64,000 nt of DNA from contig OY727100.1 in assembly GCA_963402885.1 (NCBI GenBank), positions 15,655,395-15,719,394 on the forward strand, given 5' to 3'. Of this stretch, positions 1-64,000 are shown one piece after another (within the stretch, counting starts at the first letter, position 1; each line of letters opens with the position of its first letter). The translations under genes were made by a program, and so were the position numbers. The notes under the pieces were generated by a model. That model worked only from the letters and a program-made list of their open reading frames with translations, had not been told where the DNA came from and did not search any database. Origin of the DNA: Antedon bifida. Lineage: Eukaryota; Echinodermata; Crinoidea; Comatulida; Antedonidae.

Positions 1-1950
1 TTAAAAATGTGCGTATTTTGGCCATTTTTCGAAAAAAATCCCTTACTATAGTACAGGGATTTTTTCAAAAAATTGCCAAATTTCGACCTTTTTATTTTTT
101 GACATAAATGGTTACTATACGTCTATAACATGCTTATAACGCAGTATATGCACATATATAGCAATATTATTGCATAATAACAGTATTTTAAAAGTGCATA
201 TTTTGGCCATTTTTCGAAAAAATCCCTTACTATAGTAGGCCTACAGGGATTTTTTCAAAAAATTGCCATATTTCGACCTTTTTATTTTTTGACATAAATC
301 GTTACTATACGTCTATAAGATGCTTACAACGCAATATATGCACATATATATCAATAACGTTGCATAATAACAGTATTTTAAAAAGTGCGTAATTTGGCTA
401 TTTTTCGAAAAAAATCCCTTACTATAGTACAGGGATTTTTTTAAAAAATAGCCATATTTCGACCTTTTTATTTTTTGACAAAAATGGTTACTATAAGTCT
501 ATAAGATGCTTATAACGCAATATATGCACATATATAGCAATAATGTTGCATAATAACAGTATTTTAAAAAGTGCGTATTTTGGCCATTTTTCGAAAAAAT
601 CCCTTACTATAGTACTGGGATTTTTTCAAAAAATGGCCATATTTCGACCTTTTTATTTTTTGACATAAATGGTTACTATACGTCTATAAGATGCTTATAA
701 CGCAATATATGCACATATATAGCAATAATATTGCATAATGACAGTATTTTAAAAAGTGCGTATTTTGGCCATTTTTCGAAAAAATACCTTACTATAGTAC
801 AGGAATTTTTTCAAAAAATGGCCATATTTCGACCTTTTTATTTTTTGACATAAATGGTTACTATACGTCTATAAGATGCTTACAACGCAATATATGCACA
901 TATATAGCAATAATGTTGCATAATAACAGTATTTTTAAAAGTGCGTATTTTGGCTATTTTTCGAAAAAAATCCCTTACTATAGTACAGGGATTTTTTAAA
1001 AAAATAGCCATATTTCGACCTTTTTATTTTTTGACAAAAATGGTTACTATAAGTCTATAAGATGCTTATAACGCAATATATGCACATATATAGCAATAAT
1101 GTTGCATAATAACAGTATTTTAAAAAGTGCGTATTTTGGCCATTTTTCGAAAAAATCCCTTACTATAGTACAGGGATTTTTTTCAAAAAATGGCCATATT
1201 TCGACCTTTTTATTTTTTGACATAAATGGTTACTATACGTCTATAAGATGCTTATAACGCAATATATGCACATATATAGCAATAATATTGCATGACAGTA
1301 TTTTAAAAAGTGCGTATTTTGGCCATTTTTCGAAAAAATACCTTACTATAGTACAGGAATTTTTTCAAAAAATGGCCATATTTCGACCTTTTTATTTTTT
1401 GACATAAATGGTTACTATACGTCTATAAGATGCTTACAACGCAATATATGCACATATATAGCAATAATGTTGCATAATAACAGTATTTTAAAAAGTGCGT
1501 ATTTTGACCATTTTTCGAAAAAATCCCTTACAATAGTACAGGGATTTTTTTAAAAAATGGCCATATTTCGACCTTTTTATTTTTTTACATAAATGGTTAC
1601 TATACGTCTATAAGATGCTTATAACGCAATATATGCACATATATAGCAATAATATTGCATAATAACAGTATTTTTAAAAGTGCGTATTTTGGCCATTTTT
1701 CGAAAAAATCCCTTACTATAGTACAGGGATTTTTTTTTAAAATGGCCATATCTTGACCTTTTTATTTTTTGTCATAAATGGTTACTATACGTCTATAAGA
1801 TGCTTATAACGCAGTTTATGCACAAATATAGCAATATTATTGCATAACAGGATTTTAGAAAGTGCATATTCTGGCCATTTTTTAAAAAAATGCCAAATTT
1901 CGACCTTTTTATTTTTTGACATAAATGGTTACATAATTTCCATATAATAT
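1..1950. repeat. AT-rich satellite, ~185-bp monomers
   Basis: About eleven tandem monomers run from the left edge. The landmark 'gacataaatggttacta' recurs near 101, 291, 477, 662, 847, 1033, 1219, 1401, 1586, 1771 and 1919, so the period is 182-190 bp and the last unit is shortened. Each monomer holds a hairpin, 'aaaaaatccctt' facing 'agggattttttc' across 'actatagtac'. Two variant monomers return every ~556 bp (three monomers). There is no coding potential. The array probably continues left of the window. Confidence 0.95.
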
Positions 1951-2950
1951 GTGCATATATTGTCTTATCTTCATCTTATAGAGTCATAGTAACTAGTTAT
2001 GTCAACAAAAAAATGGCCGAAATTTGTGTATATTTTGGCCATTTTTGAAAAAAAAGCCAAATTTCGTTTACTATATCATAATTTGACATGCGGAGACGCA
2101 CATAATTTGTTCTGCGCATATCACCTAATAATATATACATATTTTAAAAGTGTCGTTATTTCCTGATAAAAAGAACGTTAAAGTATAATATATAATTATA
2201 TTGTTGTTTCAAACGGCGCTGTTGCCAAAATAGATTTAAGTTATTGGAATTAAATCTTCATTTTTAGTCGCGTGGACGCGACTCTGTAGTTCACTATGTC
2301 GGTCGGTCGGTCTGTCGGTCCGGTACCATTATGCGTTTTATCGCTTTTCTGTACTTTTTGAACTGTTTTGATGTACAGAAAAGTACATTACTTTTTGAAA
2401 GTTCATTTTTTTCTGAGAGCACGCGACTTGTGGCTGTTGGCCTTGTTAATTAAAACATTGATTTTGAACGCCAACATTGGACTATTTGAAAGTAAAGTTA
2501 AAGTAAACATACTTAAGTTAAGTTTGTTTTTCCATTTCAAGCAGGGTAAAAGCACACAGTACACCATAATCTTTAAGTTCTCATGAACAGTCCTGTTTCA
2601 TTCCATCGTACTGAAAATTGAAAACAAAATCCAGCTACAGATTATTAAAGAAGAGTCTGCCAGGGTTAGATGAATCAAGTGAAGAATATATAAAAGAAAG
2701 TTTGTTGCAAAATAAGCCTACACACATATTATATTTAGACTCAGTTCATTCACAGAATGCGTTGAACCTATCGTTCTCACGAACATTTTTTATTTTACAT
2801 TGCCTTTATAGAAGTTTAATAAAATTAGAATGCACGTTTAAATACAGAGTTGCTGTGTAGCATCTTTCTCGTTTGTAATGTTCTCTATCAAAATCAGCAA
2901 ACAAGTTTTCATTGTATTGCGTTTTGTATGTGTGTAAAAATACTATGAAG
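1951..2950. other. Gene-free; decayed satellite and a CGGTCGG element
   Basis: Decayed satellite words ('ttttggccattttt') persist to about 2070. At 2264-2345 a segment with 'gtcgcgtggacgcgactc' followed by 'cggtcggtcggtc' matches, in inverted orientation, a segment at about 31440-31560, so it is a dispersed repeat. No gene can be supported here. Confidence 0.6.
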
Positions 2951-2954
2951 TTGA

Positions 2955-3112
2955 ATTATTGGTAGAATTATGTCATACAACCTATAGGCAGGGAAGCATC
3001 GAGGCATCTGTTACACCACAAAGAAGGATTGGAGTTCAGCTAGCTGGAGCTGGAGGTCCATATATTAAGAAACTGCTGCTAGAGAAGCATCTGGACTGTT
3101 TACAGTCACACC
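2955..3112 (-). pseudogene. Relic of CYLD protease exon 19
   Basis: The stretch aligns by eye over ~150 bp with the functional CYLD exon at 6872-7119 in the same orientation. Shared words include 'gcatctggactgtt', 'cgaggcatctgt', 'ttcagctagct' and 'tacaacctata'. On the minus strand the reading VQMLL is followed at once by a stop, and there are small indels, so it cannot encode protein. No flanking CYLD exons were seen. It is a duplicated, decayed exon lying 1.2 kb beyond the 3' end of the intact gene. Confidence 0.8.
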
Positions 3113-4268
3113 TTACTACATCCACAATAAAACACATCTTCAATATTGATTTATTTTCAATTCGTAAAGTAATTAATTTTCCAACCAAAAAACTAATTAT
3201 TAAAACTATTTTTCACTTTATATACATAATTAATAAAAAACAAAAAACAAATTTAGCTACAGTGTTTAGCCTTATCTTGTAAGCGATTTCTTTTTAAGAT
3301 ATTTATTTCTATCATTTAATTTAATAGTGTTGTGTTGTATAACTTCAATAATAAATGTTTGCAAATTTGTCTTCCTATTTTACTTAGAATGTACTGAAAA
3401 TATTTATTCTAATGTATAGTTATAGAGTTTCTATCTCAACACAAAAAAAACCCCCCAATTTCATTACCATACCTTATCATATCTATATGTTTATTTTATT
3501 TAACATAGCATAGTCTAGTCTTACTTTTAAGAGTGATTATTAAAACTTAATATTGTGTTTAGAAATAAATTTAGAATAAAGGTAAATATAAAGTAAAGGT
3601 GAGTATTTCATTATTTATATGTAATTTAACATTTGTTTGAGTATAATGTACTTCATTTTATAACCGTGACTCCATAGCAACCACCATGGAGTAACCACGA
3701 ACAACAAAAGAATTCAGTAAAACTTTTAATGAAAAAAATTATTATAGAAATTGAACTTAAATCTAATATTGATTGATTGAAATAAAAAATATTGTTTACC
3801 ATAATGTACATGTAGTGACAATTGGATGAGGCCCCATCCATTTGGAAAGTGTAAACAATACTACACACAGATGTTGATGAGTTTTGTGTTCTCAGGACTA
3901 TTAGAAATATATTTGTAAAATGTATTACCTACACCTCTCTAATAATCATCATCCTACTATTTTCTTCTTAAAATTATGGTAAAGTGCATGATAGTTGACT
4001 GACAGTATAATCATTCTAAAGCTATGTCTACACTATCAAACTTTATGTAGAAACAAAATGTGATGTGCCCATATATGAAGATGTCATATCCCCACCATAT
4101 ATGGGCACATCACACTATTTTTGTCAAACTACAAATAACCTTTTCAATAGTGATCCACTACTCAAAAACAATACAAAATAGCAATTATAACTATCAGTTA
4201 AAAGTATAGTATTAATTAATAATGACAACAGTATAATTATATGTTATGATTTAATCAACCATATATGT
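3113..4268. other. Gene-free 3' flank of CYLD
   Basis: Low-complexity AT-rich DNA that is presumably partly 3' UTR of the CYLD gene. The only recognisable item is a small palindromic element near 4018-4150. No gene was recognised. Confidence 0.5.
4018..4150. mobile_element. Palindromic MITE, family A (truncated)
   Basis: It starts 'gctatgtctacactatcaaa' and holds facing arms 'gtgatgtgcccatatatg' and 'catatatgggcacatcac'. Related copies lie at 10428, 28652, 45835, 57209, 57459 and 60379. The right end is degraded. Confidence 0.75.
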
Positions 4269-7200
4269 CTATGGTTGCACTGTAGTACTTCTGTAGAAGC
4301 ACATATATGCATCACATAATAGTCTTCTTAATGGCTCTTCCAACTCTTTGTCACTTAAATGTACATGTTTTTCTGGGTGTTTAATCCAATCTTTGAACTT
4401 CGGAAGCTCTGTTATCTTTGGGATGTTAAAACCATCCTGGTCTCCTGAAAAAATATACAAGATATGTTGCTTGCCATGTGGTAGTCATTACATGTGGTAT
4501 ACATTCTGGCATATGTTTCTACCCCTGAGCATCTAAGCTTAAAACACTACAAGCCTGTAGCCAGGGGGTTCTTGGTGTTCGACCTAACTCCATTTTCCCT
4601 TTTCTTTAAACTGGAGACAAATTTTGCTACCTGTAGGTCAAAACATTCTTTTCTTCAATACCTTCATGGGATTAATTTCCTGATTTATCGTAAAATCAAA
4701 AAGTACTACTGGGTTTGTTCTACTAGCGTTTCTGCTCCCAACTAGTCATCCATTCATAGAAGCATTGATAAAGAAAGCCTATCTAATGGTAACTATTATA
4801 GTGGTTCCAAAACATGACTATTAATATAGAGGGTTATACGATGTTTACTATTTCTATTATAGTTAGTTGCTGTGGTGTTCTTTTATTACGATTTCTAAGA
4901 AGATGTAAAACTATTCATGCTACAAAGAAAGATGAAATCTTACCTATTCTGTCAGCCATACTATCAAAGAACAACCATTTTGAGTCTTTTTCTTCTCCAG
5001 ATTTTACAAAAGCCACATAATGGCTTGTTTCAATACACACAACAGCAAATAGTTCCATCTTCTCAGTGCTTATTGCATCACGCTCCTCATCATCTGAAAG
5101 TTCTTTTGGAAAGTCCTCAGGAATTTTCAATTTTCGAGGCTTGTCATGTGTTTTTCTTTGAGCAATTTTGTGACGCTGTATAGGAGGTAGTGTTAAACTC
5201 TTAATAATAAAATAATATATACATAATATATTTGTTGAATTCATGATGCAAGATTTAACTGTCAAACAAGAATTACATTTTTTTTAATGAATGGGAATAG
5301 AGGGAACTGATGATCAGACGTCTACTAGACCAGGCTATAATTGAGGTAGAAATTCTCATATGGTTTTTCTAGAAAAGTTTTTGACGAGGAATCAGAATAA
5401 TGTGAGGTAAATGGGCTGTAACCCAATGAGGTCTCTATTTTAAAAATGCCAAAGTCAATATCACAAATAAAATCAGTTAAAATAAAAATTTAAATCAGAT
5501 TTACATATAGAATTGCAAGAGGCGTTTAAATGCTATTTGTATATGGTTTTTTTTACACACATTTTCAACTGAGAAAAAAGTTACTCAAACCAGATGAATT
5601 TGATATTTGATTAGTTAAAAGCATTGCTGACATTTTCCACAACAATTCATAGATTTTGCTTACGATTTTGTAACAAGAATCGCAGTAACCCGCTATCTGT
5701 TCACCTCCTAGTTTTGCACTCTTGCATTCACGGCATTCTAATGATGACAGTTTTCCACAAATAGTACATGGCCTGGGAACTAATAACAAATATATATGTG
5801 TCAGCTTTTTGCTTATTGTATCTTCATTTTCAGTAATTTTCCTATGGATTTATATTTATTTATAATTAGTCAAGCATTAAAAAAAAAATGTGTTTATCAG
5901 GCAGTCATTGGTTTTGCAAAGATATAAAAAATATTATTATTGAGTAATATTATACAGATATTGCCTGCTTAGAGGTGAAATATAAGATTTGACATCCCCG
6001 AGGGAATGATATTATGTTCGAGGGAATATATATATCCCGAAGCAGCAGCTGAGGGATATATATAATTCCCCGAGAACATAATATCATCCTGAGGGGATGT
6101 TAAATCTTATATTTTACCGATATAAAAGGCGATATCTGTTATATTACATAGCCAAGAACAAGTCTGCTGGGTTGGGTGAAGCTAGGCTAGACTAGGCCTC
6201 CTTTTTGTATTGTATTTAAACAAGCTGCCTACCTAAGACACCTTACCTTGCGAAGAATAATATACAGTTAATTACTAATTAATGATTCCTTGGCAATAAA
6301 ATATTCACTAGCCTAGGTCGTTTAAATAATAACAGAAGAATTTCCATCAATAAGCCTACATTAATAATAATAATATTATCATAGGCCGAATAAATAATAA
6401 TTCGTCTTCTTCCTTCGAGCCGAATCACCGGATGTTCAGTGCGTCGCGCGCGTACCGGTTACTACTGTGAGTATTAACCAATCACAAATGGTCTTTCATC
6501 ACATCTAGGGAGGACTAATAACAAATGAGGGCGCTATGTATGCATAGTTTAAATAGTTTAGTTGATTAATTTCTTCAAGCAAGTTCCGTGGCACAGCGCA
6601 TGAAGCATTGTCTTGTGATGGAGTGACAATTCCATCGCGAGTTCAAGATCCAGTAGATGACTTTTGTTTAACGCGAGTTTTGCCACACGAAAATTACACA
6701 GTCAATATCATCGAACTCGAGAATTTATATGATTAATGACACGATAATTACGCGAAAATTACTCAGTCAATATCATCGTTCTCGAGGATATATACGATTT
6801 ACGATCCTCGCAGCGGTAGTCATGTGGTGCAACCAATCACGTTCACGTATTTACTATGTAATATAACTTACAGTTGTCCAGCATGTGTGTAATATCAAGT
6901 TCAAGTGTTGGTAGAATTCTCTCGTACAACCTATAAGTCTTGCCAAATCGAGGCATCTGTACCACAAAGCATGATGGGATTTCAGCTAGCTTGATGTCTG
7001 TATCAAGAAACGACTGTTCCAGAAGCATCTGGACTGTTGGCATTTTGCCCAACGTTGTGTCACGCTCCATGAACATCTGGTAGAAGTTCATTTCTTGAAT
7101 GGCTGGTGATCCATAAACCCTAAGAGATACCAAGAATTTGTTTAAAATAGCTTAAATAAAACACTGTTAGAAAGATAGTGCACTCAAAGGTTCACCCTTC

Positions 7201-10200
7201 TAGGGCTACCATTATTGAAGCTTGTTACTGAAGTCTCTTATTTTAGACATTTTTAATCCGGATTACACTACATCAGTTCTTCGTAAATGACACCATCAAC
7301 ATGAAATGTGTGAGTAATTATATTTACCAACAGAAAAGTTAAGCCAAACTGTTCAAGTACAAAATTCAAGTCACAATGTACTCTATCTAATGTTTGATTC
7401 AAACATTTTAATTACCCTCCATTTGGTTTTAATTAATTATCAACGTAATATTAATATAATATCCATATATTCATTCATTCATATTCACATTTATTTTGAC
7501 AAAGAAGATACATAATACTAATTGTTACAATATAAATTGGGAAAGCTCACTGATTTTTTCCCTTTCGCATACAATTGAAAAAGAAAATAAAAAATATAAT
7601 GAGAACAAAGAAGTAAATACGGTACTAGCAAAAAAAAAAAAAAATATTAATAAGTTGACAGTAATAGCAAAAATATTCATAACATACTTGATTTTAAAGA
7701 GTGGATCGCTTTTCAATACTTCTTGTAAAAGCGTTGTAAGAAACTCCTCTGGGTCTTTCTCCTGATCCCTCAGTCCAACAGTACTTCCATGTTTATCCAG
7801 TAGTCTTCGAAGTTGATATATATTTTCAAATTTTACTAAACCATTACTTTGAACAAATCATAATACAAATATATCAATAAACGAACTAGAAATTCAGACA
7901 ATGAATTTTTTATAAAAAAAAGCAGCAGAATAAACAATTTAAGAAGGCTTTCTTAAGTAAATGTTGGGGAATAACCTGTGGCTTGCAGCCTAACTGAGAT
8001 GATGACACATACAATAACTTTCTTATCCCGGCCCCTAAGGGTCCTTTTGTGTCGAGTGCTGCCACTAAAGAAGCCTGTTTGTCTGTCCACAATGACAGGG
8101 GCTGAATGGATAAGCGCACGGGGGTAAACCCTACTCTTCCGAAGGATTCATTTTCATTAAAAATGGTAATTGGACTGGCATGTGAGCAGGCCAGAGTTTG
8201 AGACCTGTCTGTGACATCTGGTTTGTGTCCTTAGGCTAGATGCTTTACTGTCATTGATTCATTGTCCTTTGGATGGAACATTGATCCGTAGGTCTTGTAT
8301 ACATTATTGCAATAAAAAACTTTAGTGAACTAGACTATTCAAAAGCAGTAGGCTATCATCTCCTGGTAATCACAGCATTGTGTCTACCGTGGGCAATAGA
8401 GGGCCTCACCCGATTGTCTTCAGTGTTCAACCATGGACCTATAAATTACAAAATCTAATTTATTGGTCCATGGATCACTATAATACTATATACATTTTGA
8501 ATGACAATATTTATAAAAACTAATAACCATAAGCAGAAACGTCAATTATCATCTAAGGATGATACAATAAAAAGAATAAAATGTTGAATTTGACTTCTCT
8601 CTTATTATATAGAGTTTACCTATCTGTTACTTACATAATGGTTTATTTAATCTTATTTTTCTTTTTGGTTAAAAGCATAAAAGCGTATGTACTGTATACT
8701 TGTACCTCCTCAATGGGTAAACTATGTCCTCTCTAAGCACTCTCTGTACCTCACTGTACCCTTCAATATCATTAGCATTCTTTGGGCGATGCAGTAACTC
8801 ATCAAAAACGCTAACAAATGCAAACATGCTAAAAATAGTTGAATCAAGGTAGCACGAGTTCTGGTCTCCTTGGATACCCATTGCTCCGTGTGGATGAACC
8901 TTTGACATCATGGGTGGAACTGTGACATCCTTTATCGATGGGCTATCAAAAACATTGTCTATAATAATCAAAATAGAAAACAGAAGGGAAGGTTGTTTAG
9001 TTACAAAACAAACATACTAAGAAAATATATAGGGTACATTATTGTAATTGAATTGTAAAGTATACAAAAATGGCTATAAAAATGATGTAGAACAATGTAT
9101 ATGGTAATTACCTAGCCTTTGTGGTTCTCCAGTGTGTTCAATGGGACCGGAAAACCGTGCATCAGGCTTGCATTTTGATAATGGTAAGAAAAAACCCCTG
9201 CGTGGTAAAGTTGTAAAGTAACGTGCAAGACCAAACTTGCCATCCGTTGCAGCCATGCAATCTTCCTCCTAGAGAAATGAACAAATATGCATATAAAAGT
9301 TTACAGCAGTGTGTTCAGTGAACACACAAAAATGAACCAAAAATATATGAAAAGCAATTTGCATTTTTGAGTTGCATTACACAATTAAATAAATAATCTA
9401 ATGCAGTTTACAATCTCAGGAAGTACAGTAGGTATGTTTGTTAATCAAAACATTTTTAACAAAGAAACTTACCAGCTCAACACCAGCAAATTTTCCTTTG
9501 TGTTCCATTTTTTGTACATATCCAATCCATTTAATTACACCATACATGTACATGGACTTTGCAACAGGTACTTCAACCATTGTTCCAATGCTAAACTGAT
9601 GCTGGTAAAACGGTCTACCAACTATGTCTTCACTTCCTGGTTTGTCTTTCTGGTTTGAAATGTTGCCACCTTGGGATGTTGTTTTTTCTGTAAACAAAAC
9701 ATCAATAACAAATGATTAATTGAATTACTGTAAATTACTTACAGTATTTAAAAAAAAGTCTCCCTTCACCCAGCTAGTATACATGGCACAAATATTTTAC
9801 CAATGTAATAATAATATTGTATTCAATGCGTCTGGTCAACCAATTACAATTGTTGTGTGGGTCCAAGCTACAGTAGTATTGCAGGGGGCCCTTTGACCCA
9901 TTACAATTGTGTGGGTCCATTTTTGTATTGTAGTAGGCCTGGTCAACCCATTACAATTGTTGAGTGGGTCTATGTTAGTTTTGTAATGGGCCTGGTCAAC
10001 ACATTACAATTGTTGTGTTGGTCCAGGCTAGTTTGTAGTGTTTTGAGTCTCTTCAGTAAGAGACCTTGTAGTTTTCATTTTCTCTATAAGATCAACTTCA
10101 ATTGTTGGATGCATCATTTCTAGGTCTTGCTAATAATTGTATACTACCTTTTAATAGGTCAGCCAAATCTTTCCTGCCAATATTATCCAGAGTTTCGGTA

Positions 10201-13200
10201 AGCTTAGATTTAAAGTCAGTCTCAGTATCCCTTAATGTCTTCAAGAAATTTGATTTGTCAAAAATTGGCCTAGATGAGCTCGTTATGTTGAAATATGTTT
10301 GCAGTGCATTTACATCAAATTCTTCTAATACTTCTGCAATAATTTCTATCATTTCATCTGAAACAAAACTTTTGTCTTCCGGATCAACCTCCATATTCTC
10401 TTCTTCATCTTCTAAATATAAAACAAATTAAAGCTCTGTCTACACTATCAAACTAGTTTTACAAAAAATGGTTAATGGTTTTTAACTTGTATAGCTCAAA
10501 ATACAAATAGTCTCTATGCGTGATGTGCCCAAATATACATGGCAGTGATATCATCATGTCCATATATGGGCACAGCATATTTTTTTTGTTACATAAACTT
10601 TAATAGTGTAGACATAGCTTAAGGTTAATAATCCATTCAGAATTATTTTATAAAAATATTACTAAAATCTTATATCAACTTAGAGGGTGAACTTGCTGAG
10701 TTTGCCTTCACTCTAGCTAAATGGTAATATTTTAACAGGTTAAATGATGTAACATAGACAACTTAAGCATATAAAAAGCAAAAGTTATATCTCAATAAAT
10801 ACATACTACCATGCAATATTGACTGTCATGACGTGCAAATACAAAATGATATACAAGACACATTTCATCATACACATAAAAAGCATCATCTTTTAGTATT
10901 GTTATGGGAAGACTGATTTGTTCTAGAGATTAGTACACAGTACATACCAACAGTCAAATGTTTGGCCATTTCATCATGACCACAATCTTTCAGAGCCTTT
11001 GCTAGTGTACCAAGTTTATCAGTATGTGAAGGCTGTCGTTTTTCCCAGGTCATGAATGCATGGTGAGCCTGGTTTGACTCATTAGAAGATAATTTCTCAA
11101 TTTCTCTGATTTCATTTTCTGTCATTTTAAGCTTTCTAGCAATATTCTGCCATGATTTGGAAAACTGAACTGAGAGTTGTTCCAGGAGGTTACTGTCAAG
11201 TACTAAAAAATAAAACAATCTAATAATAAAATATTTTTACCGGTTGAATTATGTGTCTATATAAAGCAAAAGTTATGTAATAACATATTAAATTACAAAT
11301 ACCATGCAATATTGACTGCCAAACAAAGAGATGACATGAAATACTGTATGTCTTGTAATAAAAGATAGAAACAGATCTTACATGTTAGTGGCTTTGGATG
11401 AGATATGTTGCTTCCATGGTTCGTTGACTCTGCTGTAAATAAATAATTTTGATTAGTTATTATACATGATAAACATAAGGGAACTAAAACAAGGATAAAC
11501 AGACTCTAGTGCTAAATATAGGCTGGGTGCAATGAATCCCAAAAATCATTTTAGAAAGCTACTGTACGCAAAGTATAGTAAAATTATACATCTCAAAACA
11601 AAGATATTCAGACAATAGACTCATGAAGGACTTTAACATGGATGTCGATAAATGGTAGACAATTGCTGCTGAAAAAGAAGGTTGATATATATGCTATAAT
11701 CATTTAATAACTACTGTAGTGTCTGTTAAAGATGTATTGTCCCTTTGACTAATTCTAAAAAAATTTGTAAACAAATATTTAGAAAAAAAGTGGGTCATTT
11801 TGAAGTATCACAATATAGTTATTAACTTTCACCAAAAATTAATCAAAAAAAAAATCATTTAACTGAATATATTAAATATATATATTAAATTACAAATACA
11901 ATGCAAACAGATGACATGAAATACTGTATGTCTTGTAATAAAAGATAGAAACAGATCTTACGTGTTAGTGGCTTTGGATGAGATATGTTGCTTCCATGGT
12001 TCGTTGACTTTACTGTAAATAAATCATTTTGATTAGTTATTATATACATTATGATAAACATAAGGGAACTAAAACAAGGATAAATAGACTCTTGTGCTAA
12101 ATATAGGCTGGGTGCAATGAATCCCCAAGATCATTTAAGAATTAAAATACATCTAAAAACGAAGATATTCAGACATGTCAATAGACTCATGAAGGACTTT
12201 AACGTGGATGTCGATAAATGGGAGACAATTGCGGCTGAAATAGATGGTTGATATATATGCTATATTCATTTAATAACTACTGTAGCGTCTGTTAAATAAT
12301 TAAGTATTATAAGGCCAAATCTAGACAAGGGAAAGCTTTTCATTTGGTCTTTTTGTCAAATCAAGTTGAATAATCAAGTAATTATTAATTTTCATTTTAC
12401 ATTTTCTTGACAATAAAGAGTAGAATGTAGAGGCAGTTGGCCATGGCAATAGATAAAAGAGCCAACCAAAAGGAAAAACATAAACTGTCAGACCTCTAAA
12501 CATCTACAGTACATCTGACTCCCAAATAAAACCAACATTGGGACTTATTAGCTAAAGATGACATTAAAACATGTGACAAAATGAAAAAAAAAAATTAATC
12601 TTGCTGGATTACATTTTCAGTAAAGTAACACTGCTTTTCAAAATGGACCAGTTAAAAGGTTTAAAGGTAAGTAAAGTAAATCAATTTATCTCCATATAAA
12701 ACAAAACGAAAAATCATTTTGTACAGTACCAGGCATAGCTTTTTAAGGTTTTACTCCTGAGGGGTCCCCGTCTACTTTACTACTAACGTTAATTGTAACT
12801 AAGATAAGATAATGATAATTTAATTTTGGTTAATTAATAAACCAGTAATCAATAAAAGGGGGCTGAACACAGTTCATGCAACAAGTTCACTAGATTTTAA
12901 TGTTTTATTTTAAAAGTTCTACTGAGAAGCAAACATGAAGATGCTATAGGTATGTCTTTAGTTAGAAACATTAAATATTCTTATACTTGTGTCTGGTCTG
13001 TGATCTTGTCTTGTTTGTAATACATTGCTTCCATTGTTTGTAGACACTGTAAATAAATAAATTCCAATAAAATCAGTAAAGAGGATTGAAATACGATAGG
13101 AAACTGAGCAAAGATTTGGTTTATATAATTTAATTTTTTGTAAAATTATAAGTACTGACTGTGTATTTGTGATCTAGAGAGCAATCTTCCATATTACTAA

Positions 13201-16200
13201 TAAAAGATGGTACAGTATGTAATAACTACATCCTATTAATTACTGAAACATGAACAATAACTTCCACTTACTGGGGAAAACCTGTTTTAGAACTGAACCA
13301 AAACCATATCTGCTCAATAAAGTTATTAACTTTTGTTTCTTGTCTTCTGTACGGTCTTGCTGTGCTCTCCATGTAAAAATCATTGCTTTTATTTTAGCAA
13401 GGTCCTTTATGAATTTCTTGTCAAAATACATCATATGTGAAGGTTGGAAATTTAGTGCTTTACGTATATCATACAAGTTTTTTGTCATCCTTATTGCAAG
13501 TTTGTGAATATCTCCATCTTCCAAACCTATAACAAAGTATATAGATTGTGGTTTAATTTTACTGTTTTCAGTAATTTTGAAAATAAATATGTTTTTGTAT
13601 TTTGTGTTCTACTTCATGTATTATCATATGCAATGTTATGATAACTAAATGAATAGTAGTGCAGATTAGAAAATACTTTTATTTTTGTGATTTGATTTTC
13701 TTGTTTTATAATTTGGTAAAAAACAATTGTTGTCCTATTTGTCCAAAATGGTTAATGTATTTTGCATTACCTCTGGACATAATTTACCAACCCAGACATA
13801 GCGAAACTATTTTATATTCCCATTACGATTTTACATATACATACAACTTTCATATAATTGTGGTCCAAAGAACTACGATAAAATCTTATGTCGCCTCCTA
13901 GGTCGAGTTTGTGCGGATGCATATTATTGCCACAAAACAAACCTACATTCGCGCTCGCCTTTGTTTACACAGCTAGTAGAAAGGGAATAGGAGGAAAACC
14001 TTGTTGCATAACACAATCGCACAAGGTCGTCCAGTGGTACAGTCCATCCCCACCAAATATAATAGTGTTGACCATTTTTTGTCAGAGAAATTTGGTTCTC
14101 TTACTCTGATAATTGCAACAGTCTGGTTTGTGTAGCTAATTAATATAAATGTTACGGGCGATTTGAATGATTTGCGCATATATTTGCTCCATTTAAAATG
14201 ACAATCCTGCACAATAAAATGGACTGTACAATTTTCATTGTTTTCTATACACACAAGATTGTTCACATTCGCATTGAACCCAAAAAAATGTTTATCCTTG
14301 GTCGTGTGTGTTTATCCCTTTTCCATGGTTTACCGGCAGAGAAAGTAGGCTATGATCATTTTGCTGATGGTGTGTCATACTCTGGCCATCTAGAGGTGAA
14401 TTTATCATGAATTTTACGTGCCAGGGGCCGGATTTATCAATATTTGCTTATATTTTTGCTTAAGGTGAAATATTTAAGAAGTGCTTAAGCAAATAGCTTA
14501 AGCTTATTTATCAAACCGTCTTAGCAATGTCTTAGCAGAAAAATTGTCTTAGGTAAATTTTACTTTGCACATGCGCAAAATTAAACTCTAGAGGGCAGCA
14601 AATTATGTCTTAAGACGAAAAATCCTTGCTTACGCGTGCGCATTAGCTTTTTTCTCTTAGCGATGGCGGCGCTATAACATTTTATCTCCGTATTTTCACT
14701 CCCAACAAGAGAGGGCGCATTCTGGCTACTATTGTTTTTATTACTTGAAATAGCTAGAGAAAGAGCACAACAGTCGGAAATACATACGAAAATCATTCGC
14801 TCTAAACTTAAATCAAATCAACATTTATTTATTTTTATCAATGACAGCGACCCTTGGCAGTCAATAGTTTTCTAAAAGTTAGTCAAATGGGTCGTACCTA
14901 TCCCGAAAATATTAGTTTTGCTTGTCCAATTTCTAGGCCATCTTTACGAAGATCGATATCATTATTTTAGCGTCCGTAGTACAGCGGAAAACGCACTAGC
15001 TTAGCCTTTCCGAATGTTCAATGTTCCGGCCTAGCGCGCTCGCGTTGTCAAAAAAGAATGTTTCTGTTGCAGAAATGAGATAAGACGAAATTTTTCATCT
15101 TAAGGCAGGGTATTGTTCGTCTTAGATTTAAGACAAAATTAAGCAAATTTTTTTGCTTAGATATATTGATAAATCTGACTTAGGCAAAATCAAGGATTTA
15201 AGGCAAAGTTAAGACGATTTTTTTGCTAAGCAAGTTTGATAAATCCGGCCCCAGAGAGAGTACCATTTCCATCCATCTGGGGATGTCAGGTAACAAAATT
15301 CTATCGGGAAAATCCTGGCGCCACCACTGCTCACGCATTGTTTTTATTCAGAACTATATGATGTACCATAAACTTTATAACAACAATAAAATAACATTGA
15401 CAGGAATTGGTATTTATTTCTTTTTTATAAAAAATACTATAGCAAAATTGTATACATACCACCAATCAAGTGTTTGGCCATTTCCTCATGGCCACAGATT
15501 TTCAGAGCCTTTGCTAGTGTACCAAGCTTATCTGTCTCTGAAGGCTGTTGTTTTTTCCATATCATGAATGCTTGATAGGCCTGTTTTGACACATCAGGAG
15601 ATGACTTCTCGATTTCTATGATTTCTTCCTCTGTCAGTTTAAGCTCTTTAGCAAGAACTTGCCATGATTTTAAAAGTTCAACTGAAAGTTGTTCTAGGAA
15701 GTTAGTGTCGAGTCCTATAAAATAAAAAAAACAAGCCCTGTTTCTGTGTATATAGTACATGGAAATTTTTAATATATACTGTATATGCATATCTCAATAG
15801 TTTTTTGACAATATTATATAACTGAGATTCTTGTCATTTAATTGAATGATTGTGGGTCACATGATATTAAATAAATACTATATCACTGCAATTTCGTTTT
15901 GCATGTTCATTATTTTTGTTACTCAGCGAGTGGCCGTTGACCAATTTTGTTAAAGCAAACTGTAGTGTCACACCATCTATTTGTTCTACCCAGCGTACAA
16001 AATTGGAACGCTGCCTTTTTAAGTGGTTTATTAATAGGAAGTGTCTTATAAAACAAATAAACAGTGAAAGCTGAAAATTTGTAATATTTTCACTCAACCA
16101 GAATTTACCCCTGTACATATGAATTGACAAAGGGTCAAGAACCCCATTTAAGTGCATAATTTCAAAGATGGACCAGGGGATGAAACCCATGAAGTAATTT

Positions 16201-19200
16201 CAGTAGAAATGGGTCTCCAGCTATACCATTTTACCTTGAATCAAAAATGTTGACACAGACCGCAATTCAATTTCATCAAGAGCAGATGCAAGAAATGAAA
16301 CTTTATCTGATGCATGTGATTGGGTTGTTCTCCAAATTATCAGTACTTCTAAGCATATTGCTTCCTGATTACCACCTTTTCTTTTTTTAATCTGTTCAAT
16401 GTTAGACACGTTTAATTTTTCAGCAAGACTTTCCCATCTGTATTTAGTTTCTCGTGCTACAAATCTTAAAATATCATCATCCAAACCTTTAGAATATTTG
16501 ATACAAAAATTCTTGGTAAAACAGGAATACAGTAGCCATAATATAACATATAATTGAACAAAACAAATAAAATTACCACACTTATTTCATTTTGAAAGTA
16601 GCTTCTATTCTATGACCTTTGACCCAGGATATACAAAATTACACAAAAATATGGCAAAATATTTATTTATACACACTATAAATCTATCATTATGAATTAT
16701 GATAATTAGTCACAACAAATGTAGAAAATTAGTAAATTTATTACTTGCTAAACCACTTTTCAACTTCCAAAGCCTACCAAACTCATTAAACTTTCTTCTT
16801 CATGGTACAGAATTGTGATAAAACATAATAAATGTTTACCTTGGAGTATTTCATTACACAGCTTGTCTTCACCAAACTCATTACAAATTTGTGCAAGTAC
16901 TCCAAGCTTGTCTGTCAGATCCAAATTATCTTCTTGCCAAATGTGAAGCATGTACCATGACACCTCTTCATTAGAACAATACTTTTTACTTAATTCATCA
17001 ATTTTCTTTTGCGTTATGTTAAGCTTTTTTCCAATCTCTGACAATCTTGGTGGCATAGCACATGAAATCTTCATCATCAAGACATCTTCTACTCTTGTGG
17101 CTAATCAACAAACAAAGAGCAAATTATATATTTAAAGTGTATAGGTTTTTGGATACCTTAAAAAAAATTATAATAGACAACTTGATGATTTTTAATACCT
17201 GTTTCTTCATTTCGTGCTTTCTTATTTCTTCTACCTGGAGTTTGCCATGAATATTGTGATACATTATCTGAAATTATGAATTAAGTTGAAATAACTTGTA
17301 CAGAATTTTCCTGCATTTACATACTCTTTGCATTAGCCTATGGCTATGAGACCAATACTACTGGCACCTAAATTTCAAACCAAATTGATATGAATCACAC
17401 CGACAATAAAATATATATCAATTAAACGATTTTCCTACATTTAACATTGTTTGAGTGGTACAGTAGGTATGGCAGAGCAAAAATCAAGGTGGAAAAACAT
17501 TTAGATTCGGAATTGAAACTGAAGAGGAAAGAACATAAAGTGTCAATTTAGTCATCTATGTGGTTTCAGAGTATTTCATTTCACTACAAAAACAGAAAAA
17601 GATAAGGTTTTCGGATTTGTGTATTCTATTATTAAAAGATTTAGCAATAGAATTTTATTTTGGGCTACCAAAAAAGAGCATATGTACTTGACTCAAATTG
17701 TCTGTCTCCTGAAAGTACCTGATTTTGACTCGACACACTCTTCTTTTCCTTTAGAGCCACTGCTCTTACTTCCTTTACCCACAACTGCAGTCAATATATT
17801 GTCGAAGAATGAAGATTTGCTAGATTTACCCCCTGAAACAGAGAAATCAAAATTACCTAAGAAAAAAAAAGCATTAAAAGGATCGCCCAATTACTTACTT
17901 ATTTATTCGTAGACTATTGCTATGACAAAAATTTCCTAAATTTTAAACTTTTAAATCAAAATTATCATGGAGTGACCTATCTAAAAAGAAAGAAAAAGAA
18001 AAAAAACCTTTTTTTTCTTTTTAATAATCAATATGGATTTAGAAGAAATACCAATCTTGATTTAGTAATGTAATAGAGTTTTTAGTTTACAGTGGGTGTC
18101 TTCTTTAATATAAGGTGTTTGACATCAGACATCCTCATAGCCAATTTGTGCAATTATTGTATCTGCTTCCATCAAAGGTTACTTATCTGGCCGTCAACAA
18201 TTAACATAAAAAAGGAATCCATAATCAGTTTAATGACTAAATTTCCTAATGTTGAAATGTCTGAACACCTGTAAGGGTAGCATGGGTATACCTATGCTAT
18301 ATCTGTGTGATCACACTTTGTTATTATCATTACTATAGTCCGTGTTTATTTTTCTTAAAACTGTGCTCAATTTTATGTTAATGCATGGCTATTTACTCTT
18401 TACTTCCTATAACTTTTAAAGATTTTTACTTTACACAAATTTGAAAATTCCTACCTTCAAGAGACGGTTTCAGACGATCAACTAGCAAAAGTGCTACTTT
18501 CGGTTCAGGTTTAAAAAACTCCTCACCACCATACCGGCCAGAATAATTGAGATCTTTTACATGATCCAAATCACCCTAGAATAAAGTTTCCCATTTAAAA
18601 CACAAAAATCAGTTGCAATACATTCCTTTAAAAATCGAAGTGTATACTTTATATTTAATTATATGTTATTGTTATTTCCCACTAATTGATTTACCCAGCA
18701 AAATCATTGCAAATATACTGTATTTGTCCTTATTGAATTGTGAGTGAGGGAATAACAACATATTGTAGACAAATTTCACAAATCATTAAAAATGTAAACA
18801 CAACTGATTACATTCAAAATAGAGTATTTCATTATCAATGTAGATTTACAGATGATGAAGATACCAAATAATGAAATGAAACGATTCAGAAACTGAGACA
18901 TTTAGATCATGGATGTTTAGATATAAATTTTCAGAATAAATCTTAATGAAACCAAGAGTGTTGGCTGATTTGGGTATGTGGAAGAGCACATCTTTAGGGA
19001 TTTCAGTAAATTCGGACATTTCTAAGGCAGGGGCAGAAGACGAATGAGAATTTGAACTTTTAATTGCCTGAAAATTGCACCTTTACACTAAAAATCTAGT
19101 TAATGTTACTTTATATTCAAGGCTAAAAACTAAACTAAACTTAAGTATTGGTCAGCATAAATTTTACAAAGCCTTACAATGGTTGGTTGGGGCTTAGATA

Positions 19201-20482
19201 AGAAAATATAACCTGTATATTACACCATTACATCAATGTTAAACTTTAAAAAAATTATATAACAGCCAATGTCAAACTAAAAAGTATAGCGAAACATGCA
19301 AGTACAGCAAAACATGCAAGTTCCCCTTTTTTTTAAATGACACACAGTCTTGCATACAGGTGCAATAAAGTAAACAGTACTACTGTCAGTTTTCTTAAAA
19401 CAATATATTGTAAGGTTATCTCACAAGACGTCTGAACTCGGACAACAAAAGTAGACTTACAAATTCAACGGCAGCTAAAGTTGTGTTTTGATATGAATAC
19501 AGTCCCCTCACCACACCTTCTTTCCCTTTATCACCTGTTCCATTAGTAAAGCAAGTAACCTTTGTTCCAGGTTTGATCGTATCATTAAGATGAGTTTCTA
19601 CACGATTTGGCTGATGGAATATCAATTTGTCAAACGGCAAAAACAATCCACAATCCTCCTCACATTTGAAGTAATATTTATGACGAAAGAATCCATTAGT
19701 TGTACCAAACCTTTTATGTGACTATAAAACACAATGTACAGTAAGTAAACACAAATTGGTGAGGTGGATTGAAGTATATATTATGATATTGAAAAGCAAG
19801 AAATATTTATTTTATTTTAAAACCTTTGATGATGACGAAAAAATTAGCCGGAACTAGTACTAGAGTAGTGCGATATCCAAATCAATCAGCCAAAAAAATT
19901 AGTCTAGATTTTTCATAAAACTTGTGTACATTATGAAAAACACATACTTTGCATTTTACAGTAGGTAATACCTGGCAATGCATTTGCTCATTTTTATTGA
20001 ATCCAGTCAACATCAAATCTACAACAAAACATCTTTAATTTAAAAAAACTTACCAGAAGTTCTAAACCAAATAAAAGACCTTTCTCATCATCAATTTTTT
20101 CTTTAGATCGGATGACAGCATCTGTGTAACACTCTTTATGGTCTATTATGACAGGAACACGAACAGCATCACCAACTTTTGCTTTTTCAGCACTGTGCAG
20201 CTTATACCCATTATTAAAAGCCTCACTTCTTCTCATTAGAGGAATTCCAAGTAAATAATCAACATATACTGCTTTTATTTCTTTAATTGTATGCCCGTCT
20301 CTCAAAAAATCAAAAGAAATTCTCTTTGTATCGACTGTAAACATATACAAATAATGTTTATTGATATTTTCATCTGAACACTTCAAAAGAGTTCCTTTAA
20401 CGATTTTATTTCCTTTGTTTTCGCCATGAGTCACTTCAAAGTCTTCAGTAACTATAAAGTAAGTATTACTAGAGGTGGCCAT
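4269..20482 (-). CDS. CYLD: CYLD-type deubiquitinase with embedded death-domain array
   Basis: Removes K63-linked and linear ubiquitin from NF-kB and cell-death signalling complexes (family knowledge). Coding exons on the minus strand: 20482-20054, 19721-19461, 18575-18455, 17832-17719, 17267-17199, 17100-16840, 16486-16235, 15714-15460, 13526-13272, 13046-12987, 12012-11962, 11432-11382, 11202-10948, 10411-10148, 9687-9473, 9268-9112, 8958-8706, 7846-7688, 7119-6872, 5779-5664, 5175-4944, 4444-4269. All junctions have GT/AG and matching phases, giving 4254 nt (1417 aa plus stop). Order: CAP-Gly 1 (exons 1-2), CAP-Gly 2 (exons 2-3), basic linker, DD1-DD4, Ser/Thr/Asn linkers, DD5, DED-like domain, CAP-Gly 3 (aa ~900-1023), USP domain (aa ~1024-1417). 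Catalytic Cys is near 1059 (QGDQNSCYLDS), His near 1334 (ETSHYVAFVK), Asp near 1353 (WLFFDSMAD). Human CYLD has 956 aa and no death domains. Exon junctions are my reading without transcript data. Confidence 0.93.
5953..6140. mobile_element. Palindromic MITE in CYLD intron
   Basis: Long facing arms: 'gacatccccgagggaatgat' on the left against 'atcatcctgaggggatgtta' on the right, around 'gaagcagcagctgaggg'. A partial relative lies at about 58015-58100 in a NUP93 intron. Confidence 0.7.
6588..6665 (+). mobile_element. tRNA-derived SINE head (probable)
   Basis: Has an A-box-like 'gtggcacagcgcatgaagc' and a B-box-like 'gagttcaagatcc' at tRNA spacing, inside a CYLD intron. It is too degraded at the anticodon region to be a tRNA gene. 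Confidence 0.45.
9835..10055. repeat. 51-53-bp minisatellite, CYLD intron
   Basis: About four units built on 'cattacaattgttgtgtggg' and 'gtattgtaatgggcctggtc'. The same array, longer, sits in the homologous intron of the CYLD paralogue (27905-28235), so it predates the gene duplication. Open frames across it are spurious. Confidence 0.9.
10428..10622. mobile_element. Palindromic MITE family A with TTAA duplication
   Basis: Flanked by TTAA on both sides (10428-10431 and 10619-10622). Ends are 'agctctgtctacactatc' and its inverted partner 'atagtgtagacatagct'. A nearly identical copy sits at the same place in the paralogue (28652-28845), so insertion preceded the duplication. Confidence 0.85.
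11380..12300. repeat. ~580-bp tandem duplication carrying a linker exon
   Basis: The segments starting near 11382 and near 11962 are nearly identical for several hundred bp. Both contain a 51-nt linker exon and the words 'ggctgggtgcaatgaatccc' and 'catgaaggactttaac'. The duplication added one in-frame linker exon to the CYLD transcript. Confidence 0.85.
14422..15253. mobile_element. ~830-bp TIR element in CYLD intron 8
   Basis: Starts 'cagggg-ccggatttatcaa' and ends with the inverted match 'ttgataaatccggccccag'. Both subterminal regions are rich in 'gcttaag' and 'ttaagacaaaa' words in opposite orientation. No transposase frame is present, so it is non-autonomous. Confidence 0.85.
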
Positions 20483-20923
20483 GCTGGAAAAGTAGTTATC
20501 TAAATTACACCTAAAAAATGAATAAAAAATAAATTTACATTACACAAAAAAAAAATGCATTGCAAGTTTCTTAACTTTTAATTGGAAGTTGATTTCAATA
20601 TTAATACAATATTTAAACTAATTATGTGCCTCATATTACTTTCTTTCAAATTCTAACAATCTTCCATCATCATGATCTTGTGAATGATGCACGGAAATCA
20701 ACCTGTGGAGTGCACCATGCCTGTAATCTTCCTAAACACTATCTGCTACTTTTGATACTTACAATGTTATATGTATTCATCTTTTCCATTGATTGTAAAC
20801 CTCTAATGAAACTTATATTAGTAGTAGGCCTATTTTATTATTCAACTTCTGTTTCCAATAATTTGCTAAACAAATGTAAAAGTTATTATGGTTACCATTA
20901 TAATACCAAAAAAATGGGTGTCA
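20483..20923. other. Immediate 5' flank of CYLD start codon
   Basis: About 440 bp of AT-rich DNA directly upstream of the CYLD ATG. Nothing distinctive was seen. It is probably a 5' UTR or intron sequence, since the candidate promoter block lies further upstream at about 24.8 kb. Confidence 0.4.
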
Positions 20924-23494
20924 GATGAAATCGGTCGCGCTTGAAATAGGTCGCATTTGAAATCGGTCGCGATAAAATAAACATCCGGTATTTTGTATGG
21001 AGCGCCGCTAGATACGCTTTTTATCATATTAGTTACATTTGATATCGGTCGCGTTTTATTTTGGTTACGCTAATTTGTATGGCGCATTAGATACATTTTT
21101 AATGAAAACGCTCATTATGTTTTAGTTAATTTTGAATATTGGAATTTCTAATAATACTATTTGACATTTTTTTAAGTACAGTAAATATAAATATTTATCT
21201 CATTATTTATAAATAATTTGTGTTTTCATTTTATCTTACAGGTTTTAATGAATTGTAATGTGTTCTTTTAGAAAATCGTTTTAAATGTTTTTTTGTTTTA
21301 TTGAATATTGTGCAAGTTTTTGAAAGGATTGGCATGCCACTGTTTAAAGTTTTGAAAATAATAATTTTATTAATGAATAATAATTCAAGTAGACGCGCCT
21401 ATTGCATATTTTTTAATCACAGTTAAAGACGAAACTCGTTCTATACCTGCAAGTGGATACCAGCTCAATGAGGTTTATGCAATAAAGGAAGATGCATGAT
21501 GATGATTTTTGCATTCGATCCGCCACTCTGACATGAGCATGGTTTTAGGATAATAATAAAATATATAGATAATATGCTGTAGGACTATGATGTACAATGA
21601 TAGATGTGAGAATAATAATGTATGGATAACAAGGTGGACACGATTCTCAAAGGCGTATGGATGAGTTGTACTTACTTAATAATTTACATTAAATGATTAT
21701 TATAAATGAAGAAATAAAAGATATTCAAATTAAAATCTAGAGTATCGCCGACGTATATATGTAAATTATATACATCGTTTTACAAAAACATGTGCAGGAG
21801 GCAAGAGGTTTCAAACGTATATGGTTATTAGTAATAGACGTCATCTTTACCTGGCCATGGACAACGATCGTACATGTTTTGTCCATGATTTGACACACTA
21901 ACAAGTGCGTGTTTTTTAAAAAGGGGAAACCCCGTCAGCAAAATAACGTATTGTTGAGGAAACAGCTGCACGATCATAGAAGGCGCATCTCCGATATGGC
22001 TTATTCGGGGGGTTTATTTCAGTAACTCGCCTTTTAACCATCCGCATATAATGATCATTTTGCTAAAAACTATTTTAAACATTATAAATAAAAATATACA
22101 CATGATTTGCCTCAACAATAATCATTATACACTTAATATTATCCTACATAACGTACGGACATAAATAAAAATAAGGTGATCGAATAGTAAGTTGTTAACG
22201 ACATGGATATGATATAATCTGCCACAGTATGCCAAAAAAATGGATATGCTGGCTTTACGGGCTATACATAAATTGTTCTCTTTTACGTAATTGTTTGTGT
22301 AATAAAAGACACAGACGTATATTCTCTATATAATATATTAATTACGGCACACTGACATTTCTGTACCGCCAATTATCATTTCTTAATTCACATTGTCGCA
22401 AAATTCTTAGTTTTGCTTTAATCCAACCGATGTTCGATTATTCGGTTTGCTCATGGTCTTCTACGGTAAATAAAAAATTAAAAACAAAATTACAAACGAC
22501 TCAAAACAAAATGGTTTGTTTTATAAAAAAGTTAGGTCCCCGATCACATATAGGTTAATCTCAGCTAAACGACGTTGGTATGTTAAAAGTCCAAGATCGT
22601 GTCGAATTTCTTAGAGTCTGTCATGCTTTTAAAATATATAATCATTGTTGTCCACCTTATTTATGCAATAGTTTTATTAGAATTTCAGACAGTCATAATT
22701 ACAATACTAGGGGATGCAATTTTAATTTTAGAATTCCAACTATCAAGCCAATGGCACATTTACCAATTAACATTAAGGAATCACAAACTGTTTGTTGTTT
22801 TAAAAGTAAAGTTAAAAAGTATCTACAGGAACGTACACTTGCATTAGAAACTATTCAATAAGCGCTACTTCTATATTTGATAGTCTTATTGTTAGTTTTT
22901 TTTATTAATTATTATATGTTTCATTGTATGTCTTTTTTGCTGTTCTTTCAAAGGAACTCATTGGAAACAAGTCCGTAGAGGACTTTTATGAGTTATCCTT
23001 GGCATCCTTCTTGTTTTATTCATGGTTTTTTATATATGCTATTTTTAATTGTATGTCTGTGATTTTTTATGTACTGATGCCGAAATAAATCAAATCAAAT
23101 TACAGTACATATAAATAGAGGTAAATTATTATAGGCCTAATGGCAATGCCTAATATAATATTTAAACGTGTTTAGAAATGGCCATTTTAAAAGGCACAGT
23201 CCTTCTCCGAGACCTGTGAAATATAAAACAAAAAACATTTATTGATTGATAATAAATATTTATTAACCAAATAAAAAATATCCACATAAATAATCTAGTT
23301 CCTAAAAAATATCAATTAAATCTATATATAAACGAAGAAAATGTATATCCCGCTAGCATGCATCCCGCTCCATACAAAATAGACCGATTTCATCAAAAGT
23401 ATAGCTCTAGCGGCGCGCCATACAAAATACCAGAAGGTGATTTTATCGCGACCGATTTCAAATGCGACCGATTTCAGACGCGACCAATTTCATC
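20924..23494. mobile_element. 2.57-kb DNA element with ~90-bp terminal inverted repeats
   Basis: The left end 'gatgaaatcggtcgcg' is matched in inverted orientation by the right end 'gcgaccaatttcatc'. The similarity continues inward for about 90 bp, through a triple 'gaaatcggtcgc' motif, 'tattttgtatgg' and 'gcgccgctaga'. No transposase was found inside; the only coding trace is a LINE tail at 22582-22861. It is a non-autonomous DNA transposon or a deleted copy, sitting between the CYLD start codon and its likely promoter. Confidence 0.88.
22582..22861 (+). pseudogene. C-terminal fragment of a LINE reverse transcriptase
   Basis: The frame reads RVEFLRVCHAFKIYN, then HNYNTRGCNFNFRIP, and ends INIKESQTVCCFKSKVKKYL before a stop. 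That order (SYNTR, then 'P..IK.S.S...FK..LK.YL') is the usual C-terminus of non-LTR retrotransposon ORF2. No polymerase motifs precede it, so it is a 5'-truncated dead copy nested in the TIR element. Confidence 0.7.
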
Positions 23495-23704
23495 GTATTA
23501 AACCAAAAAATGTAAGATTGATTGAAAAAAAAAATTTATTAATAACACATTATGGCCAGAATGGAGCCGCCACTCTGAAGACTGTGTAGGCAGGTCAAAT
23601 AGCTTTGGCTACCTGCTCACCCGCCCGCCAAGAACCTTCCAATACCCGCCCACCATGCCAGGCCAAACATATCTTTCTTTCTTGATAACATAATAATGAT
23701 GGGG

Positions 23705-24360
23705 AAAAGGTGGTCCCGATCGTCTTCAGCGTTGGGCCCGATCGTCATACCAGTTGGGCCCGATCGTCCAGTGTTTTCAGAACCACGTTGGGCCCGATCA
23801 TCTTACCAGTTGGTCCCGATCGTCTTAGCGTTGGGCCCGATAGTCGTTTGTGTTAGGCCTATATAAAATAATGTGCCACATTTCATCATTTTTAATTCCT
23901 AGTGCTAGTGTCAACGTGCTTTTCTTGCGTAATTAATAATAATAATAATTTAATAATAGTCTGTTCTTATATAGCGCATATAAGCAGGCTCTCAATGCGC
24001 TTTACATCAACAATAAAAGGTTAATTAGATTTTTTTCTGATTTTATCATAATTTTCCCCTAATTAACACTACTGGTTTTAAGAATTTCTTACCAATACTC
24101 TCGATTTATGAATAAATGTGATTGATTTTGATTGTTATTATTATGTTGTTTGTATTCGCGTATTTATTTATTTTTTTATTTTCCGAGAATGTTTTGGGCC
24201 CGATCGTCTTGGTTTTTGGGCCCGATCGTCTGGGCCCGATCGTCTCTGGGCCCGATCGTCTTTCACCCTTGATGGGCCCGATCGTCTCACGATTTGGGCC
24301 CGATCGTCTTGAAGTGGGCCCGATCGTCTGGGCCCGATCGTCCGTGGTCCCGATCGTCTG
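23705..24360. repeat. GGGCCCGATCGTC repeat cluster in two blocks
   Basis: Block 1 (about 23710-23850) has five to six copies of 'gttgggcccgatcgtc' with variable spacers. Block 2 (about 24196-24358) has about nine copies of 'gggcccgatcgtct', some directly adjacent. Between them is AT-rich DNA. The core is locally very GC-rich in an AT-rich genome and contains the palindromes GGGCCC and CGATCG. The GPDRL-repeat frames across it are by-products of the repeat. Confidence 0.9.
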
Positions 24361-24780
24361 ATAACCATAATGATGAGGAGGCCTATAGGCTAGGACAGGT
24401 AGCCTAGCTAAGCTAGGCCTAGTCTCTATAGAATTACACTATAAACTATACACACAGGAATCAAATTAAACCACATAATTTACCTATGACTTTGTCAATG
24501 TGTACACATATCAAAGCCTACGTATAAGTAGATTTGTCGATTACACTTTCAAATGTACAGTTAATTTTCACTAAACATTTTCTTCCAGCTTCTTCTGATC
24601 TTTTTTATGTTATCACTTTTTTTCTCTCCGTAAATACCTGTTCAGGAATCCCCCTGGCATCATGTGCGTTGGAAACTGCGTTTCAAAATCAAACGCGTCA
24701 TATTTAACTTAGTACGTCATAGAACAATTTATTAGATAGTTCGTTACAAAATACACAAAACGCAAAAATGCTTTATTATA

Positions 24781-24836
24781 ACGCGTCGCTCCATCGGATT
24801 TTCCAATTTCTTTTAATATAGAAATGACGTAACCGA
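24781..24836. promoter_or_regulatory. Candidate CYLD promoter block with CRE-like site
   Basis: The block 'ggattttccaa', then 'taatata', then 'gaaatgacgta' is also found upstream of the CYLD paralogue at 36866-36924 in the same order and orientation. TGACGTA resembles an ATF/CREB half-palindrome. Sharing between the two 5' flanks suggests that the duplication included the promoter and that the block has been kept. Its role is inferred. Confidence 0.45.
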
Positions 24837-24864
24837 CTATAAATACTGGTGGTGCGTACGTTTA

Positions 24865-27555
24865 AAAAGATTGTTCATCATTACATCATGTCATTAGAAT
24901 CATTTTATCGTGCGGCAGAATTTCCAACAAAATGGAAACTTTTTTCAATTAATTCTTTACTCCATGATTAGGCTATTGATAATACGTCCAACGTCCTAAT
25001 TACAATACAAAGGACTAATTTTAGAAAATGGAGGTGATGTATAATACAAGTGGTGTTTAAAAAAACCTATTTCCCCTACCTTGATTTTTCTAGACTTTTA
25101 ATATGTTCATATAGGGACCTTATAGAAATGCATTGTGGTGAAATAAATTCTGTTGCAATTTTTTCAACCATATTTCATAGTTTTCCTGTACAACATACAA
25201 AATGGCAAGGCTATCAAAAACGTATTTTAACACAACTGAATTTAGTAGATTAACTGAACCTGCAAGTACGAATTGGATCAAGCAATTTTTTTTTTTTTTA
25301 ACAGCGGCTTATAAATAAAGGTGCGTTCAATAAACTACTAACAAGGAAAACAAAAAACAAAAGTACAGTTTAACCTACTATTACAAAACCCCAACATACA
25401 CTACAATCAAGTGGTTAAAATTACAATACTGTAATAAAAAGAACAATGATGCTCTCAGCAATTGATCGTTTGGGCTCTTTTAAGAGCCCAAATCATTAAC
25501 ATTAATTATGTATAAACAAGGTTCAGAATGTGCATAACTACTTATTATTATACTAGACAAGACTATTAGAAAATGTGAATTTAAAGTTTAACGCAAGCTA
25601 TCATTAGTACAATGCAGCTTATCTATTAAACTAACGAGTAGGCCAAATAAAATAGAGCTTTAATTATAGTTAATTATTTGATTGTAGGAATTTTATATAA
25701 CTTATATAGGCCTAACATTAGGAATAGTCTACAAGGCTAAATTTATATAATGGGAACATTCAATTCAAACGTCATTTAATTCTTGATATGTAACTATATA
25801 GAAAATGTAATAGCGTGGCGGGCAAACTACGCATCTCAAATTATCTACATTTCTACCAACTAAAGGTATAAGTTTTTAAACTTTCAGATATTATACCGGT
25901 ACTTTAACTGTTAACATAGCACTAAAATCCCACCACTGTATATAAAGTTTGTCTCCAAAAAAGTTGAAAGTTGCCGCAGCATTCAAAAGTGAGTTTTATG
26001 AAACAAATTGTAATATAATGTGTGGAGGTTTTACTGTATTAAAGACTCTACTCGCTTGGTTGATTGACTATCACAGTTGTTTATTGGATCAATAATACGT
26101 TATAATACATGATACAATACAATACAGCATAATACGGTAATAAAGAAACATGAACAAAGCATAAGTGATGCTGTAAGTGAGGTGTGGCTGTGTGCTTCTG
26201 AGGAAGTGTCGGTAAGGTGTGTGCTCCAAAAAATGTCTATGAGGTGTCTCTTCGAAGAAGTGTCTATGAGGTGTGTCTGGGCTCTTCTGAATTATCCCCC
26301 TCTTCTAATTATTTCATATTTGGAGACTTTATTTATTCATCATAAATTGCCACACTTATAACACAATAAATAAACAGGATGATGTATGATAATTGTGATA
26401 GTGAAAAAGAACATTACAGTTTTTACGGTCTAAAAGAATTTAACAATTTGGACCTTCTGTTCATTGGCATATGTTATTACATCATATCTGGTCCTAAGTC
26501 TGTCCAGGCACCGCTTGGATGGGAGTGATGGATTTTATCTGGGGAGGTTACAATGACGGATTGGCCCTGTCGAATTTCTGCTTAAAACTGTCAATAGTTT
26601 TATGATGGGAACGGTCATAGGTCAAATCAACTGTTTTCTTTGGGGATCTAATTATTATGCCTAATGGACATTAAAACATCTGGACAATTCCTTCCTTGGT
26701 AAACTCAATTGAATTGTGATACTAAGGTTGAATTTTCAATTATAAATCTATATCATTACATTACATTATGTACATATTTTATTTAAAAGTTTTTAATTAA
26801 ATTTTATCAATTTTTTATCAAGTTTCCAAATTTATTTCTTCTGCAAACTCATGACAACCAATTCAAGTCAATATATTCATAGGCATATTATCAAAATAAA
26901 AGATATACATTCTAGGTTAAAATTACAAAACATAACACTAATTTTGTTACTGGCTATGAGTCCATTGCTTAGACATTCAATTAGCTAGTTTGATTTGCAT
27001 CTTAATTCTTAGTTTAATACAATTTCTCTTGAAGTTAAGTATTATCCTCTTTAGCAACATCTTCCACTAGAATTGTCACAGGCAATGATCCAATGTTTGT
27101 AAAATATTAATAATCATTTTTCTGGCTGTTTTACTTTATCGTTTTGATTGAGCATTTTGCTTATTTTATTTTGTATCGCCATTGAGATCCAGCTACCGAT
27201 ACCCACAGCATTGTCATTATTTTCAGTAATATGGATTTATTTTATACATATTTTTCAACATTTTCTTTTTTGCAACAATTGTTATATTTTAATATTCCAA
27301 TTGTTTGTTTTTTTCTTTGTTAAGAATTTTAAATGTATTGTTGAATGGATGCTAAATGAATAAATGAAAAAAAAAAATGAACTATATTTGCATATTATAT
27401 ACAACATTATTTTCATCATCATTTTACATATTTTATAATTTTATTAAAAATATTCTATTAAATAATAATAAATCAGCAATTTACTGTTTAATGTAAAATT
27501 TTCTCTCCACAGTTCAAATCTTTGTGGTGAAAATATATGTATACCTCTCAGCATT
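24865..27555. other. Gene-free stretch with histone-type stem-loop sequence
   Basis: No gene is supportable. Short frames here match no family I recognise. At 25473-25488 the hexamer arms GGCTCT and AGAGCC enclose TTTA, the shape of a metazoan histone mRNA 3' stem-loop, with the stem extending to 10 bp; no histone frame is nearby on either strand. A short G/T-rich direct repeat ('aagtgtctatgaggtgt') occurs around 26160-26290. Confidence 0.5.
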
Positions 27556-27558
27556 CTA

Positions 27559-27748
27559 TTTGAAATGAGATGGAGCATTACACATCATAGTCGATGTGTG
27601 TGCTCCTTCAGTGTGCTCATATGGGACTGGAAAATCGACCATCAGGCTTGCATCTTGATATTGGTTTAAAAAAAACCCTGCGTGGTAAAGTTGTAAAGTA
27701 ACGTATAAGACCAAACTTGCCATCCGTTGCAGCAGCGCAATCAGTATC
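27559..27748 (-). pseudogene. Damaged CAP-Gly 3 exon of the CYLD paralogue
   Basis: Equivalent to exon 16 of the intact gene (9268-9112): it reads TDGKFGLIRYFTTLPRR and CKPDGRFSSPI, then hits a stop where the intact gene continues EHTGEPQR. The preceding exon (first half of CAP-Gly 3) is absent between here and 28363. Splicing from the DED-like exon at 28363 would enter out of phase and stop within three codons. It is therefore a remnant rather than a working exon. Confidence 0.85.
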
Positions 27749-27904
27749 CTAAAGAAAGTGACGTTTAAAAGTATGATTAAAAAAATGGTACAGAAATATT
27801 TACATAGCGAGTCTTGGCCGGTTGATAACAACACTACATAAACTCTCAAAGAAGCTTAATAAAATATAAATATAAACAAAAATATAAATAATTTTGTGGT
27901 GGGA

Positions 27905-28235
27905 CTGGTCAATGCATTACAATTGTTGTGTGGGTCCATGTTAGTATTGTAATGGGCCTGGTCAACCCATTACAATTGTTGTGTGGGTCCATGTTAGTAT
28001 TGTGGTGGGCCTGTGACCCATTACAATTGTTGTGTGGGTCCATGTTAGTATTGTGGTGGGCCTGTGACCCATTACAATGGTTGTGTGGGTCCATGTTAAT
28101 ATTGTAATGGGCCTGGTTAACGCATTACAATTGTTGTGTGGGTCCATGTTAGTATTGTGGTGGGCCTGTGACCCATTACAAGTGTTGTGTGGGTCTAGGC
28201 TAGTATTGCAGTGGGCCTGGTGAACGCATCACAAT
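27905..28235. repeat. 51-53-bp minisatellite, paralogue intron
   Basis: Six to seven units of 'cattacaattgttgtgtggg' plus 'gtattgtggtgggcct', homologous to the array at 9835-10055. The MDPHNNCNG repeat frames on the minus strand arise only from this repeat. Confidence 0.92.
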
Positions 28236-28362
28236 TTTGAGTATCTTTAGTAAAAGAGACCTTGTAGTTTTCATTTTCTCTTTAAGATCAGATTCAATTG
28301 TTGGATGCATCATTTATAGAGGTAGACTTGGTATGATGCACTTGCTAATAATTGTATAGTAC

Positions 28363-31300
28363 CTTTAAATAGTTCAGCCAAATCTGTCCTGCCAATACTA
28401 TCCAGAGCTTCAGTAAGCCTTGATTTAAAGTCAGTCTCAGTGTTCCTTAATGTCTTCAACAAATTTGATTTGTCAAAGGTTGTATAGGTTTGCCTTGATT
28501 TGCTTTTTATACTCAAATATGCTTCCAGTGCCTTTACATCAAAATCAATCAATCTTTCTGCAATCATGTCTATAAATTCATCTGAAACCAAACTGTTGTC
28601 ATCCACATCAACCTCCATATTCTTTTCTTCATCTTCTAAAGAGAAAACAAATTAAAGCCATGTCTACACTATCAAACTAGTTTGACACACAATGGTTAAT
28701 GCTTTTTAATTTGTATAGCTCAAAATACAAATAGTCTCTTTGCGTGATGTGCCCAAATATACATGGCAGTGATATCATCATGTCCATATATGGGCACAGC
28801 ATATTTTGTTGTTACATAAACTTTAATAGTGTAGACATAGCTTAAAGATATATTGTCCCCCTAAAAAAATATTTTCTTTAATTTTTTTGTTGAATATGTT
28901 ATTTTAATGTCACTTAATAGTTATTCACTCTCACAAAAAATTGGGTCTGAAAAAAATTTATTTACCTGAGAAAAATGTAATTTAAAGCAAAAAATGGTCA
29001 AATTGTCTGGAAGACAATGAGTTTTTGGGTAATTTAACTGTTTATTTTGTCTTTTTATAGGTGAAATAATTTTTTTTCCCCGTTTTTTTTCTTATGGAAG
29101 TGAACAACTTCATTAAAACTGCAAAATAGCCTATTCAAAGTCCGATTTTAAAAATCTTTATTTTTCATGATTTTGGGGGACAATACATCTTTAAGGTTAA
29201 TAATCCACTGAGAATTATTTTATAAAAATATTACTAAAACCTTATATCAACTTAAAGGGTGAACTTGCTGAGTTTGCCTTCCCTCTAGCTAAATGGTAAT
29301 ATTTTAAAGACCCCTTCCCTGCAATTTTGGACGTTTTTTGGAAAATAATACATATATATCACTTTAAAAACATTAAACCATGTCATTCCTTGTCTTAAAT
29401 GTACGTTTTATGGTAAATTATGATAAAAAGTGAGAAACAATGCACTATCTAAGTAGCTCGCGGCGATCAACCTCTCGTGGACGGTCTTAGGCCTAGCCAG
29501 GCTTAGTTTTGTAGGCCTAGCTGGTAAACATCGGTAACGTACGAACATCGTACGCTAGCTATATACCTAGCCTGACGTTGTATAGTTGCTGCATTAATTG
29601 TCTTTCTATTTTTTCCAGACTCCGTTGATACAAATTGGGGAAAACCCGGTATTTTCGCTGAAAAGTTAGGAGTCTTCAATTTGTTTTGGCCTCACGATCG
29701 ATCGAAAAGTGGGCGAATTACAGGTGAAAAACAAAAATATCAATCCGCGCGCAATGCATTTTGGGATTTATAGCGGGCCGCTATAATTATTATAATCGAC
29801 TTATTTTTCACATTTTTAACTAATTAATTAATATAAGTACTGAACTCAGTCTATAATATAAGTGCAATAAATGTGTTTTTACTTGTCTTTGACCTGTAAT
29901 CTCAATCAATCAATCAATCAAAGCAACATTTATTTTCTCCTTTCATATACAAAATTGATTTCAATGAACAATATATATTTAAACAAAATTTCGAAAGAAG
30001 AAGGTACAAGCCCAGAAAGATGAAAAACACGTCTTGTGGAGGGCGTACCTATCTGACACAGACAATAACAATTTGAAAAAAATTAATAATAAATAAATAA
30101 AAAATTGACCGAAGAATAGTTAATATTTGGAAATAATGTGACTTTTAAGTTTAGATAAAAATGATTTACTAGAAACAGAGTTTAAGATGGGGAGTGGCAG
30201 ATTGTTCCAAAAGTACCGCATATATTCTTCTGGAATAATGAAATTCATCATTAAAATCAGTGATAACTAAAATAAGATGAGCACTGAGCACTACATTTAT
30301 GCATTTAGCACTTATATAGTATTCAAAATCATAAACCAAAATATATAGACAATATATATATATATATAGACGAAAATGAAGCATAACATTTTTGGCCTAA
30401 ATTTAAAGCACAGGGCAATATAATTGTATATTTGACATCTAGAGAGCAATCTTCTATATAAAGGTAGTGTAGTATATTATTGTAATAACTACAGTACATC
30501 CTAATTCTCTAAATAATCCCTATTAATAAACTACCGTAAATCAGTAACATAACTTGTCCACTTACTTGAAAAAACCTCTTTTAGAGCCAAATCAAAACCA
30601 TATCTGCTCAATAAAGTTATTAACTTTTGTTTCTTGTCTTCTGCATAAACTTGCTGTGCTCTCCATGCTAAAAGCATTGCTTTTATTTTAGAAAAATGGG
30701 TTATAAATTTCTTATCAAAATACATCATATGTGAAGGTTTGAAATTTAGTGCTGTGCGTACATTCTCTGGGGCTTTTAGTTGAATTGCGAGTTTGTGAAT
30801 ATCCCCATCCTCCAGACCTAATGACAAAACATATATATAAAGTTTAATTTCAATTATTAAAGTTCACAATTTGTGACTTCCATAAATTTGCCTATTGTTT
30901 TGCTGTTTCATATCTTACTGTTATTCATGTATCAATATGACTAATCATGTAGAAAAAAAGAGGTATCATATGCATGCAATAAATAGCAGTAGAGGTACAC
31001 TATTACACAAGGGTCATAGATTTGTACATTCCTCATTTCAACAAATAATTTCTCTAGTATATAGAAAATGTATACGAACCCCCAATCAAGTGTTTGGCTA
31101 GGTCATCATAGCCACAGCTTTTAAGAGCCTTTGCAAATGTACCAAGTTTATCAGTCTCTGAAGGCTGTCGTTTTTTCCAGGTCATAAATGCTTGGTGAGC
31201 CTGTTTGGACTCATTAAGAGATGATTTCTTGATTTCTATGATTTCTTCCTCTGTCAGTTTAAGCTTTCTAGCAATATCCTGCCATGATTTTGAAAGTTCA

Positions 31301-34300
31301 ATTGAGAGTTGTTCTAGGAGGTTAGAGTCAAGTCCTGAAAAGAAAATCTGAATATCAACATCTTTTATTGCAACAAAATGGAATCAAAATCAGTTGTTGC
31401 TGTCACTACCGGTCTCTCACACTTCTGACTCAACAAGGCCATATACATGGCTGCAGTCGCGTGGTCAAATCTGAGTACAGTTAGACCGACTAACCGACCG
31501 ACATAGTAAGCTGTAGAGTCGCGTTTGCACGCGTCTAAAAATAGGTATTTTGGATGATAAAGGAACACCTAATTACATCTACGAAGTAATTTGGGCATAA
31601 CGACTAGAGGTCAGGATTAGGCCTATAGATATTGTATATTATAGTAACAGGTTCTAAGATTAAGAGGGGAAAACAAAGTTTAATAAATAATATTTTACCT
31701 TGAATCAAAAATGTTGACACAGATCTTAATTCAATTTGATCAAGAGCAGAAGCAAGAAATGACACTTTATCTGATGCATGTGATTGGGTTGTTCTCCAAA
31801 TTATCAGTACTTCTAAGCACATTGATTGCAGATCATCACGTTTCCTTTTTTTAATCTGTTCAATGTTAGACACATTTAGTTTTTCAGCAAGACTCTCCCA
31901 TCTGTATTTAGCTTCTTGTGCTACGAATCTTAAAATATCATCATCCAAACCTTTTAGAATAGTTTTTAAAATAAATTATGATAAAAAGAGCACACAAAGA
32001 ATACAGTTCCACAAAGCATACTGACTAGCTTCTGCCAAATTCTGGCAGAAATTAAAGTAGTGAGTGTCACCATTGTACAAAACATTGCAGAAAGTTTGTA
32101 CCTGATCCTCTTTATTTATACTGTACACACAAAACCTTTTTTTTTCATTTAGTCACAACCAATGTAGTGAAGTCATTGGCCTGGTCATTGGTAGATTTAG
32201 TTTTCAGACTTATTTCCTACTTTAAACCTCTACCTTGGAAACTTGGTCTTAGAGTAAAATTAAACTCAAAACTCTCAGGTAGGCCTAAACAAATTTCCAG
32301 GTCTAAAATACTAAAATCAAACTTTCATTCAAATATATATGGATCTAAAAGTTTATGAAAATTTACAAAAATATTACTAAATGAGAAACTAAATGTACAG
32401 TACCTTGGAGTATTTCATTACAGAGCTTGTCTTCGCCAATCTCTTTACAAATTTGTGCAAGTACTCCAAGCTTATCTATCTCATCCAAATGATCTTCTTG
32501 CCAAATGTGAAGCATATGCCATAGTTTCTCCTTACAAGAATAAGTCTTTCTACTTAATTCATCAAGTTTCTTTTGCGGTATTTTAAGTTTTTTTCCAAAC
32601 TCTAACCATCTTAGTGACACAGTACTTGAAATCTTCAACATCAAGTCATCCTCTACCCTTGTGACTAATAAAAAAAAACAATTTTTAGATCAAATAATAT
32701 ATTTAAAATGTTTGTAGGTTTGAGATAATCTTTCTTTGCAATTTTACTATAATTCACCAAATATGATAATATCAATCCGATATTGAGGAGAGCGTGACTC
32801 AAGGTCAAGCGATATAAAGGTCAAGGTAAAACTTCAAAATTGTTCTGATCGAGCTAATCCTTATGATGAATCTGATGTTTTAACTTTATTTGAAACCTGC
32901 TCTACTGCAGGATGCTTACTAGTAGTACACAATTTGATGACATTTTCCATCAAAAGTATTACTGTTGCATGGCCATAGCATAAGCGCTTTGTGGATATGT
33001 GCGCTTTATAAATCTTATTATCTTATCTTATAGAAATCTTGTTTCAAAATTAAAAAATGTTGAATACCTGTTTGTTCCTCATTAAATGTTTTCTTTGTTC
33101 TGCTACTTTTCGAGTAATCTACTTTTTGCCATTGATGTGATACATTATCTGAAATTATAAATTAGCAGACATATAAAAATCTATAAAAGTTCTACTGTAC
33201 TTGCATCTGGATTTTAAATTTGTTAATCCTGGCCAGAGTCATTTAGTCATGCACAATTGAGAACAAATATTGTATATATGCATGGATATATTATGGACAG
33301 AAACATAGAAATACCTTTCAATCATAATCTCCATCAATTAATGTGCTTGTAAACTGTTTGAAAATAGGCTAACTGTAATTACCTGCTTTTGCTTCATCCC
33401 CATATACTTTAGACCTGACGATTTTGCTCCTTTTACCCACTACTGCAGATTTTGTTATATTATCAGGTGATGTGAAGCTAATTACATTTTAAAACATTTT
33501 TGCTAGGCCTAGAACATTTCACCATTTTGTTTTGGCCATGCGTGAACAGTGAACACAAAAGAGGTGTTTTATTAGACTCTTAAATAATATTGTTTGGATC
33601 TCCAAGAGAGAATGTACTAGGTTGACTGTGGCAGTACCTGCTTTTGACTTGACTTCTTCTTCATGTACTTTGGACCGGTTGCTGGGTCCTTTATCTACTA
33701 CAGATTTTGATGATGATAGTAAGTTAACAAAACTGTCAAACATTGAAGGTTTGCTAGATTTATTCCCTGAAAATAGTAAAGAAAACAATTCCCATAGATA
33801 AATAAATATACCGTAAATAGGGCAATGTAAATTATGAAAAACAATTTCCTTTTTCTCTCTCATTTTCAATTGTTCCTGGTTCTGGTTAAATACAATCGTT
33901 CTCACTAGATTTTAATCTTTCCAATAAATTGTTATGGCATGACTTTCTGACTACCTGATATACAAGCGATATCACATCTTACAACAACCTTCATACCATA
34001 GGATACTTTAGTATAGTGAGAGAGTATTTTTTGTTATATAAGAGGTTATTTAATTTGTAGCATATAGGTTTATAGATTTTATTTATTGTTGTCTATCAAA
34101 TAATTAATACAGTACAAAGTTTTAAATATTTACACTTTCTACTGTACTACCTTTTGAGCATTCTACTTTGTGGGTTTATTTTATGAAGAAATGTTGACAT
34201 TTGAACTAGAATTAGAGCATAATGAATGTTGCAAATTTGCTCTGAAAAAAGCGGTGATGCATTCTGAAAATACATTTGAAATCAGTGAAAATGTAGAGAA

Positions 34301-36226
34301 TTTGTAGCATTAAAAACTTCAGAATCACTTTGTAAATTCAAACCTTGAAAGAGAGAAGAAGATGGTTTCAAATAATCAACTGGCAGAAGTGCTAGGTTAG
34401 GTTGTGGTTTGAAAAACACCTGATCACCGATCCGTCCAGTATAATTGAGTTCTTTCACATGATCAGTGTCATCCTGAAACAAAGTATCAAGTTTACAATG
34501 CAAAAAACAGTTTCTCAAATAAAGTATTGCGTGTGGATAGAGCTTGAAAATATACTTTAAGGCATGGCACCAGTTAAAAATCAGAGGCACAAATCAATAA
34601 GCTCCACAAAAAAAAGAACTATGAAAAAAATGTAAGGTAGACTCAGGTTTAGAGAAGACAATAATATGCAGAATGGATATAAGTAAACTACATAGTATGG
34701 AGAATACTTACCTGCCATATACTGAAACAAGAGATTTTTTAAGGTTTGATTTAAACGTTTGAAGATTTGTTAATGATTTATAGTTGCTTTCATATCAGAC
34801 AAATTGTGTACAAAACCAAGGTGTATCTGTATATTTTACACCAGAAGGAGAAATATTAATACTGCGTTCATTAACACATTATGCATTATCTGTACATAGG
34901 CCAAACAATTTTTACAGTACAATTGCATGATTGCTTTGTTCATAAATAGTTTCACCAAGTTCTCAGACTGTATCTATATTTCTCCAGTATCATAGGAATA
35001 TTCCGTAAAATATTACAGTTACAGCATCTCATGTATTTCACATGAGATGCTATACTGGGCAAATATTGTCATGTGTCAGTGGCGGATCCAGCATTTTGAA
35101 ATAAGGGGCACAGGGCCTGAAAGTAGTGAAATGAAGTGCTGAACTTGATGTCCTATCATTTGCATTACAATTTGTGAAATTTAGAGGCGCCCCCTCCCGC
35201 CCACCACGCTTGAATCTTCCCCTGTGTGTGGAGATACAGCACTGACAGTAGTTTATAGAGATTATTGGCCATCTGCTCCCTCTCAAAAAAGCAATAATGA
35301 CATTAAGATATAGCTTGAGATTAGTAAATAAAAAATCAGACTCACAAATTCAACTGCAGCTAAAGTTGGGCTTTGATGTGAAAACAGATACTTCACCACG
35401 CCTTGTTTCCCTTTATCTCCTGTCTCATTAGTGAAGCAATTGACTTTAGTTCCAGGTTTGAATGTATTAATAATAGGATTTGGCTGATAAAATACCAATT
35501 TGTCAAAAGGCATAAACAACCCGCAATCCATCTCACAATTGAAGTAAGATTTATGACAAAACCATCCATCAGTTGAACCATACCCTTTGTGTGACTAAAA
35601 AATAAAAGACAACATTTTACCAATTAAAAGGAAACAATTGAATTAATAAAAAAGATAGCCTATTGAAAATAGCGCAAGTACAAATAATAATTTTTTATGC
35701 AATTTAATATTGTTTTAATAGTAAAATGAACATTTCGAATTGGGACAATGAAATACATTAATATGGTAAAGTATATGTCTAATTTAAAACTTACAAGAAG
35801 TTCGACACCAAATAAGATGCCTTTTTCATCATCAATTTTGTCTTTGAATCGGATAACAGCATCTGCAAGACACTCTCTATGCTCTGTTTTGATAGGAACT
35901 TTGACATTTTCACCAACTTTTGCTTCCACGGCTTGATGGAGCTTATAACCTGCTAAAAAGGCCTCAATTCTTTTAATAAGAGAAGGAATTCCAAGTAAAT
36001 AATCCACATATTCTGCTTCTATCTCTTTAATTTCATGACAGTCTCTCGGAAGATCAAAAGAAATTCCATCTCGAATTGTTGTCAAAAACTTGAAATCTGT
36101 ATTAATATTTTCATCATCGTAACACTTCAAAAGAGTTCCTTTACAGATCTTCTTCCCTTTGTTCACACCATTTGCCACTTCAAAGTCTTCAATAACTATA
36201 AAGTAAGTATTACTAGAGGTGGCCAT
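28363..36226 (-). CDS. CYLD paralogue lacking the protease domain
   Basis: Head-to-tail duplicate of the CYLD gene. Minus-strand exons: 36226-35795 (starts MATSSNTYFIV), 35594-35346, 34473-34344, 33766-33638, 33442-33383, 33148-33068, 32664-32404 (DD1), 31950-31699 (DD2), 31334-31080 (DD3), 30817-30566 (DD4), 28635-28363 (DED-like). Phases agree throughout and every exon is open, giving about 791 aa before the last exon reads into its intron and stops near 28310. CAP-Gly 1 and 2 are intact. DD5 and its linkers, CAP-Gly 3 and the whole USP domain are missing. Exon 33442-33383 is a second copy of part of the preceding exon (VVGKRSK). The donor after DD3 (GTTCGT) is weak. It may be an enzyme-free scaffold or decoy, or a young pseudogene; open frames favour expression, but no transcript evidence is available. 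Confidence 0.8.
28652..28845. mobile_element. Palindromic MITE family A, paralogue copy
   Basis: Same position and nearly the same sequence as 10428-10622, including flanking TTAA. It is an orthologous insertion shared through the gene duplication. Confidence 0.85.
28842..29194. mobile_element. TTAA-flanked MITE family C
   Basis: Ends 'aagatatattgtcccc' and 'gggggacaatacatctt' are inverted and bounded by TTAA. The intact CYLD gene has plain 'agcttaaggtt' at the matching site, so this insertion came after the duplication. A fragment of the same end occurs near 11727. Confidence 0.8.
29304..29818. mobile_element. Truncated MITE family B at a deletion breakpoint
   Basis: Starts after TTAA with 'agaccccttccctgcaattt' and matches, inverted, most of the complete 634-bp copy at 55914-56547; its far end is missing. 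It lies exactly where the intron stops matching the intact CYLD gene and where the DD5 and linker exons should be. Confidence 0.85.
31440..31560. repeat. CGGTCGG dispersed repeat
   Basis: Contains 'cgactaaccgaccgacatag' and 'gtagagtcgcgtt'. It is an inverted relative of the segment at 2264-2345. Confidence 0.65.
35077..35285 (+). mobile_element. hAT-like MITE (CAGTGGCGGATCCAG family)
   Basis: Starts 'cagtggcggatccagcattt' with downstream 'gcattacaatttg' and 'gaaatttag'. The same family lies in opposite orientation at about 51715-51849 in the JmjC gene intron. The CAGTGGCG start is typical of hAT-derived ends. It lies in the intron after exon 2 of the paralogue. Confidence 0.65.
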
Positions 36227-36865
36227 ACTGGAAAAATAGTTGAATTACACCTAAAAATGAATTAAACAATCAGGAATAAATATTTTATTAGAAGTCTTCT
36301 TATGTATCCCACTTAATATTATATTTTTTTGGTCACGCTATATCAGTCCAGGTGATGCAGTTATGATTTGTTTCTAGTAAAAATTAATCCATTTCTTTTT
36401 CCTTTTTTTTATATTTACATTCTCACTTTCCGGATATAATATTCCTGGTGGTTTTTGTTTTGGTTTTTTTTAGTACCCGTTTCTGTCATTTAGGTCGCCT
36501 ACCACTAGTTCTATAATTAGTAGATCTAGGTAGGAGTTTAGTAGTAGGGGCCTACCGGAAGTATGGCATGATCAGGCTTAGAGAGCCGCGGTGCCATATT
36601 TAATTTATTAATAACCCCATTTTATTACGCATGATTTATTTATCAGGCCCTATACATTATAGAACATGGAGGCATGGTATAGAAGCTAGTAAGTACAATT
36701 ACTGTGTCGGGCTGTTTATGTGAAGTTGATACCGTTATTTCAACTTTCAATTGATTTAACTACTGTATAATAATATGTACTTACCTCTACGTGATTATAA
36801 CTAAATTAGAGTTTATTTTCAATTAATCGGGAGTCTTCATAAGTTGTTCTATACAACGAGTCGCT

Positions 36866-36924
36866 ATGTCGCTATGTCGCTATTGGATTTTCCAAGTGCT
36901 TAATATAGTAGAAATGACGTAGCA
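36866..36924. promoter_or_regulatory. Candidate promoter block of the CYLD paralogue
   Basis: Partner of the block at 24781-24836: 'ggattttccaa', 'taatata', 'gaaatgacgta'. It lies 640-700 bp upstream of the paralogue's start codon. A short 'gtcgctat' triplication precedes it. Confidence 0.45.
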
Positions 36925-37404
36925 TTGATTCCGACAGACCATTGGTGGTCATAGAATTAATTATTATTATTATTGGTTATAGATTAATCTACCATATACT
37001 GTACTGTAGTGTAATAATTTTATTAATTAATTTTTCTAATTGTTGGAAAGACAGGCGTTACCTTATGTTAATTATGTATAGCAAAATCCAGACAGTTGGC
37101 AACAAGTAAGTAGATCACGCGAGGACATTGAAGAAACGGAAAAAAGCATTAACACAGTGAAAAAAGTGGGTGAGGATTACACATATAAGGGTAAGGAAAA
37201 TAAAGAAAAAAAATTATTGAATTAATTAAGAAGGAAGAGCAGACTGGTAGAAATTGTAAAACTAAATTTTGGTGACAAGCATCGAACAGGATATTTACAC
37301 ATATGACGTTGAAACGGATGTTTATAAAATTACTGAATAACAAATAGTATAATGGCCGAGGCTCGGATATAATATGATGAAAAAGATACCAAAAAAAAAC
37401 AACC

Positions 37405-38046
37405 TGAAGAAATTACAGTAGTTTTATTTTTTGGATTATACATTTTTATATGGAAAATAGCAAAACATTGTAATTCCGAGTATATTTTATGGATTCGTAT
37501 AAAAGTCAATGTTAATTAATATATTATAATTGGTGTAATTTATCGACCACCAATAAACTCTTTTTATACCACAAATAACATATTTAATCTATCTAATGAA
37601 TATTCAGATTATATTGCATATTATTTTGTGGTTGAAGATTTTAATGTTAGAACTGGAAACGAACATGACGTTATTGTAGATTATCAATACCGTCTGTAGG
37701 ATGGGATAATGAGGCTTATAATATCGATAATATATCTGATATTGAAGCAAGGTACAATATTGTTCAAACTTCAAAGGCATGGCATTGAAATATTAGACTT
37801 CTGTAAGGAAACCAATTTAAAAAAAGATGTATTGTCAAAAACATGAAAAATGAAGATAAATTAAATCAGACTTTGCATATGTTATATTATGTCAATGCAA
37901 TATGTGTTGTTGATTATCTATTGAGTGCAATTGTCAATTTCCAATACTTAACAGATATTGAGATTGACAACAGGACTAAATCTGATTATTTTCCAATTGT
38001 TTTTTCTTTAAAAAAAATCGTAAAAATACACATACGATTTATATAG
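37405..38046 (+). pseudogene. Decayed LINE endonuclease domain
   Basis: Fragments in several frames read GVIYRPP, then VVEDFNVRTGNEHD, then ILDFCKETNL, then a terminal block ending RTKSDYFPIVFSL. This follows the order of the APE-type endonuclease of non-LTR retrotransposons (YRPP, GDFNAR, SDHFP). The catalytic SDH is changed to SDY, and frameshifts break the frame. The flank from 36230 to 38540 otherwise shows no gene. Confidence 0.7.
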
Positions 38047-38544
38047 AAAAATCCTAAAATAATGTATTTTAAATGTCCCTGATTTATAGGTTTTGTTATT
38101 GTTTGAACTCACCGCCGCATCATAGATGTCCAGGACAATCTACGAAAGAAAACTTTGGAGTGAGAGACACTAATAATGGTTTCTTATCTTTTATTTAATT
38201 TATTGAATTGAATAGAATAGATCTGAAATCACGTGCTGCTATGAAGTTTTGATTTTATATGATGTCACCATTAGCCAATCAAAATGCAGAAATCATCATA
38301 TTCTCCATGGATTGTGCCAATGAAAAACGGGAGCGGTGATGCTCAGTGCTAAGCAGTGTCAGGAAGCACGTACGTACACATTACACACGACCATCCATGA
38401 TACCTATGATAAGTACAGTACACAGTTCAGAGAGAGTGGTACAGTATATACCGAGACGAGGGTTAGTAGGCTAGGCCCACAGACATATTTCTTCTTGCGG
38501 TGTAAATTACGACAGGTGATACGGTTTACAGTATATAAACAGAT

Positions 38545-41238
38545 ATGGTGGACAACGAATTTCCAGATACAATCCATACTACTACGACCACAACAACGAC
38601 AGGGACTACCGACGATGGATATCAAACTCGGCGAAACCAGGGATCTATCTTCGATAACATGGACCGGGCATATCTGCGGTCACGCCCCGGCATTATAAAC
38701 ATCATCGTAATTGTAAGAATCTCATTGGGCCTAGCTTCTACTGTAGTGTACTGACCCAAGCTCTTTTCTAATTACTGGTTAATAATACTGTACTGGTTAA
38801 GTATTATTAGCCTATTAAGTATTAGGGTCCTACTAAAAAACTGCAATGCCAACCATTGTTAATGTTATGGTATAATATTTTTGGTCAAATGTTTCTTGAA
38901 TTGAATTAATTATATGGTATTCGTAATTAGATCTGACTGAATTGCTCTCATTAATGTCATAAATTAATAAATACTGTTTGTTGTTATTAATAATTCAATG
39001 TTAAAAATAAAAACATTATTTAACAAATCCTGTAATCATTTTTTTATTTATTATTTTTTATTTATTTATTTTTGTTTTATTCAATCGAAACCAACAGCGA
39101 TAATTACCGCCATTAACAGGTTTGATACAAACAAATAAGAGAATGAGAATTAAATCTAAATTCTTACAAAAACCGTAACAATTACGTGAATATTGTATCA
39201 CCGGGGATCCTACTTTGATGCATAATGTAGGCCTATCCATGGAGGTATAACATTAATTTTATACCTCCATGGCCTATCTATGTTTTACATTTCACCTGAA
39301 GAGTGCGGCCAGCTACATGCTGGTCGTACGAAACAAATTTGTAGTGATTAAAACAATGAAGTAACCAAGTTTTCTGCTGTTATTTTATTTATATTATTAT
39401 ATATATATGTGCAAACACAAAACCATTTTTTTAACCCATCCTTCTGTCTACATTTTAAACAAAGTTCAAATGATTGATCAATGTAGGCATAGGCTAGTTT
39501 GTATATAAATTAATATAAAACATTTTTGTTAATTGATAAACTGTTCAGAAAACATGTGTATGTTTGTGCTTTTTCCTCCAGATATTAGCCTTCTTTTATT
39601 GGGTTATTCTGGTAGCAGCAGATTGGTGGGATTTAGGATTCATGGTTACTGTTGGAATATGCTCAATGATACAAACAGGCATCTATTTTTTCGTTTTTCT
39701 ATTCAGAATCAATGAGAAAATTACATTCATCGCTTGGGAAATGTCTGTAAGTTAATTATGCTTTAAAATTACAATACCACTTTAAAAGCAAGTATAAAAA
39801 CTAAAATTTAAAGCCTGGATGTAACAATATTTCCTTTCATTATTTATTCGGTCTATTTCAATATGTACATAACAACAAAAAAATGAAATTGGGGAGACCA
39901 GGGTCAACCTAAGTGAACGTAATCACTGTAGCTGAGCCGGTTGACACAACCCCAAAGTCAGTTTACACATAAATAACACAGAATACATTTAAAGTGAATA
40001 AAAATGAATGTGAACTTTTCTAATGAAGGCTGATGGGCTTTCTAGGTAAATGTTCTTTTCATTATACTGTACATACAATGATGCCAGTGAAGTTGTAGTT
40101 TTAATGCCACAACATTTTCCCAGCATATTTTCCGGCTGTATTCACCATTCACACTTAGGCCAAGGGAAACACTCACTGTACTCTTAAAATTAAATAAAAT
40201 ATCCTATCCAAGTGAATGCAATTTAAGGAAATACTTCATAAATATTAATTAAGTGAAATACTTTCCCATTTTAAGGGAAATATCTCACTTAAGTGCGATT
40301 GGTGAATATGGCCACTATTTTTAGTAACTTCCAATTTCTCAAGCCTCTCATTCTCACTCACAGCTACAAATAATATGTCCGTAGATGCATTAATCGAGAG
40401 GGGACACTCTTTTTAACACATTTGTATCTGATATAATAATAATAACCATGGTATCTTTTTCTGAACGTAGGAATTTATACTGCACTGTGTGATGACAGGC
40501 CTGTACCTTTTGTCAGCTATTCTTACCTCTGTTGAAGCTGGACAATCCAGAGGATATACTGCTCATGGAAAACTTGTATTTTGCACTGTAAGTACTAATT
40601 GTATCATATTTTTATTTATATTATATTGTTGAATTCTCTTCAATGGATAAACTATAACTTACGCCCTAAGCCTTAAATGAGACTTAGGAATAGTGGTGAG
40701 TTACCTGACTTAGGCAGGATTGAACCCTGGACCGTGCGTTGCTCATTTGAGGCTTAATGAGCAGAGTAAAAAGATTTGTGAGTTAGAACCCTGACCCTAA
40801 GACAGGATTGAATCCTGGATTTGAGATATGAAAGCAAGCATATAAACCACTAAGCTACTGCTCCACTGTAAATCTTGTATTGCAGCACCAACCCTCTGAA
40901 AATGAACTGATCCAAAAAGTTAGGCTGTCTAAGAATTGCGGTTTAAGAAAGAAATCTTCTGATTTTGTTTGCAGTGAATGTATAATTTTACCAATATATT
41001 TTAATATATTCTACAGCTCCTTGCTTGGATATTGCTTTTACTGTATGCTGCAAGTTTATATCTGAGCTACCACTCTTGTACAGCATATTGTCAGAGGCGT
41101 AGTGGAGGTGGATGTCCAGCCACAACAACAACTACCACCACAACAAACACCACTGTAATGGTTGTTGAAAGCGCCCACCAGCAACAATACCCTGAGAAGG
41201 TAGATCCCTACGGCCCACCACCTGCATACAGTATTTGA
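38545..41238 (+). CDS. MARVEL-domain protein A (plasmolipin/CMTM-like)
   Basis: Four-pass membrane protein of the MARVEL superfamily, which shapes or sorts apical and myelin-type membranes. Exons 38545-38712, 39582-39746, 40471-40587 and 41017-41238, all phase 0, give 223 aa. The N-terminal ~50 residues are polar with a run of eight Thr. Helices follow: IINIIVILAFFYWVILVAA, LGFMVTVGICSMIQTGIYFF, FILHCVMTGLYLLSAILTSV and LLAWILLLLYAASLYLSY. The C-tail is again Thr-rich and ends GPPPAYSI, a PPxY motif of the type read by WW-domain ubiquitin ligases. A tandem paralogue lies at 44091-46727 with identical exon phases. Linkage to ARL2BP and NUP93, as for human PLLP, favours plasmolipin over CMTM, but sequence alone does not decide. 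Confidence 0.85.
40690..40866 (-). mobile_element. Two tRNA-like SINE heads
   Basis: On the minus strand 40866-40806 reads 'ggagcagtagcttagtgg' (A box) and 'ggattcaatcctg' (B box). A second B-box-like 'gggttcaatcctgcc' lies near 40714. The anticodon arms are degraded. They lie in the third intron of MARVEL gene A. Confidence 0.55.
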
Positions 41239-41404
41239 ATAAGAATTTTGTACTAATTTGACTTCTCTTCTCTTTGTATTAATTGTCTTCTTTCTCACAA
41301 TTTATGTACCTCAGTCACCCTGTACATTGGTAAAGCCTACTTTGCATTTCATTGCGCTGTGGTATACTTTACTACAGTACTGGCATAAAGAATATCATGT
41401 ATGG

Positions 41405-41696
41405 CAGTACTTTACTGTATGCCATTTGTACAGAGTGCTGTGAGATACAGTACTTTACTGCATGCCATTTGTACAGAGTGCTGTGGGATACAGTACTTTA
41501 CTGTATGCCGTTTGTACAGAGTGCTGTGGGATTCAGTACTTTACTGTATGCCATTTGTACAGAGTGCTGTGAGATACAGTACTTTACTGCATGCCATTTG
41601 TACAGAGTGCTGTGGGATACAGTACTTTACTGTATGCCGTTTGTACAGAGTGCTGTGGGATTCAGTACTTTACTGTATGTCGTTTGTACAGAGTAA
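41405..41696. repeat. 43-bp minisatellite with 129-bp higher-order unit
   Basis: About seven units beginning 'cagtactttactg' at 41405, 41448, 41491, 41534 and onward. Units alternate in the order gagata, gggata, gggatt, so the true repeat is 129 bp. Because 129 is a multiple of three, long 43-residue-repeat frames appear in several frames; they are spurious. Located in the 3' UTR or just downstream of MARVEL gene A. Confidence 0.93.
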
Positions 41697-42134
41697 AAAA
41701 ATGCTCAATTTTATACAGGTTGCATTGTACACATTCAATGGGTAAACATAAACTTTTCACCTGTCAACATTTGTGGCACATTTATATTAGATAAATGTGC
41801 CGCCTAAGGCCAATTTACACAGACGAGAGGTATCGGTATTAAAAATATAGAATCTATGTTACTCTTTATGACCATTACACAAAGCGCAGAGCCGCCGGGC
41901 AGTTTCCGCTGAGATTGTACGTGGGGCAATCTATGCGGTTTCTGCTTGCCGTTACTGCTCATCTGTGTAACTTGGCCTTTATGCTTTCCCCAAAAACAAA
42001 CCTTGCTTAAGCTTGCATTTTAAATACTTTATATAAATGATATAATGATGATGAATATGATACACATGTCTAAAACCAAACTATGTGCTAATATCTAGAT
42101 TGGGGAAGTTCCACCCAACTGATACCTACCCCCT

Positions 42135-42600
42135 TTAATAACAACCTAGCAACTTTACCGTAAACCATATTTTGACAACGTATATGATTTCAGAATAATT
42201 TCGAGATTTATGATATTGTTGCACGCGCTCACCGTACAGCCGTCGCTGTAAATTGCTGTGACGTCAAATGTGCGTAGCAAAATCTACCTCATGAGTTTTC
42301 ACTGTTAAGATACAAGAGATAGGTACCCGTCATTTAAATTGCTAATTTGACCTGCATTAGGCTTAAATTTGCCAAATGTTTAGTCTGTTATTTTGAAGAA
42401 ACACTTCAATATCCAGATAGGAAAAAGAAACAATAAAAAAATTTAACATTTATATTTTTAAGATTTATTTAAAAAGTGTGTTTACTAGAAATTTTCGCAC
42501 TCGGCGATATTATAAATCTTGCAATTGTTCTGAAATCATATGTACATCCCTAATAGTAATACGTTGTCAAAATATGGTTCTCGGTAAAGTTGTCCTTTAA
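42135..42600. mobile_element. TTAA-flanked inverted-repeat element
   Basis: TTAA at both edges (42135 and 42597). The left arm 'aactttaccgtaaaccatat' faces the right arm 'atatggttctcggtaaagtt', with more complementarity inward ('gacaacgta', 'atgatttcagaa'). No coding capacity. The rest of 41697-44090 shows nothing recognisable. Confidence 0.8.
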
Positions 42601-44090
42601 TGTGTAGTGTAGGTTACAGACTGCAATTCGGCTTTTTATATTTTGGCACATGGAATGGGATGGAATGTAGGCCTAGTTCTAGTAAAAAATAACTTTGTCT
42701 GCTAATGTGTTGTATCATGCTTAAACCGTAATGACCATTTAGATGCTCAACACGTTATGAATAAAGGATCAAATTATCTAAATTTTATACAAACAACATA
42801 CTTTTTAATAGTTCTTAGTTTTTTTAATGACATACACTATAAAAAAAATGAGGTCTGTTTTTCTTTTCAACTATATTATAGTATTGTTAGATTATAGTAA
42901 AGGGTTACTTCTATTTTTTTTAAACTTATATTTTTTTAAATATCCATTTTCTACAAGAATGTTATGTATTTATTGGTTTCATATAAACTTTTCAAATGTA
43001 TAGGGTGAAGGAAAACATTTACTGGTTTACCTTTTATCAAAAACATTACATCTGTCAACTACGCACATGTTAACACGCTTAATAATACCTCATGACATAA
43101 ATGATTTTCAAAAAAAAGTTGGTTAAAATTTAAACATAGAACTTACATGAACTTTATATAGGTATTTATATATTCAGAAGTAAATAAGCAAAAATTAAAA
43201 TATTTATTCATCACTCTATACTTGCCTCTCAATATTTCTTTTATAAAAATGCATGTGTATTATTAGACTAGTAGAGATCAGTATAGACAAGTAAAATAGG
43301 TTCTATTCTATATGTTAACATACTTGTTGTATGTAAAGTTGAGATAATCTCTTCCTGTTTGGAAAACCTGCATGGTGTACAACAAACATAGCATTACTAG
43401 TTATAAATACAGTATGTACTGTAGTACTGTAGTTGGTTATTTTATATAACAGTAAAATACTGTGTACATGTATTTAATTTTAAATAATACAATGTATTTA
43501 AATATTGGGATATTGTTGAATAAACTCTGTAGAGCCAACAGTATCTTTCTTCTGCTGTGTAGTTCATTCTATTAAAAAATGAAGATTCATGTGTTTTGGA
43601 GATGTGTAGCTAGTTCAGGCAATAGCCATTTTAACACAATAGTTTACTACAATATAAAATAAAAACAAAAAATGTTACATTTTGTATCCAGAGAGGTTCC
43701 TTGATAATTGGCAAGTAATAATATATAATTGAGGAAACTTGCACCAAATACACCTATTAAATCTAATCAACTATTGGTATCTTTTTTATTGTACTATAAA
43801 ATATTAAAAATCAGAAAGATAAATGTCATACCTGGACACAGCATAATGGCCGCGCAAGAAAATTAATATTTTATAATAATTATTCTAAATTAATTAGTAA
43901 AGAATTCCAGCTAAACACATATTAATAGTTATAGCGCCACCTAATCGGACAATGGAATTTCGCGTACCTGGGGATCTTTGACTTCTGTGTGGGAAAATAT
44001 TGTTTACCTTGCAAGTTTTTTTGACAATTGTAATTACTACTAATTTGTTTGTTGATACGTACGGTTTGTGAGCATAAAACAATAATCAAG

Positions 44091-46727
44091 ATGGATAACC
44101 AATTTCCCGATACAATTCAAACAACAACTACTACGACTTCGACTTATCACACCACTTCAAACTCAAACAGTAGCGGTGGGCGTATCGCTGTTGACCAAGC
44201 ATACCTACGCTCAATTCCATCAGTTCTTCGCATCCTCGAAATCGTAAGTGTGGATGTTGGGCCTAGCTGGCTAGTATAGTAAAGTCCTTACTTAGTCCGT
44301 GGAGGTATATAATATGTATATGTAAATATACGATATAAACATTATTCTGTTGTATTTGCTTTAGTGTAATATAATAAAATATAAACACCTGAGTCTTTGC
44401 AGAGATGGCCTCAATAATTATTTTTTTAAACACGGATGAGGCTATTGACACGGTTTTCAGTATGTGGCATTTAATGTTTTTTATTGGTGCATTTATTTAG
44501 TAATTCTTTCGACATGGTTAATTAATGATGCTGATTGCATATTATTTTTTTCTTTCATTCCAATTCCGCTGCTGGGTCTCCGTGACTAATTAATAATAAT
44601 AATTATAATCAATATTAATAATTAATTAATAAATAACTATATTCTTGGTAATGTTCTTTAAATTTATCAATACATGAATAATACTACGAGTGTGAATTGT
44701 GAAATTGTATTGGAGAAATATATGATGCGTAAAAGTCATTATTTTTTATTACTCTCAAGGGAAAATTTTATATTATTGGATTATATGCCATCCATAACGA
44801 AAAATTGGAATATTACACTTTTACAGTATTAGTGATACAGGGAAGTGCCACACAGTGGAGTATGACTCACAGAGTCATAGTATACAAATAACACTGTGTA
44901 CTCAGTGTCAGTGGGCTCTCTTCCCTGTATCACAACATCAAACCTCCTCTGCTGATCGAAAGTAAAATTTTATCAAGTATTAATATAAATCCACTGTACT
45001 GCTTTCATAATCATTGTCGAAAGGCAGCACTCCATTTTGCAAAAAGCTTAACATTCAATAGTATCATTGATTATCACCATTAAATATCACTTTCAGCTAA
45101 TTAACCAATCAAATGGCAAGTGGAATTGAATGATAATTTTGTCTGGACTGATGATTTCACAAGTAATTTAAAAGCATGCAGAATATCTGCATGTTTTTAA
45201 ATTACTTGTGAAAGATACAGTTATCACAAGCCACACCTAATCGACTGATGGAATTCCGCTTACCTGCTGTGTGGGAAAATATTGTTTACCTTGCAAGTTT
45301 TTTTTTGACAATAGTAACTACTACTAATTTGTTTGTTGATACGTATGTTTTAAGAGCATAAAACAATAATCAAGATTGATACAGTAACCAATTTCCCAAT
45401 ACAATTCAAACAACAACCACTACGACTTAATACCAAACTACTTAAAGACTGTGAACACACCAGGAAAGAGTGAAATCAGTCCCTGGTGTGACAGTGCACA
45501 TACAACAATTTCTGACTGATGATTTTAAAGTACATTTCTGTAAATTGTTTTTGTTTATATAGGTATTGAGTTTTCTTTACTGGGTGATCCTTTGTGCTGT
45601 TAGCAGCCACAAGCTTGGTTTTATGATATTTGTTGGACTGACTGCGATGATAACTGCTATTATGTACTTTGTAATCTTTTTACTTCAGCTCAACAAGAAA
45701 GTCCCTTTCATTGCTTGGGAATTATCGGTAAGCTGGTAACATACAGTACATACACAGTATTTTGTATTTCTTGTGAAATAGAGGAGGGTTCTGGGTTGGT
45801 GATCTGGTCACCTCTCCCTTGGATCTGCCTGAGTTAAGCTCTGTCTACACTATCAAAGTTTATGTGATAAAAAGATTTGATGTGGCCATATATGGAGATG
45901 ATGATGTCAAGGACAGATGGGTCATATAAGCTTCAAATTGGCCAAACATTTAATAAACCTAGTATAAATGTAATAAAAATGTCTATTTCTTTTTTAAGAG
46001 TTTTTAGGAAGGATTTTGAGATATTTTCAACTTATTTTTTTCTTTATCAATATAGGAACTGATTTCTAACTTTGTGTTTGCTTGCCTTTTCTTCATTGCC
46101 GCTATTATTACCTCAGTAAGGGCGCAATATTATAGCAACACCACAGAGCATGGAAAACTTGTCTTTTGCACTGTAAGTATTAAAATGTGGCCCAGAGCTG
46201 TAAAGAAGTTAGACTCACAATTTGATCAATTTTAGGGTCGTCTATTGTTGGCGATTGAGTATTACATTCTTAACAATTTTGTTTAGTTAAATTGCATGCA
46301 TGAGTAAATAGCACATTCTATTTTTTACCAAGACTACAATTTGTGTCATTAACACAAAATCAGGTAAAAATTGTTTTCCATTAATTGATGTCATGCGAGC
46401 ATAATTATAAAAGACTAAAGAAAAAACTAATTCCAGAAACCCTTAAAACTTTACCGTCAAGTGTTAAATCAATTATATATGAATTTTCTTTTATAGTTGT
46501 TGGCATGGGTTTTGACTTTGCTCTTTGCTGCTAGCTGTTTTTTTAGTTTTCGTTTGTTCCTAGCTGTACGTGACTGTCAATCAGCATCAAGAACCACTAC
46601 CGCTACAACCACAAATGTAACCGCTGTTCCCGATTATGAACGTGGTAAGGGGCCAGAGAAACATGATGTGGGGGTAGGGGAAGGAGGTGGAGTTGATCAA
46701 GGTACAGGAACAGACCTCACATATTAG
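44091..46727 (+). CDS. MARVEL-domain protein B (plasmolipin/CMTM-like)
   Basis: Tandem paralogue of the gene at 38545. Exons 44091-44243, 45563-45727, 46056-46172 and 46497-46727 are phase 0 and encode 221 aa. It starts MDNQFPDTIQ like its neighbour (MVDNEFPDTIH) and has a shorter Thr run. Four helices follow: VLRILEIVLSFLYWVIL, LGFMIFVGLTAMITAIMYFV, LISNFVFACLFFIAAIITSV and LLAWVLTLLFAASCFFSF. FIAWE before the exon 2/3 junction and EHGKLVFCT before exon 4 match gene A. The C-tail is Gly/Glu-rich and lacks the PPxY motif. A broken copy of its first exon and 5' flank lies in intron 1. Confidence 0.85.
44832..44933. mobile_element. Small MITE with GTGATACAGGGAAG ends
   Basis: The left end 'gtgatacagggaag' is exactly inverted as 'cttccctgtatcac' at the right. 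About 100 bp, no coding. Confidence 0.75.
45155..45213. repeat. Near-perfect 28-bp hairpin
   Basis: Arms 'tttcacaagtaatttaaaag' onward and their complement meet around a 3-nt centre at 'gcagaatatctgc'. Only about one mismatch. Probably the core of a MITE. Confidence 0.8.
45241..45425 (+). pseudogene. Broken duplicate of MARVEL gene B exon 1
   Basis: Matches 43940-44140, that is, 5' flank plus the first ~45 nt of coding ('accaatttccc', 'tacaattcaaacaacaac'). The ATG is altered to a gattgatac sequence and an in-frame taa follows 'actacgact'. It lies in intron 1 of the gene it came from. Confidence 0.85.
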
Positions 46728-49700
46728 TGACATAATTCCCTAAAGTTTCCTTACGTGCAAAGACAGTTTGTGGTATCCTCGGAGGGATTCACATGCCTGT
46801 AACACTGTGGTAAGTTTTTATAGAGGGGAAATAGTGAACGTTGACGAATTGGGTATGGATTGTAAACAACATGTGTTGTATGCAGTAAAGTTAAAAAGTA
46901 TGTAAAAACAACAATACAAAAGAGCATATTAACCTACCAGAGTGAAGAAGCTAGGCCTAACCTAGTATGCAAGTATGCAATGGTGGGCACAAGGAATAAA
47001 ATCTAATTTCTCATACACTGAGCCCCCAAAGCGATTTGAGAAAACTCTCCTATGTGTATAAAGATAGGAAAGTCCACCCTCCCCCATTCCCCCCCCCCCC
47101 CCCCCCCCCAACTGTGTATTATGTCACTATACCCACTCAATCAACTGTTTGCGATTCCCCTCTATTTTATCTTGGAGGTGTCTTTAAAGTGGTGGAATCT
47201 TGAAAACTTTAATAATTTTTTATAGAGTTTCAGATAAATGAAGTCTTCAATTAGGAGACTAATATTATCTTTTATAAATGTTTGCATTGAAATAGTTATT
47301 CACATAGATATTGGTCCTCTCAAAGTTTTGTAGGCTTGTGTAGCACCTTTATACACATCTAGTGCTTGTTGGTGTTTTAATGGTGCTTACAGAGATGCTC
47401 ACTTTATTGATAGTTAATTGTATCACGTGTGCTTTGTATATTTTGTGTAGAATTAGCCCATATGTATTATTAAATTTTATAAAATTATTATATTATAAAT
47501 AATAATTACGATAAATTATAGTTTTTTTTATATTAATAGTATCATTTAATAATTGTTAATAATAATTATTATTAATACAATTACCATAATATTATAATTT
47601 ATAATTATTATAATAATAATGATATTCTTTCTTTCTTTCTTTTATTCAATTTTATTATTATATGTATATATTAGCACCATCCCTTCACAGATAAAAAGTT
47701 AGGTTCGGAGCAATTAGGGTTTTTGTTATTTCAAGTGTGTGCTATATTTTGTGTGCATTCGGCATATTATAAAATTTCTTCCATAAAATTTATATATTCC
47801 TATTCCTAATATTCAAGTTTGTGTATTCCATGTAAAGTAAATTATATAAAGTAAATTATATAAAATGAATATAAAATATGAAATTCCTAAAAGGTTGTAA
47901 AAGATATCTTTTATACCATTTGTTTACAGGAACATTTGTTAACAGGCTAATAACAGTAGCAATGTCAAAATGATGTGCTATAGAATAGACAACAATGCAT
48001 CTATTTTTATTGATTTTAGAATCTAAATCTATTACATACAGTATTTTAACAGGGGTCTCCCAAAGGAGAGATTCTCCAAAGGAGGGGTTCCCCAGAGGAG
48101 GGATTCCCCAAACGTGGGGGTTCCCCCAAAGTAGGGGTTTTAACTGACAGTATTAGTAATTACAAATTTAATAAAGATTTTCACAAAAGTGATTTTATCA
48201 TGTGACTTACCTGTAAACAAGAAATTATGGCAAATGAATATTATAGTGAATAATTAGTAAACAAAAATTATGAAATTTAGTTTATTGATATTTTAGTTAA
48301 CTAAAACTAATTTTGAGAGGCTTGTTAGGATAAATAAAAGTGGTGATCAGAAATTGAGAGATCGAGGTGATAAAGAATTTGACTTTGTGTGTACAAAGTC
48401 CTTATTCGTCGAAATGATACATCATACCATTTGTATATGCTGTCTTTGCCTCATCTTTCAGATGGGAAATTTAGCATTGGTCCCATGTGCAATAAAATAG
48501 GGGGCTTTTGATTTTGCAAAGACCTAGGACATATGGATGTACTATGCGTATGTTGAGTTTGGCCATTCTTGTCAAGGCCAATTTAAGACTTCTGGGTGTC
48601 GGTAATCATGAAAAAATCTAAATTGATTTTAAAGCGCTCAATGACGTGAGGTTAAAATTGGTCGCAAATCGAAAGCCCCCAATGGTCATAATGACGAGTA
48701 CTCTTAGTTAGACATACTAGAGTCCCGTTTACTAGTCACGTATGACTATGTAGCAATTTTACCATAACAAATTTGCAATATAGTGTAGAAAAAAGCTTTC
48801 TTATTATAGAATTTTTGCTTCACTTTTAATGTTGATTATTTTATATTTTAAAAGGAGTACAGTATGGTATGTAGTGCATATTTTGTCTGTGTGTGAATTT
48901 TAAAGTTATTGTATTTTTTATCTTGGCTTCTACTTAGTAAAAATTAAAAATATGTGCTGACTGCAAAAAGGCTATCTACTTCCATATTAACAAAACTGGT
49001 AACTTAAATTCTTATTGAAAAAACAGGGTAAATTGTGTATGCATTGTTTCATCATACCGTAGATATGTTATATAATATCACTATTATACAATAGTAAATT
49101 ACTACAGAAATCAACCTATTATTAACCAGTGGCGTAACGGCTATGAGCGCTCACTGGTTAAACCCAGGGCCCCAGAGGATGAGTAGTCCAATGCAACTAC
49201 ACAGCGTTGGAGGGCCCCTTAGGAGTGCTAAACCAGGGGCCTCTTCCCCCTGCGTTACACTACTGCTTATTGTGGTATTTAAATAGTACACATAGGATCA
49301 GCTCTTTTAAGGAAATGCCCACAAATACATTACTACTGTATTAGTGTTCTGAAAGAGATCCTTAAAGTTTCACTTGATTGTGCCTTCCACCTGCTGGTGC
49401 TAAACTTCCCTCCTTATAACGACAATTTGCACATACTTAAAAACAGGGAAGTTGGAACAATGTTAGATATTTTTTTATATGAGCACATTCCTTAGTAATA
49501 TTGTTTTTTCTACACAGAATATTTAGTTTTAAAAAGCATAATTTTGTTTAAATATTTTTATGTTACAGTTCATAGATTATACTATTTTTCAGGGATTTTA
49601 TATTATTCACATTTTGTAATGTGTAACAATGCTAGAAATCGCACAATAAAAATAAAAATACCACAAAATTGTTTTATTTTTATGTTGTATCTTTAATAAT

Positions 49701-49854
49701 AGCTTTTACACTTTATTATAATTTAATACAACATGATTTTATGTTCTTTTCTGGTACAGTAAAATACATAATTGTTGTACAGTATTAAAAACATTTTAAA
49801 TGTTGTTACAGTTTTAGTGTTAAAACAGGTATTTTGATTGGAGAATAATTGAAT
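46728..49854. other. Gene-free 3.1 kb between MARVEL B and JmjC genes
   Basis: Includes a run of about 20 C near 47091-47110, an (AAT/ATT)-rich tract at 47460-47660, and a short tandem with palindromic units ('ggggttccccaaag'-like, 16-19 bp) at 48052-48140. The rest is AT-rich without recognisable genes. Confidence 0.6.
49127..49265. mobile_element. hAT-like MITE (CAGTGGCGTAACG ends)
   Basis: The start 'cagtggcgtaacg' faces the end 'cgttacactactg', with G/C-rich 'gggcccc' subterminal blocks. 139 bp, non-coding. Confidence 0.75.
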
Positions 49855-52564
49855 TTAATCATACTCTGAACCAATCGTAATACTCAGCTCATCCTGTACA
49901 ATTAGTGTCTTGTGAAACCAGTAGTTGGTATCCAAAACGACTGAAAAAAATTACAAATACAAATTTAATCAACACAATTGGTGTTATGCCAGTGTAACTA
50001 ATTTGTTAACTTTGTTTATAAATTATTGTTGTGTTAACGTTGGAGAAAGAGCAGTTAACTGTTCAGGCCTATACCAATTGCTTGCTCCTGGCAAGGTTCT
50101 ACTTGATGACATGCCAAATAAATATTATTATTTATTAATTAAAAATTAAACAAGCTATGATTTCTCGAAAATGCTGCCATGGAGAAAACTAAACCAGTTG
50201 CATTATCATGAGAACACTTTAAGATTGTTAAGAAGTACTTAAGTGAAAACCTGAAGTAATGGAATGCTAAAGGTACTGTTTGGTATTACACAATCAAAAA
50301 CCTACTAAAACACAGGAACTATTAATGCAGTCATTAACAATACAAAGGCATCAGGTCAAAGATTTAATGGCTTCATATCTGTTTTCGATCAAGCATATAG
50401 GTTAAAGTTCAAATAACTTTTTTTTCCCGAATTATTATCTATTTCTTTCTTTCTTTATTTTTTTTCAACTTTTCATATGAGGGGGAAGCAAAATTGATTG
50501 TCCCATTCCCTACGTTTTTTAGATCGAATTTAACGTCACAAACTACATTTAATGTAAAAATAAATACTATGGTCCTATTGCGATAACTTATTTTGTCTTT
50601 AAACGTTTAAAAATGTGGAAAATAGGTCAATAATTGTGGCCCTCTATAAATCCCAACATACATTGAGCGCAGATTGATATTTTCGTTTTTCTTCTGTTAT
50701 TCACCCACTTTTAAATGGAAGAATCGTAACGGTTCAGCAAAAATACAGGGTTTTCTCCAATTTGTAACAGATTCTGGCAAAAACAGAAAGAACGCATGCT
50801 AGCAATGTCAGACTAGGCCTATAGCTAGCCTACAATGTTTGTGCGTTACTGCTGTTTAATTAGTTTTATGGAAATCATTTATTTTCTTCGGCATCCGTTT
50901 CTCTATGGAATGCGTTGCCTATTGAAATCCGTCAGGCTACTTCCACCAGTGTCTTCAAATCTCTCCTCAAAACCCACCTTTTTAATTTGTAATTTTTCTA
51001 AATTTTTCTGTCTTTGTAAAGCGCATTGAGGCTTTCAGCATAATGCGCTATATCAAGTACAAGTTATTATTATTATTATTAACAGCTAGGCCTACAAAAT
51101 TAAGCCTAGCTAAAGAGAGGAAATTTGAGCTACTTAGGTAGTGCATTCATTTTTATCATAATTTATCTGAAAATCAACCATTCACTTACTTATTTCTCCA
51201 GGATGCACTGTAATTTGCAACTGGCTGGGGCACTGAAAATAACACTCTGGGGCAGGCTCAAGCGTCCACAGTTTGTGACCTTTAACCTGAGCCTGCCACG
51301 AAGGATTTTCAACTGAATCGATCTGTTCAAAGAAATAAAAACAATATTAGATACAGATTTTACGTGAGAAAAACACACACTTTTCTGCTTAATGTTACCG
51401 CTTGGCCTTTGGTTGGTTTTTACTTACATGTAAGTGAGCACCATAGTTAGGAGTACCCATAAATATCCAATCAGTTTTACTTGACTCTGAATCCTGTGGC
51501 AAGAAGTATGGCCGTTTGTAATGTTTTCTCAATATGTTTGTTGCATATGAGTCACAGTTGCTCCTAGTGTAAAAACATAAAACTCATATTAAAAACTATT
51601 TAGGTAAACAAAAAAAAGACTGGCAAATTGTACAAACAACTTGCTAAGGTTCTTTAAAATATATATAATTATACTGAAATATAAATTCTTCTTACATAGA
51701 AGTGGGCGAAAGAAGATAATTCAAGAGGTGGGGAGTGGGGAAAGTCGGCCTGGGCCCACTAAATTTCGCAAATTGTAATGCAAAAGATTAAGCTCAACTA
51801 TTTTTAGGCCCTGGGCAGCCCCTATTTCAAAATCCTGGATCTGCCACTGATCCAGGCTCAGTTCCCTTTAAAACTCACCATCCAATATACCAAGGTTCCT
51901 TCGCTCTTTCTTTAGTCATGTTCAATGCTTCTCCCAAGCAAGCAAACTCAGTCTTGTATGGAAAAAACTGACAATCTGTTTCATAGTTTTCAAGAGCTGG
52001 ACTGTCTTCAGAATAAACGCTCTTAAAAAAATCAAAACAGAAATGATCTCCAGCTGTCCAGCCTGCCATCCCATCTGATATGACGACCGGTCGTGAAGTG
52101 TACGCATATATTTTTGTGAATTCTTCAATGGTTAGGTTGGAAACGCGGTCGATTTGTGTTACATTCTGGCACATGTTGCAATCTACTGCTGGTCGGAACA
52201 TATCCTGTACGATCTCCGGGAAATTAACAATACAGAGTTCTTCTTCCATTTCAACATCTACGATATTGTCAAATATCCATTCTGTCATCTTCTTGTGGTA
52301 TTCTTCAACTACTGGGTAACCTGTTGGTGTTGTAAAAACAACAGCAACTTCGAATGTAGCAAGAGCGATCAATACTGCGAAACTTGAAATAAGTATTGTC
52401 GAAAGAGCTGGTCTTAGTTTTGACTTCTTTGCTGGTTTTTTAACCCGGTTGATCCGTTGGACAATCTGGAAACAAGCAAGCTCGTTTCCAGAAATGCCAG
52501 CATCTTCTGCCTCAGCACAAATCTCTTTAAATTGTGCCTTTAGTTCTTCTTTTAAGTTCCCCAT
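49855..52564 (-). CDS. Type II membrane JmjC/cupin-like oxygenase
   Basis: Probable Fe(II)/2-oxoglutarate oxygenase facing the lumen or cell exterior. Exons 52564-51879, 51563-51428, 51322-51190 and 49940-49855, with matching phases, encode 346 aa. Residues 1-52 are cytosolic-like and basic near the membrane (KKPAKKSK). Residues ~53-77 form one hydrophobic helix (TILISSFAVLIALATFEVAV). The luminal part has NxS/T sites at 134, 143 and 215. The JmjC signature is complete: HLHID supplies the H-x-D pair (His274, Asp276), followed by NPSWQAQVKGHKLW, then VHPGEI, and the distal His328 in NYWFHKT. The last exon was found by following phase across a 1.2-kb intron filled with repeats. A 5' UTR intron is likely (acceptor just before the ATG). 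I do not recognise a named orthologue; substrate unknown. Confidence 0.85.
50494..51075 (+). mobile_element. MITE family B fragment followed by LINE tail
   Basis: 50494-50815 is a diverged partial copy of the TTAA MITE at 55914-56547. From about 50850 the frame reads FSSASVSLWNALPIEIRQ, then FKSLLKTHLFNL and a stop, the usual C-terminus of a non-LTR retrotransposon ORF2. An ATT microsatellite tail follows at 51065-51080. Both lie in the last intron of the JmjC gene. Confidence 0.75.
51715..51849 (-). mobile_element. hAT-like MITE, inverted relative of 35077
   Basis: On the minus strand it starts 'cagtggcagatccaggattt' and shares 'gcattacaatttgcgaaatt' with the copy at 35077-35285. Located in the first coding intron of the JmjC gene. 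Confidence 0.65.
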
Positions 52565-53505
52565 AATTAAAATATCTGTGAAATGAAAAAGGTATTGACA
52601 ATTAGGTTTTCATAAACTTGTGAAACGTTTAATGCATGATTTGAAATGTAGACATGGAGTTAAGTGAGGAGGCCAGTTCATTTGGACAGTATCACTGTCA
52701 AATCAGAGTTTTTACATAATTTAATAAAATATTAATTAATGTTATAAAATGTAGGCCTACTACTTAATATATGCAGCAGCTGTTGTCATAAATTAAAAAA
52801 TATGGTCTTATTTTGTATGGTCCGTGACGTTGTTCTAATTAAAGTAACGCTTTCTACACTTGACTTACAGGAACTCTGTAATTAATGTTATTATTTCTAA
52901 GTCAATAATTTACACGATGTCATGTGTTTTCAATAATTTTGTTTATAAACCTACCTTCTCTGTTTGTTTTTGTTTGTGCCAACCACCGAAGACCGGAAGT
53001 AAAATGGTGGTACTGCTGTTGTGCACTTCAAAAAGAGAGGGCGCACACAATGCAGGATTCCTACAATGCAAGGCATCAATCAGACAGTGACCTATTACAA
53101 TCACAGGATTAAAATACTGTCATGTTTAAACTCTTAGAAAATAACCAATAATAATGATACAATTATTAATAATAATATCAATGTATTAATATATTTTAAG
53201 CATATTTGAAATTTCAAATTGACTTCTACTTTTGCGAAGTAAAACACCTGATCCACCTGTAAATACCTAACTATACCCTAGTGTACACTATCTTTGCCTA
53301 CACCTGTTGTAAAATAGAATAGTCTTAAATTTACATATTATCGCAAGTATAAAGTAAACCATTTTGAAATGTATTCATTTAATTTGTGGAAGTCAGACGT
53401 TAATAACCTAATAGCCACTAGATAACTAACTAAAACGAAAACTAATAACAAATCGATGAGCATCCATTCATTCCTCCATGATCCATTTTAGGATGATTTT
53501 CTTAC

Positions 53506-53666
53506 CTCTCCAAGCTTGGAATCGTCCATTTTAAATGCCATGTGTGGTAGATGTAGTAATACATGAAAGAATCCACCTGACGGTCCGGCTGTGGCGTGAC
53601 AAATCTGTCGCGGTAATTGAATACATTTTGAAGCTAAGCACGTACCATTTTTTTATCCGAAGCTAG
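53506..53666. promoter_or_regulatory. Probable shared promoter of JmjC gene and NUP93
   Basis: A minus-strand donor ('ggagag|gtaagaaa') at 53506 and a plus-strand donor ('agctag|gtaaga') at 53666 suggest divergent non-coding first exons within 160 bp. Acceptors lie just before both start codons (about 52580 and 54176). Divergent 5' ends this close imply a bidirectional promoter. No TATA box was seen. Inference from splice signals only. Confidence 0.45.
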
Positions 53667-54181
53667 GTAAGATAGACATGAGGTCTAATTGTTATACCTT
53701 TGTTCCGTTGTTTGTTGTATAATAACCTAATTTAATGTTGTTTTAAGCATTCACGATGAACTAAATAATCTAGTTTGCCTAGGCCTACACGAAAGTAAAA
53801 TTCTTTAAGCCACTCGGATCAGGCATTGCTGCTGTGTTGCCGGTTTAATTCTTCGCGGTGTAAAAGTGCTCAACGCCCTGTGGTTGGTTTCAGTTTATTA
53901 AGTCGTGTACATAGTAAAGGCCTAGGCTTTTACAATTTTTGACTATTTTTAATTTATGTGAATTTGATTGCATTTTGTGTATACATCATCAGATTTAACT
54001 GTGTTTCTTAAAATTAAAATTGATTTACATACAAAAAAGTGAGACTGTCTTTTCATTTTAATTATATTATTTCAATTTATACATAATATTGATAATCATA
54101 TATTTTGATAATTTGACAGAATAATAATGTTTTTATATTTTCTTGCCAATTTTAAGATAATCATATAACCTGGTAGGTGGC

Positions 54182-57100
54182 ATGATGGAGGGATTTGACG
54201 ACCTGTTACAACAGGCAGAACAACTGACGGCAGACGTTGACAGTGGAAGTGATCTACCTAGGGTAGAACGTAACATACATCAAATAGTTGAAGCAGGTCA
54301 AAGGTTATGGTCAAAAACTGCCCAAACTGGACAACCAGACACTGCTAATGTCAAAGCGTAAGTTTATTTAAAATGGCCATAATATTCATAATTATTTTTA
54401 ATTTTAACATCTTATTCTTAAGAGAAAAAAAGTTTTCAATTTTTAACTTTGAATTGTAATAAGACCAAAATAGCATTACTATATACATTAACATTTTCAC
54501 TCTCTTACAGGTCTATACTACTTGGAACCAAAGGTCTTGATGTACCGAAGGTCTCTCAGCGTCTTGAGACCCTTAGCGCCACTAGAACCCTAGAACCACT
54601 TGAGCCTATTGCTGACACAGATATTCAGGTAGATTGAATTATTGTATATATGCTATATCTCATCTTTCTTTGGGTCCAGTGTTCTAATGAAATTAGCACC
54701 TGGACTGTAGATAGGTAATAAGATTTATCCAGATTTTTTATTATATTTTCAGAGTTTTTTAAGAAATGAAAGAGAAAATGCTCTTTTAGCAGTTATTGAA
54801 GAAACAAAAAGGAATGTAAGTTGACCCATTACTATTTAATTTTCTCTGTTCCTCTTGAATGTCATCTAATTTATTTTTAATCACGAATGTGCGTAGCATC
54901 TTACAGAAAACACAAAAATCTATCGAGTAAGAGTCTTGGTATGTTTACTTTTAGACATTCCGTCAAGCCGAAAAGCATTTTTGGGACAGTATGCAAAGCG
55001 AATGGGAATCTGAAAAGCAAAGACTTCTGAATGCTCTGATTGGATCTGGACAAGCTCTTTTGGACTATGCACCTGAACGCGATTCAGCAGTGGGCGACTC
55101 GATTGTGATGTCAAGTCGTAGTGGTATGGATCATGTGCAGATGGCCTATAGTAGACAGGTTTGTGGACAAATCTTTACAAAGGGTCTTTCTTACTATTAG
55201 TATTTAACAATCCATATCGTAAAACCAGACTTTCCAGCAAAGCAGATGCTTTGGGCCAGTTTAAAGCAAATTTTCCACTAGACGAATTTGTTAATTTCGC
55301 AGAGAAAGAAATCGCGCTACCCTTTCCACCCGAAAAGCGATTTTCATGTTCTGCTGAGCTTTTTGAATCGCATGAGTGCTCATAAACACATCATAGCGCA
55401 TTTCCCGAGCTCGGATTGGTTGCACTACGCAAAAAGTAGAAACAATTCGAAATAGAAAGCCACTCCAAGAGTGCATACCTCTGCCTACTGTAAAATTCTC
55501 CTACATAAAGATTTCACACATGATCGACTACATATACCTCCAGAGGTAAATATTCCACAAAAATAGAGGGCGCTATAATACCACATACCAAAAAAAATCT
55601 TTTTTGGAAGGTAATCTTTGTTGATTATTCATTGTTTATATAAGACAATGATTCCAATTAATGTTTGTGTTTTCATTATTATATTTTTTTAGATGTATTT
55701 GTTTAATGAACGTGTGGTGCAACGTGGTTTACCACCTGATCTTCTTGAACTTTGTACCAGCGTCGCCCAACAACTCGATGATAAAGTATGTTAATTATTA
55801 TTTGAAAAGGTTATAAAATAATAATTCTTTGAATAATAAAATAATTATTGGAAATTCTTGCCTTATGTGGATTTTAACCCATTTGTAACTAGACGAGCAA
55901 GCAGACATAGAGCTTAAAGCCCCCTTCCCTACGTTTTTTAGATCTAATTTAACATCACAAACTATATTTAATGTAAAAATAATACTATATGGTCCTATTG
56001 CGATAATTTTTTTCGTCTTTAAACGGTTAAAAATGTGAAAAATAAGTCGATTCTAATAATTATAGCGGCCCGCTATAAATCCCAAAATGCATTGCGCGCG
56101 GATTGATATTTTTGTTTTTCACCTGTAATTCGCCCACTTTTCGATCGATCGTGAGGCCAAAACAAATGGAAGACTCCTAACTTTTCAGTGAAAATACCGG
56201 GTTTTCCCCAACTTGTATCAACGGAGTCTGGCAAAAATAGAAAGACAATTAATGCAGCAACTATACAACGTCAGGCTAGGTATATAGCTAGCGTACGATG
56301 TTCGTACGTTACCGATGTTTACCAGCTAGGCCTACAAAACTAAGCCTAGCTAGGCTAGGCCTAAGACCGTCCACGAGAGGTCGATCGCCGCGAGCTACTT
56401 AGGTAGTGCATTGTTTCTCACTTTTTATCATAGTTTACCATAAAACGTACATTTAAGACAAGGAATGACATGGTTTAATGTTTTTAAAGTGATATATATG
56501 TATTATTTTCCAAAAAACGTCCAAAATTGCAGGGAAGGGGTCTTTAACAGGAATCAACATACACAGCCTGTGTAAAGAGAATGTGTTTTGTTAAGTTACT
56601 GATCATGATTGAGAATAAAGTTTACCACTAAAAATTTTTAATCCACAGTACATCCTGGATATTTGGGATATGGTACGACATATGACCTCTGTACCATTGG
56701 TGTCGACCTCAACTGTACCCGAGAATCGTACCTCACCAGATGTTCAAACTGCGTTTGTAAACCAAGCCCTAAGATACCTGGAGAAGAATTACTGTCAATA
56801 TTTGTTGGGTTACATATCTGAATCTCAGCACCAAGCTAGGCTAGGAGGTATACCTGGTATTTACCCCCTTGTGCAGGCATTTTTGCGCATCAAAGTACCA
56901 CAGGGAATGCCAGGCCTAGAGGTATGTTCATCTTCAATTTGAATATTCACTTTGATGGTGCTGACATGTGATAGAAATAGATTTTTTGTTATAAAAATGT
57001 TCCAACAGTACGGAAGAGCCCACTTATGGACATAGAAAGGATAATAGAAAATAATCATTTGTATTTTAAAATTTCAATGTAGGATGCCGAAGTTCATGGG

Positions 57101-60100
57101 TTACCTCTATGGCCGATGGTGTACTACTGTATGAGATGCGGTGACTTAGAGGGTGCTTTGCAAGCTTTTAATAATGCATCGTAAGTGCATTGTATTTAAA
57201 TGTTTGTCTTAAGCCTTGTCTAGACTCTAAAAAAAAATGTGATGTGCCCAAATATGGTAGGGATATGACATCACATTTTTTGTCACATAAGGTTTGATAG
57301 TGTTAGACAGAGCTTTATATAATAATAATAATAAAAAAATACACATTAAGAGAGACAATTCATACTGTACTATCGTGTATATGGTAATCCCAGCAACTGC
57401 CAACATTATAATTTGCCCAGAATGTTGAAGCCAGGATATCGTACTATTCTAGCCTAGAGCTCTGTCTACACTATAAAACTAGTTTGACAAAACAAGTGTG
57501 CTGTGCCCAAATATGGTAGTGATATGACATCATCATGTCTATATATGGGCACATCACATTTTTTGTCACATTTGATAGTGTAGAGAGAGCTTATGAAAGG
57601 TTCAAATGCATTTTGATAATAAGACCTTTTGTTGTGGTTTTTCATTAGGCAAGATGTTGGAGAAATAAGAGACTTCCTTCAGGAGTATATGCACAGTGAT
57701 CAAAATAGGTAAGATTTTGTACTAAACCAAAGACCCTGTGAATTATAGGACAAGTATGTAAAAAACAAAACCACAGTGCCATTTATTCACACTAAAAACT
57801 ATACAACAATATCTTTTGTTAGGTTGTCACCAGCCAGTGAAACGAAAATTAAGTTACAATATAGAAGAGCTGTACGCCACAGTCCTGACCCGTATAAAAG
57901 GTATGTATGTAGTATACATTTATATTACATAGCCTATGTAAATCTGTCATGATTGGTTGAAACTGCATCACATGACTACCGCTGCGAGGATCGTAAATCG
58001 TATATAGTGCTTCGTGAAATATATATTTCCTCAAACAAAATATCATTCCCTCGGGGATGTCAAATCTTGTATTTAACCTCTAAGCAGTCAATATCTGTAT
58101 AATAATGGAGATTAATGAACTTGCACATTCTCTTCCATCATAGCCAAAACTTTTTCTACAATTTCTAATAGTTGGCGGCTTATCTCAATATTGGTATTAG
58201 ACCTTGTTCAATGATGATGATGTCATCCTTTCTCAAGAAAAAGAGTACCTACTCTTTGCATGCTTGAGTACACGTCTACCCAAGAAAGGTCATGTGAGAC
58301 CATTTTGGCCCGAGAACACGCCTAATAATTTTACTTTCTCAAAACTGATCCCTTTGGATGGTGTTCATTTTTAAATAGTACTTTGAACAACTGTAATTGT
58401 GGTTTTGTCTTTTTTTTATTGGTTGGTTTAGAATTGTTTTCTGTATCCTTGGTAACTGCGATCCCTCTGATAGTCACTCTGAAGTTGCCGATAAAACAGA
58501 CGACTACCTTTGGCTTAAACTCAGTCAGGTGTGTCTAGATCGTGACCTTGGTGCGACCCCTGATCAGACATCCCTTGCTGACCTTCAGCGGCAATTATAT
58601 CAAGATTATGGGGAAGTTCATTTCAATGCACAACAGAATCCGATGTTGTATTTCAAAGTGCTGTTTATGTCTGCTCAGTTTGAACCTGCGATTGAGTTCT
58701 TGTGGAGGATGGAGACGTTGAGTTCACATGCTGTTCACATCGCTATTGTGCTGTATGAAATGGGTTTACTTAATGTTCCTACAAGCATTGCTGCTCAAAT
58801 GTGTAAGTACAGTATAACATTAATGTCCTGTTCACACTGCTATTGTGCTGTATGAAATGGGTTTACTCAATGTTCCTACAAGCATTGCTGCTCAAATGTG
58901 TAAGTACAGTATAACATTAATGTCCTTTTCACACTGCTATTGTGCTATATGAAATGGGTTTACTCAATGTTCCTACAAGTATTGCGGCTCAAATGTGTAA
59001 GTACAGTATAACATTAATGTCCTGTTCACACTGCTATTGTGCTATATGAAATGGGTTTACTTAATGTTCCTACAAGTATTGCGGCTCAAATGTGTAAGTA
59101 CAGTATAACATTAATGTCCTGTTCACACTGCTATATGAAATGGGTTTACTTAATGTTCCTACAAGTATTGCGGCTCAAATGTGTAAGTACAGTATAACAT
59201 TAATGTCCTGTTCACACTGCTATTGTGCTATATGAAATGGGTTTACTTAATGTTCCTACAAGTATTGCGGCTCAAATGTGTAAGTACAGTATAACATTAA
59301 TGTCCTGTTCACACTGATATTGTGCTATATGAAATTGGTTTATTCAATGTTCCTACTAGTATTGCTGCTCAAATGTGTAAGTACAGTATAACATTTATTT
59401 ATTACCAAAATATCTGTCCAATGATGATAACCATCCTTGCGCACGTAGTATGACCGAAAGGTCATGTGATTGACAAACATGGCTCCCATTGGATAGTCTA
59501 GTTGACTGAACAAATGGGCTGAGGACAATGATGTAGTAAATAGTAAATACAGTATAAAAAACTTACAAATCAGTGGTGAAGATGTTTATGTTGATTTTTC
59601 TATCCAGTAACAAAAGTGTCGACTGATGATGAACCATTAAGACGGTTAAATTATGCCAGGCTAGTTAGCTTGTATGCTGCTAAGTTTCAAACCACTGATC
59701 CAAGAGAAGCATTACAGTATTTTTACCTTCTTAGGTAAGTTGCATAATTTTCAGTACTAATCTATCTCATTATCTTTCACTACCATATAATAAGAATAAT
59801 AGTTCATTCTATAATAGTAAGCTCTCAATGCTTTGTACATAAATTAAAATAGATGAGAAGTGAAAATAATTAATTAATGAAAAACTTGTTTAAAAAGGAA
59901 AGACTTTAGCTGGCTCTTAAAAGAGTAATATGATAATGGAATGGCCTACATTTTCTTCCAAATATTAGTATTAATTTTGCATAAATTTTTACAGAAAACT
60001 GACAGATTCAAAAGGAGAAAATCTATTTGCCAAATGCATCAGTGAATTAGTGACCGAAACGAGGGAGTTTGAAATGCTTCTTGGGCAAGTTAAAGAAGAT

Positions 60101-61792
60101 GGATCGCGCCAGCCTGGAGCGATCGACAAATTCCAGGATAACACACAAAGAATCATCGAAACGGTAGCCAAAGATACTGAAAACAAAGGATTATTTGAGG
60201 ATGCTGTTAAGCTGTATGACTTGGCAGAAAACTCTGAGAAGGTTTTAGAGTTAATGAATAAATTATTAAGTCCATTAGTGGCTAGCCCACCTACAATGCA
60301 TTCTAACAGGGACAGACTGCACAATCTGGCCATAAGTATTGCACAAAGGTGAGGCGTTGGTTTTTATATTTATAACTGAAAAATATGGTAGTGATATGCC
60401 CAAATATAGTATTGATATGACATCATGTCCATATATGGGCTCATTTTTTGTCACCAACAGTTTGATAGTGTAGACAGAGCTTAGGGCTGGGCGCTATGAG
60501 TACTGGGCACTGGAATCCTATTAAGTGTAGGACTACTGGGGAACAATTGTGTACATGGGGAACTACAGTATTATGTGTAGGCGGCCCTACTGGTAGTACT
60601 ATGATGAATAGTGATGGTATGGGAAGCATTATGTATATCTTTTAATTTACAGGTACACGAAGCAGTGTTTGTCTGGCACTAGAACCACAACCGACACATT
60701 CTACCTCCTCCTTGATCTATTTACCTTCTTTGATATCTACTATGCAAAAGATATAGACAGGGCATTGACTGTAAGTAGGAATTCTGTTGTACTCCCTATA
60801 TTCCTATTTTGCAGCTAAAACTAGTTAAAGTTAGAGGTTAGCCATAACAGACAATTGTTTCTCTTGTCCAATGATGATAACCATCCTTGCGCACGTAGTA
60901 TGACCAAACGGTCATGTGAATGACAACAATGGCTCCCATTGGAAGGTCAAGTTGACTATCTAATGGGCTGAGGACAGAGAAATTACATAAATAACTTTAT
61001 TTTTTAAATATTTATATATTGCTTTATTTACCAGTGTTTCTTAAATTTTAATCTTAATTTATAGACAATCGAGAAATTAAAACTTGTAGCTTTGACGCCA
61101 GAAAGCGTAGATGACAGAGTTGCAGGCTTCAAACAATATAAAGATGAAATAAGACGAAGCATGCCAGATGTACTCATAGCTACCATGAATATACTGTACA
61201 CAAAGTACAAGACGAACCGAAATAAGCCATCATATAGTCCTCGCTCTATGACGCCACAGAGAGGAATGGACGTGGGAAAAGATTCTGTAAGTATTAATTA
61301 AACATTCATTGTTTAAAATTTGCTTCATATGCTAAAACCGAGTGAGTGGCCGGGTGGTTAAGACCGCGTAATTACATAGCCATAACATTGGCTCACTTGC
61401 TCCAAGGTTCTGGTGGTAGAACGAATCTCCTCGGATAAGGACTATAAACTGTAGGTCCAGTGTACACATGTAGCTCATGTGCACTTTAAAGAACCTGGTA
61501 CATCTTACTAGTATAAATATCACAGCCACTGATGAACTGGGCCCTCTAGGAGACCAGTCTTTAAAAGAAGAGGTAGCCCAGTATAAATAAACAACAAAAA
61601 AACATTTTTTTGTGTTTAAAATTTGCTGCATATGCTAAAACCAACTTATATATATTTTTTGTATTTTCACAGTACTTGGAGTATTTACGTCGCCAGGCTA
61701 AGTCTCTGATTACATTTGCTGGAATGTTGCCATATAGAATGCCAGGTGATATCAATGCAAGATTAGTCCAGCTAGAAGTACTCATGAACTGA
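54182..61792 (+). CDS. NUP93: Nucleoporin Nup93
   Basis: Scaffold nucleoporin of the nuclear pore inner ring, linking Nup205/Nup188 with the Nup62 complex and Nup155. Coding exons: 54182-54357, 54511-54628, 54753-54815, 54955-55158, 55693-55785, 56649-56921, 57083-57180, 57649-57708, 57823-57900, 58432-58802, 59608-59734, 59995-60348, 60653-60770, 61065-61286, 61673-61792. Phases agree, giving 824 aa against 819 in human. It opens [15 protein letters not shown], and the family landmarks are all present: [57 protein letters not shown] and ending [10 protein letters not shown] second ATG three bases on may be the true start. A non-coding first exon near 53666 is likely. Introns hold several MITEs, a SINE and a 97-bp tandem array. 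Nothing looks broken. Confidence 0.97.
55914..56547. mobile_element. Complete TTAA MITE family B (634 bp)
   Basis: Bounded by TTAA at both edges. Ends 'agcccccttccctacgtttt' and 'gcagggaaggggtct' are inverted. Other copies at 29304-29818 and 50494-50815. The TTAA target points to piggyBac-type mobilisation. Lies in NUP93 intron 5. Confidence 0.88.
57209..57316. mobile_element. Palindromic MITE family A, short
   Basis: 'gccttgtctagactctaa' facing 'tgatagtgttagacagagct', in NUP93 intron 7. Confidence 0.7.
57459..57593. mobile_element. Palindromic MITE family A
   Basis: 'gctctgtctacactataaaa' facing 'ttgatagtgtagagagagc', 250 bp from the previous copy in the same intron. Confidence 0.8.
58730..59395 (+). 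repeat. 97-bp array copying the end of NUP93 exon 10 and its donor
   Basis: Seven units, the first being the last ~73 nt of exon 10 plus its splice donor. Donors 'gtaagtacag' recur at 58803, 58900, 58997, 59094, 59183, 59280 and 59377; the spacing is 97 bp except one 89-bp unit. Reading past the first donor meets a stop within about 20 codons, and no acceptor AG was seen inside the unit, so units 2-7 are intronic decoy donors. Confidence 0.92.
59405..59530. repeat. Dispersed ~120-bp repeat, copy 1
   Basis: 'tgtccaatgatgataaccat', 'gcgcacgtagtatgacc' and 'aatgggctgaggacaatg' recur in the same order and orientation at 60865-60985, in another NUP93 intron. Confidence 0.85.
60379..60483. mobile_element. 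MITE family A, right half
   Basis: Ends 'tttgatagtgtagacagagc' followed by tta. The left end is lost. Confidence 0.65.
60865..60985. repeat. Dispersed ~120-bp repeat, copy 2
   Basis: Second copy of the sequence at 59405-59530, with about 90% match by eye. Confidence 0.85.
61340..61613 (+). mobile_element. tRNA-derived SINE with target-site duplication
   Basis: The head 'gagtggccgggtggttaaga' is A-box-like, and 'agaacgaatctcc' resembles a B box. Flanked by 29-bp direct repeats at 61311-61339 and 61614-61642 with one mismatch, beginning 'gtttaaaatttgct'. The ~274-bp insertion lies in NUP93 intron 14. Confidence 0.8.
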
Positions 61793-61905
61793 TGATGCAT
61801 GCAATTTATGTGTACTGGTGCACATAATGTGATGATGTCATTGTAAATTAGCTTGAAAATCATTGAGGCATGTAAAGAAACTGTACAAGGACAAGGTGGT
61901 CATGA

Positions 61906-61911
61906 AATAAA
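61906..61911 (+). terminator. NUP93: NUP93 polyadenylation signal
   Basis: AATAAA 114 bp past the NUP93 stop codon. A second 'caataaaat' near 62118 could serve as an alternative. Confidence 0.6.
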
Positions 61912-62705
61912 GGTGTAAAATACATAATTTATACTATTTACAATACCTTAAAACCTTTTCTTTAGATAAAAACGGACATGGTTTAATACACAATTGCATA
62001 TAATTGTTTTTATATGGTACCCAGCCATTATGCATGAACTTGCATATTCATTTTTGTAAAAACAAATTACTGTTAATGTACATAATGCGATTGGAATTTG
62101 CTCTAAAGAAGCTTTTTCAATAAAATCTAAATAATAAAACCTGGTGTGGTGTATTTCTGGCTATCACACAATCTATAATAAAATACATTTAATGACAAAA
62201 CAATTATTTATTTCAACAACTTCAAGGTAAAAATTCAGGAATAATCTAACACTACACATTTATTTACATAATTAAACAACTTTAAATTTGGAATTGGAAA
62301 AGTTACTACATATACAGTCAGCAGAATGTATTGCAACAACATAAATTAATTCTGAAGTGGCTACATTATCAGTCACCCACCTGTAGTACAGGTTCTCATA
62401 GAAACACCAAGCTCTACCAGTATATATATAGGAAATCGGATATATTTATATTTAGAGTAGAAAGTGTGAATTATCATCATTAAAATCATGCTTTTAGAAC
62501 TGTTTATTTCTTTGTTTTTCAAAAATGCAATAGACATTTTGGCTGATAATTTTTTATATTACAATCACTCCAAAGGTAGGATTTTATTGATAGTACAGTA
62601 CTCTAAATATATCCTATATAATTTACACTTTGTTTAGTAGGGCTTGGTATTTAGGTGGGACCCCCCAAAAACCCCCTCTTGTACATGGTGCGTTTTATCT
62701 GCAGG

Positions 62706-62711
62706 TTTATT
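62706..62711 (-). terminator. ARL2BP: ARL2BP polyadenylation signal candidate
   Basis: AATAAA on the minus strand about 130 bp past the ARL2BP stop. The two convergent genes thus end about 800 bp apart. Confidence 0.45.
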
Positions 62712-62841
62712 CATGCAACAAAATAAGGTACCAGAATCGGATGTAATACACTGTACATACCCTGATCTTGATTGCTGATAATGTATTGATAAAACTGTTT
62801 TTGTAGCATAAACAATATACTTAAATATTAAAGTTAAAAGT

Positions 62842-63974
62842 TCAATTTGATGTTGGCTCTGGAAACTTGCATGGTGTGACCATTATTCCTGATGTCAGAT
62901 CTATTCCAGTCCCTTCTTTTTCCTGTAATCAAGACAAGGCATGGATAATATTTGATGTATGCTTTATGTTTGAGTGAGACTCCGTCTCCATTATTTTATT
63001 TCAAAATAAATACATTTTTAAAACACAACAAAACCAACTTACTGCTTTGTAATCTAAAAACATTTCTTTAAATGATACAAAATCACTGAACGTTAGAAGC
63101 ATCTCAAATATCTCGCCTTCCAACTGTTTTTTCTTCGATCTCTTTCTATAAAACAAAGAAATATATTTAAGCAATATTGATACAAATATTACATAGTACT
63201 GTCATTCTTTTATTTATTCTTTATTATTTGCTACACACTGTGTAAAAAACATTTGGTGTTTCTCTTTTTGTTATAGTAGAAACTTACTGTAATTGTAGTG
63301 CAAAGTCTTCCATGGAAAAGTCTGGTATTCTTGAGGTTAATTCATTTTCAATATGTTTGTTCAGCAAGGTGACCTAGTAAAACAAACAATTACTGGTTTT
63401 ATGGTAAATTGAAATTGTCAAGGAAAGTGGCTATCAGTACAGTCAACAAACCATGTCTCTATATCCCTTTGTCTATTGACAAGATTGCTCCTTAATTCAG
63501 ACATCTGTATCAATAGAAAATACTACATTACATTTACAGTTCATTGCCAATAAATCAAAATTTATTTTAGAACATTTTAAAAGGTGATAGTGTTTTTTTT
63601 ATTCTTTTCAAGAATCTGGTTATTATTTACAAGAAAATCTAATTTAAACTTACATAATTATTAAATATTTCTGTGTAGATTAGCTTGTTTTCTTCAGTGT
63701 CTTCAAATTCTTTGTAATGTTTTTCCATAAAATCTCGTTGAAGTAATTGAAATGTATCATCTAAAACATAAAAAAAGTATACAACATCTATTTTGTTGCC
63801 GTCGGCCAGTTAAGTCACTTTACACAGTGGTACGTCATGGTATACATACATGCATGTATGATGCACATCTAACTACAGTAGGGTTGTATAGTGAGTCATG
63901 CGTCATACTTACCCATTATGATATCCTCTATATGTCCAATGGTGATATCAAACTTTGTGTCTGCAATGCTGGAT
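62842..63974 (-). CDS. ARL2BP: ARL2-binding protein (BART), 5' end outside window
   Basis: Effector of the small GTPases ARL2/ARL3, found at centrosome, cilium base and mitochondrial intermembrane space. Minus-strand exons: 63974-63913, 63760-63654, 63373-63288, 63145-63043, 62922-62842, phases agreeing. They read IGHIEDIIM, DDTFQLLQRDFMEKHYKEF, EDTEENKLIYTEIFNNY, RIPDFSMEDF, EIFEMLLTFSDFVSFKEM and EKEGTGIDLTSGIMVTPCK, a clear match to the BART domain along its length. The first exon(s), with the start codon, lie to the right of position 63974. Convergent with NUP93, its neighbour within a few hundred kb on human 16q13. Confidence 0.95.
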
Positions 63975-64000
63975 CTGTTAATAAAAACAAATTGTTTCTT

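Follow-up and report, generated by a model that had tools for sequence, protein, structure and literature searches.

CYLD is a deubiquitinase that acts in immune and cell-death signalling, and a locus of the crinoid Antedon bifida raises the question of whether such an enzyme can carry its own array of death domains and, if so, what the array would be for. The locus lies in a window of 64,000 nucleotides, the whole stretch of DNA analysed here, in which a sequence-only reading had joined CAP-Gly exons, death-fold exons and an intact CYLD protease into one phase-consistent frame of 22 exons. Assembling the exons manually, guided by homology and splice signals and without a gene finder, we arrived at the same strand, coordinates and exon number: 22 exons on the minus strand (20482..4269) form a single open frame of 1,417 residues, with its stop codon at 4269. 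Each of the 21 introns has a GT donor and an AG acceptor, intron lengths span 98–1933 bases, and every one of exons 4–14 is in phase 1 at both ends. The protein reads CAP-Gly 1, a degenerate CAP-Gly 2, five death domains (a–e), a divergent domain f, CAP-Gly 3 and the USP/B-box protease, so that a CYLD with an internal death-domain array is confirmed within one gene model. In vivo, the frame would be expected to yield a single protein product. Flanking sequence, 20 kb beyond one end of the window and 10 kb beyond the other, contained no CYLD match at E 0.01.

The protease is encoded by exons 17 (8706..8958, with Cys1059), 18 (7688..7846), 19 (6872..7119), 20 (5664..5779, B-box stretch), 21 (4944..5175, with His1334 and Asp1353) and 22 (4269..4444, end of the USP and stop codon). 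Residues 1050–1415 align to human CYLD (2vhf) with E 1.6e-107, B-box stretch included, and the cysteines of that stretch (exons 20–21) align with those of 2vhf. The catalytic residues Cys1059, His1334 and Asp1353, which we take to be the Cys-His-Asp triad of the CYLD USP, are all present. Many of the 120 matches listed in the USP search carry the name CYLD, and in a USP tree of 36 rows confined to animal CYLDs, nine echinoderm USPs formed one group apart from the 27 others (support 98/95). The USP, B-box stretch and Cys-His-Asp residues, with CAP-Gly domains upstream, are common to the CYLDs of vertebrates, arthropods, molluscs, hemichordates and amphioxus.

The CAP-Gly domains are each split by an intron. 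Exon 1 (20054..20482) holds the start codon, the N-terminal part and the first half of CAP-Gly 1; exon 2 (19461..19721) completes it and begins CAP-Gly 2 (CAP_GLY 22.5 bits, cut-off 26.5); exon 3 (18455..18575; phase 0 in, phase 1 out) supplies the remaining half of CAP-Gly 2, which is degenerate; and exons 15 (9473..9687) and 16 (9112..9268) share CAP-Gly 3. The CAP-Gly profile matched CAP-Gly 1 (residues 100–176) and CAP-Gly 3 only, CAP-Gly 2 being placed by position and intron phase. None of the 15 matches listed in a CAP_GLY search of the genome fell in the window, so such a search misses the split domains of this gene. One exon of the first pass (19067..18865), for which the donor tried gave the wrong phase, was dropped because exons 2 and 3 join directly in phase 0 and already complete CAP-Gly 2.

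Between CAP-Gly 2 and 3, linker exons 4 (17719..17832) and 5 (17199..17267) precede death domains a (exon 6, 16840..17100), b (exon 7, 16235..16486), c (exon 8, 15460..15714) and d (exon 9, 13272..13526). Three short linker exons follow (exon 10, 12987..13046; exon 11, 11962..12012; exon 12, 11382..11432, near-identical to exon 11), then domain e (exon 13, 10948..11202), a crinoid duplicate of domain c, and domain f (exon 14, 10148..10411). Against Pfam Death (PF00531), the joined protein scored a pooled 112.2 bits (E 1.3e-32), with two stretches passing E 0.01 by themselves. Taken singly, exons 8 and 13 reached 49.4 and 50.9 bits, exons 6 and 7 lay just below the cut-off of 22.6 (21.1 and 21.4 bits), and exon 9 gave no Pfam Death match, domain d being detected by own-family profiles only. 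Leave-one-out profiles of the window domains a–e recovered each of them at 21.0–94.3 bits, against at most 7.9 in 200 shuffles. When the profile was built from 49 non-crinoid echinoderm domains, a–e scored 38.1–78.6 bits, compared with a maximum of 5.8 in 100 shuffles, a control that is partly circular, since the 49 domains came from a search seeded with the window domains; E-values from earlier iterative profiles are also partly circular because recovered domains were fed back into the profile. At the level of single exons, the death fold is thus recovered by Pfam for c and e and by the family profiles, clear of shuffles, for all of a–e, with d and f strongly divergent.

A further profile of 14 domains, hand-picked from 47 (window domains b, c and e in; a, d and f out), matched 43 solved chains at E 0.01, and all 43 are death-domain proteins by name. 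The best matches, and hence the nearest solved relatives of this profile, were THOC1, RIPK1, PIDD and FADD, the last three scoring near THOC1; ankyrin death domains matched too, and MyD88 came far lower. To our knowledge, these four death domains sit on other proteins, none of them a deubiquitinase, and THOC1 is not a death-signalling protein. That the profile resembles the death domains of RIPK1 or FADD is a likeness and does not show binding.

For domain f, which had been called DED-like alongside five death domains, the label is reasonable: the five stand, but the sixth is better described as a divergent domain, probably of the death fold. No Pfam DED match was obtained for exon 14 at E 10, in a search whose HMMER filters drop most weak matches, and the only Pfam match was a weak one to bDLD3 (13.7 bits, E 0.064). 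Exon 14 was not separated by the leave-one-out profiles of a–e (7.6 bits versus 6.4 in shuffles) and scored 11.2 bits with the 49-domain profile, versus at most 5.8 in 100 shuffles. A profile of domain f found no death fold among solved structures; the alignment adopted for f includes two echinoid rows chosen for their placement beside it in the tree. With separation by sequence this weak, the call draws mainly on a predicted five-helix structure (pLDDT 81) and its best fold matches, the tandem DEDs of caspase-8, cFLIP and viral FLIP, led by the caspase-8 DED (Foldseek probability 0.90, but E 0.95). Domain f differs from those domains in its lack of a Pfam DED match, and we know of no CAP-Gly or USP domain in caspase-8, cFLIP or viral FLIP.

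The architecture extends well beyond Antedon. All 11 echinoderm-named CYLD relatives among the matches listed, which cover all five classes, have death domains upstream of CAP-Gly 3 or of the USP, whereas none of the five hemichordate and amphioxus CYLDs examined has any, compared with the five and one divergent between CAP-Gly 2 and 3 in Antedon. The order death domains, CAP-Gly, USP holds in 10 of the 11 listed, and CAP-Gly also precedes the array in seven of them (asteroids, ophiuroid, echinoid and holothuroid); none was seen before the array in P0001, P0002, P0007 and P0123, and the A. mediterranea record begins within CAP-Gly 2. Judging from these protein records, the design is not a species oddity and is common to all five echinoderm classes among the relatives listed. 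The matches listed in the open-access literature included no description of it, in keeping with the novelty supposed in the sequence-only reading.

Death domains number 3–5 per record in asteroids and 8 in the ophiuroid. Array positions 1–4, assigned by linear order with the ophiuroid shifted by one and the holothuroid placed by a neighbouring motif, agree between classes for 42 of the 72 best matches (2000 label shuffles: mean 18.9, maximum 40), holothuroid domain 1, crinoid domains e and f and the last domains being left out. For the crinoid alone, positional agreement is weak (13/30), and a tree of single domains groups crinoid domain d with asteroid domain-2 rows, contrary to position; that tree is poorly resolved, good support being limited to 15 of its 53 inner branches, and its coral and clam rows and four holothuroid rows are long. 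We propose that phase-1 exons, each with one death domain, would have entered a previously ordinary CYLD gene in the lineage ancestral to living echinoderms, settling between CAP-Gly 2 and 3, and that the array was probably reshuffled in part later, within each class.

Single death domains between two CAP-Gly domains, with no array, occur in the CYLDs of two corals, Acropora digitifera (P0146; Pfam Death 43.7 bits) and Montipora foliosa (P0203), and of the clam Solemya velum (P0048; 15.8 bits, below the Pfam cut-off, but a clear match at 28.9 bits by family profile). Since same-phylum relatives lack one, the coral and clam domain may be a separate gain or, in the corals, an isoform difference.

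The same window also holds an upstream tandem copy of the death-domain CYLD, which goes beyond the first reading of this DNA. This copy B (27620..36226, minus strand) comprises the exons for CAP-Gly 1–2, one or more linker exons, death domains a–d, domain f and, after these, only a piece resembling CAP-Gly 3b; neither domain e nor CAP-Gly 3a nor a USP was detected within it, leaving it without a detectable protease.

What would the array do in the complete enzyme? Human CYLD cleaves ubiquitin linked through Lys63 or Met1, a chain specificity that the Antedon enzyme may share. In human CYLD, TRAF2 is recruited by the region between CAP-Gly 2 and 3. The 1,417-residue protein lacks the TRAF-binding motif P.Q.[TS]; in 14 other CYLDs, P.Q.[TSED] gave either no hit or hits outside the linker, with none in the three vertebrate sequences, so the scan is uninformative. 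According to two papers (PMC8511506, PMC10320722), vertebrate CYLD works on ubiquitin in immune receptor signalling and is recruited through adaptors and partners, SPATA2 linking it to LUBAC and NEMO being bound by CAP-Gly 3. With an array of death domains built in, the echinoderm enzyme may attach to cell-death complexes directly, which the sequence-only reading took to be MyD88, FADD or RIPK-like assemblies, and docking of the deubiquitinase onto death-domain assemblies is the most likely role that its domain content suggests. The array would bind the death domains found in RIPK1-, FADD- or PIDD-like signalling platforms and thereby place the protease, as a brake, on the ubiquitin chains built there. 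Taken as a whole, an array added in the common ancestor of echinoderms that docks CYLD onto such platforms as a brake is the account towards which we lean, at somewhat better than even confidence.

An improbable competitor holds that the array serves self-assembly of the enzyme into an oligomer, or the capping of growing death-domain helices, in place of docking. Tandem DEDs of caspase-8 and FLIP stack, the caspase-8 DED is the best fold match of domain f, and domains 1–4 of a structural model of the A. mediterranea protein follow one another nearly without linkers (helices 94–173, 178–257, 262–342 and 347–426). However, that model has a pTM of 0.40, so its domain placement is untrustworthy, and the variable domain number in asteroids and the ophiuroid is easily accommodated by a binding array and harder to reconcile with a precise cap. 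Somewhat less probable again is death-fold scaffolding outside death or immune signalling, for instance as a spacer between CAP-Gly 2 and 3 or for an unrelated partner; THOC1 as best solved relative, the ankyrin matches and the divergence of d and f speak for it, whereas the near-equal scores of RIPK1, PIDD and FADD and the immune-receptor role of vertebrate CYLD described in the same two papers speak against it. That a death-domain gene was merged with a CYLD gene by our model, hand-chosen from genomic sequence in a genome with many death-domain exons (150 candidates were scored), is very improbable given CAP-Gly exons on both sides of the array, one phase throughout, introns of 98–1933 bases, and the same domain order annotated in other echinoderm classes.

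The docking account also has a bolder extension, which we consider unlikely: in echinoderms the ubiquitin brake on death-domain signalling would be wired covalently, CYLD itself being a death-domain scaffold that enters such assemblies, with copy B competing at the same sites and so releasing the brake. Docking by death domains would then have arisen repeatedly, or be ancient and widely lost, since the same slot is filled in corals and the clam.

If docking through the array is true, a whole phylum would possess a CYLD that carries its own death-domain array, as opposed to the adaptor-based recruitment of vertebrates, and the fusion would predate the split of crinoids from the other living echinoderms. 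Direct recruitment to death-domain platforms would become testable with purified parts, and echinoderms would offer a blueprint from nature for directing a deubiquitinase to them.

Guided by homology and splice signals, we manually assembled a 22-exon chain for the CYLD gene that carries the death-domain array (copy A). It lies on the minus strand, with its start codon at 20482 and its stop at 4269. All 21 introns (98 to 1933 bases) have AG-GT boundaries, and the chain gives a single frame of 1,417 residues. Within each CAP-Gly domain the halves meet in phase 0; this junction allowed CAP-Gly 2 to be recognised, its degenerate sequence being unmatched by the CAP-Gly profile. Eleven consecutive exons (4 to 14) are in phase 1 at both ends, with one such exon for each death-fold domain (death domains a-e and the divergent domain f, of probable death fold). 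Duplication or insertion of exons of this kind leaves the frame intact. Two linker exons on the minus strand (11382-11432 and 11962-12012) form a near-identical 51-base pair, a duplicated micro-exon.

Upstream lies a tandem copy (copy B; minus strand, 36226 to about 27620), whose exons encode CAP-Gly 1-2, one or more linkers, and domains a-d and f. Domain e and the first half of CAP-Gly 3 were not detected in it, and no credible match to the protease (USP) domain was found in the 7 kb searched before copy A. No stops occur in the nine exons compared with copy A; dN/dS between the copies was 0.171/0.360 over 724 codons (NG86), and, taken by domain, the ratio was lowest in domain b (0.25) and highest in domain f (0.96), domain a having 0.73. 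Two donor sites, after CAP-Gly 2 and after domain c, look weak when judged by eye. Copy B may be an adaptor-like gene in shortened form, or it may be decaying. Elsewhere in the window, a stretch with an internal stop (2948-3064, minus strand; 51% identical, E 3.4e-5) is a probable decayed fragment of a CYLD USP exon.

Two protein searches, one using the USP region and the other a starfish array plus USP as query, gave the best 120 of 1,328 and the best 120 of 983 matches, surveying other phyla in part; all five echinoderm classes were represented among the matches listed. The best relative was the Antedon mediterranea protein (USP identity 91% in the USP-region search; 75.0% identity to the window protein over 1,183 columns), which makes a crinoid the most likely source of the window. 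Death domains were detected at E 0.01 in 14 of 212 retrieved proteins, namely 11 echinoderm-named proteins, two from corals and one from the clam Solemya; they were found in none of five hemichordate and amphioxus CYLD relatives, and no echinoderm-named CYLD among the matches listed was without them. By profile, the window protein has five plus f, Amphiura eight, the Patiria records 3, 4, 5 and 5, and A. mediterranea, Acanthaster, Asterias, Lytechinus, Diadema (a partial record) and Holothuria five each. Among the matches listed, ten of the 11 echinoderm-named proteins have CAP-Gly and USP after the array, the exception being Patiria protein P0002, without CAP-Gly after the array; CAP-Gly also precedes the array in 7/11 by profile. 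The relatives are deposited in public databases, many labelled uncharacterised or CYLD-like, and we found no description of CYLD with death domains among the open-access papers listed in our literature searches.

Several records have features of their own. Patiria has four records of the family among the matches listed, all on a contig of equal length; in P0002 (P. miniata) three death domains precede a complete USP domain and a second, partial one. Lytechinus variegatus P0122 has four CAP-Gly domains, not three. Stylophora pistillata P0211 combines kinase, CAP-Gly and USP in a single record, and since its catalytic Cys is replaced by Ser (SSYLD), the protease is, from sequence, perhaps inactive.

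In the USP tree, nine echinoderm domains formed one group separate from 27 others (support 98/95), while coral and clam sequences fell inside their own phyla, beside relatives without a death domain. This grouping suggests one gain of the array before crinoids split from the remaining echinoderms, with separate gains, or many losses, in other lineages. Coral pairs with and without a death domain may differ by isoform rather than by gene. Domain position matched across classes in 42/72 cases, above shuffled labels (2,000 shuffles; mean 18.9, maximum 40); matching was strong among the four non-crinoid classes (29/42) and weak for the crinoid (13/30). The domain tree united domain 1 across crinoids, asteroids, ophiuroid and echinoids (90/83, not starred), made e a crinoid copy of c (99/99), paired f with echinoid domain 4 (98/84, long branch) and, contrary to position, placed crinoid d among asteroid domain-2 rows.

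The 315.6 Mb genome is rich in death domains: 150 of 241 candidates were scored and every one exceeded the cut-off, a lower bound, with many candidates on contigs C7 and C10. The window also holds a satellite array (1-1891; 185-base period, about 10 copies, 93% matches) and, at a Nup93/Nic96 gene, a 97-base repeat (58731-59395, plus strand; 6.9 copies). The repeat unit takes in the last part of a coding stretch together with a GTAAGT-type donor, so this may be a tandem repetition of an exon end.

A profile built from 14 chosen domains (including b, c and e of the window) retrieved 43 solved chains at E 0.01, all 43 death-domain proteins by name: THOC1 was best (1.8e-14), and RIPK1 (2.9e-13), PIDD (9.9e-13), FADD (3.5e-10) and MyD88 (2.4e-4) were also matched. 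According to PMC8511506 and PMC10320722, SPATA2 brings vertebrate CYLD to LUBAC, and ubiquitin is bound by CAP-Gly 2 and CAP-Gly 3, which are separated by a linker with a phosphorylated patch. In the window CYLD this linker carries the death-domain array. The main rival explanation is that the array serves self-assembly or capping. On the docking reading, the array would bind death-domain platforms, and such binding would place the USP protease on their ubiquitin chains; we infer that the array docks the protease there.
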